NCBI GenBank assembly: GCA_009760855.2
Contig: WPIO01000347.1
Span: 1 to 64,000 of the forward strand
Reading direction: 5' to 3'
DNA: 64,000 bases
Origin: Cristatella mucedo
Taxonomy: Eukaryota; Bryozoa; Phylactolaemata; Cristatellidae
Below are positions 1 to 64,000 of this stretch, piece after piece; within the stretch, counting starts at the first letter, position 1, and every line of letters begins with the position of its first letter. A program made the translations under genes and the position numbers. Under the pieces are notes generated by a model. The model saw nothing but the letters and a program-made list of their open reading frames with translations. It was not told the DNA's origin and searched no databases.

Positions 1-51
<51 letters not shown>

Positions 52-52
52 T
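1..52. repeat. (AG)n microsatellite
   Basis: A nearly pure AG dinucleotide run at the window start, with one gg interruption near 41. It may continue to the left. Confidence 0.95.
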
Positions 53-779
53 TCACGTCTTTGATGGTGCCAATAAAACGACATTACTGCTATTCTCTTT
101 ATTACGGAATATTCGAAAACTTTAGCATGCACCCAGACGACTCGCACGATGCAAAGCCTGCGATAAAGAGGCGGTTTTTTTACTTCTACTTAAATGTCGT
201 CGAATTCTAAGACGGCGCGAGGTCAGTTGGTATTTGAATGCCAAATTTTATAAACGCGGAGTTAAGCGGCTCATAAGCTTAAGTTCTTTGGGACAAGAAA
301 GTGCACTCATGCTAACCTGCTAGCTATGCACGGCACGAACTTTGATGCATCGCCGAGCCATACATCATCCACCGCGACACTAGTCTCTAATGTGGTGCTA
401 GTCTCTGCCACCACATGGGGCTTCCGGACATTCACTCTAACGCCCCGGCTCTGTCTCCTGCACTGCAACCGGTGTTGCCTCTCGCGTCGCTCGTGAGGCA
501 GAGGTCCTGTACGACTGTCTATAGCTGGTTGATCTAGCAATACAGAGAGAACTTACTAAGTCGCACCTGCTGCTCTGAAGAATGCCGTTATTCCGATGGT
601 AGCTGAGCGTGAGTGCACGGCCGACTTCCGTCGGCAAGTGTAAAGTCTACGCTGCAGCAAATCCGGAATTGCTGTCCTCTGTCATAAACACAGCTTAAGT
701 AAGCTCAATAACCAGTGCAGATAGGTGATCAATATTGGTGAAGCTAGCGTCTCATAGTATATCTAACTGGTAGAGGCTA
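53..779. other. No recognisable feature
   Basis: Several short open frames overlap on the minus strand at 307-637, but none has family-like motifs or clear splice context. I see nothing supportable here. Confidence 0.4.
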
Positions 780-2290
780 AATAATAATAATAGTACTAAT
801 ATACTTGATAAAGCGGCATCAGAGAGCTCAACCTCTTTCTAGGCGCTTTAAGTTTGCTGCAAAGGGAAATGCGATTGAATGGTGAGTATTATCATGCTTA
901 CTAAACAAAATGAATAACATTGTTAGGGGTGATATGCACAGGGTCAGCAGGCAAGTTGACGCATTAGCACGTAAAGACGAATCACAGGTACTCACAAAAG
1001 GCTGTCCCAAATACGTGCGTTTTTAAGTTCTTTTTAAATGTTGTGCTAAATAGGTGCGTTTTAAATTCTTTTAAAATGTAGTCAGGTCAGGGGATGATGT
1101 GATGCAAGTCGAGAGTGAGTTTAGGGCTTTAGGAGCATACGAACTAAATTCACGTGGTCTCCAAAGGATTTGAGGATTGTACGAGGAATTGATAATTTGT
1201 AGAATTCCGAAAAGCCGGTGGTACGATGCTTGGACTGATAAGGGAATAGATCTGATAGGTAGGCTGGAGCCCAAGAATGAAGAGACCTAAAAGTGAGCGA
1301 CAAAACCTTGAAATATATTTGTTGCTTGACTGGTCGCCAGTGCATGTCGGCAAGAAGTGGTTTGATGTGGCAACTTCGATGCTCACGACAGACAAGCCTA
1401 CGACTAGGTGCAGAGTTTGGCACCAGCTGTAAGCGCCTGATTGCACATGGCGGTAGGCCAGCCACCACTGAGTTACATAACTCAATACGGGATGTCACAA
1501 ATGCATGGACTAACTTATATGTCGTATCCTTACCTAAAAACTCGTACATTTTTAGCAACGTTGTCGAGGGCAGATTTGATTTGGGAGCTCAGGAGGTCGT
1601 CTAACGAAAGATCACATTGGAACATGACACCTAGACTTCGTGCAGATTCAACAAGAGATAAGCTTGCAGAGCCGATTTCGAGCGTTAGCCTTTCCAATTT
1701 CTGAATCGCTCTTGGTTTGCCTGTAACTAGTAGGTTATTATTATCATAATTTATTTCAAGAAAATGGGCTGCCATCAATGTGCGAATGTCATCAATACTT
1801 GCAGCAAGGGAGTTGAGAGAATTCGAGGTGCTCGAAGGCTAGGAGGGATCAAAGCAGTGAGAGTGCAAACCGCGAAAAGAACCGGACCTAGCACGTACCC
1901 CTGAGGTATCCCATATTTCAGAGGTACTTCGGATTATCTTTGCCCATTCACATCGATACTCTGGAGTCTCGCACTGAGATAGGTCCTGAACCATTGCAGA
2001 ACAACGCCAGTGATGCCGATGCGAGATGAGGCACTCAAGAAGAACTTGTTGATCGATAGTATCAAAAGCTCCCGAAACATCGAACAAAACAAGCAGAGAC
2101 ACTCTACCTATGTCTGCATTCCAAAGTAGCTCGTTGCACACCCTAAGCAAGGCTGATTCTGTGGAGTGATGAGTTGTAAAGCCAGACTGGAACTTACTAG
2201 CATGGTTTGAAGTTTCAATATGTGAGTTCCGCTGGTCCGCCTCGACCCGTTGTGTGCTGCAAATATCTGAGCATCGCATGCATCAAGAGA
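780..2290 (-). mobile_element. CR1/L2-like LINE, 5'-truncated and frameshifted
   Basis: The 3' end (at the left) is an (AAT)n tail followed by the family's terminal hairpin, and the RT region follows in three broken pieces. Recognisable RT fragments include KFQSGFTTHHSTESALLRV and SGAFDTIDQQVLL (palm motif A region), and further C-terminal pieces (YLSDLFPYQSKHRTTGFSE). Frameshifts separate the pieces and the YADD catalytic box is not readable in frame. The element is truncated in the N-terminal RT region. Confidence 0.85.
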
Positions 2291-3558
2291 GCCATGTATC
2301 ACTAAACAAATTTGATGCCATTATTTCTGAGCAATCTATTCAGTAGTGAAAGAGATGCACTTCTTTTTTTCAAGCACCAACCAACCCGAGCATCTCAAGG
2401 TTTCAAAGCCTCAAGTACAACTGACGATGCGTCGCAACATCTGGCTCAGACAAGATAATACATAGATTATGACCTTTCTGCTGTTTAGGGCTAGACGTTC
2501 AGGAACAGCCATTAATCTCAAGTAATTGCTTCACCAGCCAATGTGGCAGGCATATTTTTCACTGATATCTCTGTAGATTAAGGCTATTCTTAGGCGCTAT
2601 ACAAAAGTAACCCGGCACATCTTTTTACATTAATTAATCTGTTTCATTGTTTTCCTCTAGTAAATAGAAAGTGTCTTTTCCCAATCCTTTATAAGTAAAG
2701 CATATGGAAAATAGCTATTATTAGACAAAAACCTTGCTTGTGTTTAGAAAAATAATATTTCGAAGGTTTTCTTGAAATTCTTGTAAACATTGTACTAACT
2801 TGAGGTTCAAACATACTAGCATGCCCTGTGCCGACACCTGCATTAGTGACCGTTTGGTGGATATAAAACGTAGAGTAGTTTCCATTCAACAATATTATTA
2901 AAAGCACGTTAAACTAACATTTATACAAAGTTATTAAACGGTAATAAATATGTATTTTTTATTGCTTTGGCAAATATAGTTTGCTTTCCCCCTTCCAGTT
3001 TTTATGCAATTTATTGCGAGTCTAGTGACAAGCAATCAGTACTAAATATAAGAATTATTTCATTAAAGCGTGTACTAGCTTTTATTTGGCATGCGTCTTA
3101 GGAATTTAAACAAGCACTGGGTACTTGCTTTCGCGTAGGAGTACTACCCCAAGCTATTCTTGAATGTAAGAAAAATAATTTCCGTCTCCTCTATAGAATT
3201 TCGAGCACAAAAATATGTTACATTTGAAATCCTAATATTACATTCTGCTACCTTTAAAGGCCGCTGAGAGAAAAAATAGCTATGCAGCTTTTACTCCCAA
3301 GAATTTGGCCGGTGGAACTGACTTACCCACTCAGCAACGCCTACTTTTCCACGGTTGATTATTCCAAGCGCCGAGCTAGCAAGACCAGGCCTTTCATTTT
3401 TTACTTATTTATTAATTTTTAACGCTGAAACTCGGTTAAAAGCGACTGAGCTCCGTAGCAAGCCTAACAGCGAAGCTCTCTCCCGAGTGCCAGCTGGGTG
3501 CCCTCCGATGCGAAATGGGCAGATCATATAATAAAAACCATGACGACAATATTGTGCA
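2291..3558. other. AT-rich intergenic sequence, nothing recognised
   Basis: AT-rich DNA with only short open frames. No repeat family shared with the rest of the window was noticed. Confidence 0.4.
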
Positions 3559-4730
3559 GTGCAGTGGGAAACTCCAGAGTATTGACGTGAATGGACAAAG
3601 ATCGTCTGAGGTACCTCTGAAATATGGCGTACCTCAGGGCTCCGTGCTAGGTCTGGTTCTTTTCACGGTTTATACTCTCCTTGCTGATGTGATTGCCAAG
3701 CACAATCTAGGCTTTCACTTCTATGCTTGCTGCATGTATTGATGATATCCCCACATGAATAATAGCCATTTTTCTAAAACTTAACGATGATAAAACTAAC
3801 GTACTAGTTATGGAAAAAACCAGTGTGATTCGTAAATTGGAAAGGCTGAAGCTCAAAATTGGCTTTGCCAGCATATCTCCGGTTGAATCAGCTCGCAATC
3901 TAGGTGTCATATTCCAAAGTGACCTTTCGTTAAAAGTCCATCCCAGCTCCACTGTCAACCTGCCTACTTTTAGGATCATAACCTTGCTAAAATTCGGGCT
4001 TGTTTAGATAAGGATACCACGTCCAAGTTGGTCCATGCATTCGTGACATCCTACAACTCACTGCTTACTGACCTACCGGCATGTGCGATCAGGCGATTGC
4101 AGCTGGTGCAAAACTTCGCAGCTAGGCTAGTCTGTCGTGAGCGTCGCAGTTGCCACATTACTCCTCTTCTTGCCGACCTGCACTGGCTACCAGTCAAGCA
4201 ATGGATTGACTTCAAGGTTTTGTCGCTCACTTTTAGGTCACTTCCTCCTTTGGCTCCAGCCTATCTCTCAGATCTACTCCTTCATCAGGCAAAGCATCGT
4301 ACCACTTGCTTTTCGGAATCCAACCGTCTACAAATACCTGTACAAACCTCAAATCCTTTAAAGATCGTGCACTTAGTTCGTATGCTCCCAAAGCCTGGAA
4401 CTCCCTCCTGACCTGCGTCAGAACATCCCCTGAGCTGACCACATTTAAAAGGAACTTATAAACACACCTATTTAGGACAGCATTTAGTGGGTCCCTGTGA
4501 TTCATCCTTCACGTGCTTATGCGTGCTGACGCTGTGCATGCTGCCACTAACCACATTTGCATGCTGACCCAGTGCATGTCACCCCTAACCATGTTATTCG
4601 TTTTGTTTGTCTATCAAGGATGATTTTACTTAACATTCAATTGCATTTTCCTTTGCAGCAAATGTAAAGTGCCTAGAGAGAGATTAAGTTCTCAGAGCGC
4701 GCTTTATTAAGTGCATTATTATTATTATTA
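3559..4730 (+). mobile_element. CR1/L2-like LINE, 5'-truncated with an internal deletion
   Basis: It starts within RT (SIDVNGQRSSEVPLKYGVPQG, split across the GVPQGSVLG motif), loses the YADD box in a deletion joining CTATG to CTTGCTGCATG near 3722, and continues through the C-terminal region (HWLPVKQWIDFKVLSLTF). It ends in the family's 3' UTR, terminal hairpin and an (ATT)n tail at about 4715-4730. Confidence 0.87.
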
Positions 4731-4792
4731 ATGTGTTTTCCGAGGTCGATAAATGACTGTCTACTCAGTGCTTAGTCCTGCACTGGTGCAGC

Positions 4793-5245
4793 TCCTATCC
4801 AGTGGAGACTCCAGAGTTTTGATATAAGTTGGTGAAGGTCACCTGACGATCCACTTTAGTATTGGGTTCCTCGGAGTCCATGCTCGGTCTGCTTGTTTTC
4901 TCATTTTCAACTCTTCCTCTTGCCGATTTGAATGCTACCGGCTATGTGAGCTTTCACTTCTATGCTGATGACACACACTGTACTTATGCTTTCATCCCTC
5001 ATGGCCATCCAGCATGTTGTATCATCTCACCTTTTTTGCTGCGTGTATATGTGATATCCCGCATGGGTGGCAGCAAACTCCCTCAAATTGAATTGCGATG
5101 CAATTAACTTAATACTTATGGGCAAACCAACTGCTTACTCCAAAATGGGACAGCTGAACATTCAAAATCGGCACCATCGATTCATCTCATATAGCGTATA
5201 CACGAAGTCTGTGTTTCCTGTTCCGAAGTGACCTATCACAATACC
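4793..5245 (+). mobile_element. Heavily decayed LINE RT fragment
   Basis: Similarity to the same LINE RT is visible from ccagtggagactccagag through the GSVLG-like region (SMLGLLVFSF) to a YADDTH box near 4962-4980, then fades by about 5245. It lies in tandem after the previous copy but has diverged much more, so it is an older insertion. Confidence 0.65.
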
Positions 5246-5494
5246 AACACGTCAGCTACCCTCTCAAGCCTGCCAACCTGCTGGTCTATTAAGGTGTATC
5301 TGTCTGCTTCCCGTGATTGTGTGTGTTGCGAGCTTGCTTCATTTTATAAGTAATTAGTGTTGTTTGTACGTCGTCATTTATTCAGGCGTTGCAGGCCATT
5401 TTTAGGAAGGATTATACGCTCTTGACTGAATGGCTGTAGAGTAAAAATGTCCGATTTGTATAAGCTAGTCCGTGCCTACAGTGTAATCACTTTT

Positions 5495-6055
5495 AATAAT
5501 AATAATATTAATAATGTACTTGATAAAGCGCCCTCAGAGAACTTAATCTCTTTCTAGGCGCTTTACATTTGCTGCAAAGGGAAATGCAATTGAATGGTAA
5601 GTAAAATCATGCTTAAAAAACAAACAAAATGAATAATATGGTTAGGGGTCACATGCACAGGGTCAGCATGCAAATGTAGTTAGTGGCAGCATGCACAGTG
5701 TCAGCACACATAAGCACATCAAGGACGAATCACAGGGACCCACTAAATGCTGTCATAAATAGGTGTGTTTTTAAGTTCTTTTTAAATGTGGTCAGGTCAG
5801 GGGATGTTCTGACGCAGGTCGGGTGGGAGTTCCAGGCTGTGGGAGCATACGAACTAAATGCACGGTCTCCAAAGGATTTAAGGTTCGTACGAGGTATTTG
5901 TATACTGCTGGATTCCGAAAAGCAGGTGGTACGGTGCTTGGCCTGATGGGGTAGTATATCTGAGAGATAAGCTGGAGCCATAGAATGAAGGGACCTAAAA
6001 GTGAGCGACAAAACCTGGAAGTCAATCCCTTGCTTGACTGGTAGCCAGTAACGTC
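5495..6055 (-). mobile_element. CR1/L2-like LINE 3' fragment
   Basis: The (AAT)n tail is at the left end, then the terminal hairpin, 3' UTR and the last part of the ORF (YLSDILPHQAKHRTTCFSES). Truncated at about 6055. Confidence 0.85.
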
Positions 6056-7849
6056 CAGTGCAGCACTCAGATTTCGATTGGTGTGCAGTAGAAGGAAGCA
6101 TATTTTTTAGTGTATCGTACATTTAGTGTGACGTAAACGGCAAAACCACTGTGATAAAGAAGAGAATTTTGTTAAGCGTCACGGTCTTAATGCACAGGCT
6201 TTCTTCTAAGGCTCTATTAATGTACATACACACGGCTCAATGTGCACATGGGTACTACGGACTGATAAAGAAAACCTGCTCACATCATTCACACCCATCA
6301 ACACAGGTGCACTAGCAGACACACACACGCAAACAAACACACACACACACACACACTCAGGAAAAACCTATGCCCACACATATACTCTACGACAGGAAAA
6401 CAGATTAAGAGCCAAACTCTACATTTTCATGGGAGAGGTATAGTGTGTTCCTGCTAATCGGAGCACCGCAAGGCTTACTGGCAAGAACTGCAGGAACACC
6501 TTATTCCACCACACTCCTTCGGCAGGCCTATGGAAATCACTGGCAGGAAGTTACTTAAACTTAATGCTGTGACAATTAAATTCAAATAAGACTCTTTTCG
6601 GTCAGCAGGAAGTTGGTGAGATAAGGGTATGGTCTGATGGATCTTGAGTCGTTACATTAAGGCAATAGTACCCAAGCAAACTGGATAGTAGGCCTCGTTG
6701 ATAAATCTAGAAGTCTGACGGGGGAGCCCTAGTTTGGTTTTTCTAGAACTCACGCTAATCAAAACAATGTGAAGTGAGCAAGCCAGAAGCTTGGGAGTGA
6801 ATAGCAGAAGGACGTTACGAAATTCAGCTGACTTAGCCGCACAGCTGACTGTGCAGCTATGGTTCTGCAAAATAAAAAGCAGCAGAACTCTGGTATATTG
6901 GATCAGATCGAGCCAGGACGAGCACAGCCAGCCAGCCAGCCAGGAAGGCGGAGCCTGGAACGATGGAGCTTTGGGTGGGGACAGTTGTACTTTGTCAATG
7001 CATTCGGTTTAATTCCACGAAACAAGCGCATATTTGCTTTTGCATGCATTTGATAAGTTATTACCACATTGACAACGATAGTGGTTTATATATGCACACA
7101 CATGGTTCACATCTGAGTAAAATCGACTAGTTTGCTCCGGCATGGTGACTGGCTTGCTTCTGCAGCTGCCGTCGGCTGTGCGGCACTGTTTTTTTAGCAG
7201 TTCATCGTGCACTTAAAATCTTCTGATCGTGTTTTGAAAGATATTTACACATGCGCTAACTTGCTATCCGATTTCCTATAAAGATGTGCTACTTACTTTT
7301 GAAACGCTAGCGTTTGGTGCTGAAGCATCGCTATTGAAATGCGACTACGCTCGCTTAACTATGACAGTGAAACTCGGTCTTACCTTTAGAAAAACTCATT
7401 TCTATTCGCAATGGAAGTATTGAACTTGACCGAGCTGACGAGAGCGTTTCGAATAGCAGATGTGCTCACTTTCGGTATCGGCTACGATTGTCTACAGAGC
7501 CAAAAGTCCGGGAATCGTCAGTCGACCCTGTGTCGTGGGGGATGCTGGTATCAAGCAATCCTTTTGCAAGGGCACAGTAGATTAATTGCGACTCTTGCAC
7601 CAATAGCGTTACGAACTAGATATACCTAAGCCTGTCTGAAGTGATTGTCCGTCTGTGGTACTGTGCGTTCCCATGACACTGTATCATATAATAATTTTCT
7701 TTGTCTGGAGCCATAAGAGAACCTCACATCTATTCAGGTGCTCCATATATACGACAGAAATTGAGGCTACGGATTCGGTCACTTAATGTATTCTAAAGTA
7801 AATCGCCGAGCCGGTAGATGCAGGTCTATTTCGGGCTATATTAGAACGC
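6056..7849. other. No gene recognised; contains a CA microsatellite
   Basis: A stretch of unremarkable sequence with short open frames and no family motifs. The only distinct element is the CA-rich tract at 6319-6356, listed separately. Confidence 0.4.
6319..6356. repeat. (CA)n microsatellite
   Basis: An imperfect CA run interrupted by CGCAAACAAA. Confidence 0.9.
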
Positions 7850-8232
7850 GGCCGAATAGGTAGATTTCTGATTTCTTTTTCAGTGTGGTTATGCCAGGGG
7901 ATGAGACGAAAGTCGGAGTGAGTTTCAGGCTTATGAGCGAATATAAACTAAATGCACGGTCTCCAAAAGATTTTAGGTTGGTATGAGGTATGGGTAAACA
8001 GTTAGATTCTCGAAAGCAGATGGTACGATGCTTGGCCTGGCTGGAGAATAAATCAGATATGTAGGCTGGAGCCGGAGAATGAAAGTACATAAGAGTGAGT
8101 GACACAACCTTGAAGTTGATTCGTCGTTTGACTGGTAGCTAGTGCAGGTTGACGAGAAGTGGTGCGATGTGGCAACTGTCACGCTTACGACGAACAAGCC
8201 TGGCTGCAGAGTTGTGCACCAGCTGTAAGCAC
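7850..8232 (-). mobile_element. Decayed LINE C-terminal fragment
   Basis: The minus strand reads fragments matching the C-terminal LINE region (AYISDLFSSQAKHRTICFRE, then FGDRAFS) plus the TFV segment. There is no terminal hairpin or (ATT)n tail, so the 3' end is lost. Confidence 0.7.
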
Positions 8233-8746
8233 TAGGCACGTGAGCTGTAAGCTGTGAGTGCGACCCACGGAGAATTCTCCGCAGGTCGCACTGCTTGCCT
8301 GCACCTGAGCCCGAGCGCCTCTGCAGGCGGCTCAGCACAGAGTATGACACAACTAGAGGAAACCGAACCTCATGCATCTGGCATACGTTCACGATAAATA
8401 GAGTTTTAATCGATTGATAGACTCTCTATGTCCTCTGTCGTTGGGTGGGATTCAAACTGACGTCGCACTGTTAATACTGTCCAAGGAGTGCCAATCGGTA
8501 GCAGCACATTTTGCCTTGCAAATTTGCAGCTATTGTAAAGGAGCACGTTTTAGCCAAGGTCAAGGTGAATGTATTTTTCGGCCGATGTCATCGGCTTGAC
8601 CCCGTTTTATTCGTGAAGCGCTGGAAGAGAGATTTGGCTTGTTTAGGGCCATCAACAAGAGAATTATGAATTATATATATTTAGAAAAGCATACATGTTT
8701 ATGCTGGCACTGTCGATGTCAAGAACAGGTCAAATTTGGTGTAGAG
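8233..8746. other. No recognisable feature
   Basis: Short open frames only. I see nothing supportable before the hAT element. Confidence 0.35.
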
Positions 8747-8932
8747 CAGTGGTTCTTTACCTGTGGGTCGCGGACCCTTTGGGGGTCGAAAGACCCTTTC
8801 ACAGGGTCGCCTAAGACCAAAGGAAAACACGCACTTCCACATTTTGCGCACGCACAATTTTAGATTAGTGTTCACCACAACATTAGGAGCTGCATTTAAG
8901 GATCACGGCATTAGGAAGATTGAGAACCACCG
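8747..8932. mobile_element. hAT MITE resembling SPIN/URR1-type elements
   Basis: A 186-bp element. The left end is CAGTGGTTCTTTACCTGTGG and the right end is the inverted GGTTCTCAATCTTCC-type terminus. It is flanked by 8-bp duplications, GTGTAGAG (8739-8746) and GAGTAGAG (8933-8940), matching at seven of eight bases, as expected for hAT. The subterminal GGGTCGAAAGACCC palindrome and the termini look like the SPIN/URR1 group of hAT transposons that I know from vertebrates and some invertebrates. It is too short to encode transposase. Confidence 0.82.
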
Positions 8933-9726
8933 GAGTAGAGGATTGGGTTCTGGGATCCGAGAGGCATTTCAGGCATATACTTTCAATTTTCGATTCAACT
9001 ATTTTCGCAGCTTCTTTACTTTCTAAAATGCACATAACCAACGAATTTGGGCGATCGAACATAACCTGGGGGTAAAGTGAGAGTGCAATTTCTCTCTCTA
9101 CTAACCTCGGCATTCTTCCTAGTCGAGCATGCGCACTACCGCAGCAGTGAGGAGTAATGGCTGACTTTTTTCCGCTAATAAAACCTCCCTCTCAAATTCG
9201 GGAGGCTGGATAATGCGATAAAATTTACACCCCGTGAAATTCGCGGGTCGCAGGCTGCAGAACTTTCAGGTTCTTGGCCTTCAACCATCATTACCGCAGA
9301 CGAATACGGTAAGAGGTCGAGGAAAAGGAAGGCCAGCCTGCATTGAAGATTTTCTCGGGCCACTGTACATTGTGCACGGGTTAGAGTGGTTTCGCCTGAG
9401 CGAACAGTCGTGAAAGACGAAGCGATTGAGTTGCCCTCGGCGCTCAAGTCTGCGACTGAGACATGGGAGGCTAGCACCCAGCAAGCGCCGAGGCGAGAAT
9501 AGAGAAGTGTGCAGACGAAATTTCCGGTCCGCAGCGTCCCATGTTGCATCAGCCGTAGGACCAGGTACGAAATGGCTTCGAAACTGAGCTAAGTAGCGGA
9601 GCAGTTGAATGCTATATCCTCTTCGCCGATGGGTCGTGTCGTTTCTATGGAGGACTCGATTATGATTTGAAGCTCTTTAGAGCGACAACGGTGTGAATTA
9701 GACATTTAGGAATAATTGAACATTCT
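8933..9726. other. No recognisable gene
   Basis: A moderately GC-rich stretch at 9190-9540 holds overlapping minus-strand open frames without family motifs. The 9590-9726 part may be the eroded N-terminal side of the transposase relic that follows. Confidence 0.35.
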
Positions 9727-10640
9727 TTCGATGGATGCTAAATATCACGGTTGCATGCGGGATTGCACGCCAGATGTCAGTAGCCGCTGGAAAATGACAA
9801 AGATCCACTGCTTCGCTAGAAACTCAAAGTCAGTGATGAAAGAGTACTTTTTGGGGTTTCAAAAAGTGGTTGGTACTAATGGAGCTGGACTAGTTGAGTC
9901 GCTCGTAGAGAAGCTCGCTCTGTTGGGATGAACCTGAAGGATTGCCTGTGCCAAAATTTTGATACCGGCAGCAGCAATATAATAAAATATTCCTGCGTTC
10001 AAGCGCAACTTTGAAAAATAAACCCGCGAACATTTTATTTGCCTCGCACCAGTTATGGCCTGAGCCTTGTATTTTGAGATGCAGCCGGCTCTTTAATGAC
10101 TTCTGCATCGTTCTTTGGTCACTTGCTCCGAGTGTATTCACTTTTGAGACATATACATATACATAGGATTTACTAAAATATTGAATGTGCCTATACACAT
10201 TGTCGGGCGGAACCCTGCCCTACCGGGGTCGCGCGTACTACCCGCGCATCCGGGCTCAGAAAAACACGGACCACATTCCTTCCGAGCCGGTAATGGCGTC
10301 GGATACGCACAGCCGCCGCAACGGCCTTTGCTCTGCGCTTGGAATGCAAAGGTCCGCTTGACAAGCTATTCCAAATCAACGACATTTACAGCACTGTTAG
10401 TCATTTGCAAACCTTTCAGAGACAAATATTTTGAAGCCTCCTTGTCTAAGGCGAACACGTTAGAAGCGATCATTGCCTCATTCCACTTCCTACTGTGCTT
10501 AATAATAAGGCAAATCTTTTAGCTATTATTAATTAGGTCACGGAGGTTCTTCAAGACAAAAGCTTGCACGTTGACGTCGTAGCCCTGGATTTTATGAAAG
10601 CCGTGCTGCAGAGTTTGCCTAAAGCAATAGTGGTCACAAA
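9727..10640 (+). pseudogene. Relic of a DUF4371-type hAT transposase (ZMYM1-like)
   Basis: Colinear fragments in changing frames match the DUF4371/hAT transposase family: DCTPDVS near 9765, KEYFLGFQKVV, GAGLVESLVEKLALLG, then a shifted frame with NLKDCLCQNFDTGSS and KYSCVQAQL, a stop, KINPRTFYLPRTSYGLSLVF and DAAGSLMTSASFFG. About 150 bases of unrelated sequence follow. Weaker similarity resumes with WNAKVRLTSYSK, TLEAIIASFHFLLCLII and LQDKSLHVDV. Stops and frameshifts make it non-functional. It lies 0.8 kb from a hAT MITE, but nothing links the two as one family. Confidence 0.7.
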
Positions 10641-11167
10641 AGTGTCCCTAAAGCAAAAGTCACAAAAGTCACAAAGGTCACACAAGCAACCCTTTCCCCC
10701 TAACATCATTCAACGCAGGAATACAGTTACGAAAACAGCTAGACATCTTAGCCGAGACGCCAGCTTGAAAATACCGACGTGCGGCCGCGTCAGACTGCAT
10801 GTAAAGACCAAGACTTCTTGTCGATGCTCTTTTGCACATATTTAAAGTGCAGCTCTTCATTCACTCAACGCGTCGTTGCTCTCGTCTCCCTCGACGGAAC
10901 GGTTTGCTCAAGCTGCACGTGATGTGCTCGCCGAGCTCATTATACAAGATACAACCAGAGGCATAGCCAGAATTGAAGCACCGGGGTGGAACGGGGGTCT
11001 GGCGACTTAGCCTCCGGTTAAGAGCGGTCGGGGATGTTGTTCCGGCGCTTTCGTGAAGCGGACTCAGCTCCTGTCTACCAGGCCTGCGGAGGTGGCTGCT
11101 GCCTCCTCAGCCACATCCAGGCTCTGCCTTGGCTTACAACTGTATACCCCAAACGCGGCTCTTCGCC
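10641..11167. other. No recognisable feature
   Basis: This may include the decayed tail of the transposase relic. No convincing motifs were seen. Confidence 0.35.
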
Positions 11168-12070
11168 TCTGAAACAATAACAATAGCAATAATAATGAAA
11201 TTAATAAAGCGTCGTCGATTGCACATACCGGTAGGCCAGCAAGCAGTGAGTTCCAGAAGTCATGACTGGATGTCACAAATGCATGGAACAACTTGGACGT
11301 GGTATCTTATCTAAGCCCGCCCACATTTTAGCAATGTTATGTAGCTGAAAGTAGGCAGAATTTATTATGGAGCTGAAGTGGTCGTCTAACGAGTGGTCGC
11401 TTTGGCACGTGACCCCTATATTTCGAGCTGATTCAACAGGAGATATGCTGGCAGAGCCAATCTTAGGCGTCAGCCTTTCCAATTTCTGAATGACACAGGG
11501 TTTGCCCATAACTAATAAGTTAGCTTTATCATCGTTTAGTTTTAGAAAATTTGCTGCCATCCATGTGCAGATGCCATCAATACATGCAACAAGAGAGTCG
11601 AGAGAATGTGAGGTGCTCGATGGCTGAGAGGGCTCAAAGCAAAGGTACAACTGAGTGTCATCCACATATTAGTGAAAGCCTAGATTGTGCTTAACAATCA
11701 CATCAGCAAGAGGGGAAGTATAAAAAGTGAAAAGAACCGGACCTAGCACGGAGCCCTGTTGTAGCCTATATTTCAGAGGTACCTCGGATGATCTTTGTCT
11801 ATTCACGTCAATACTCGGAAGTTTACCACTGAGATAGGACCTAAACTATTTCAGATCAGTGCCAGTGATGCCCTGGCGAGATGAGGGTGCTCTAGACGCA
11901 CTTGGTGATCGATAGTATCAACAGGTGCCATACGATCGAGCAAATCAAGCAGATATACTCTTCCAACGTCTGAATGCCTAAGAAGGTCGTTGTGCACCCT
12001 ATGCAGTGCTAATTCTGTGGAGTGACTAGCTCTAAAGTCAGACTGGAACTTACTAGCAAGGTTTGAAGTT
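11168..12070 (-). mobile_element. CR1/L2-like LINE, internally deleted
   Basis: The AAT-rich tail (11168-11205) is fused directly to an internal part of the ORF (RC of GGCCTACCGGTATGTGC), so the hairpin and C-terminal region are deleted. RT fragments read on the minus strand include WMAANFLKLNDDKANLLVMG and DDTQLYLCFEPSQPSS, and similarity continues to the FQSDFRASHSTE-like region at about 12060. Confidence 0.8.
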
Positions 12071-12889
12071 CGTCTGACCGTAGTCTTAGACTCGCCGCAC
12101 GAGGCCTGGCTTCAGGACCAAGCGGGAACACAGCAGGACAGAGTCGGACAGAGCGCGATCCCGGCCTCATCACTGCCAATTACAGGTGGATCTAGGGCTA
12201 AATAGTAACTTGTTCGAATTGGTGAGTCGAATGCAACTGGTGGCACCCATGGACAGAGGAGTGCATAAATAAATCAGAATTATTGTTTGAAAAACAGTTC
12301 GAGTGCTTCGGAGCATTGAAGCTCTTGTAACCAAATACTTTTTACACGCAAGATCGCGAACAATTAAATTTAATCGTGACGCTCCAGTTTGGCAAAGGAA
12401 AAGAACGATAATGACGATATAGTAGGCATTCGCAGGGGCCGTTCTGCTTAGTGAGCATCCATTTAATTAACATTGACAGCAAGCGATTGCATAACGATTT
12501 CGAGAGCAATGATCCGTGCCGAAGCTCCAACCTACGGCCAATCGACGAGAAATTGGTAGTATGAAGCTCCAATTGTCTTTGCTTATAATATTTTGCTGCG
12601 TTCAACGTTAAATATATATGCAGAGTAGTTTAAGTTATTACTATTTTTTGAACCAAGCTATTGCACACGCAAATCAATATGCCATAGACTTCTGCTTCAG
12701 AAGCACGCTCCGACAAGCCGTAGGTGCAATGGCATTGGCCGAGTTCAATAGGTCCACTAGGTATGCTTTGACATCCAGTCAAGCCGTATTGTTCAGCGGC
12801 TCCTAAAATAGACCTAGTATCCTGAGTCAGCCGTTTGCCCTGCAGGTCAAAGGTGAAACCGCCCTCCAGATTGGCTGTAAAGCTGATTC
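12071..12889. other. No recognisable feature
   Basis: Short open frames only, with no shared repeat noticed. Confidence 0.35.
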
Positions 12890-13052
12890 AGTCAACATGT
12901 CTTTCGAGCAACCCTTTCACAGAGGTCACCTTAGACCGTCGGAATTGCGTATTTCCACATTTTGCAAACCATTATTTTATGGTTGGGGGTTGCCACAACA
13001 TTGGCAGCTGTATTTAAAGAGTCGCGGCATTAGGAAGGTCTGAGAACCACTG
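12890..13052. mobile_element. Second SPIN/URR1-like hAT MITE, left end degraded
   Basis: It shares with the 8747 copy the blocks ACCCTTTCACAG, CTTAGACC, ATTTCCACATTTTGC and the right terminus CGGCATTAGGAAGG...GAGAACCACTG. The outermost 35 or so bases of the left end are deleted or replaced, so no target duplication can be confirmed. Confidence 0.72.
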
Positions 13053-13440
13053 ACTTAGCACGAGGTGCCAGCGGTGGTTGCAACAGGCGGTAGTGGAGCG
13101 CCGGCAGATGCATGACTGGCTTTGGGTTCTTAGTCAGCGAAACATAAAATCGTGTCGAATATCGTCGCGTCTATCGGTGCGTGACTAATACCCGGAGGTA
13201 GTCGGCTACTGCTGTATTCCACGTTCGTCGGCATTGGAATAGAGTTCTTACGCTGACCCACAAGACCGCCACGGCTTGGCTCCTCCATACATACATGAAC
13301 TGCTGGACATGTTTCAGCATCCTCGTTCCCTCAGGTCCTGTATTGACATAAATTAGCCGTCCCATTTCTCCGCTTAAAGACTGCTGGCTACGGAAGCTTT
13401 AGCTCTGCAGGTTGTATACTAAGACGTCGCTTCTACAATT
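13053..13440. other. No recognisable feature
   Basis: Nothing supportable between the MITE and the next repeat. Confidence 0.35.
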
Positions 13441-13715
13441 CTTACGAAACGACAACTACTCTCCTGCTGCCGACTATGACTCATCTTTTTCAGCGGTCCT
13501 GAACTGCTACTTCTATGCTACTCACTACCTCAACTGCTCTCCTGACTCTGCTATGCTTCCCACTTTCTATTTGTTGCGTGAGACGAAGTCTGTTGGCTAC
13601 CGAATGCGTACCGAAAGCCGCTTAGGCTGTGGGTGTGCTACACCAAACTCTCCTGCATAACACCCACATAGACTTTGTGGAGATACATTACATTGCATTA
13701 AATTACATTACACGG
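13441..13715 (+). repeat. Short interspersed repeat R3, with ATTAC-type tail
   Basis: About 275 bases strongly similar to 44586-44832 (shared ACGACAACTACTCTCCT, GAGACGAAGTCTGTTGGCTA and CCGAAAGCCGCTTAGGCTGT blocks). It ends in GATACATTACATTGC and further ATTAC repeats. A third, truncated copy lies inverted at 20526-20652. The pentamer tail suggests a retroposed SINE or a LINE 3' end. The family was not identified. Confidence 0.75.
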
Positions 13716-16700
13716 CTAAAGTGAACTGGCACCATGTTTCAGCTACGCTTAGCCGGTTGCATCCCGCGGTCAGAGAAACCCTCGATTTTGATTTTCTACG
13801 GCATTCAACGGTCACTTGCTAGTCGAGCGGCACCATCTAACCGAAGGGGTCTATCGTAAGGTGAGTTGCTTGTTTTCTTAACACATTGTGAACTATACTT
13901 ATTGACTTATTTCACTTAGCTAAATCTTAAATGGGTAAGGAGGAATGAAGGCGTTGTATACGTAGAAGGTACCCATGCTAACCAATATCAGCCGAGCCCG
14001 CCCGAAGTTTTATTGCATTCCAACTAAGGTGACATTCAGATGCGACGCCAGCAAAATGCTTTTGGTTTTGTCCGGCATGGTTTGAAATAGCTAGGCCGCT
14101 GCTTGGTAAATACAGTTACAGTTATTTGTCGCTTAATGACCTTGCGTTACCCATGTAAAACATCGACCGCGAGCTCGTAGCTTTTACATATGCATAGTGG
14201 ATGAAAATATGGGCACTAAAGCGGAACAGCGTTAAGCCGTAACTTAAACCTAAATCTCGGTTATCAGAGCTAAAATTTGAAAAAGAAAACGGATTGCTAT
14301 TTTAAAGAGTCGGACAGCGCCGTTGAATGCCATTGCATTGAGAACGCACCGGCACAATCATAGCTCAAATATTGCGTCTAACCAACAAAACAATATCGTC
14401 CCTAATATACAGCCAACATTACAGTGGGGTAGGTAGTGTCATTTTGCTGTTTGGTATTTCGTCGGCAGCTTGAAAGTGCCACGCACACTGGGATACATGG
14501 CCAGTTTGAGGCCGTTAGCTGAAGGCTGCTCTATTGCATGACATTACATTCAGTAAACCTCTCCTAGGCCTCGTATTGTCGCACAATCGCAAGTAGTGTT
14601 TATCAATTTTAACAAATTGGCCTGGCTGTAAAAATCTACCAAGTTCGACTGTAGTTCCATCCAAAAAGATTATTTGTTGTTGTAACGCATAACGTGTATC
14701 CGTCTCCTTAACTGCAGTTACTAGTTTTGATTGGGTTCATTCACTACGACACTCTATTGCTTGACAAAGGCAGGCGAGTCGGCAGGCACGATTAAGGACG
14801 CACCTACAACAAGGTCAACTCGACGAACCTTACCAAATGAGATCGATTTTTACCAAACGGATATTAACTAGCCTCGGCATGAGACAGCCCATTAGAAAAC
14901 CGCGTCGAGCCGTGGCCGCATGCTGCGGCAGCTGCTTTCTTCGTGAATCGCTTCTTTCTCTTTGCTTAAGGCGCGCACATATTAAGAACGGTTTTCCAAT
15001 CAGGCGTCACCTCCGACAAAATACCATCAGGAAAACTACCTAATTAACATAATTTTACTAAAAGTTAAACCACGGAAAAAGATGAGTTATTCTTATGTAC
15101 AAGCCCTCTCAAAAATGTTTATTTCATGGTCCCAATATTTGGAATTTTGCGAAGGCATAACGAGAACCTTGCGGAAGTGAAAAATCTGCGTGATTTAGCC
15201 AGGCCGATCGCCACAGCATACTCTTTACCTCCGTACGCCTTGGCTAATATTAGAAAAGGCCGGCTTTATATGACTGCATTTTATACGGGTTCCATTAAGA
15301 TCGGTCTACTGGTGTGTTTTTTGTCCTGGTTTTTGGTCGGCATACTGCGTGAGACTGTCTAGATTCTACTTCAAGCAGGCCTGGGATGAGCCAAAATTTT
15401 GGCTTTACTCGGCACTGAACATCCGCGTCGATTAATTTGTACAGATTTGGTTTCCCGTGGAAGCTAGCTTGACTCACAGCGACTATCCCGTTTGAGGAAA
15501 TTTAGAATAAGTTGGGTTTTTTCGAACATTATTAGCAGTGTACTGCAGGAAGCACTATTAACGGGATTGTCAAATGAGGCTTGCAAGCGAAACGGGCATC
15601 TCTGCACAAATAGCTATCGAAATGGTTTATATTCATCTGCTTGATTTGAGCGCTGTAAAACTATATGCACCGAATAATTGGACCTCTTCGCCGCCAATTC
15701 TTTTGGATTGTATTATTGTATTAGTATATTGTATTAGATAAGTGGTATTAATTCGAGCCGTTGAGATTGATTTGGTGCCCTGTTCGATATCATCTTCCAT
15801 GGGGGTGGGGTTTGGCTGGCATGCGAGTGCAATCTAAATTTCTTTTCCTGCAACACGCATTTAAAATTAGAATATTGAACCTCCTATGACTCGGGTAATT
15901 TGTGGCGATGAGGTGGATGGTGGTACTGTCTTAGTTCTTAGCAACCCATTGTCCAAGCATATAGCCGTGGTTAGAAATAGAGGGTAGGGTAACTTATCGT
16001 CAACATTAGAGACGCTAAAGTACTATGTCTCGTCGTTTTTCCAGTGATAGTAGAGCATTGCATTACAAGCCTGTGGATTCTAGTTGATTGTCTTAAATTA
16101 AAAGGAGAGCCCAGAGACTCAATTTTGGGCTCGTATGTAATTGAGTGTACTATTTTATGTATATCAGTTTAGCTCGTCATACCAGATTTAAGGTGGATTA
16201 GAGTGGATTGCATCGATGATCTGTGCTGCATTGGTGAGCAAACTGGCTGTAGAACCCTTGAAAGCGATATCAAAATTTGAACACTGTTTGAGCAATGTGC
16301 TATTGATTCAAATTACAGAGCCAAGGCTTTGCAGTTGAGTGCAGCTGAACGCAAGAGTAGAAGCGTGAGCCAAATGCAAAGAGTTTGAGATAGCGCCCAT
16401 ACAATATAAATACATCAGTTAGAGTTTCGCTCAGACCAAGACTGTCATAATTAACGGTGATGGCATTAGTGGCATGTCTTTGCAGCCTATTTTCATGAGG
16501 GTGCTCCAGCCCAAAGACCTGAAATTTAGCTAGCACATATGATGAGCTTTTATTAAAATATTCACTAAAAACTATTGAGCTTCCCGCTATTAATGTTAAG
16601 TAGATGTGTGCTATATTTGAGTGGTCTCACGTTGATTGAGATTGACTTTCGTAATTCTTTGCACATATGGATGCAAAATATATCGCAGACAGGTTTGTGC

Positions 16701-16794
16701 CGCTGGTAGAACAGTACGGTAGCTATGAAGAACGCAAATACCAAAATGTAAACAGTCCGTCTTTTTCGTGTGGATTGTTGTATTTCCTACGTAA
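13716..16794. other. 3 kb without recognisable genes or known repeats
   Basis: Short open frames at 14837-15043 and 15126-15362 (the latter with a hydrophobic C-terminal stretch) have no family motifs. I found no RT, transposase or exon-like segment here. Confidence 0.35.
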
Positions 16795-16830
16795 AGAGAG
16801 AGAGAGAGAAAGAGTGAAAGAGCGAGAGAG

Positions 16831-16918
<88 letters not shown>
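16795..16918. repeat. Long (AG)n microsatellite
   Basis: About 124 bases, imperfect at the left and pure AG from about 16833. It lies about 550 bases downstream of the CARD gene stop codon. Confidence 0.95.
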
Positions 16919-16919
<1 letters not shown>

Positions 16920-17464
16920 ATTACAGCTCCACAACTTAATCCCACCTTACAGCTGACTCATTCCCAAGGTCTAGGCCACAAATCACAATAATTCGGGCTC
17001 CAAATGCTAAAAAATCACGAACTGAATACAATCTAAAAATAATAAATCAAAATACTAAATCCAAATTACGATAACTTATAGTTACCTCCAGCCATTTCAA
17101 GCATCCTTATAATCGAACTAGTTTGATATGCAAAATTATACTGTCACCACATGTAATCTAATGCCAGCTACTGTCACCACTTGTAATATAATGCCAGCTC
17201 ATGTTATGTATATATATATAGTTTCAGGGTCGGATACTCCTTCCTGGCTGTTACGTGAGATTTTCTAATTAAAGTGTACCCTAATTGCATAACCTGTGTT
17301 ATGTGTCCTGTACTTATCGTCGTCACAGACAGCCGTCGCCACAGTAGCTGGGCTTCAAGCTTTAGCCTAAATCTGTTGCTCCGTGGATCTTCAATAGGGC
17401 GGAGGTCAAGAAGACAGTCATTTGTGTACAAGAGTAACTGGAGCAAAGCAAGGTGATACGAAAA
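16919..17464 (-). other. Region downstream of the CARD stop codon, probable 3' UTR
   Basis: The gene is transcribed leftwards, so this holds its 3' UTR. No AATAAA or ATTAAA was found on the minus strand. A 30-base imperfect tandem duplication at 17138-17198 and a short TA run near 17210 are present. Confidence 0.4.
17138..17198. repeat. Two-copy 30-bp tandem duplication
   Basis: The unit CTGTCACCAC[A/T]TGTAAT[C/A]TAATGCCAGCT occurs twice back to back with two substitutions. Confidence 0.85.
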
Positions 17465-17629
17465 TTAGGGTACGGCCATGCTGCGAACGTAGGCAGCGAG
17501 CTGCGACTGAAGCAAATCCTCCGACTCGAGAATGTCCAAGAAAGCTCCGATCGCTTTGTCGCCACGTCGAGCCACGATGTCCACGAAAGCTCTCGCTGCT
17601 TCTCGCCTTTCCATCCTCCGGTCATTCTC
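17465..17629 (-). CDS. Terminal exon: C-terminal half of a CARD and stop codon
   Basis: The exon is preceded by a good acceptor (ataattgtag) and reads 54 codons before TAA. The peptide begins ENDRRMERREAARA, continues FVDIVARRGDKAIGAFLDIL, and ends AYVRSMAVP. The helix pattern and the arginine-glycine turn before an AF-L helix are the second half of a CARD (helices 4 to 6). It joins in phase 0 to the exon at 18379-18542, which supplies helices 1 to 3. The product would be the C-terminal protein-interaction module of the Roco protein. The reading frame is easily missed because it has no start codon of its own and a longer unrelated frame overlaps it. No AATAAA is seen on this strand down to 16919, so the poly(A) site is not located. 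Confidence 0.85.
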   Translation of the reverse strand, partial: ENDRRMERREAARAFVDIVARRGDKAIGAFLDILESEDLLQSQLAAYVRSMAVP

Positions 17630-18378
17630 CTACAATTATAGGTAATGCAGCAAGGGCAATTTTTTAACCACCGAGAAAGCTTAATGGTTTGTCCATCACA
17701 GGAGTCATTTACAGATATTCAGAGCCACTATTGTGCCGTTAAAGAAAATTTCGGGCAACACAATTGATGCATATATCTAAAATAAGGCGAGCATCTTCCG
17801 TGCCAATGTAGATGTACTCAATCAAAAGTTGACACGCCTTGGTGTCAATCATCGGGAAGAGCTGGGAGAACAGACGAGAAGACTACGATTGTGAACAAAG
17901 GCTAACAAGACGCTCGGGTTCACCCGTCGTCTCCCTTCGCTACTCTTATAGCATAGGAGGTCCATTCAATTGTGGTATTCATATCTCGTCTCCTACGTGG
18001 TAAAAATATAAAAAGCTTCCGTTCAAGCTTCTGTAGAGTGGACCAAAAGAAATTTAGTTCCGTCAAGAGAGTATACAAATATCCTATTAAATGTTATTAT
18101 ATTGCCAGTCTGGCGAAAAGACGTAAGTTTCAGGCTTGCTGCAGCTGGTTATGAATGACGAGCCTGCCGTATGACTCACAACTACCCCCCTCGGTCAAAC
18201 ATTGTCAAGCAGAGCATTTTACTTCTATGCTAAGTAGCCCAGGACGGTTGACCATTAAGAAGTCTTAAAGCTAGCAAATAATTTGCTCGTTGCTTGAGTT
18301 TAATTTGTTTGGCTATTTTTTTTAGATATTTGCTCTGAATGCTTGACAAGTTTTTCCAAGAAATCAATGAGGGCTTAC

Positions 18379-18542
18379 CATGATTGTCTCTTTCTCTAAG
18401 CGGCTAATGCATTGGCCAGAATAGAGTACATCAGATGCATGTTGAATCCCAATTTTATCCAGCTCGTCGATGAGCTTGACCGTTGCTTTCCCAAATTGCT
18501 TTTGCAGAATAGATTGCTCGGTTGGATTGACGTCGCTTGTGG
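18379..18542 (-). CDS. Internal exon: N-terminal half of a CARD
   Basis: The acceptor is ttttgtag and the donor is gtaagc. The 164-nt exon starts with two bases completing a codon (phase 1) and ends in phase 0. The peptide includes TEQSILQKQFGKATVKLIDE, then IGIQHASDVLYSGQCISRLE, ending KETIM. An amphipathic helix with LIDEL, a DVLYS segment and an ISxxExExI stretch are typical of CARD helices 1 to 3. Its phase 1 start matches the phase 1 end of the Roc-COR exon at 31949, and the gap between them (13.4 kb) is filled with mobile elements. Together with the next exon it gives a CARD of normal length (about 90 residues). Confidence 0.83.
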
Positions 18543-19238
18543 CTACAAAATATCGATCCAAATTAAGTGCTGAATTGTGAAATCTACAGTTCGTTGTTTG
18601 AGAGCAGTATGACTATGCAGGTCTGCAAACAACGGCATATGGTATATGCGACACATCAGCTGAATGAGGCTGGCACGAGCTTGTGCGAGGGTCGATATAT
18701 TCAGGTGTCAAGGCGAATAATTCAAACGCCCAGGAAAAGAATAAAGCAGATTAACCTGCTTCTAGGCCATTGGTCCATTAGTCCAGTTGTCAACTAAGTT
18801 ATTCCACTAAAGAGTTGACCACGAAACTTGGTGTACACGGCCGAACCCTGGATTTGCAACCAGGCAAGAAACGTCCATCGAAGCTCCAACAAATTCGAGC
18901 ATTACATTGGTTGCCACCTGATTTCGTAAAGGTCAACTCAGGACTACAGTTAGGCTTACCCAACTGAGAAAATAGGCTCCCGCCGAGCTGCTACAACCGT
19001 TTTGCATCGACGCTCTACCCTGCGTTCGTGTTCGTTGCAGAATTCTTCCGAAAACCGAAGTTCTTGCGAGCATCGTATACTGAAACGATACAGCTAAGAC
19101 CTGTTTAAAGGTATTCTGATTGTTATTTGACCATAGCATGTAAGAAACTACGTGCCTATGGATATCTAAACGCTTATCGCTTCGGGCTGCTGGGTCTCCC
19201 ACGCCTATGGCTGCCTTAGCTACGCCGGCGGCTAGTAA
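18543..19238. other. Intronic sequence, nothing recognised
   Basis: This is inside the 13.4-kb intron of the Roco gene (left end). Short open frames only. Confidence 0.4.
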
Positions 19239-19858
19239 CCACTGCAGCTAGGCTTGTCTGGCGTGAGCGTCACTGTTGCCACATTACTCCCCTTCTCGCC
19301 GACCTGCACTGGCTATATGTTAAGCAACGGATTGACTTCAAGGTTTTGTCGCTCACTTTTAGGTCCCTTCATTCTATGGCTCCAGCCTATCTCTCAGATA
19401 TACTCCCTCATCAGGCCAAGCATCGTACCACCCGCTTTTTGGAATCCAACAGTCTACAAATACCTCGTAAAAACCTCAAATCCTTTGGAGACCGTGCATT
19501 TAGTTCGTATGCTCCTAAAGCCTGGAACTCCCTCCCGACCTGCGTCAGAACGTCCCCTGACCTGACCACATTTAAAAGGAACTTAAAAACACACCTATTT
19601 AGGACAGCATTTAGTGGATCCCTGTGATTCGTCCTTGATGTGCTTATGTGTGCTGACACTGTGCATGCTGCCACTAACCACATTTGCATGCTGACCCTGT
19701 GCATGTGACCCCTAACCATATTATTCATTTTGTTTGTTTTTCAAGCATGATTTTACTCACCATTCAATTGCATTTCCCTTTGCAGCAAAAGTAAAGCGCC
19801 TAGAAAGAGATTAAGTTCTCTGAGGGCGATTTATCAAGTGCATTATTATTATTATTAA
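19239..19858 (+). mobile_element. CR1/L2-like LINE 3' fragment, well preserved
   Basis: It starts at gcagctaggcttgtctgg, reads the C-terminal region with few lesions (FRSLHSMAPAYLSDILPHQA, then FGDRAFSSYAPKAWNSLPTC), and ends with 3' UTR, terminal hairpin and (ATT)n at 19840-19858. It lies immediately 5' of a longer copy in the same orientation. Confidence 0.9.
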
Positions 19859-20525
19859 CCTGAATGCTAGTTATGATGGTCAGCAGCTGTTATCGCTTCT
19901 TCATCGTAGATCAAATGCATTCCAAGATATTAATATTGTTGCTAAGATTCATTAACTATGCATTAACAAAAGAAAAACACCCCGTAGCCGCCGAGTTGGC
20001 CGGAACCGCCAGGTCAGACACCACTCGTTGGGCAGGAACTGTGAGCTGAGTACCAGCTCGTTTGGTATTCCTAGCATTGTCTCGAACCGCTCAGCACGCT
20101 CCCCCCACATGCATCAGTGTAAATCTCTCTAACTTAGTGGTCATCACGCCTGTTGTAACTCCATCGGCCAGACTTACAGCTTGCCTCTGGAATGTTCGCT
20201 CAATGTGCAGTAAACCTATGTTAATAAGCGACCTTATTTCTGAAAATGGTATTGACCTGCTCACCCTAACTTAAACTTGGCTAAAATCGATAAACTGCCC
20301 GACAATTAAAGAAGCTACCCCATATGGTTTCTCGTTCTTTCACACCCCTAGATCAATCAAAACCGGAGGCGGAGTTGCTATTATCGTGCTGTCGAAATTC
20401 AACTTCAAGCCATTTGCAGTACCCTCGAAGCAGTCTTTTGAATCAATTTTCGTGGTCTCATCCAAAAAGAAGCTACTGATAGTGGCAGTAGTCTATCACC
20501 CACCATGTACCAAATCCTCCTTTAG

Positions 20526-20652
20526 CTGTCATGTCATGTCATGTCATGTATCTCCGTCTGTATCTCCACAAAGTCCTAAAGACCATGTGGGTGTTACGCA
20601 GGAGAGTCTCGTATTCACAGCCTAAGCGGCTTTCGGTACGCATTCGGTAGCC
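20526..20652 (-). repeat. Truncated R3 repeat nested in the LINE endonuclease
   Basis: Inverted relative to the 13441 copy. It starts with a tail of TGTCATGTCATGTCATG type, then TATCTCCACAAAGTC, GTGGGTGTTACGCAGGAGAG and GCCTAAGCGGCTTTCGGTAC. The uninterrupted LINE sequence is seen at 29200-29225 in the other long copy. Confidence 0.8.
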
Positions 20653-21196
20653 GATCTCATTTCGATTCTGTGTGCAAGAAATCAATCCTTCCTCGTTATG
20701 GGTGATTTCAACGTTCACTTTGATAACTTATCCGACGCTTTCAGCACCTAATATCGTGCATTGACTGACTCATTGTCTCTTGTGGCTCATGTACATGGCC
20801 CTACCCACATCAAGGGTCACACAATTGACCAAATTTTCTCATACAACTGCACTTTGTCATAACCAATTATTACCAAATCCTGCTTATCTGACCACATGCA
20901 GATCTCATTCAATCTACAGTGTGTGTCCACGTCCTCCTCTAAAATAACCTGTGAATCACGAAACCTCAAGACCATTGACATCGATGCTGTCCGTGTGAGA
21001 ATATCTGCTTCACCTCTGCTGCTCAGTCCTCCCTCCGATCTGTCATCATTGGTAGATAGCTACAACACGACACAAGCTGACAAGCCCGACGAATTTTCAC
21101 CCCTGACAAAGTGCACTGTGTGCCCCCGCCCAGACGGCCTATGGTTTACCACAGACATTAAACAAGCCAGGTCTACTAAACGAAAGGTTGAAAAAT

Positions 21197-21326
21197 GATT
21201 TCACTCACTATTCAATTGCATTTCCCTTTGCAGCAAATGCAAAGCGCCTAGAGAGAGATTAAGTTCTCCGAGGGCGCTTTGTCAAGTGCATTATTATGAT
21301 TATCATTATTATTATTAAAAAGCATG
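21197..21326 (+). mobile_element. Severely 5'-truncated LINE (tail only) nested in the long LINE
   Basis: Only the last ~130 bases of the family are present: TTTCCCTTTGCAGCAAATGC, the terminal hairpin, then an ATT-rich tail ending near 21326. It is inserted in the linker between endonuclease and RT of the 19905-23485 element, in the same orientation. Confidence 0.88.
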
Positions 21327-23489
21327 CAAAAGATCTGGACTGACTGTCCATCGATAGGCATATAAAGACTACTGAAGGTCGTACCAATCGATCCTAGCAA
21401 AGGCCAAGTCTAGCTTCTATAGAAACATTGTTAAATCACAGACGCACAAACCAAAAATGTTGATGTCGACGATAAACCATCTCCTCAACCGCTCCCAGGT
21501 TAGCTCCTTACCTGATCATCCTTATGATGATCTAGCCGATCGCTTTTCTCGATTCTTTGTGCAGAAGATAGACAAGATCAGGGAGTCCATCCCTGCGATG
21601 ACAACCTCCCCACTAGAATGCTGTTCCCCGATTCCTACCTGCATTTCAATGTCTGCATTTAAGCAGGTCTCTAGTGATCTACTCCTGTAGTTTGTACCTC
21701 AATATAAGAAGAAGACAACAAGTCCTCTGGGCCCTGTTCCTACTGTCCTGCGCCTACGTTGCATTGATCTGCTGCTGCATGCATGACTAACATCATAATT
21801 ATGTCATTAGCCTCAGGTCATGTCCTAAAACCTTTCACAAAAGCTGCAGTCAGGCCACTTCTCAAGAAAGCGACACTAGACCCAGAGAACTTGAGCAACT
21901 ACCGCCCAGTCTCCCTTTTACCATTCCTACCAAAGACACTGGAACTGGTCGTGGCGGACCAGCTGAACTCATATATCGAAACCTCACAGCTTGATAGTAA
22001 GTTCCAGTCTGGCTTTAGAGCTAATCACTCCGCAGAGTTAGCATTGCTTAGGGTATACAACGACCTACTTAGGAATGCAGACATGGGTAGAGTGTCTCTA
22101 CTTGTTTTGCTCGATCTTTCGTAGCTTTTGATGCAATCGATCACAAAGTTCTTCTAGAGCGCCTCTCATCTCGCCTGGGCATCACTGGCACTGCTCTGCG
22201 GTGGTTCAGGTCCTATCTCAGTGAGATACTAAAGAGTATTGACGTGAATGGACAAAGATCATCTGAGGTACCAGTGAAATATGGGGTAATTCAGGGTTCC
22301 GTGCTAGGTCCGGTCCTTTTCACCGTTTATACTCTCCCTCTTGCTGATATGATTGCCAAGCACAATCTAGGCCTTCACTTCTATGCGGATGACACTCAGT
22401 TGTACCTTTGATTTGATCCCTCCCAGCCTTCGAGCACCTCAAATTATCTCAACTCACTTGCTGCATGTATTGATGACATCCACACATGGATGGCAGCCAA
22501 TCTTCTCACACTAAACGATGATAAAACTAACGTACTAGTTACGGGCAAACCCAGTGTGATTCACAAATTGGAAAGGCTCACGCCCAAAATTGGCTCTGCC
22601 AGCATATCTCCAGTTGCATCAGCTCGAAATCTAGGTGTCATATTCCAAAGCGACCTCTCGTTAGACAACCATATCACCTCCACAGTCAAATGTGCCTATT
22701 TTCAGCTTCATAACATTGCTAAAATTCGGGCTGGTTTTAGTAGGCATACCACGTCCAAGTTGGTCCATGCATTCGTGACATCCCGTCTCGAATTCTGCAG
22801 CTCACTGCTAACTGGCCTACTAGCATGTGCGATCAGGCGATTGCAGCTGGTGCAAAACTCCGCAGCTAGGCTTGTCTGTCGTGAGCGTCGCAGCTGCCAC
22901 ATTTCACCACTTCTCTCCGACCTGCACTGGCTACCAGGCAAGCAACGGATTGACTTCAAGGTTTTGTCGCTCACTTTTAGGTCACTTCACTCTCTGGCTC
23001 CAGCATATCTCTCAGATATACTCCCTAATCAGGCAAAGCATCGTACCACCCGCTTTTCGGAATCCAACCGTCTACAAATACCTCGTACAACCTCAAATCC
23101 TTTGGAGACAGTGCATTTAGCTCGTATGCTCCCAAAGCCTGGAACTCCCTCCCGACCTGCGTCAGAGCATCCCCTGAGCTGACCATATTTAAAAAAAACT
23201 TAAAAACACACCTATTTAGGACAGCATTTAGTGGATCCCTGTGATTCGTCCTTGATGTGCTTATGCGTGCTGGCACTGAGCATGCTGCCACTAACCACAT
23301 TTGCATGGTGACCCTTTGCATGTCACCCCTAACCATGTTATTCAGTTTGTTTGTTTATCAAGCATGATATTACACACCATTCAATTGCATTTCCCTTTGC
23401 AGCAAATGTAAAGCGCCTAGAGAGAGATTGAGCTCTCTGAGGGCGCTTAATCAAGTGCACTATTATAATTGTTATTATTATCAACCGGC

Positions 23490-23660
23490 AGCCATTCTAA
23501 AGGGGTTGCTTCCACGACCTCGGTCCCGAGGTCGTAGGTTCGATTCCTGCGGTGGGCGATCCTATATCGCCACTGCAAGCGGTGGTGATAGCCGTCAAGG
23601 CTCTTCGGTCGCTAGATAAAACGAGGCTGTTTTATCAGCGAAAATTTATTTTATTTATTT
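23490..23660 (+). mobile_element. tRNA-derived SINE, family B
   Basis: It contains an excellent RNA polymerase III B box (GGTTCGATTCC at about 23538) within a tRNA-like segment, and ends in AT-rich sequence after GAGGCTGTTTTATCAGC. The A-box side is weak in this copy. It matches the inverted copy at 26694-26880 throughout (for example GACCTCGGTCCCGAGGTCGT). It sits directly after a LINE tail. Confidence 0.82.
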
Positions 23661-25337
23661 ATTCTAGCCTCTTTTACCAATGGAGACACTCGGTCAAACC
23701 TCTGGGACTGAATCCAGCATTGCAGCTGTATTCATTGCCATTCACAGTGGCCTAGTTGCTTTCTTTGGTAGCTCAGCTAAAAGGGAATTACAATAATCAA
23801 GCCGAGATAAGAGTAGTGTAGAGCATGTAAGCAGCAGCTAAATACGGCTGATAAGGACGTGCTACAGTCGGCAGAATGAGAGTAGATGTCATTGGTAAAA
23901 AATGATGAATGTGAATGTTAAAATCTTATTCCGGCAAAAAAAGCTTACCTCACAAAGAGTTTTTAAGAAAAGAACTGTACAAGAATTTTTCGTCTATAGA
24001 TGCCACGACAGTAAGAGGAGGCTTAAACAAGGTGCAGCGCTTTGTAGAGGAGTGTCCGAACTTTGTTACATATCCGTTGATCAACTGGAGGAAGTTGAAG
24101 CTCCTTCAGCAAAGTAGACAAATCGTTGGACTCCCGTTAGTTTTGTACTAGTCTTGCAGCCTTAGTCTTCACAAGATGAACCTGAGAGAGTTGGCTACGG
24201 AAAGGTTTTAGGTAGGGGAAGCCGGTGCAGTGCTGAGTGCGGTCACAGTTACGGCACTTTTTAGCAGAGTCGCTTGAAGGCTACTTGAACAAATGCGAGA
24301 CTGTAAGCTCGCACTCTCGTGGTTTAATGACAGACGCAGTACCGCCTGACCTGAGTGGCGTTCATTGGCTGTTTACTAGGGAATATCTGTTATTAATAGT
24401 TCATGGGGCACGGTTATGCACTGCCAATTCTTACAAAGCACAAAGTGCATCCACAAGCTACACACCGTGCATCCGGTGGCACTCGCTTTTCTGTCATTTC
24501 ATCATCATACGAAATATAAGAATACGGAAAGACCGAGTAACGCAAACGTCTGTACGACATGCTTTCATATCTGACAATATGATCTAAAATTGGCCCGAAC
24601 ACTAAAGTCATTACTCACGTCTACAATGCCATGCAAAAGGTTGTTTCCGACGCGTTCGAAGGAAGCACCTCAGTTAGAGGCTTCAACGTATAATATGGTC
24701 CCCGTTCTTAGTTTAGCAAACATGTCGTTTAGAGTTTGACGGTGTGATATTACTTCGTATTTATGGGTGCTCGGCGGAAAGGGGAACAGATATCGTAATT
24801 TCTACGTAATTTCTTTTGACTATTCACAGGGTGCCAGGCGCCGGTAGGAACTAAGGCGCACAAAATATGCAAGCTCCAAGCGAGTACCACCACGTCTTAC
24901 AAAACTATATCATCAATAGACCCCACACTATGCACAGCTGCACAATCCATGGTGACTTCGTGGGCGATTGCTTTTACCGGCACCCCTGCAGCAGGGTCGC
25001 TGGGATCTTTGAAAGCCCAAACGCACGAGCAAATGAGAATGCTTCGGTTAAGTAATTATCAACTATGTATTACTGCTTAATTAGAACACGAACTTTCAAG
25101 CGATCTGTTTACACGTGATTAATTAAATACGTGCAGGCGCGACAGGGGAATCTGTCTACTTTCGATGCGAAAACACGTTATTGTACTACTATCCCGTGTA
25201 AGCCAGGCCAAAGGAGGCCATTTTCATGAGAACACGCATGCCAAGAAACAAAACTTGTTCGTAAATGATTTAAACCTATGCATTTAAGTTGGAATAATAT
25301 ATATATATATATTTATTATAAATATATAATTAATTTG
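23661..25337. other. Intronic sequence, nothing recognised
   Basis: Overlapping short frames at 23902-24151 and a plus-strand frame at 24867-25055 with an acceptor-like tattcacag upstream were inspected. Neither shows family motifs. Confidence 0.35.
25291..25332. repeat. AT-rich simple repeat
   Basis: An (AT)n run grading into ATTTATTATAAATATATAA. Confidence 0.85.
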
Positions 25338-25402
25338 TAATAATAATAGTGATAACGCATTTTTAACAGTGCCCTCAGAGAACTCAATCTCTTTCTATGC
25401 AC
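25338..25402 (-). mobile_element. LINE tail-only fragment
   Basis: AATAATAATAGTGATAA followed by the complement of the terminal hairpin (CCCTCAGAGAACTCAATCTC), then similarity stops. Confidence 0.8.
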
Positions 25403-26693
25403 GTTTATTCATATACCTTAAGAATACCTTTATATTTACATAAATAACTTTCATATCACCCTTGTAGAGCCGAATCTTTATCAAGCTGTATTGCTGCTCG
25501 AAACTTGGTGCTGCTCTGTTACTTAGGAATGTAAGACATTTCCCGCGGACATGTCCCACCCTGATGAACCCAAGGACATTTCGCCCCCCCCCCCGACATT
25601 GCCCCCCACTCGAGGTAGGACATTTCCCCACTATGCTGATGAATGTATAACTAAGAATAAGATATGAAAAATAAAATAAACTCATCATAATTGTACGTTT
25701 TGTTAATTCCGCATGACACATTCACTGGCTGGCCTTGCACTACACATTCCATTTAAGTAGTCTAATAAGAAACCATACTTTGATGTTTTGCTCAATCAAC
25801 TACTGATGGACCTATCACATCAATAAAAAAAGAGCAATACAAAGGTGCAAATAGTAGCACTACACCGATCACCGCCTATTAGTATATATAGGTATATAGG
25901 TCACTAGTCCGCTATGCTCAAGAGATTAAAGGGAAGCAAAGGAGATGCAAACACTCCACGGCGATTAATATGTCAGGCGACTGATGTATGCTCGCACGAT
26001 TTCCCTGTGAGCGATATCGATGTGGGCTGCTACTTTGTGCACCATCACAAGAACAATCGGCAGCAAAGTGCGAACCATGTTCTTGAAAATGGGTATACAT
26101 AATTCCATATTATCGCATAGAAACATGAAGCGATCAGATTTACGAACGACTAAGACGAACAAGCTTAACGATATCACGGTGGAATTTATCAACTGTACTC
26201 CAGGCGCCCGTTGAGTTGTTTTATGACGGCTATTCTTATAACAAGAAGGCGGAAAAGACGAATCGGATAAGATGGAAATGCACACAGCAGAAGACAGCCA
26301 GCTGTTTAGTAACGGTTACTACAAGTTTGACTATAATTTAGGAATATGCTATATATTATATACTGTATAATAGTCTTACAAGGTATGTAAACAAGACAGT
26401 TTATATCATGGCATTTCTATGCGAGAAGGGAGAAAATGCCCTACCCTATCGGGTTCAGGAAATGTCGTAACCTGGGAAGGGAAAAAGGTCCATTAATCTT
26501 GTTTAGGCCTTTAGACGCCATTTTATGAGAACATACGCGTCTAATTGTACAACATTTGCTGAGAAAACCCATGACACAGTTGTTCATGATGTGGACTCAA
26601 AATAGCAGCAGCCCCATTCTTAGCTTGGAAAAGCCAGCTCCATAAAGCAGAAAAAATTGCCCGGCCACTCTCTGAGACGGGCCATTGTAAGTA
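25403..26693. other. Intronic sequence with a GACATTTCC-rich patch
   Basis: At 25525-25640 the motif GGACATTTCCC-like occurs about five times, interspersed with C-runs. A related GAAATGTCG/AAATGCCC patch in opposite sense lies near 26440-26490. No coding sequence was recognised. Confidence 0.4.
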
Positions 26694-26880
26694 GCCATTG
26701 TAAATAAAATCCTAGCTGATTAAACAGCCTCCTTTTGTATAGCGACAGAAGAGCCTTTACGGCTATCACCGCCGCTAGCAGTGGCGATAAAGAATCACAC
26801 GCAGCAGCAATTGAACCCACGACCTCGGGACCGAGGTCGAGAAAGCAACCACCTCACCTAGTGTGCCATCACGGCTCACT
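26694..26880 (-). mobile_element. tRNA-derived SINE, family B (inverted copy)
   Basis: On the minus strand it has a tRNA-like head GCCGTGATGGCACACTAGGT (A-box like), then GAGGTGGTTGC, GACCTCGGTCCCGAGGTCGT and a B-box-like GGTTCAATTGC. A tail shared with the 23490 copy (CGGTGATAGCCGTAAAGGCT, GAGGCTGTTTAATCAGC) follows. Confidence 0.8.
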
Positions 26881-27817
26881 AGTAAAAATGCTACCAAAGG
26901 AAAGTGGGTACCTCACAACAAAAAATTATTGAATGCAATGCTTGCCTCACAGTCTTAGAAGGCTCCTAGCCCAGTAGAGCCAGTTCCAACAATTTCACGT
27001 CCGCGAAGCTTAGCTTTAGCGCTCATTCAGAGAGTGAACGTTATATTATTTAATTATACCTAATTCTACGCACGACTTTCTTAATCCAGGCAATTTTTGA
27101 GCTCCTAGTTATGATGTCAAACCAGACCAAGAAAACTCTTACTATCTCTCTCTCCTAATAAAGCCCCCCCCGTCAACCACAATGAATTGAATAGTGACAG
27201 ACTGGCTAAGCTCTTACAGGAAAACTTCAAACTAGGCAAGTAAGCTCTGCTCGTATTTTAGAGTTACTCCTCTTCGTGCTAATTTTGAGCGTGGAGCGTC
27301 TGGTCAAGGTAAGCAGACTCGGGTAGAATTGAATCTGCTATTTTAACCGAATTTCTGGGGAACGATTCGTCACACTGGTCACTCACGTCTATTAAGTGCA
27401 CAAGAAATGAGTGCAAATAATCTTATCTTAATCTCTAATAAGTGCAAAGAATCTTGCTGAGTCATCGCTGCACCGGGAGGGGTGCACGTTAGGCACGCTA
27501 ATTCTTAGCTTCCAAAGTACGAATGCTATTGGTTCTCGGTTCGGACAATATGCCCACAAATAGCGATAAGCCTCGATACAAATAGGCTCCTGTATACATT
27601 TCTGTCTTTTCTCAAATAGATCATTAGGAAATAACCCATATCTCCTTACGCAGGAATCGCAATGATGCGACCGACCAAGAATTATATCGTGAACTAATTG
27701 TGATTAATTTATCAACCACGAAAATCCCAAAAATCGTGTGAAATTTTGTCAACTAGTCAAGCTTTAACAGGGGTTTAAGTATCTCACTGCATGAGACTGG
27801 ACTGTTGGACAGTCATA
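26881..27817. other. Intronic sequence, nothing recognised
   Basis: Only short open frames, with no shared repeat noticed. Confidence 0.35.
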
Positions 27818-28390
27818 ATATAATAATAGCAATGATAATGCACTTGATAAAGCTCACTTAGAGAACTCAATCTCTTTCTAGGCGCTTTACATTGGCTGCA
27901 AAGGGAAATGCAATTAAATAGGGAGTAATATGCTTGATTAACAAAAAAAATGAATAACATGGTTAGGGGTGACATGCACAGGGTCAGCATGCAAATGTAG
28001 TTACTGGCAGCATGCACAGTGTCGGCACGCATAAGCACATGCAGGACGAATCACAGGGACCCACTAAATGCTGTCTTAAATAGGTGTTTTTTCAAGTTCT
28101 TTTTAAATGTGGACAAGTCAGGGGATGTTTAGACGCAAGTCGGGAGGAAGTTGAAGGCTTTGGGAGCGAACAAACTAAATGCACGGTCTCCAAAGGATTT
28201 AAGGTTGTACGAGGTATTTGTGGACTGTTGGATTCCGAAAAGCGGGTGGTACGATGCTTGGCCTGATGAGGGAGTATATCGGAGAGATAGGCTGGAGCCG
28301 AAGAATGAAGTGACCTTAAAGTGAGTGACAAAACCTTGAAGTCAATCCGTTGCTTGACTTGTAGCCAGTGCAGGTCGGCGAGAAGTGGAA
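27818..28390 (-). mobile_element. CR1/L2-like LINE 3' fragment
   Basis: The AAT-rich tail is at the left, then the terminal hairpin, 3' UTR and C-terminal ORF remnant (SSAPAYLSDILPHQAKHRTT). Truncated at about 28390, where a long copy of opposite orientation begins nearby. Confidence 0.87.
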
Positions 28391-28589
28391 ACAGTCACAC
28401 AGCTACTTTTCTATCAATACCCACGAGCGCGTTTGCTTACAGCCTGGGAAAACTAGAGAGTTTCGTGAAATGGCTTTTAGGTCAGACCTTCAGCCACTAG
28501 GCACTAAAGAACCATCGTTAGGCTGGAAGCATTAACGGACCGCCTGTCTCGCGTAATTGCTCCAGCATAGTATCAAGCATCGTCCAATC

Positions 28590-30968
28590 TGCTTCAAATG
28601 CATTCCTAGATATTAATGTTGTTGTTAAGATTCATGAACTATGCATTAACAAAAAAAAGCACCCGGTAGCTGCCACGGTGGCCGGAGCCGCCAGGTCAGA
28701 CACCGCTCGTTGGGTGGTAACTGGGAGCTGAGTACCCGCTCGTTTGGTATTCCTAACATTGTCTCGAATCGCTCAGCGCGCTCCCCCACATGCATATCTG
28801 TAAATCTCTCTAACTTAGCGGTCATGAGGCTTGTTGTAACTCCATCGGCCAAACTTAAAGCTTGCCCTTGCAATTCTCGCTTAATGCGCAATAAACCTCT
28901 GGTAATAAGCGACCTTATTTTTGGAAATGGTATCGACCTGCTCGCCCTAACTGAAACACGGCTAAAATCGATAAACTGCTCGACAATAAAAGACACAACC
29001 CCATCTGGCTTCTCGTTCTTTCAAACCCCTAGATCGATCGAAACTGGAGGTGGAGTTGCTATTCTCGTGTGCTCTAAACTCAACTTCAAGCCATTTACAG
29101 TACCCTCGAAGCAGTCTTTTGAATCAGTTGTCTTTGTCTCATCCGAAAAGAAGCTACCGACAGTGGCAGTAGTCTATCACCCACCATGTACCAAATCCTC
29201 CTTTACCTCAGATTTATCCGATCTCATTTTGATTCTGTGTGCAAGCTATCAGTCCTTCCTTGTTATGGGTGATTTCAACGTTCACTTTGATAATTACCTG
29301 ACGCTTTCAGCACCAAATTTCGTGCATTGACTGACTCATTGTCTCTTGTGGCTCATGTGCATGGCCCTACTTACATCAAGGGTCACACTCTCGACCAGAT
29401 TTTCTCATACAACTTCACTTTCTCACCTCCAATTATCATCGAATCCTGCTTATCTTACCACATGCAGATCTCATTCAATCTACAGTGTTTGCCCACCTCA
29501 TCCTCTAAAATAACCTGTGAATCGTGAAACCTCAAGACCCTTGACATCAATGCTGTCCGTGCGAAAATATCTGCTTAGCCTCTGCTGCTCAGTCCTCCCT
29601 CTGATCTGTCATCATCTACTGTAGGTCGTGCCAATCGATCCTAGCAAAGGCCAAGTCTAGCTTCTATAGAAACATTGTTGAATCACAGATGCACAAACCA
29701 AAAATGTTGATGTCGACGATAAACCATCTCCTCAACCGCTCCCAGATTAGCTCCTTACCTGATGATCCTTGCGATGATCTAGCCGATCACTTCTTTCGAT
29801 TCTTTGTGCAGAAGATCATGGATTCCATCCTTGCGATTACAACATCTCCACTAGAATGCTATTCCCCGATTCCTGGCTGCACCTCAATGTCTACATTTAA
29901 GCAGGTCCCTAGTGATCTAGTCCTGAAGTTCGTATCTCAATCAAAGTAGACAACAAGTCTTCTGGACCCTATTCCCACTGTCCTGCTCCTACGTTGTATT
30001 GACCTGCTGCTGCCATGCCTAAATAACACCAATAATATGTCTTTAGCCTCAGGTCACGTCCCAGCACCTTGCAAAAAAGCTGCAGTCAGACCACTTCTCA
30101 AGAAATCGACACTAGACCAAGAGAACTTAAGCAACTAACACCCAGTCTCCCTTTTACCGTTCCCATCAAAGACAATGGAACGGGTCTTGGCGGACCAGCT
30201 GAACTCATATATCGAAACCTCACAGCTTGTTAGTGAGTTCCAGTCTGGCTTTAGAGCTAATCACTCCACAGAGTTAGCATTGCTTAGGGTATACAACGAC
30301 CTACTTAGGAATGCAGACAAGGGTAGATTGTCTCTGCTTGTTTTGCTCGATCTTTCGGCAGCTTTTGATTCAATCGATCACAAAGTTCTTTTAGAGCTCC
30401 TCTCATCTCGCCTGGGCATCACTGGCACTGCTCTGCAGTGGTTCAGGTCCTATCTCAGTGGGAGACTCCAGAGTATTGACGTGAATGGACAAAGATCATC
30501 TGAGGTACCTCTGAAATATGGCGTACCTAAGGGTTCTGTGCTAGGTCAGGTTCTTTTCACGGTTTATGCTCTCCCTCTTGCTGATGTGATTGCCAAGCAC
30601 GATCTAGGCTTTCACTCCTATGCGGATGACACTCAGTTGCAATTTTGCTTTGATCCTTCCCAGCCTTCGAGCACCTCAAATTATCTCAACTCACTTGCTG
30701 CATGTATTGATGACATCCGCACATGGATGGCAGCAAATTTTCTAAAACTAAATGATGATAAAACAAATTTACTAGTCATGGGCAAGCTCAGTGTTATTCA
30801 CAAATTGGAAAGGCTAAAGCTCAAAATTGGCTCTGCCAGCATATCTCCAGTTGAATCAGCTCGAAATCTAGGTGTCATATTCCAAAGCGACCACTCGTTA
30901 GACGACCATATCAGCTCCACAGTCAAATCTGCCTACTTTCAGCTTCATAACATTGCTAAAAAGAGGTA
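28590..30968 (+). mobile_element. Long CR1/L2-like LINE with readable endonuclease and RT, 3' part missing
   Basis: The endonuclease frame at 28710-29330 keeps LTET (catalytic Glu present), GGGVAILV, VVYHPPCTKSSF and GDFNVHF. The RT frame at 30175-30969 keeps FQSGFRANHSTELALLRV, LDLSAAFDSIDHKVLL, GVPKGSVLG (Lys for the usual Gln) and YADDTQL, followed by the FLKLNDDKTNLLVMG region. Homology stops abruptly after NIAKKR at 30968. Stops lie between the two frames, so the element is not intact. About 200 bases of the linker present in the 19905 copy are deleted near 29620. Confidence 0.92.
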
Positions 30969-31635
30969 ATAGATCCCTGAGGATGAGCCTAAAATAGCCA
31001 ACAAGTTCTGGTCAGTCTAGAAGGACCATCCACTTAACCAGCCCACTGTTTTCTCTATTTTCCAAATCGGCTGATTTTTGAAGAGGCATTCAACTAAATG
31101 GAGAAAGTAAAACGTTTTTCATGGACGTCACAGAGTAGTGAGAAAACAGATTGAAATAGTGTCGAATGTCAAAACGCGTGAAAATAGCAGCTAAGGACAA
31201 ATCGAGAAGAATTATGAAATGTGACTGCAGGGAGAACAGAGTCTACAGTGCTAGAAGACATGATAAACGAGTTCTGCAGTATTGGAATCGCATCAGCAAA
31301 AGCGTTTGAAACCAAAAGGCTTTTAATTGATATCGTCTCTACTATGGACTCTAAGCAAATCTAAGGAAACTAGAATTCTGGTACCACGACAAAGCACCCA
31401 GCTATCTACGATATCCGATAAAGAAGGAACGGGGCTGTGGGAATACATAGGAAGAAACAATAGATTGTTAATTACTGGCTTGACGGGAAGCACAAAAGAA
31501 AACAGCTACAATTCAAACGACGAGCAGAGTCATTTTGAGAGTTACTGGCCAACCGAATGGTTTCGCGGACACACGAAACAGAAAGTTCTTCAGCATCATA
31601 CCTCACGGATTCAGAAAATGGCTAGAGTTCGGCCT
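30969..31635. other. Unidentified segment between LINE body and LINE tail
   Basis: This segment replaces the C-terminal ORF and 3' UTR expected for the flanking LINE. It contains an open frame at 31327-31635 without recognised motifs. It is not similar to the other LINE copies in the window. Confidence 0.4.
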
Positions 31636-31716
31636 AGCAAATGTAAAGTGCCTCGAGAGAGATTGAGTTCTCCGTGGGTGCTTTATCAAGTGCATTATTA
31701 TCATTATTATTATTAG
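31636..31716 (+). mobile_element. LINE terminal hairpin and (ATT)n tail
   Basis: GCAAATGTAAAGTGCCTCGA begins the hairpin, followed by TTATCAAGTGCATTATTATC. It lies 667 bases beyond the break in the preceding LINE. Confidence 0.85.
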
Positions 31717-31948
31717 CAAAAACTAGGAAGTTATTCACAGTCCCTAGATAGAGTACGGTGAGCTACAGATTCAAACATCTAGCTGAATACCTATCAAAAT
31801 ATCATTCACTGATTAAGGCCGAGGTGAGAAGACATGCTTGCATAGGAAAAGCCAGGCCATTCAAATTGCTACATTGACAGACTCAATACCAGTAGAAAAT
31901 AAAACACTCCCACGCAATGCCTAGAGGGCTACAAGCGTTTCAACGTAC

Positions 31949-33911
31949 CTGGGTTACGCGGATGCATACATAATCCAGGTACGTAATCATCGCATCCATT
32001 ACAGTACCAAGTAGTTTTGCATTTTGGTTCAGTATACGACGACTCCTCCTTGGCCAGTTCGTCCAAAAGAACGATGCGGCCGTCAGGCGCTTTTGGCAAA
32101 AGCTGCTTGTGGTTAGTATGTCTCGGGCAGATAATCATGCACATAGGAGGGACGCCTTTCCAATGTTCAGAAATATTGTCACCGATGCAGCTCAGCAGTG
32201 GTTGAAAAACATTCCAGATATTCTCCGGTGTCGATCTTGAAAATGCAATTACATCCAAGGTGCCGTTGACGCGCTTAATGACAACGTGCACACGGTCGAC
32301 TACGTACAGTACACCATCCTTCCAAACCTCTGGTGTGGCTTTTTTAAAACACACCCATGTTATTACTGATGCCAGGTTAGTTGGAAAGAACGCTAGCGGC
32401 ATGATATTTCCAATGAAAGTGAGACGCACATGAACAGAAGGGCAGTGAGACAATTCTTGTAACCATTCTTTCAACTTAGGCGGTGGTTCTTCTGTAAGAT
32501 TACCGGTCAATATGTATTTTCCCTTATCAACCGGGCTGATCATGAGAAAATGCTGCATAAAACTGGCAACAACAGGCACACGATCGCTGTTTCCCAGCAA
32601 CAAACCAAAGAAAATCTCATCGAGAAACCCGCGAGCGTATTCCTCTTTTGCATTGCTATAGTAGTCCTTGCCCAGGTAATTTGGCATTGTTTCACAATTG
32701 TCGTGATGTAATATCTTCTTTAATTCGTGAACAATACGGTGAGTTTGATGAAATATCAAGTGTTTAAGAGACTCGGAGCTCTCTAACCATATAATCTGGG
32801 ATGTAGCCACAAGAGAACGAAGTATGACTTTCACAGTGGAGTCTTCAGGCTCCTGATCCAAGTACCTTCCATACACATCTCTGACTTGTTGCCATTCCAG
32901 GTATGGCTGACCCTCGCTTGACCGATGCTCTTTAATCTCTTTCATAATACGGCACCAAGATGCGGGATATTGCACATTTCGTTTAAGTTTATCCTTGATC
33001 AATGAAAACAGCTTAGGCAAGCCATCCTCTAGCGGCTCAGTGACATTCTTCGTGCAGCTAAGTGACATGATCCGAACATCAGCAGAAGATAAAGTAGCCA
33101 ACGACCGCTTGAGAAGGTTGATGGAAGCTTGGTGACAATTCTTGTTTCCTAGTGCACTGATGTGAGAATTAAGCTCTCCTATAGCAGACTTTTTAACTTC
33201 CGACACATAACTCTCCATATCTTTCAATCTGGCTTTGAAAAGGTCAGGTTCAAGTAGATCGGAGTGGGTTCCAACTATGATCACCCGGATATCAGTAGAC
33301 TTGGCAAACACAGTCATAAGCCACTTTTTAACCTGATTCTTCTGCTCCTCAATATCTTCAACCATGCTGTATGCTATTATGCAAAGACCGTTATTAGGCA
33401 AAAATATTGGAACCACTTTATGATAAATTTCATGACCTCCAAAGTCATTCAATATCACGACCGAATCTCCAATTTTCGAAAGGTTTTGATCAATCACGCG
33501 AGTTCTGTCTTCTACTTCACAAGCTGAGATTCGCCCCATAAGCAAAGACTGGGCGATGCTAGTCTTTCCGGCTCCAGTGTTGCCAAGCATGTTTATGGTG
33601 TCAGTGCAAAGTGACTCCTTTCCTTGAATATTATCTCGGAAGTACTTCCGAATAGCTTCCATTCCTTGGTCACACACTTCGCTAGGCGGGAAAACCATTG
33701 GGTCATTTTTCAAGTCAAGGTGGATCAGCGAAGTGCGTACGACTTCCTCTGGCAGCTCACTAATCATATTTCTATTTCTTGATTCCTGTAAATAAAGAGA
33801 GCTCAACTGAGGGATGAGCCACGATGGGAGAGGCAGCTCACCAATGGCCCAACTCAGTGTTTTATCCACACTACTATGAAGCATTGAAGAAAGGAATGAA
33901 TATTTGTTGAG
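31949..33911 (-). CDS. Large exon: last LRRs, Roc GTPase and COR domain
   Basis: The acceptor is cttag before CTC-AAC-AAA, continuing the phase 0 Leu boundary used by the LRR exons, and the donor is gtacgt at 31948-31943. In the 654-codon exon, residues about 1-85 hold terminal LRRs (LIHLDLKND, then PMVFPPSEVCDQGMEAIRKY, the usual LRR-Roc linker). The Roc domain shows a P-loop GNTGAGKTS, a switch-I-like DRTRV, the G3 motif DFGGHEIY and the G4 motif THSD. The COR domain follows (WCRIMKEIKE, then a winged-helix-like region, then MPLAFFPTNL). The exon ends in a Cys-rich stretch (CNGCDDYVPGLC). No kinase domain is seen. The closest familiar architecture is MFHAS1-like LRR-Roc-COR. If the donor is not used, the frame runs eight more codons (the G-completing codon plus TLKRL) to TAG at 31929, which would be a short alternative C-terminus lacking the CARD. 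Confidence 0.93.
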
Positions 33912-34599
33912 CTAAGGTGTGTACAGAAATTGCCCTCGTGAATAACTGGAAGTAGGCTTGGCCAAAGAAATACCTTTCAGCCTCTATAGGCCTTCAATTG
34001 GTGTTAAATCCACCATTTGGTAATTGGAATATACGGCAAACGGCAGGTACCGGTTTAATAAGGTTGCTTTTTTCTACTGCAGGTAAGTTAACGAATAATA
34101 AACGGCATTGCTCAGCAGAATAAATCAGCATGCAATGGCAATACTTAAAGTAATCCTAAAAATGACACAGAATAGTTAGTATTACACACAATAAGTTACA
34201 CGTCGGGCACACGCTTGTGACAATTTATGTAATTCGTCCTTTATCATTTCACTCTTCGACTTTGGGAGCACCACTCAATCCTTATTTTGTTTAACATATA
34301 GTGATATGACCGGCGATGATATGGATGATCCCTTAGCTGATTAGGGTTTGGTCGCGATGACTAAGTCTGCTAATGGAACGAGGAAAAGCAGCCAAGGGTT
34401 CCAGAGGGTCAGTAGGAGGGAAACTGTTTCAAACTTAAGCGTCCATCTCAAGTCACGAGAACTATTAAGCAAGTATAGGACATTGTGGCAAACGGGAACT
34501 ACATCCGATACGTGTATTGCGATTTCAAAATGTGCTTGATGGAGCAAAGAAACCTTTTAAAAGCCTAATGAATACGAGAAGACAGATCCAGCAGCTGCC
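33912..34599. other. Intronic sequence, nothing recognised
   Basis: Immediately upstream of the Roc-COR exon on the minus strand. A polypyrimidine context precedes the acceptor only weakly. Short open frames only. Confidence 0.4.
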
Positions 34600-35046
34600 T
34601 ATCAAGACGTAAAGTTCAAAGTGACCTTGTAATAGACGAATATATTGCTCCAAAACAGAGTCCTTGTTTTATTATGCCTACATTAAGCACAAGAAATTGG
34701 TAACAAGTGTCGCGAATGGTGAAAGTAGAATGATACATCTAACTGGATCTATCCATTGGTAATGTCCGGTCTCAAGTTCTGCAACTCACGGCTTGTCAAT
34801 ATGTTGACGTGTAAAAAATCAGGCACTCATCAGTGGGGCCAAATTAAACAAGTAGGCTTGTCTGTTGTCGAGAATTTCGTAGCTGTCAAATCACGCCACT
34901 TTAGGCCACCATTAACAGGCCCCCAATTAAAGCAGTGCCTATGTTTCAAGGCTGGGTCACTCACTTTACGATCGCTTCATGACCTGGCTACAGCCTGCCT
35001 ATCGGAAATATTCCCAAACTAGGCCTGGCATCGTACCACCGGATTT
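34600..35046 (+). mobile_element. Older LINE subfamily, left part (interrupted)
   Basis: Diverged LINE sequence colinear with 39250-39690: shared blocks around GTCTCAAGTTCTGCAACTCA, GTGTAAAAAATCAGG and GCATCGTACCACCGGATTTT. It stops at CAGAATAAA where a younger minus-strand LINE is inserted, and resumes at about 36150. Confidence 0.72.
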
Positions 35047-36142
35047 TCAGAATAAATAATAATAATGATAATTACAATAGTGCACTTGATAAAGCGCCCT
35101 CAGAAAACTCAATCTCTTTCTAGGCGCTTTACGTTTGCTGTAAAGGGAAATGCAATTGAACGGTAAGTAATATCACGCTTGATAAACAAACAAAATGAAT
35201 AACATGGTTAGGGTCGACATGCACAGGGTCAGCATGCAAATGTGGTTAGTGGCAGCATGCACAGTGTCAGCACGCATAAGCACATCAAGGACGAATCACA
35301 GGGACCCGCTAAATAATGTCCTACATAGGTGTTTTGTCAATTTTTTTTTAATGTGGTCAAGTCAGGGGATGTTCTGATGCAAGTCGGGAGGGAGTTCCAG
35401 GATTTTGGAGCATACGAACTAAATGCACGATCTCTAAAGGTTTGAGGTTTGTACAAGGCATTTTTAGACTGTTGGATTCCAAAAAGCGGGTGGCACGCTG
35501 CTTGGCCTGGTGGGGGAGTAGATCTGAGAGATAGGCTGGAGCCAAAGAATGAAGTGACCTAAAAGTGAGCGACAAAAACCTTGAAGCCAATCTATTGCTT
35601 CACTGGTAGCCATTGCAGGTCGGCGAAAAGTGTTGTATTGTGACGACTGCGACGCTCACGACAGACAAACCTAGCTGTGAAGTTTTGCACCAGCTAAAAT
35701 CGCCTGATCGCACATGCTGGTAGGCCAGTAAGCAGTGAGTTGCAGAAGTCGAGACGGGATGTCACGAATGCATCGACCAACTTAGATGTGGTATCCTTAT
35801 CTGAACGAGCCCGAAATTTAGCAATGTAATGAAGCTAAAAATAGGCAGATTCAACTGTGGAGCTGATATGGTCGTCTAACGAGAGGTCGCTTTGGAATAT
35901 GATACATAGATTTCGTGCTAATTCAACAGGAGATATGCTGGCAGACCCAATTTTGAGCGTCAGCCATTCCAATTTCTGAATTACACTGGGTTTGCCCATA
36001 ACTAGTAAGTTGGTTTTATAATCGTTTAGTTTTAGACAATGTGCTGCCATCCATGTGCGGATGTCATAAATGCATGCAGCAAGTGAGTTGAGTGATTTTG
36101 AGGTGATCGAAGTCATGGAGGGATCAAGGCAACGGTACACCC
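35047..36142 (-). mobile_element. CR1/L2-like LINE nested in the older LINE
   Basis: The AAT tail is at the left, then the terminal hairpin, 3' UTR, and C-terminal and RT fragments (LHSLAPAYLSDLLPHQAKQR, WMAAHCLKLNDYKTNLLVMG). Truncated near the DPSQPSSTS-equivalent region. The older LINE continues on both sides. Confidence 0.85.
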
Positions 36143-36149
36143 CTTTAAC

Positions 36150-36520
36150 GGAACGTTTCTTAAACTTCATAGGCTCCCAAAACATGAACCTAATCCGGAC
36201 TGATGGTTATACACCCTACTGGACCTGATAAAAATGTTAAAAAGCCTAAAACCATTTTCTATCACAGCGTTTGGTGAATAACTGTGATTCTTCCTTGGTT
36301 TTGTATTAGCCTGGTGAAACTGGATGCTGCGACAACTTATATTTGCATCCTGACCCTTAGTATGTCACCTCTAGCCGGATTATCCTCGTTACAATTGTGC
36401 AGGCCACCAATAACGATGCGATCATGCTTTCTTTGTAGCATATCAAAAAGCGCCAAGATAGAGATTGCGTTCTCAGAGGGCTTTATACAAATGCGATATT
36501 ATTATTATGCGGAAACTTCA
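36150..36520 (+). mobile_element. Older LINE subfamily, right part
   Basis: Colinear with 39715-40060: CTCCCAAAACATGAA, GGATGCTGCGACAACTTATATTTGCA, ACCACCAATAACGATGCGATC-type blocks, then a diverged hairpin and ATT tail. The sequence after the tail (GGAAACTTCAGCCTGAGTAG) also matches the other copy, so this is a segmental duplication. Confidence 0.72.
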
Positions 36521-37029
36521 GCCTGAGTAGGACAGCTGTGGCTACTTTGCTATATTCATAGTTTAGGTATCATTCGCATCATTTGCTTTCCCATACCGAC
36601 TAGGGCCAGTTTGTGGCCTAGAACTATTAATGGCCTTGCAAAGATTATGGTGCTGCCTTTGGCTTATTGCCGTTTCGATTTATGACAATAAGTGTTACGT
36701 AACGGGCTGAAGAGGTCAGGTGTTGCCACTAAGACAGAAGGCAAGGTGGTTGCCCATTGCCTAGCTGTGGGTCCACGAGAAGAAAGCTCTTTTGAATCTT
36801 CTACAGGCACGACTAAACGCAATTGTAAGAACTGAGAAAATACTGTGAGGACCATGCTGCTTCGCTTTGCTTTTCATCAAGAAGGATACCTTCTAATCAG
36901 TCGCTAGCAAGTTCGAAGATTAAGGCACACTGTAACAAAAAAGAATGCAGAAAACAATGATTTATGTATAGATTTATGTTCATGGTTTAACTTTTTATTC
37001 AAGCTTACATTCGTCCCTCATCAATTCAT
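36521..37029. other. Intronic sequence, nothing recognised
   Basis: After a short stretch shared with 40056-40095, no further similarity or coding signal was seen. Confidence 0.35.
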
Positions 37030-37611
37030 CTCAGTGGCCACATTACACCACTTCTTGCCGACCTGCACTGGCTACTAGTCAACAGATTGACTTCAAGGTT
37101 TTGTCGCTCACTTTTAGGTCACTTCATTCTTTGGCTCCAGCCTACCTCTCAGATCTACTCCCCCAACAGGCCAAGCATCGTACCACCCGCTTTTCGGAAT
37201 GCAAAATGATACCAATACTTCGCACAAACCTCAAATCCTTACTAGACAGTGCATTGAGTTCGTATGCTCCCAAAGTCTGGAACTCACTCTCGACTTGCGT
37301 CACATCATCCCCTGACTTGACCACATTTCTAACGATCTTTAAAAAACACCTATTTAGGACAGTATTTAGTGGGTCTGTGTGATTCGTCATTAATGTGCTT
37401 ATTGTGCTGACACTGTGCATGCTGCCACTAACCACATTTGCATGCTGACCCTGTGCATGTCACCCCTAACCATGTAATTCATATTGTTTATCAAGCATGA
37501 TATTACTCACCATTCAATTGAATTTCCCTTTGCAGCCAATGTAAAGCGCCTAGAGAGAGATTAAGTTATCTGAGGGCGCTATATCAAGTGCATCATTATT
37601 ATTATTATTAA
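37030..37611 (+). mobile_element. CR1/L2-like LINE 3' fragment
   Basis: It begins in the HITPLLADLHWL region, reads FRSLHSLAPAYLSDLLPQQA in frame, and ends with 3' UTR, terminal hairpin and (ATT)n. Confidence 0.88.
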
Positions 37612-37780
37612 GTGATAGATACGATAGACGTCTTTGCAAGCTGCTTAATACGGATACTCTACAGATCGGAGAGAATTCTTACAGTGTGGCACATTAGAAT
37701 TTTTCTAAATTATATATATAGTAAGGCTTCGAGTCTTCTAAAGCATTTGCCATTATAATGGAAGAGTAACATGATAAATC

Positions 37781-37811
37781 ATATATATATATATATATAT
37801 ATAATATATAT
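37781..37811. repeat. (AT)n microsatellite at a SINE 3' end
   Basis: An AT run immediately 3' of the SINE A tail (minus strand). Confidence 0.9.
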
Positions 37812-37950
37812 AATTCATTTATATAGCGCCCCAAGAGAACTTAATCTCTATTCAGGCGCTTCACATATGCGTCGGGGCTCGAGCCCACGACCTCAGTCAG
37901 ACCTTGGTCGGGGCGAGCACCTTAACCGCAAGACCAAACCAGCCATGTTC
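37812..37950 (-). mobile_element. tRNA-derived SINE, family A, with LINE-like 3' tail
   Basis: The minus strand reads a tRNA-like head with A box TGGTCTTGCGGTTAAGGTG and a B-box-like GGGCTCGAGCCCC, then GAAGCGCCTGAATAGAGATT, AAGTTCTCTTGGGGCGCT and an AT-rich end. This last part is the LINE family's terminal hairpin with a few substitutions, indicating a SINE mobilised by the LINE's machinery. Confidence 0.85.
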
Positions 37951-38559
37951 AGAGGCATGGTCTTCAGATGACTCATTTAAATCGGGCAATGATTATCTGA
38001 CCTTAACTTGCACAGTCATGAACAGGTTACAAGCATAATTGACAGATCTCTTGGGCTTTAGCTAGTTTCGTCACTCAATAGTTCTTGAGCTCTAATATTC
38101 TGGAGTGATGGTCATTCAACTTCTAGCGGACCACGAGACTATTACCTAATATGTGACCACTGATCATTCGTCTAATAATTCATGGAGTCTGATAACAAAT
38201 GGAGCAGTTCTGGGTTGGGGCTGTAAAACAATTTACCTTTTTTCTCATGCCGGTGATTTTTATATACATCAAACTTTATAAGTTGACATAGATAAGACAC
38301 TGCATACGCTCTGTGATAACTGCCTACATTAAATGACACAAAACGCTTTTATTACGATGTGAGTGTGTAAAGGCCTCAATTGAATGGCTGGGCAATGTAA
38401 GAACTGTAACCAAATGATATGCAGGCGACAAGCAAGTCTTTGAAATAATTTTGCAAGTCTTTCAAATAATATGCTTGCAGTTAGCGATTGCTAATAACAT
38501 TGGCGATAGTTATGGATCATTTAATAATATCTCAGTTGGAGAATACAAAGAATTGACAG
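37951..38559. other. Intronic sequence, nothing recognised
   Basis: AT-rich, short open frames only. Confidence 0.35.
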
Positions 38560-38745
38560 TAGTTGTTATGCTCCTAAAGCTTCGAAATCACTACTGATGC
38601 GCATCAAAACGTCCATTGACATGACGACATTTTAAAATAAGCTTAAAATGCATCTGCTTATTACAGGACTAGGTGGGTCTTTATGATTCGTTTGACTTGA
38701 GCGTATAGCTGTGTACACAACGCCTGCGGTTTGAGGATGTTACCA
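38560..38745 (+). mobile_element. Decayed LINE C-terminal/3' UTR fragment
   Basis: GTTATGCTCCTAAAGCTTCG through GATGACGACATTTTAAAATAAG and GGGTCTTTATGATTCGT matches the LINE region encoding SYAPKAWNS to the start of the 3' UTR, with many substitutions. Confidence 0.6.
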
Positions 38746-38904
38746 CCAATAACTTGGTTAGTACATTCCATATAGCATATGTAAAGTTCTCAGATTGACA
38801 TTTAGTTTTCTGAAGGTTACACGTAAATGTATTGTAATAACTGAAATATGGATTCTGGAATAATGAAAAAATGGCTACTACTGGAATAATGGCTCCTCGC
38901 TTGG

Positions 38905-40060
38905 TATGCTTCATTTTAAGGCTTACACTCTCCTTGTAGCAGATGTGACCACCAAACACAATCTAGGCTTCCACTTCTATGCAGATGGCTCCTAGTTGCA
39001 TAGTCGTTCTGATCCTTCACAGCACTGCAGGTCGAAGAACAATCCCAGCTCCATCGCTGCATGTATTAATGACAGATACACACAGATTAAAGAAAATGTT
39101 TTAAAATCAAATAACTGTAAACCGACTTACTAGACAGTAGCTATCGGCCAACCAAGTGTACTGAGAAATCAGACTACTTACGTTCTGAATCGGCTCTGCC
39201 AGCATATCTTATGTTACGGCTGCACGAAATCAAAGTGCCCAGTCTTAAGTAACCTAACAATAGATAACTACATTGCAGCAAAATAGAGTCCAAGTTTTAG
39301 TCTGCCTAACTTTAATATAATAAATAGGTGACACGAGTCATGCCCGGCTAAAGAAGAATGCTACATCTAACTGTTTCAATCCATTTGTAACATCTAGCTT
39401 CAAATTCTGAAACTCTCAGCTTGCTAGTATATTGAGCTGTGAAAAATCAGGTACTTACAGCTAGAGCCAAACTCAGCAGGTAGGCTCGTCGGTTGTCGAG
39501 ACTTTCGCAGTTGCAAATCACGCCCCCTTTGGCCACCGATCACAGGCTTGCAATTTAGCAGTGCCTATATTTCAAGGATGGGTCACTCACTTTAAGATCG
39601 CTTCACTGTCTACAGCCTGCCTATCGGAACTACTCCCATACCTCCCAGCTACCCATACGTTGCATCGTACCGCGAATTTTCCGAATAAACCCCTCTAACT
39701 AAACATTTCTCATACTTTCTATGTTCCCAAAACATGAAGTGAATATTGGCTGATGGTTAGATACAGTACTCGACCTGAGGAAAATTTGAGAAGCTTAAAA
39801 CCCACAATTCATCACAGCATTAGGCGAATATTTGTGATTCGCCCTGTGTTTTTTTAAGCTAGCTGACACTGCACATGATGGGATTAATTATATTTGCATT
39901 CTGACAATTGGCATGTCTCCTCTAACCAGACTAACCTCGGTAAATTTGTGCAGGCTACCACTAACGATGCGATCGTGCTTCGTTTGTGGTATATGTAAAG
40001 TGCCTAGATTGAGAGTAGGTTTCCAGAGGCCGTTATACGAATGCAATATTTATATTATCC
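38905..40060 (+). mobile_element. Older LINE subfamily copy
   Basis: A highly mutated LINE from the LPLADV/YADD region (cttccacttctatgcagatg, where GAT-GAC has become GAT-GGC) through the RT C-terminus to a diverged terminal hairpin (TGCCTAGATTGAGAGTAGG) and ATT-rich end. It is the longer duplicate of 34600-36520. Confidence 0.75.
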
Positions 40061-40839
40061 GGAAACGTCAGCCTGAGTAGGATAACTGTTGCTGATTTAA
40101 TGTACGAGAATAAAAGTCTCTTTGAATCTGCTACTTTGTTCTAAATGGTCATGCGTATACCCGGTTTGGGGAATATCTGATTGCAGGCTATTACAGCACA
40201 AAGCTGCAGTTTGGCGCGTGAGAAGGAATGCTGCTGGAGCATTGCCAAGTCGGGTATGACTTAGTCAGCAGGATGCTAGACTCGGAGTGAAGGCTCACCG
40301 AGAGCGGCGTCGAGCTAGCTAAGTGGCTCGTATGTGGATTCGCATTTTTCGAAACCTGTTTACTAAAGTTAGCTCGGAGCGCAATTTAAGACGTTGCCGA
40401 AAGACTACGCCCAGCTGCACGGGGTGCTCAAGGAAGTGTTGGCAGGCCCTGCAGGTGAGCAGAGGCCGGTCAACAATGGCACAAACAAAAACTTTAAATA
40501 AACTACTCTGTAACACTGGTAGGAAAAACATCCGCCTGGCTCTGAAGGATAGCTCCTCCAACCAGGGAAAATCACCAGGAACACAGACCGTTCACTTAAA
40601 TTTTGCAAGCCATATCTTTACTGAAGTTGGCCATATGCACTAACGTAAACAAAGGCAGCTGTTAGGTTTTAGCATGGGTAGGCGACTACTCCTGGTCCCT
40701 TCGGTACAGTATCCCTAGCTCTCAGCTCAGGCAAGAGCCTGAAATCCTCTCTTCACGAACTACCCTACACCTTCAACCAGTCCCGAAACCGAACTCGCAG
40801 GGAGCCATTTTATGTGACTGCTCAAGTGGCCACGATCGC

Positions 40840-42200
40840 CCGCATACCTGCCGGCTGCTTTCTGTCGACGAATCTTCGACCAACTGCACGGACTTCCACA
40901 CCCCGGAATAGAAGTTACACTGCGTCTGATCGCATCATGCGTGTGACTAATATGAATTCAGACATTCGCTTTTTAGCCCGAGCCTGCATCGCCTGACAAT
41001 GCGCTCGGCATACTTCGACACCTGACCGGCAGTTTCCCACCGAGTTGTGTCAATTCAATCATGTTTACGTAGACCTCATCGGCCCACTACCTCACACCGA
41101 TGGAGCTAGCAATATTGAGCTATGGTTGTCGACCGTTTCATTCGCTGGTCTGAAGCATTTTTTCTGACCGACATATCCGTTTCCACCGTCACACAAGCAT
41201 TTGTCTACGGTTGTACATCAAGCTACAGCATCTCTGAGCTGCCGACTTCTGACCAGGGAGGACGATTCGAGTAGTTCCTGTGGCTTGAGCTCATGAAAGC
41301 CACAGCAATGCAGCAAATTCGTACATCGGCTTACTAACCGGTCGCTTACGGCATGATAGAGCACCTGCACCGACAGCTCAAGGCAGCACTCATTGCCGGC
41401 AAGTAGCAGTCCACATTCATGGCTAAAGGCACTGCCCCTCATACTTCTCGAAATCGGCACTGCTGAAAAGCCTGACATATATATAACATTTATAACTCGT
41501 TTATTTAGTGCCCCAAGAGAATTTCAGGTGCTATATTAAGGAACTCTATCAGGCGCTTCACATATGCCTTGGGGCTCCAGCCCACGATCTCAGCCAGACC
41601 TTGGTCGGGTGAGCACCTTAACCACTAGACCAAACTAGCTAAGAAACATCGGCCAGCCATCGGTCAAGCTAGTCTATGGGGAGATCCAGTGCTTGCCTGG
41701 GGGGTTTCGTAAGTGCAGCCGAGACACCGGCCTGCAGATCAGACGTCGCCCTATTTTTCAAGACACCCGTCGAGCACGTGAGCAGCCTCAGCACTGTACC
41801 GCCTCCAGATTAAGCTGGCCCATCTTACGTTCGCCGAGGACCTGCAGCATTTCGCCTAAGTCATCGTTCACCACGACACTGCTCGTAGACCGCCCAGCCA
41901 CCTTACGACGGCCAATACATCGTGCTCGCATGGTCGGAAAAACGTTTTTACGTCAACGTCACCGGCCTCCGACTTAATATTTCAATCGACCAGCTGAAGC
42001 CCACGTACGTCGAGGCTAGTTAAACCAAACAGACAACAAGAGAGCCTTCGGCGTTGCAGGAATCTCTGCCGGATGCACCACGGACATAACCTAGGCCTAC
42101 TTCAGAGCAATAACTTTTATCAAAGCCACCCAATCCAAAAATTTTGCCCGAGGCGCCGGAAACGCGGTCGGGCCCTGCTTTTGCTTTCCCCGAGGTTTTC
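40840..42200 (+). pseudogene. Ty3/gypsy retrotransposon integrase relic
   Basis: In shifting frames the plus strand reads integrase pieces in the expected order: IFDQLHGLPHPGIE (zinc-binding region), DLIGPLPHTDG and VVDRFIRW (core with catalytic Asp), TDISVSTVTQAFVY, HLHRQLKAAL, then after a SINE insertion SLWGDPVLA, PPYDGQYIVLAR, and SIDQLKPTYVEA with a TRSGRAFAFPE end. Multiple frameshifts and stops are present. No LTRs, RT or RNase H were recognised nearby, although 40320-40680 may be eroded upstream pol. Confidence 0.75.
41482..41642 (-). mobile_element. tRNA-derived SINE family A nested in the gypsy integrase
   Basis: The minus strand reads A box TGGTCTAGTGGTTAAGGTG, a B-box-like stretch (GTGGGCTGGAGCCCC), CATATGTGAAGCGCCTGATA, then a LINE-like tail with a small internal duplication, ending in ATAAATGTTATATATATG. 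It splits the integrase relic between the LEIGTAE-like and ASLWGD segments. Confidence 0.83.
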
Positions 42201-42289
42201 GGATTATATCATTTAACGTAATCACATGGCGATTAAAGGAAACCGTTGTGGACTCACTAACTCGCCCAGCCCTAGCCTGACCAGGGCAG

Positions 42290-42410
42290 GAGTGCACAAT
42301 GCCTCTGCAGCCAGGTCCTTCCCGCAGAGTGTGGGTGAAGACATTATTGAATGGCCGGGAAGTGATGTGATCCTTTGACACCGGCAGTCTTGTTCAGCTC
42401 TTACAGCCGT
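42290..42410 (+). pseudogene. Possible retropepsin (DTGS) fragment
   Basis: The plus strand reads VWVKTLLNGREVM, a stop, SFDTGSLVQLLQP, resembling the aspartic protease active site of a Ty3/gypsy pol. It lies after the integrase, not before, so it would belong to a second or rearranged element. Short and broken, so tentative. Confidence 0.35.
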
Positions 42411-43997
42411 GAGCTGACGTGTCGTCCGTCTCCAGCTCCCTGAACTGCACGTGGAGGGAACGCCTCGCGACTTCAGTTACATTGTAAATATAAATTGTTG
42501 GGAGGTCAGTGACTTCGTTTGCCATCAGTGCAAGCTGCACTGCTCGTCAACCTTCCGAGCGACAAGACGAAGTCAACCCCCACAGACCTATAACCCAGGT
42601 ATGAGGCCAAGCTCAGGCCTATTAGTTCGCTCTCAGTCAGACTCGAGAAAGCCATCACGGTGCTTGGACGCTCAAGATCGCCAGATTCCAGTGTCAAATC
42701 CGACGACGGCAGGAACAACTAAGTATGTACTGTAGTCCTTTTAGGCAATATCATCCTGTGAGAGTTCATAGCACAACTGATAACAATAGGCTCGTTCCCA
42801 TAAAGGCCCTGCAAATAAACTGAAAGCGAGGAAAGCATGGCGAAAAAGGCAAAAGTCAGTTAATTAGATTCAGATATTCATTTCAGCCTTTCTCCTCCAA
42901 CTCTATTAGCATCTTCAAGTCGTCTGATCTCCAAGTTATTCCTGTAGGTAAGGATTGATGCCACCAGTTTTTTGCAAGACATTCTATTGTACCGTTTTTA
43001 GAATAATATTATTTATTTATTAGTAAATTTTTTAATTTAAAGGATGTGACGAAAGTCGCAGTTTACTGGACCTCCTTCGCTGATTATTTAAATTTTAAGT
43101 AATTTAATACGGAAAAATAACTTGACACGAGTTTTTGGAGTTAAGATCTCTGGCACGGAGCAAATTAAACTCGTACTCTATACATTCAGATCTCGACCGG
43201 GAAACGTGTATATTAGGACTTAAGGGAAAATAAACTGGTGTTCATACCGAGGTGCTTCAGTTTGAATGTTCCCGTCGCAGTGGTTTTGCAGTCGCTTCGC
43301 ACTCGTGTGCATACAGCTTTGTTTACCCTATGCCATTTACTCTAAAGCTTGTCATGAGTGCTACCTGGTAACTGTTAACTTCTCTGTGTTTATCACGAGC
43401 TTACAATACAAACCATTTAACAAACTAGAGCCGGAAACTTCGTTCGTGACGTGCCCCTGCCCTAGACAAGGAGATTATTAGGATCGGTCACACTCCAAAT
43501 GTAAAAAGTAGCCCAGAACGTTAAAGTCAAGCCTGTGGGGCTTATGGCGACTGGTAGGAACAACAGACCCCCAAGCTATCGGCTGCTTTCTGCAACAGGT
43601 GGCATTCCAAAACAGGAATAGTACCAACGGGAGAAGTAGCTGCACAAGAACCTTACAGTAAAAGTGGGATAGATGGTTTCTGATATTACCAATAATGTTG
43701 ATTATAATTAGAACAATAAATTTGTAGACTGCCTACAACGAACAAAATCTATTTACTAGAACTTAGTCAAGTAATTTTGAAAATACCCAAGCGAAAAATT
43801 TAAGGATTTTTCTTGAAGTTTCTTGCTTCATTGTTGCCTTCAATGTACTAATATTAATAGTGGAAACGAACATATAAAAGCAAAAAGCATACAGAGACAG
43901 AATGAAAAACCGCTGCTATGCCTTCTAACTGTTCAATTTCCATTTACTGGACCCGCAAACGACGACTGAAGGAATATAACGCATGAAGCACACCTAC
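42411..43997. other. Intronic sequence, nothing firm
   Basis: A plus-strand frame at 42451-42735 may continue retrotransposon gag-pol sequence but has no clear motif. The rest is AT-rich without recognised features. Confidence 0.35.
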
Positions 43998-44102
43998 CGT
44001 GTAGTTGTTGTTCGAAAGGTCAAGCCAACGAAGATTCTTCATATGCAAAGTCACATCAGGGTAAGATTTCAACCGGTTGTTTGAAGCCCAAAAGACCTCC
44101 AA
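43998..44102 (-). CDS. LRR exon upstream of the Roc-COR exon
   Basis: A 105-nt phase 0-0 exon with acceptor cttag and donor gtaggtg. It encodes 35 residues beginning LEVFWASNNRLKSYPDV and ending LRWLDLSNNNYT, which are one full canonical LRR (LxxLxxxNNxL) and the start of the next. It lies between the tandem LRR cassettes and the Roc-COR exon, and is clearly diverged from the 141-nt cassette exons. Its first Leu follows the cassette ending LERLTS in register. The downstream LRR is finished by the first residues of the 31949-33911 exon, though the spacing there is irregular, so a small additional exon in the 10-kb intron is possible. Confidence 0.85.
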
Positions 44103-44585
44103 CTAAGAAAATATGTGCAACAATCATGGCTGCTGGCAAATAGGTAAATACGAATGTCTGTCAAGCCAGTGCTCATGGACTACCAGACAGAGACAAGCAG
44201 TGTAGAACCAGTCTCAGGGGCCTCCATTCTTAATTTGGTGCAGTCGGCTATTGCATCACAGACAATTGCTGCACGGACATTTGGGCTTTTGTGTTCCTTT
44301 CACTAAGGGCTAAGAGCGACCTTCAAAACTAGCTGGATCAGGGTAAATCAATACTGCTGCTTGGTAAAGATCTCTCAAAAGCATATGGCACAAGTCATAA
44401 CCAGAACCATTCTGAAAGGCCTTTCGATGCACATCAGAATAACTAGCACATTGCTAAACTGTCTCAGATCCCAACGTAGTGAGGGATATCAGTGCCGCTG
44501 GTCATTGTTCGCCAGGAAGCCTATAAGTTAGTGTCTTACCTCTATATGTAACTTGAAAAGCCACAACGGCTGGGGTTCTCCTTAA
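44103..44585. other. Intronic sequence, nothing recognised
   Basis: Upstream (transcript sense) of the 105-nt LRR exon. No further LRR-like exon was found here. Confidence 0.4.
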
Positions 44586-44832
44586 GCAACGACAACTACT
44601 CTCCTACTGCCGACTATGGCACATCCTTTTCAGCGGTCCTGAGCTGCTACTTCTATGGTACTTACTACTTCAACTGCTCTCCTGACTCTGCTATGCTTCC
44701 CACTTTTTCTTTGTTACCTGAGACGAAGTCTGTTGGCTACCGAATGCGTACCGAAAGCCGCTTAGGCTGTGAGTGAGCTATACAAAACTCTCCTGCTTGT
44801 TGAGTTACAGACGTAGATACATTACATTCAAA
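44586..44832 (+). repeat. Short interspersed repeat R3
   Basis: Closely similar to 13441-13715 (ACGACAACTACTCTCCTACT, TCTGTTGGCTACCGAATGCG). Its tail GATACATTACATTC is shorter than in the other copy. Confidence 0.75.
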
Positions 44833-46361
44833 GCGAAAGCAACTTTCAGTGTGCAAGTCATTGCCAGCGAATGTCATCTTGTGCCACAATGACAAAGTCA
44901 CGAGCATTGCTGTGACCCAGAAAGTATGGCAAACAGAGAAGGGCATTGATACAGCAGCTCATGAAAGCTAGACTGAATGTGTGTGCTGCATTCAGGAAAA
45001 GGAGAGTAAATATGTATATGTCCTGTAGTAAGAATTGTGTGGATTAGTTGGCAAGAATGTTACTGGCAGAGCCAAAATCTCAGCTGCCAATGGTCATAAA
45101 GCATTAGACTGATGCATCTAAGTTATCGTCCTTGGAGACCCTAAGACCACGAAGACACTGAAACAGTTACATAAGTACAGCAAGGTATGAAGGAGTCAAG
45201 CAATGCCAGGCCCATTAGGTCAGAGTAAGAACTACCCGGAGCTTTGCATTGGAGTATTCGATTTAAGGCCTCCTCATTTTTGGCATCTACAGATCTTTCT
45301 ATCCGTTGCTAGATATAAACTCAATATTGCGTTCATTAACATATTAATTGAATTCAGCTGACCTATGCTACAACTATTAAAAACACTATTTGGCACCAGA
45401 TTACGATTGTTTCTCGGAGTAACGACATTGACACTTAGATCGGATCAAACTTGGACTTTATGGACCAAACCTATCTAGTAGCTTAGAAATCGCCCACAGT
45501 CGACCACAAGTTGAAAGAGCTTATATTTTGGACTGTTTTATCGGCCAATATTCAAACAACCTTAGCCCGAAATGTAGGATAGCTATTCTCAGGAGTTTTC
45601 ATTAGTGCCTTAGTACTACACCTCTGCACACTAGTCCGACTGCTAGTTCGAATAAACAATATTGCCAAAATAGAGCCTACTAAAATAAATATACGACAGC
45701 AGAACTTGGTTATTATCAAACATGTCGTGTAATAAGAAAAACTACGACAGAAAGACTCAGTCAGGTAAATAAAAAAAAGTACATCGTTATTATTATAATA
45801 ATCTTTACTTATAAAAACCATAAACAGTCATACCTTCTACATGTAGTTCGTAACTTAACGGCTCATCTCGACTGATACTTATGACCTTTCTTGAAATAAT
45901 ATTCCTTCGATTTGAGCCTTAATAACTCGACATCAGATATCTAGCAATTTCAAGAGCCTTAGATTCCACATGATTGATTTAGATTCCACAGGCCATCTTA
46001 GCTAATATTTTTGATTGGTCAGCTTAACCACGCCCTAACCAGGGCAAATATAAGTCAATTAAAAACATAAGTTCCGTTTCACCAAACCGTTTCTCGAAAG
46101 AGAACACTGTGAAATCTTTCCTCTCCTAGCAATAAAGGTCGAAGTTTTAGAAACAAAAAGGTAAACAAGATAGCTAACTTTAATATTACCTACCGTCCAG
46201 TCATCAGCTAAGAAAAGCAGAGCTTATTAGAAGCCAAATTTTATTTCAGGGAATCGATCCTAGTTGGGTTAGCCAGAAATAGGTCAGCTTCGCAGATCGG
46301 CGATTGATTAACCTTTGCTATTTAGGTGTCTCATGGACAAAGGAGACAAAGATAATAGGAT
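44833..46361. other. Intronic AT-rich sequence, nothing recognised
   Basis: Short open frames only. No array-unit similarity or LRR-like exon was seen left of about 46.48 kb. Confidence 0.35.
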
Positions 46362-46425
46362 AAGAATAATACGTTTGTATAACACCCTAAGAAAACTTAA
46401 TCTCTTTCAAGACAGCCTCTGTATG
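46362..46425 (-). mobile_element. SINE/LINE tail relic
   Basis: GATAAGAATAATACG followed by CACCCTAAGAAAACTTAATC and TCTTTCAAGACAGC is a diverged complement of the shared LINE/SINE terminal hairpin. It abuts the degenerate array unit and may have destroyed that unit's LRR exon. Confidence 0.55.
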
Positions 46426-46479
46426 TAGCATAGGAACAGTGGTCGAATTGTTAGTACTAGCTCGCTTGATGGCAAAAAG

Positions 46480-48440
46480 CCGATTGATATTAGGGCCGAT
46501 ATTGAGCTCCTCGAGTTGTAAGGCATCGGGAGCCGATGAAAGATACGTAAAAGAAAAAAATTCGCAGGTAAAAACCGACTAAAATCATTTAAGATGTCTA
46601 CATACATACCAGAATTAAGATTGCCACAACCTTCAAGGCAAACCCACCATATTCGAATGCAGCAGGTATGCAGTAAGAGCTGAATGTAATTGAATGTTTG
46701 AGATGACAATCTCTTTGTAACCTATCAGCCCCTTCTTATACAAGTAACGATAATGGCCTGCTTACGTCATTAGCAACCAAGCACTAGTTAGTAACGAGTG
46801 ATCAGTTTGGCTCTTGAATTTATGTGGTCACAACCAGCGGTTTTCCAACGAATACAATTCACAGTACAAATTCAGGTTGTCAGTTTAAAGCACAAAAACG
46901 ATCATGGCCATTAGCATTGATTGGTGGCAGAAATATAGAGATCTACTAACGGCTCAAAGTTTTGGAAAAGGCCAGCTTTGTGGTTTCGGGAAGAGTAGCT
47001 CACTGACTTGTAGAAAGTATATCAGGTCACCAGCTGCTGTTAACATCACTGCTGGCTTACATCCTGCAGCAATCGATACAATTTACTGAAATTGAAACCT
47101 TTAAATGTTGTAGCCTTGGGTCGCGTAACGTTAAAAAAAAACAAACCAATGTCTGTGAAAACTGTATTTTTAAACGCTAACCAAACACTAACGTTTGTAA
47201 TCATTCACGTAATCGGCTTGCTAAATCGTACGGTGCATTTACACGGAACGATTCAGGTTTTTCTTTTGCCTAAACAAAGATCACTTAGTCTCAGCGTCCC
47301 CGTTAGTATGCAATATAATTAGGCTATGCCTGTGTTTAGGCATAATGCCGGAATCTCGAAAAGTGAGCTTTTTCGATGGGCCTTTTAAAAAAGTCAATTC
47401 TTCTATGTTTTTTGACCGATGTCAGACAAGAACGTGCTTCCTGCCATTCGGGTACCTCCCCTAAACTGGATGTATTAGCAGCAGGGCGCAATATCGTCTA
47501 GAAGACAGTGAATGCCGTCCAATCACTCAGATGCAGCTCCATAACCTACGAACAGCTTCCACAGTTAGCATCGTTAAAGTCAGTCGGCATATGTAATTTC
47601 ACTGGCTTAGCGGACGCTGGTGCGAATGGAGGAATACGTAACGAACGTACACGTGATTGCTGTGGACGATAGTTGCATTGGTAATGGTTCGAGAATCTAA
47701 TTCAATGAAGGGATACTGAAAGGTGGTAGTGATCCGTGCAACAACTGCTTGCACGAATAAACTCTCTCCGAACGCCCAAAACTTCAACACAAGTAAATTT
47801 TGCCTATTAACGGTCGTTGCCACATCCTCTGAAATATTTTACGAAAACTTCGGTGACCAACGGGGCACATTACACACACAACTCGTTGGACCCAAGTGCC
47901 TCCACAACCCGAATTTATGCTATTGCCTTACCTCCACTTTCAAACGTAAAACCCTTGAGTAGAAAATAAAAGAAAACTCAACCCTAAGCGATCGCTAGTT
48001 AATTACAACCAATTGCACCAGCTTCAATAGCGATTACCCTCTGTAACATAGTGGTACAACTTGTTTTATGGTCGCTCGTACGGGAGAAGGGGAGAACATG
48101 GGAAACCGATATGACCACAGCTGTGACTGCTTCTAATAGAATGGCTGATGATTCAGTAGATTTCAGTATACTACATTAGATTTGAAGACTAGCTAGTGTC
48201 CTCATAGTCGTCGTGTCGAGGATCGCAAGAACTAGGTACGTTAGAAAGTAAATGTCAAACGATGATCACTCGTAATTATCACATCAAAATATACACGTCT
48301 AGTTAAATCGGACCCAACGTTATATATTTGCAGAGCTTAGAAAATTAGATCAGTACGGATAGTAAGTCAATAAATAAGATGTTTAATTAAAACGTCTGAA
48401 CGACGAATCTTTAATAATACCTCCTTAAAGGACCCTCAAC
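46480..48440. repeat. Degenerate, internally deleted array unit with a dead LRR exon start
   Basis: The sequence is colinear with the array units but much more diverged. On the minus strand, 46495-46515 matches the start of the cassette exon (CTCGAGGAGCTCAATATC), but the acceptor AG is gone and the rest of the exon is not recognisable. Matches to the post-exon intron follow to about 47.35 kb, then the unit-start region (the ggtggtagtgatccgtgcaa block at 47720), ending near 48.35 kb. About 2 kb, including where the next LRR exon should lie, is missing before U1 starts. It marks the old edge of the array. Confidence 0.75.
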
Positions 48441-50557
48441 AAAAAACAAGCCTGCTTGACTGGTCTTCGAAAAAGCCAGTAATTCCATGGTTGTCATTAC
48501 ACATTATACAAATACGTGCTCTTGACAGTCGGCAAAAATCAACTGAATGCATTAGTTCCACGTTAGGATGTCCTTACACACCTAGTTAATGCCGTCCACT
48601 CATGCTGATGCAGCTCAATAACCTGCGAACAGGTTCTGACATTTGCATCGGTTGACTAAGTCGGAAGACGGAATTGCATGCCCTTAACAGGTTGTACTGG
48701 AAAGAAAGATCACGAACATATAGATGATTGCTGTAGGTAATAGTCGTCGTGCTAGTCGTTCGCGAATCTTATCCGATGAAGGGATACTGAAAAGTGGTAG
48801 TCATCTATGCAACTACTGCATGCCCCACCAAGCTCTCTCCGAACTCAGTAAACTTTCAGCAGTGCCGGATTTTACAGGTAATCGATCGTACTGCCGTGCT
48901 CCACCATCGTAAAAAAAACCGTCGGTTACCGACAAGGCACATTATATACACCAATTGTTGGACCCAAATGCCTCATCAAGCTGAATTGCAGGCTAATGCC
49001 TTGAGTCCACTTTCAAACGTGAAACACTCAGGCAGAAAATACACGTGGGGACGTTACCCTAAGCGTTTACTAGTTTAATTGCAGCCGTTTGCACCAGCTT
49101 TAATAGCAACTACCCTCGGTGATACAGTGGTGCAGCTTATTGTATGGTCACCTGCACAGGAGAAGGGATGAATGTGGAAAACCGATATGACCACTGCTAT
49201 TACTACCTCTAGTGGAATTGCTGACAATTCAGTGGATTTAAGTGAACTCAATGAGATCGGGCGACAACCCGGTGTCCTCACAGTCGCCGTGTCCGAGAAC
49301 ACAAGAACTAGGTTCATTAGGAAGTCGATGTAAAGCGATGATCATTCCGAATTGTCACGTCAAAATAGACACGTAAAGTTAGGTTTGACGCACTGTTACA
49401 TATTTCTAAAGGCCAAATGATGGGATTAGTATGCATTGCAAGTCAGTAGTTTAGACGTTTATAGAAAGTGTCTCCTCGACGAAGTTCTCTGACGTAAGGG
49501 TGAAGACATACCATCAACAACAAGGATAAGGTGCCCCCAACCAGCCTGCCAGCAAATGCACGACACATTCATAAGGGGCAGCAGTGGAAGAATGTTAGTA
49601 CCACCTAATCCTGAATCGATTACCACATGGAAATGCAAAGCAAACTGGTGCTACACCCAGTAAGAAAACCTTTTACACTGTCGAACACTTAGAATGTGCA
49701 AGGGTATCCAGCTTAGCTGGATTATTCTTGCTCATTCCTCATCTGAGTGAGAGCAAGCCTAACTATTGAGCAGCTCGGGGGCAAGTAGTGAGTTATAGCA
49801 GGACTTGAACTTCTTTTGATGCCTATTTAACGTTGTTTGTTCGTTCCTTTCAATTAAGCCCTCGATCGAAAAGATTTCCCACACCCAAGCTCATTATTAG
49901 CTGCTGCTTGTATGCTCCTGACCGGTGGGTGTACTTTATTTGTAATCCTATTCTGCTACACAGTATTTCGATTCTCTCTGCGACCTAGAAGCATGCCGAG
50001 GTGCCCGTTTTATTAGGGCTTGAGCAGGAATTTTAAGAGTATTCCTAAAAGAAGAATTTAAGCTGCATATTATTATTGCTAAACAGTTGAATCCATCTAC
50101 CTTCAGGGCCGAGGGTGAAAAGTGCCTCCTTTTAACAATCGAGGTGATCGTGTTTTTAAATTCTGCCAGTACGTGATACCATATTCCCAGGTACAAGAGG
50201 CTGTTATCGACGATGAGACTACTTTGCAGCCGTTTAAGGGAAACTCTTTAATCAGCTAGGAATGTGCTCACTGAAATTCTATCATTAAATGGCGATCTGA
50301 AATGTTGAGGAAAACCAAATTCTAACTGGTCCGTGCATTGGCCTAAAACTACAAACGAAATTTAAAAAGATAATTAGAGGTCATTCAGTCACTGCACTAT
50401 TTGCAGAGGACATGCAAGCACATGCAATCTAGGCATGCTATAAACAATTTTCAGTAGGTAGCCCAGAAAATGTACTAACCCTGCTAGTAAACAATTTTTG
50501 CAGGCCCACCCCAGCAAGAAATAAACAAACACGTTTCAGTGCTTTATACAACCTTAC

Positions 50558-50698
50558 CGATGTCAGCCGTTCCAAACCATCAGGCAGACTTGACAGGCCG
50601 CAACACCGAATGCTAAGCGTCTTCAGTGCTTTCAGTTGACATAAGAATGAAGGTACTTTTCCGAGAGTTACATTCCAGCTCATATTGCACTCCTCGAC
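50558..50698 (-). CDS. LRR cassette exon E1 (unit U1)
   Basis: A 141-nt, 47-codon phase 0-0 exon with donor gtaagg and acceptor gtttag. It encodes VEECNMSWNVTLGKVPSFLC followed by QLKALKTLSIRCCGLSSLPD and GLERLTS, that is, two LRRs of 24 and 23 residues. Compared with the other cassettes, the first LRR has lost its leading Leu (V) and the second conserved Leu (C), making it the most divergent LRR1 apart from E2. All 11 nucleotide differences from E3 change amino acids. It is the cassette closest to the Roc-COR exon and the last intact one before the degenerate unit. Confidence 0.88.
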
Positions 50699-51346
50699 CT
50701 AAACGACATTTGTTACAGATGAAAGGTATGTTAAAGAATAAGAAATTCGCAAGTGAAAACCAACACGTAACATCTAACGTATACATATCCATGCCTAAAC
50801 GACGGCTTCTACAAATTCCAGATAGAGCCATTCATATTTCAATGAAGCTGGTATGCAGTAAGAGGCTGACGTCATCGAATAATAGAAAAAAGAACCTCTG
50901 TACAACCTATGGGCAACTTCTTATCGATAGAAAAGTAATGGCTTCTTAGGTCGTTGGCCCCCATGCACTTGTTCATAGTAACTGTTAGGTTTGCCGTTAG
51001 GGGTATGTGCTTAGTGCCTACTTTTTTTAATGCTGAAATTTCACAGTTCTAATTCAAGCAGTCCCTGAGAACCACAAAATCTCTAGCGTTATCAGCATTC
51101 ACATTGTCGGAAATACAGACATCTACTCGTGGCTCAATGTTTACATACTAGCTAAAATCATGAGTTGTGAACGATTAGTGTGTTGACTTGCTGCAAAATC
51201 TATGCTATGCCAAGCTGCTGGCTAGTTCACTGATTGCATAGGCCGTGCAGCAGATAACACTACTAAACTGACACATAAACCTTAAAATGTTGCAACATTA
51301 GGCCGCCTAATGTTCAAATTACACCAACCCAAGGTCCTATCTAAGC

Positions 51347-51371
51347 CGTTTGTTAAAACGCTTAACAAACG
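51347..51371. repeat. Perfect 10-bp inverted repeat present in every unit
   Basis: The stem CGTTTGTTAA, a 5-base loop and the stem TTAACAAACG form a perfect hairpin about 0.65 kb upstream of the LRR exon in transcript direction. The same structure is present near 54.46, 57.57, 60.67 and 63.78 kb. In U3 a substitution falls in the loop and leaves the stem intact. Its function is unknown. Confidence 0.7.
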
Positions 51372-51543
51372 CTACTGGTTGTAATCTTTTGACCTATTTA
51401 GCTTGCTATATTACAGCCTGCTTTTCCGATAAAGGCCTACAGTTTTTCTCCTGTCTTTTAAATATACCACTTCTTCTCAGCAGCCCAGTTAGGCTTAATA
51501 ATCATTAGTCCATGCCGGTAGTGAGGCATAAAGCAGCCTTATC

Positions 51544-54500
51544 GAAGAACAAGCTTGCTTGACGGGTCTTCGATAAAGTCAGTAATTCCATGGTTGTCAT
51601 TACATATTATACAAATACGTGCTCTTGAAATTCGGCTAAGATCAACTGAATGCATTAGCTCCACGGTGGGATGTCTTACACACCTAGTTAATGCCGTCCA
51701 CTCATGCTGATGCAGCTCAATAACCTGCGAACAGGTTTTCACATTTCGCATCGTTTGACCCTGTCGCTGACGGAATTGCACTCGCTTAACAGGTTATACT
51801 GGACGGTAAGATAAAGATCACGAAGATATAGGTGATTGCTGTAGGCGATAGTGGTCGTGCTAGTAGTTCGCAAAACATTCGATGAAGGGATACTGATAGG
51901 TGGTAGTCATCTATGCAACTACTGCTTGCCCCACTGAGCTCTCTCCGAACTCAATAAACTTTCAGCAGTGCCGGATTTTACAGGTAATCGATCGTACTGC
52001 CATGCTCTGCCATCGTAAAAAAAACCGTCGGTTGCCGACAAGGCACATTATATACACCAATTGTTGCACCCAAATGCCCCATCAACCTGAATTGCAGGCT
52101 AATGCCTTGAGTCCACTTTTAAACGTGAAACACTCAGGCAGAAAATATACGTGGGGACGTTACCCTAAGCGTTTACTAGTTTAATTGCAGCCGTTTGCAC
52201 CAGCTTTAATAGCGATTACCCTCAGTAATACAGTGGTGCAGCTTGTTGTATGGTCACTTGTACAGGAGAAGGGATGAATGTGGGAAACCGATATGACCAC
52301 AGCTATTACTGCTTGTAGTGGAATTGCTGACAATTCAGTGGATTGTCGTGAACTCAATGAGATCATGCGACTACCCAGGATCCTCACAGTGGCCGTGTCC
52401 GAGAACACAAGAACTAGGTACATTAGGAAGTCGATGTAAAGCGATGACCACTCGGAATTGTCACGTCAAAATACACACGTCCAGTTATATTTGACGCACT
52501 GTTACATATTTCTGAAGGTGAAATGATGGGATTAGTATGCATTGTAAGTCAATAGCTTAGACGTTTATCGAAAGTGTCTCCTCAATGAAGCTCTCTGACG
52601 TAAGGGTGAAGACATACCATCAACGATACGGATAAGGTGCCCCAAGCCAGCCCGCCTGCAAATGCACGACACATTCATAAGGGGCAGCAGTGGAAGAACG
52701 TTAGTACCACCTAATCCTGAATCGATAACCACATGGAAATGCAAAGCAAACTGCTGCTACACGCAGTAAGAAAACCTTTTACACTGTCGAACACTTAGAA
52801 AGTGCAGGTTTTCCAGCTTAGCTGGATTATTCTTGCTCATTTCTCATCTGAGTGACAGCAAGCCCAACTATTGAGCAGCTCGGGGGCAAGCAGTGAGTTA
52901 TGGCAAGACTTGAACTTCTTTAGATGCCTATTTTACGTTGTTTATTCGTACCTTTCAATTAAGCCCTCGATCGAAGAGGTTTACTCCACCCAAGCTCATT
53001 ATTAGCTGCTGCTTGTATGCTCCTGACCGGTGGGTGTACTTGATTCGTAATCCTATTCTGCAAGACAGTATTTCGATTCTCTCTGCAACCTAGAAGCATG
53101 CCGAGGTGCCAGTTTTATTAGGGCTTGTGAAGGAATTTTAAGAGTATTCCTAAAACAAGAATTTAAGCCGCATATTATTAGAGCTCAACTGTTGAATCCA
53201 TCTTCCTTCAGGGCCGACGGGAAAACCTGCGTCCTTTTAACAATCGAGGTGGTCGTGTTTTTAAATTCCGCCCGTATGAGAAACCATATTCCCATGTACA
53301 AGAGGCTGTAATTGCCGATGAGAATACTTTGCAGCCGTGCAAACAGAAACTCTTCAATAAGCTAAGAATGTCATTACTTAAACATTATCGTTAAATAGCG
53401 ATTTAAAATGTTGAGGAAAACCAATTCCTAACTTGTCCGTGCATCGGCCTAAAACTACAAAAGAATTTTAAAAAGATAATTAGAGGTCATTCAGTCATTG
53501 CAATATCTGCAGAGGACATGCAAGCACATGCAATCTAGGCATGCTATAAATAATTTTCAGTAGGTAGCCCAGAAAATGTACTAACCCTGCTAGTAAACAA
53601 TACTTGCAGGCCCACCCCAGCAAGAAATAAACAAACACGTTTCAGTGCTTCATACAACCTTACCGATCCCTGATGTTCCAAAACTTCAGGAAGACTTGAC
53701 AGGCCGCAATCCGCAATGCTAAGCTTCTTCAGTGCTTTCAGTTGACATAAGAATGAAGGTACTTTTTTTATAGTTGTATGCCCGCTGATATCGAGCCCCT
53801 CGAGCTAAACGACATTTGTAACCGACGAAAGGTATGTTAAAGAATAAGAAATTCACAAGTGAAAACCGACACGTAACATCTAACGTATACACGTACATGC
53901 CTAAACGACGGCTTCTACAAATTCCAGGTAGAGCCCACCATTATTCAATGCAGCTGGTATGCAGTAAGAGGTTGACGTCATCGAATAATAGAAATAAGAA
54001 TCTCTGTACAACCTATAAGCAACTTCTTATCCATAAAAAAGTGATGGCTTCTTAGGTCGTTAGCCCCGATGCACTTGTTCATAGTAACTGATACGTTTGC
54101 CACTACAGGTATGTGCATAGTGCATACTGTTTTTTGATGCGGAAATTTCACAAGTCTAGTTCAAGCAGTCCCTGAAAACAACAAGATCTCTAGCGTTATC
54201 AGCATTCTCATTGTCAGAAATACAGACATCTACTCGTGGCTCAATGTTTACGTACTGGCTAGAATCATGAGTTGTGAACGATTACTGTGTTCACTTGCTG
54301 CAAAATCTATGCTATGCCAAGCTGCTGGCTAGTTCACTGATTGCATAGGCCGTGCAGCAGTAAACACTATTAAACTGACACATAAACCTTAAAATGTTGC
54401 AACATTAGGCCGCCTAAGTTCAAATTACACCAACCCAAGGTCCTATCAAAACCGTTTGTTAAAACGCTTAACAAACGCTACTGGTTGTAATCTTTTGACC

Positions 54501-54649
54501 TATTTAGCTTGCTAAATTACAGCCTGCTTTTCCGATAAAGGCCTACAGTTTTTCTCCTGTCTTTTAAATATACCACTTCTTCTCAGCAGCCCAGTTAGGC
54601 TTAATAATAATTAGCCCATGCCGGTAGTGAGGCATAAAGAAGCCCCATC
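51544..54649. repeat. Tandem LRR-cassette unit U2
   Basis: A complete copy of the unit, head-to-tail with U1 and U3, with a tgcttgac landmark at 51556 and LRR exon E2 inside. Intronic sequence is closely similar to the neighbouring units with scattered substitutions and small indels. Confidence 0.92.
53664..53804 (-). CDS. LRR cassette exon E2 (unit U2)
   Basis: A 141-nt phase 0-0 exon with intact GT/AG sites, encoding LEGLDISGHTTIKKVPSFLC then QLKALKKLSIADCGLSSLPE and VLEHQGS. It is the most divergent cassette: the loop after the first beta strand (GHTTIKK) and the last seven residues differ from the other four copies. Residues 31-32, immediately after LxI in LRR2, are AD here but RC, GG, QC and GG elsewhere. 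The core VPSFLCQLKALK is invariant. The frame is open despite the divergence, which argues for use. Confidence 0.87.
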
Positions 54650-57600
54650 GAAGAACGAGCTTGCTTGACGGGTCTTCGAAAAAGTCAGTAATTCCATGGT
54701 TGTCATTACATATTATAGAAATACGTGCTCTTGAAATTCGGCTAAGATCAACTGAATGCATTAGCTCCACGGTGGGATGTCTTACACACCTAGTCAATGC
54801 CGTCCACTCATGCTGATGCAGCTCAATAGCCTGCGAACAGGTTGTGACATTTCGCATCGTTTCACCCTGTCGCTGACGGAATTGCACTCGCTTAACAGGT
54901 TATACTGGACGGTAAGATAAAGATCACGAAGATATAGGTGATTGCTGTAGGTGATAGTGGTCGTGCTAGTCGTTCGCAAATCTTATTCGATGAAGGGATA
55001 CTGATAGGTGGTAGTCATCTATGCAACTACTGCATGCCCCACCGAGCTCTCTCCGAACTCAGTAAACTTTCAGCAGTGCAGGATATTACAGGTAATCGAT
55101 CGTACTGCCGTGCTCCACCATCGTAAAGAAAACCGTCGGTTACCGACAAGGCACATTATATACACCAATCGTTGGACACAAATGCCTCATCAACCTGAAT
55201 TGCAGGCTAATGCCTTGAGTCCACTTTTAAACGTGAAACACTCAGGCAGAAAATATAAGTGGGGACGTTACCCTAAGCGTTTACTAGTTTAATTGCAGCC
55301 GTTTGCAACAGCTTTAATAGCGATTACCCTCGGTAATACAGTGGTGCAGCTTGTTGTATGGTCACTTGTACAGGAGAAGGGATGAATGTGGGAAACCGAT
55401 ATGACCACAGCTATTACTGCTTCTAGTGGATTTGCTGACAATTCAGTGGATTGTCGTGAACTCAATGAGATCGGGCGACTACCCAGTGTCCTCACAGTCG
55501 CCGTGTCCGAGAACACAAGAACTAGGTACATTAGGAAGTCGATGTAAAGCGATGACAACTCGGAATCGTCACGTCAAAAATACACACGTCCAGTTAGATT
55601 TGACTCACTCTTACATATTTCTAAAGGTCAGATGATGGGATTAGTATGCATTGTAAGTCAATAGCTTAGACGTTTATCGAAAGTGTCTCCTCGATGAAGC
55701 TCTCTGACGTAAGGGTTAAGACATACCATCAACGACACGGATAAGGTGCCCCCAACCAGCCTGCCTGCAAATGCACGAGCACATTCATAACTGGCAGCAG
55801 TGGAAGAACGTTAGTACCACCTAATCCTGAGTCGATTACCACATGGAAATGCAAAGAAAACTGTTGCTACACGCAGTAAGAAAACCTTTTACACTGTCGA
55901 ACACTTAGAAAGTGCAGGATTTCCAGCTTAGCTGCATTATTCTTGCTCAATTCTCATCTGAGTGACAGCAAGCCAAACTATTGAGCAGCTCGGGGGCAAG
56001 TAGTGAGTTATGGCAGGACTTGAACTTCTTTTGATGCCTATTTTACGTTGTTTATTCGTTCCTTTCAACTAAGCCCTCGATCGAAGAGATTTCCCACACC
56101 CAAGCCCGTTATTAGCTGCTGCTTGTATGCTCCTGACCGGTGGGTGTACTTTATTTGTAATCCTATTCTGCTACACAGTATGTAGATTCTCTCTGCGACC
56201 TAAAAGCATGCCGAGGTGCCCGCTTTATTAGGGCTTGTGCTAGAATTTTAAGAGTATTCCTAAAAGAAGAATTTAAGCTGCATATCATTATTGCTCAACA
56301 GTTGAATCCATCTTCCTTCAGGGCCGACGGTGAAAAGTGCGTCCTTTTAACAATCGAGGTCGTCGTGTTTTTAAATTCCGCTCGTACGTGATACCACGTT
56401 CCCATGTACAAGAGGCTGTAATTGCCGATGAGAATACTTTGCAGCAGTACAAACAGAAACTCTTCAATAAGCTAAGAATGTCATTACTTAAACATTATCG
56501 TTAAATAGCGATTTAAAATGTTGAGGAAAACCAATTTTTAACTGGTCCGTGCATTGGCCTAAAACTACAAAAGAATTTTAAAAACATAATTAGAGGTCAT
56601 TTAGTCATTGCACTATCTGCAGAGGACATGCAAGCCCATGCAATCTAGGCATGCTATAAATAATTTTCAGTAGGTAGCCCAGAAAATGTACTAATCCTGC
56701 TAGTAAACAATACTTGCAGGCCCACCCCAGCAAGAAATAAACAAACACGTTTCAGTGCTTTATACAACCTTACCGATGTCAGCCGTTCCAAACCATCAGG
56801 CTGACTTGACAGGCCGCAACCCCCAATGCTAAGCTTCTTCAGTGCTTTCAGTTGACATAAGAATGAAGGTACTTTTCCGAGAGATTCATTCCAGCTGATA
56901 TCGAGCTCCTCGAGCTAAACGACATTTGTAACAGATGAAAGGTATGGTAAAGAATAAGAAATTCACAAGTGAAAACCGACACGTAACATCTAACGTAAAC
57001 ATATACATGCCTAAACGACGGCTTCTACAAATTCCAGGTAGAGCCATTCATATTTCAATGCAGCTGGTATGCAGTAAGAGGTTGACGTCATCGAATAATA
57101 GAAAAAAGAATCTCTGTACAACCTATAAGCAACTTCTGATCCATAGAAAAGTGATGGCTTCTCAGGTCGTTAGCCCCCGTGCACTTGTTCATAGTAACTG
57201 TTAGGTTTGCCGTTAGAGGTATGTGCTTAGTGCCTACTGTTTTTTAATGCAGAAATTTCACAGTTCTAGTTCAAGCTGTCCCTGAAAACAACAAGATCTC
57301 TAGCGTTATCAGCATTCTCATTGTCAGAAATACAGACATCTACTCGTGGCTCAATGTTTACGTACTGGCTAGAATCATGAGTTGTGAACGATTAGTGTGT
57401 TGACTTGCTGCAAAATCTATGCTATGCCAAGCTGCTGGCTAGTTCACTGATTGCATAGGCCGTGCAGCAGTTAACACTATTAAACTGACACGTAAACCTT
57501 AAAATGTTGCAACATTAGGCCGCCTAAGTTCAAATTACACCAACCCATGGTCCTATCTAAACCGTTTGTTAAAATGCTTAACAAACGCTACTGGTTGTAA

Positions 57601-57759
57601 TCTTTTGACTTATTTAGCTTGCTAAATTACAGCCTGCTTTTCCGATAAAGGCCTACGGTTTTTCTCCTGTCTTTTAAATATACCACTTGTTCTCAGCAGC
57701 CTACTTAGGCTTGATATTAATTAGCCCATGCCGGTAGTGAGGCATAAAGCAGCCTCATC
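54650..57759. repeat. Tandem LRR-cassette unit U3
   Basis: A complete copy with the start landmark at 54662 and LRR exon E3 inside. The spacing of this unit's landmark to the next (3110) is the longest in the array. Otherwise it is colinear with U2 and U4. Confidence 0.92.
56774..56914 (-). CDS. LRR cassette exon E3 (unit U3)
   Basis: A 141-nt phase 0-0 exon with acceptor tttag and donor gtaagg. It encodes LEELDISWNESLGKVPSFLC then QLKALKKLSIGGCGLSSQPD and GLERLTS. It is the only copy with Gln at position 38, where the others have Leu before Pro. It differs from E5 at seven nucleotides, every one amino-acid changing. The adjacent 87 bases of intron differ from the U4 copy at only one position. 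Confidence 0.88.
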
Positions 57760-60700
57760 GAAGAACGAGCTTGCTTGACGGGTCTTCGAAAAAGTCAGAA
57801 ATTCAATGGTTGTCATTACATATTATAGAAATACATGCTCTTGACATTCGGCTAACATCAACTGAATGCATTAGCTCCACATTGGGATGTCCTTACACAC
57901 CTAGTTAATGCCGTCCACTCATGCTGATGCAGCTCAATAGCCTGCGAACAGGTTCTCACATTTCGCATCGTTTCACCCTGTCCGATGACGGAATCGCACT
58001 AGCTTAACGGGTTATACTGGACGGTAAGATAAAGATCACGAAGATATAGGTGATTGCTGTAGGTGATAGTGGTCGTGCTAGTCGTTCGCAAATCTTATTC
58101 GATGAAGGGATACTGATAGGTGGTAGTCATCTATGCAACTACTGCTTGCCCCACTGAGCTCTCTCCGAACTCAATAAACTTTCAGCAGTGCAGGATTTTA
58201 CAGGTAATCGATCGTACTGCCATGCTCTGCCTTCGTAAAAAAACCGTCGGTTACCGACAAGGCACACTATATACACCAATTGTTGCACCCAAATGCCTCA
58301 TCAACCTGAATTGCAGGCTAATGCCTTGAGTCCACTTTTAAACGTGAAACACTCAGGCAGAAAATATACGTGGGGACGTTACCCTAAGCGTTTACTAGTT
58401 CAATTGCAGCCGTTTGCACCAGCTTTCATAGCGATTACCCTTGGTAATACAGTGGTGCTGCTTGTTGTATGGTCACTTGTATAGGAGAAGGGATGAATGT
58501 TGGAAACCGATATGACCACAGCTATTACTGCTTCTAGTGGAATTGCTGACAATTCAGTGGATTGTCGTGAACTCAATGAGATCGGGCGACTACCCAGTGT
58601 CCTCACAGTCGCCGTGTCCGAGAACACAAGAACTAGGTACATTAGGAAGTCGATGTAAAGCGATGACCACTCGGAATCGTCACGTCAAAATACACACGTC
58701 CAGTTAGATTTGACGCACTCTTACATATTTCTAAAGGTCAGATGATGGGATTAGTATGCATTGTAAGTCAATAGCTTAGACGTTTATCGTAAGTGTCTCC
58801 TCGATGAAGCTCTCTGACGTAATGGTAAAGACATACCATCAACGACACGGATAAGGTGCCCCAAACCAGCCCGCCTGCAAATGCACGACACATTCATAAG
58901 GGGCAGCAGTGGAAGAACGTTAGTACCACCTAATCCTGAATCGATAATCGTATGGAAATGCAAAGCAAACTGTTGCTACACGCAGTAAGAAAACCTTTTA
59001 CAATGTCGAACAGTTAGAAAGTGCAGGTTTTCCAGCTTAGCTGGATTATTCTTGCTCAAATCTCATCTGAGTGACAGCAAGCCGAACTATTGAGCAGCTC
59101 GGGGGCAAGCGGTGAGTTATGGGAAGACTTGAACTTCTTTAGATCCCTATTTTACGTTGTTTATTCGTTCCTTTCAATTAAGCGCTCGATCGAAGAGATT
59201 TCCCACACCCAAGCTCATTATTAGCTGCTGCTTGTATGCTCCTGACCGGTGGGTGTACTTTATTTGTAATCCTATTTTGCTACTTAGTATTTCGATTCTC
59301 TCTGCGACCTAGAAGCATGCCGAGGTGCCCGTTATATTAGGGCTGGTGCAGGAATTTTAAGAGTATTCCTAAAAGAAGAATTTAAGCTGCATATCATTAT
59401 TGCTCAACAGTTGAATCCATCTTCCTTCAGGGCCGAGGGTGAAAAGGGCGTCCTTTTAACAATCGAGGTGGTCGTGTTTTAAAATTCTGCCGTACATGAT
59501 AACATATTCCCATGTACAAGAGGCGGTTATTGCCGATGAGATTACTTTGCGGCCGTACAAATGAAACTTTTTAATCAGCTCGGAATGTGCGCACTGAAAT
59601 TCTATCATTAAATGGCGATCTGAAATGTTGAGGAAAACCAATTTCTAACTGGTCCGTGCATTGGCCTAGAACTACAAAAGAATTTTAAAAAGATAATCAG
59701 AGGTAACTCAGTCATTGCACTATCTGCAAAGGACATGCAAGCACATGAAATCTAGGCATGCTATAAATAATTTTCAGTAGGTAGCCCAGAAACTGTACTA
59801 ATCCTGCTAGTAAACAATACTTGCAGGCCCACCCCAGCAAGAAATAAACAAACACGTTTCAGTGCTTTATACAACCTTACCGATGTCAGCCGTTCCAAAC
59901 CATCAGGCAGACTTGACAGGCCGCAACACTGAATGCCAAGCTTCTTCAGTGCTTTCAGTTGACATAAGAATGAAGGTACTTCTCCGAGAGTTATATTCCA
60001 GCTGATATCGAGCTCCTCAAGCTAAACGACATTTGTTACTGATAAAAGGTATGTTAAAGAATAAGAAATTCACAAGTGAAAACCGACACGTAACATCTAA
60101 GGTATACATATACATGCCTAAACGACGGCTACTACAAATTCCAGGTAGAGCCATTCATATTTCAATGCAGCTGGTATGCAGTAAGAGGTTGACGTCATCG
60201 AATAATAGAAAAAAGAATCTCTGTACAAAGTATCAGCAACTTCTTATCCATAGAAAAGTAATTGCTTCATAGGTCGTTAGCCCCCATGCACTTGTTCATA
60301 GTAACTGTTAGGTTTGCCGTTAGAGGTATGTGCATAGTGCCTACTGTTTTTTGATGCGGAAATTTCACAGTTCTAGTTCAAGCAGTCTCTGAGAACCTCA
60401 AAATCTCTAGCGTTATCAGCATTCTCATTGTCAGAAATACAGACATCTACCCGTGGCTCAATGTTTACGTACTGGCTAGAATCATGAGTTGTGAACGATT
60501 AGTGTGTTGACTGGCTGCAAAATCTACACTATGCCAAGCTGCTGGCTAGTTCACTGATTGCATAGGCCGTGCAGCAGTAAACACTATTAAACTGACACAT
60601 AAACCTTAAAATGTTGCAACATTAGGCCGCCTAAGTTCAAATTACACCAACCCAAGGTCCTATCAAAACCGTTTGTTAAAACGCTTAACAAACGCTACTG

Positions 60701-60866
60701 GTTGTAATCTTTTGACTTATTTAGCTTGCCATATTACAGCCTGCTTTTCCGATAAAAGCCTACAGTTTTTCTCCTGTCTTTTAAATATACCACTTCTTCT
60801 CAGCAGCCCAGTTAGGCTTAATATTAATTAGTCCATGCCGGTAGTGAGGCATAAAGCAGCCTCATC
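57760..60866. repeat. Tandem LRR-cassette unit U4
   Basis: A complete copy with the start landmark at 57772 and LRR exon E4 inside. It shares a tgtccttacac variant with U1, while U2, U3 and U5 have tgtcttacac. This suggests exchange between non-adjacent units. Confidence 0.92.
59881..60021 (-). CDS. LRR cassette exon E4 (unit U4)
   Basis: A 141-nt phase 0-0 exon encoding LEELDISWNITLGEVPSFLC then QLKALKKLGIQCCGLSSLPD and GLERLTS. It carries Gly instead of Ser between Leu and Ile of the second beta strand, and QC at residues 31-32, all predicted solvent-exposed concave-face positions. It has one synonymous change (CTT for the first Leu) against nine amino-acid-changing differences from E5. 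Confidence 0.88.
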
Positions 60867-63800
60867 GAAGAACGAGCTTGGTTGACGGGTCTTCGAAAAA
60901 GTCAGTGATTCCATGGTTGTCATTACATATTATAGAAATACGTGCTCTTGACATTCGGCTAAGATCAACTGAATGCATAAGCTCCTCGGTGGGATGTCTT
61001 ACACACCTAGTTAATGCCGTCCACTCATGCTGATGCAGCTCAATAGCCTGCGAACAGGTTATGACATTTCGCATCGTTTGAACCTGTCGCTGACGGAATT
61101 GCACTAGCTTAACAGGTTATACTGGACGGTAAGATAAAGATCACGAAGATATAGGTGATTGCTGTAGGTGATAGTGGGCGTGCTAGTCGTTCGCAAATCT
61201 TATTCGATGAAGGGATACTGATAAGAGGTGGTCATCTATCCAACTACTGCTAGCCCCACTGAGCTCTCTCCGAACTCAGTAAACTTTCAGCAGTGCCGGA
61301 TTTTACAGGTAATCGATCGTACTGCCGTGCTCCACCATCGTAAAAAAACCGTCAGTTACCGACAAGGCACATTGTATACACCAATCGTTGGACCCAAATG
61401 CCTCATTAACCTGAATTGTGGGCTAATGCCTTGAGTCCACTTTAAACGTGAAACACTCAGGTAGAAAATATACGTCGAGACGTTACCCTAAGCGTTTACT
61501 AGTTTAATTGCAGCCGTTTGCACCAGCTTTATAAGCGATTACCCTCGGTAATACAGTGGTGCAGCTTGTCGTATGGTCACTTGTCCAGGAGATGGGATGA
61601 ATGTGGGAAACCGATATGACCACAGCTATTACTACTTCTAGTGGAATTGCAGGCATTTCAGTGGATTGTCGTAAACTCAATGAGATCGGGAGACTACTCA
61701 GTGTCCTCACAGTCGCCGTGTCCACGAACACAAGAACTAGGTTCATTAGGAAGTCGATGTAAAGCGATGACCACTCGGAATTGTCACGTCAAAATACACA
61801 CGTCCAGTTAGATTTGACGCACTCTTACATATTTCTATAGGTCAGATGATGGGATTAGTATACATTGTAAGTCAATAGCTTAGAAATTTATCGAAAGTGT
61901 CTCCTCGATGAAGCTCTCTGACGTAATGGTGAAGACATACAATCAACGACACGGATAAGGTGCCCCCAACCAGCCTGCCTGCAAATGCACGAGCACATTC
62001 ATAAGGGGCAGCAGTGGAAAAACGTTAGTACCACCTCATCCTGAATCGATAATCACATGGAAATGCAAAGCAAACTGTTGCTACAAGCAATAAGAAAACC
62101 TTTTACACTGTCGAACACTTAGAAAGTGCAGGTTTTCCAGCTTAGCTAGATTATTCTTGCTCATTTCTCATCTGAGTGACAGCAAGCCTAACTATTGAGC
62201 AGCTCGGGGGCAAGTAGTGAGTCATGGCAGGTTTTGAACTTCTTTAGATGCCTATTTTACGTTGTTTATTCGTTCCTTTCAATTAAGCCCTCGATCGAAG
62301 AGGTTTCCCCCACCCAAGCCCATTATTAGCTGCTGCTTGTATGCTCCTGACCGGTGGGTGTACTTGATTCGTAATCCTATTCTGCAAGACAGTACTTCGA
62401 TTCTCTCTGCGACCTACAAGCATGCCGAGGTGCCCGTTTTATTAGGGCTTGTGAAGGAATTTTAAGAGTATTCCTAAAACAAAAATTGAAGCCGCATATC
62501 ATTAGAGCTAAACTGTTGAATCCATTTTTCTTCAGGGCCGACGGGAAAACCTGCGTCCTTTTAACAATCGAGGTGGTCGTGTTTTTAAATTCCGCCCATA
62601 TGAGAAACCATATTCAAATGTACAAATGGCTGTAATTGCCGATGAGAATACTTTGCAGCAGTACAAACAGAAACTCTTCAATAAGCTAAGAATGTCATTA
62701 CTTAAACATTATCGTTAAATAGCGATCTGAAATGTTGAGGAAAACCAATTTCTAACTGGTCCGTGCATTAGCCTAAAAGTACAAAAAAAATTTAAAAAGA
62801 TAATTAGAGGTCATTTAGTCATTGCACTATCTGCAGAGGACATGCAAGCACATGCAATCTAGGCATGCTATAAATAATTTTCAGTAGGTAGCCCAGAAAA
62901 TGTACTAACCCTGCTAGCAAACAATACTTGCAGGCCCACCCCAGCAAGAAATAAGCAAACACGTTTCAGTGCTTTATACAACCTTACCGATGTCAGCCGT
63001 TCCAAACCATCAGGCAGACTTGACAGGCCGCAACCCCCAATGCTAAGCTTCTTCAGTGCTTTCAGTTGACATAAGAATGAAGGTACTTCTTCGAGAGTGC
63101 CATTCCAGCTGATATCGAGCTTCTCGAGCTAAACGACATTTGTTTCTGATGAAAGGTATGTTAAAGAATAAGAAATTCACAAGTGAAAACCGACACGTAA
63201 CATCTAACGTATACACATACATGCCTAAACGACGGCTTCTACAATTTTCAGGTAGAGCCAATCATATTTCAATGCAGCTGGTATGCAGTAAGAGGTTGAC
63301 GTCATCGAATAATAGAAATAAGAATCTCTGTACAACCTATAAGCAACTTCTTATCCATAGAAAAGTGATGGCTTCTTAGGTCGTTAGCCCCCATGCACTT
63401 GTTCATAGTAACTGATACGTTTGCCGTTAGAGGTATATGCATAGTGCCTACTGTTTTTTGATGCAGTAATTTCACAGTTCTAGTTCCAGCAGTCCCTGAA
63501 AACCACAAAATCTCTAGCACTATCAGCATTCACATTGTCGGAAATACAGACATCTACTCGTGGCTCAATGTTTACGTACTGGCTAAAATCATGAGTTGTG
63601 AACGATTAGTGTGTTGACTTGCTGCAAAATCTATGCTATGCCAAGCTGCTGGCTAGTTCACTGATTGCATAGGCCGTGCAGCAGTTAACACTATTAAACT
63701 GACACATAAACCTTAAAATGTTGCAACATTAGGCCGCCTAACGTTCAAATTGCACCAACCCAAGGTCCTATCAAAACCGTTTGTTAAAACGCTTAACAAA

Positions 63801-63974
63801 CGCTACTGGTTGTAATCTTTTGACCTATTTAGTTTGCTAAATTACAGCCTGCTTTTCCGATAAAGGCCTACAGTTGTTCTCCTGTCTTTTAAATATACCA
63901 CTTCTTCTCAGCAGCCCAGTTAGGCTTAATATTAATTAGTCCATGCCGGTACTAAGGCATAAAGCAGCCTCATC
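60867..63974. repeat. Tandem LRR-cassette unit U5
   Basis: A complete copy with the start landmark (here tggttgac) at 60879 and LRR exon E5 inside. It is colinear with U2-U4. Confidence 0.92.
62988..63128 (-). CDS. LRR cassette exon E5 (unit U5)
   Basis: A 141-nt phase 0-0 exon encoding LEKLDISWNGTLEEVPSFLC then QLKALKKLSIGGCGLSSLPD and GLERLTS. It is the most 5' cassette in the window. The array continues past 64000, so more copies are expected upstream in the transcript. Splice sites match the other cassettes exactly. Confidence 0.88.
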
Positions 63975-64000
63975 GAAGAACGAGGTTGCTTGACGGGTCT
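63975..64000. repeat. Start of tandem unit U6 (cut by window end)
   Basis: The first 26 bases of another unit, including the tgcttgac landmark at 63987, so the array continues beyond the window. Confidence 0.8.

Follow-up and report, generated by a model that had tools for sequence, protein, structure and literature searches.

A tandem array of exons encoding leucine-rich repeats (LRRs) in Cristatella mucedo can be read as the ligand-binding part of an animal ROCO gene, whose cassettes duplicate, recombine and diversify under positive selection; we give this reading a probability of roughly two in three (0.68). Under it, an N-terminal LRR exon, many two-LRR cassettes and one Roc-COR exon would make up a single gene. 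Its units would multiply by tandem duplication, and gene conversion or unequal crossing over would swap patches between them, while selection would favor amino acid change at ∼10 codons, on the beta-strand of the concave face and in the loop beside it, with the framework codons fixed. Splicing would join the cassettes into a single solenoid, most likely as a full set, or else in alternative combinations, and the protein may sense a variable ligand, probably microbial, and signal through its Roc GTPase. For this gene family, immune function, splicing mode and ligand are inferred. We advance only tentatively, as a rather doubtful extension, the proposal that there is a germline repertoire of modular LRR–Roc-COR intracellular immune receptors, in which cassette choice or number, combinatorial splicing and gene conversion would supply variants; it would be a VLR- or Dscam-like system built on an LRRK-type GTPase, independent of that in brown algae.

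Gene organization

The window (the whole 64,000-nucleotide stretch analyzed) is part of contig C274 (75,349 bases), in an assembly of 572 Mb and 688 contigs that we searched. The array occupies positions 48426..64000 on the minus strand, in ∼3.1-kb units of ∼91–93% identity with one cassette exon each. Five cassette exons lie in the window, all on the minus strand: E1 (50558..50698), E2 (53664..53804), E3 (56774..56914), E4 (59881..60021) and E5 (62988..63128), labeled W1 to W5 where copies on other contigs are compared. All five are 141 nt (47 codons) long, open, preceded by AG and followed by GT, and in phase 0 at both ends, and each encodes a pair of LRRs (24 and 23 residues). E2 is divergent (21–27 base differences from each of the other four), possibly through sequence error, and was excluded from the codon tests. 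The array continues past the window towards the contig end, with two whole cassettes (C274:66097-66237 and 69011-69151) and a cut one near 72.1 kb. A decayed old unit (46495..48385, minus strand) has ∼68% identity to the other units, and its exon is recognizable only in part. Downstream of the array, on the same strand, lies the Roc-COR exon (31929..33911, minus strand; 660 aa with stop), which carries a Roc domain (PF08477) and has a candidate acceptor, TTAG followed by CTC, at 33911 in phase 0. Rfam gave no match at the gathering score in the window.

A near-identical gene is present on a second contig, C150, with a Roc-COR exon that is 98% identical and six clean cassettes (Ha–Hf); this contig is probably the other haplotype, possibly a recent paralogue instead. 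The N-terminal LRR exon there (C150 131251-131460) ends in AVISLTK followed by GTAAGT, in phase 0, and keeps to the LRR register of the cassettes. Boundaries are thus in phase 0 throughout, and any number or choice of cassettes therefore keeps both the frame and the LRR register.

The same exon order recurs across the genome, where the search yielded at least 136 cassette matches on 28 contigs (presumed allelic contigs counted twice); 134 of the 136 have no stop inside the match, such matches being biased to intact copies. Among the best 19 of 65 Roc-COR matches, cassettes lie upstream, on the same strand and no more than 100 kb away, at 13 (including those on C274 and C150); at none do they lie within 100 kb downstream, and six have them on neither side. 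Cassettes follow downstream within 60 kb at 16 of 20 N-terminal-exon matches, in two cases (C114:261399 and C214:54811) with another N-terminal exon in between. The Roc GTPase domain PF08477 was found in all nine exons of alignment A1, and COR-A (PF16095; E<0.01) in two of the nine, the window exon not among them. Compared with solved structures, the Roc-COR profile matches LRRK2 and LRRK1 chains as well as 4wnr, 3dpu and 6hlu, which we take to be Roco protein structures; its alignment with LRRK1 extends over Roc and beyond (positions 17–473 of 610).

The host is an animal, since the assembly's COX1 follows invertebrate mitochondrial code 5 (TGA=W, ATA=M, AGR=S, AAA=K). The mitochondrial gene order there is rearranged, COX3-ATP6-COX1-ND3, with COX1 named by a family model and the other three genes from reading their translations. 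Code and gene order together speak against amphioxus or an alga as the origin of the DNA.

Variation in exons and introns

The original prediction held that the cassette exons differ almost only at amino-acid-changing sites, that they diverge more than their introns, and that the changes fall on the concave LRR face and the loop after the first LRR strand, through diversifying selection on ligand recognition. Our analysis confirms part of the observation and supports part of the interpretation. Our recount agrees that E1 and E3 differ at 11 bases and E3 and E5 at seven, all in amino-acid-changing codons, and that one of the 10 differences between E4 and E5 is silent (codon 1); taken singly, these counts, which cover no pair with E2, are weak (binomial p 0.049, 0.146 and 0.267, respectively). 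E1 also departs from E3 at framework codons 1, 4 and 6, which concave-face selection does not predict, so this example may in part be array-edge decay. In the 87 intron bases next to the donor, E1 and E3 show the three differences claimed, and E3 and E4 show none, not one. The contrast built on this stretch is weak because it is a quiet part of the intron: among 11 clean units (Ha, at the array edge, was dropped), intron pi is 0.037 there, against 0.0585 over the whole of the intron compared and up to 0.14 at 381–615 nt.

Exon pi over the same 11 units is 0.075, and some intron stretches are higher. The predicted excess of exon over intron divergence therefore holds weakly for the whole exon in the window array and holds for a few codons, but fails in three other arrays (exon/intron pi 0.091/0.091, 0.162/0.176 and 0.115/0.197). 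Within the exon, nt 10–42 and 85–99 have pi of.137 and.156, equaled in 2–3% of intron windows, and nt 43–84 only.013, with 98% of intron windows at least that high. The signal is thus patchy and limited to particular codons, with no general exon excess. Codons 27, 29, 31 and 32 are, as predicted, x3, x5, x7 and x8 of LxxLxLxx, the concave-face positions being assigned from this pattern, not from structure.

Tests across arrays

We compared cassettes in several sets. Set A joins the window array and its counterpart on C150 (12 exons from C274 and C150), W2 and Hg having been dropped as suspect or frame-slipped and h as broken. Set B (n=7) takes six of nine C148 matches and two minus-strand C49 matches, one of which was later dropped; set D (n=12) derives from 10 of 11 C173 and all five C215 matches, and set E (n=7) from nine of 11 C237 matches (10 fetched), both before identical copies were removed. 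Set F holds all five C167 matches, likewise counted before that removal (D plus C167, n=17). Set G (n=9), at first omitted, consists of the other three C148, five plus-strand C49 and one of two C646 matches, all with AG and GT. Other rows were dropped for a frame slip (L045), lack of a clean exon (L061) or a stop (L024_9033), and identical copies were kept once (L046, L052, L053, L068 and L069 removed). Nine further exons, from C509, C491 and C470, were read and found to be nearly uniform; they stayed outside the site models because they are nearly identical. Of the contigs in the genome search, our reading of cassettes covered these.

Several arrays vary at the same codons, and per-codon amino acid diversity correlates between arrays in four of six comparisons (p<.02; the exceptions are B/E, p=.07, and D+F/E, p=.23). 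The arrays are paralogous, so shared variable positions also reflect a shared fold. For cross-validation, each array was given a mask of the nine codons that vary most in the remaining arrays, scored at their first two positions. At these codons change exceeds the intron rate in two arrays. Masked pi in A is.239 against an intron mean of.060 for the slid mask (0 of 2641 offsets as high), and in B.249 against.085 (0 of 1268), with slid-mask maxima of.232 and.243 that nearly equal the observed values and with adjacent offsets correlated. Without W1, masked pi in A is.228, and 0.08% of offsets are equally high. In D it is.337 against an intron value of.176, and in E.230, hardly above the intron value of.197, both resting on ∼260 intron bases with no sliding null. 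An a priori LxxLxLxx mask gives moderate results in A (.166; 1.2% of offsets as high) and B (.160; 6.0%), and values of.301 in D and.360 in E.

These figures bear on relaxed constraint, in which the x positions of the LRRs would drift while the leucines are held, with no positive selection; we regard this as unlikely, though it is the most serious alternative. Drift cannot exceed the neutral rate, so a pi of ∼3–4 times the intron level in A and B, at codons chosen in other arrays, speaks against it, as does nonsynonymous change above intron and synonymous rates at a priori concave positions, which is seen in part. At masked codons in A, dN is 2.5 times dS, and minimum-step counts pooled over A, B, D and E give 70 nonsynonymous (N) to 8 synonymous (S) changes, where 77.5% N is expected (p=.004); outside the mask the pooled counts, 83 N:51 S, show an N deficit (p=.019). 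Taken singly, the masked counts are 15:3 in A (p=.36), 16:3 in B (p=.38), 25:1 in D (p=.02) and 14:1 in E (p=.09), and relaxed constraint would be consistent with the near-expected ratio in A alone. It would also fit the location of the variable codons, mostly at non-framework positions, and the whole-exon dN/dS values below 1 in B and D (dN/dS in the three other arrays.076/.140,.156/.179 and.118/.103); a dN/dS clearly above 1 for the whole exon, as the original prediction implied, is found in the window array only (dN.084, dS.053).

Codon site models and recombination

Site models, run with our own codon-model code, in which branch lengths after M0 could change only by a common scale factor, favor positive selection at individual codons in five cassette sets. 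For set A, M0 omega is 2.10 (p=.026 against 1), and 2dlnL is 32.8 for M1a/M2a and 33.1 for M7/M8, with naive posteriors >0.5 at codons 8, 10, 13, 31, 32, 38 and 44. The M1a/M2a result persists without W1 (2dlnL 27.8; M0 omega 1.81, p=.09), on the intron tree (23.3) and for the six C274 exons alone (15.5). In the other sets 2dlnL is 14.3 (B), 26.6 (D), 47.5 (D plus C167), 21.2 (E) and 28.6 (G, with favored sites 6, 7, 10, 11, 31 and 32). For M0 omega, set B gives a value below 1 (0.59), and those for D (1.15), E (1.98) and G (1.50) are not significantly above 1. Favored codons over the five sets are mostly 8, 10, 13, 29, 31 and 32. The placement of selection on the concave strand is thus borne out in part, yet codons 10, 13, 38 and 44 fall outside the LxxLxLxx strand. 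Diversifying selection itself stands as a site-specific effect, on the evidence of these models and of masked codons changing at ∼4 times the intron rate.

Recombination among cassette units is clear, with four-gamete conflicts in 36 of 66 site pairs in A, 87 of 351 in D and 10 of 36 in E. Because recombination inflates likelihood tests, the nominal site-model p-values are unreliable. The nulls that we simulated cover the set A statistic only, out of those for A, B, D, E and G. For set A, 42 of 100 and 21 of 100 mosaic nulls passed 5.99, but none of 200 matched mosaic nulls reached 2dlnL 32.8 or omega 2.1. In earlier nulls on over-long trees, one of 24 neutral mosaics and none of 24 M1a mosaics reached 33.5, with a largest omega of 2.73.

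Presumed allelic copies and other sources of variation

Presumed allelic cassette pairs show no N excess (∼15 N:6 S without a chimeric pair), a result that favors relaxed constraint. The N:S counts are 1:0 for W3/Hf (whose one amino acid difference is at codon 13), 3:1 for W4/He and 8.2:3.8 for W5/Hd, and 1:0, 0:0, 0:0 and 2:1 for four C173/C215 pairs; one further, chimeric pair gives 12.3:5.7. The Roc-COR exon differs between C274 and C150 by 16 N:2 S, so the LRRs are not alone in showing an N-rich pattern.

Local hypermutation of two exon patches, or gene conversion bringing those patches in from diverged donors, is in our view quite improbable as the source of the variation. Either would account for its concentration in nt 10–42 and 85–99, for the reassortment of these patches between units and for the chimeric look of one C215 exon (L054). 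Local hypermutation is contradicted by silent change, which shows no consistent rise at masked codons (dS at masked/other codons in four arrays.086/.048,.172/.135,.116/.188 and.065/.111), and separate arrays vary at the same codons, often with different residues. That unit differences are consensus errors of a collapsed or erroneous assembly is hardly credible: C150 is full of one-base indels at 155–161 kb, with Hg and h broken and W2 suspect, but the differences between clean exons are substitutions, with no indels, the same patch types turn up on both contigs, and at most one residue separates the members of W3/Hf and of three of the four well-matched C173/C215 pairs.

Comparison with known systems

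Tandem LRR exons on ROCO GTPases under diversifying selection have been reported in brown algae; our search, which covered listings of open-licence literature, showed no animal ROCO cassette array. The brown-algal ROCO genes were reportedly the subject of an earlier study by Zambounis et al. in 2012. As described in the sections consulted of Teng et al. 2024 (PMC11378527), these genes have tandem 72-bp phase-2 exons of one LRR each, with exon shuffling, alternative splicing and many paralogues, and PAML M2/M8 place selected sites 14, 16, 18 and 19 on the concave face. By our own mapping, these sites probably correspond to x3, x5, x7 and x8. To the extent covered by those sections, the bryozoan array shares with the algal genes a predicted LRR–Roc-COR architecture, LRR exons that stand in tandem and are uniform in length and phase, shuffling of exons, many paralogues, and sites under positive selection on the concave face (here assigned by pattern, with tests inflated by recombination). 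Unlike them, as far as the same sections go, it has 141-bp, two-LRR, phase-0 exons, set in 3.1-kb units whose introns closely resemble one another; its host is an animal, and alternative splicing is reported in the algae. Because the unit differs and the host is an animal, we take the array to be convergent with the brown-algal genes. Tetrahymena LRR genes, in the portion consulted of the source (PMC6564038), likewise form tandem arrays of uniform LRR exons that expand by recombination; unlike ours, these ciliate genes number in the thousands, show mostly purifying Ka/Ks and have exons 90 bp long and in phase 2, compared with 141 nt and phase 0 in an animal.

The array can also be set beside Dscam of arthropods and the VLRs of jawless vertebrates. 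Dscam has immunoglobulin-domain exons with mutually exclusive splicing, whereas the exons here encode LRR pairs and, being 141 nt long with phase 0-0, allow one or many per transcript. VLR variation lies on the concave face, and VLRs are assembled somatically and lack Roc-COR; in contrast, the cassettes here are complete open germline exons with splice sites. A 2026 review of animal immune diversification (PMC13428168) covers Dscam, FREPs, VCBPs and VLRs, the term ROCO being absent from the parts consulted. Going by those parts, the array resembles Dscam in its homologous in-frame exons within one animal gene of proposed immune role, and VLRs in its modular LRR cassettes. Variation on the concave face is a further likeness to VLRs. 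The tandem introns of the array, which are closely similar, offer an internal neutral standard against which selection and conversion can be measured; the array also makes the question of alternative splicing directly testable. If this is a true independent animal case, the LRR–Roc-COR architecture, in the family of LRRK2 and MFHAS1, would be a recurrent chassis for immune receptors.

The splice acceptor of the 141-nt cassette exons is pyrimidine-poor and ends aaatgtcgtttag in all 14 units examined, from the window and from C150, a second contig with a near-identical gene copy that is probably the other haplotype; such an acceptor might favour regulated splicing. A decayed cassette unit (window 46495–48385, minus strand), with about 68% identity to the others and its exon mostly gone, lies at the array's 3′ edge, and one cassette copy on another contig (C49:978893–979033, L024) has an in-frame stop at codon 33. 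C150:155000–161000 (L014 and L015) carries one-base indels densely spaced relative to the window's contig, C274, as in unpolished long-read sequence, and these leave the C150 counterparts of cassette exons E1 and E2 broken.

The Roc-COR exons of C150 (L027) and C274 (window 31932–33911, minus strand) differ at 16 nonsynonymous and 2 synonymous sites, a ratio unexpected in a signalling domain, though the differences are few. Downstream of this exon, and in the stretch separating it from the cassette array, sit many mutually similar fragments (window 778–2251, 3562–6049, 7855–8230, 11217–12070, 19240–23480, 27815–30961 and 34619–37610; about 66–94% identity to one another), which read like LINE-type reverse transcriptase elements.

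On contigs C509, C491 and C470 (L028–L036), the array has a period of about 3.79 kb, each unit apparently with two exon types, and the nine cassette exons read are almost the same in sequence. Judging from these exons, this array is homogenised, unlike the diversified arrays.
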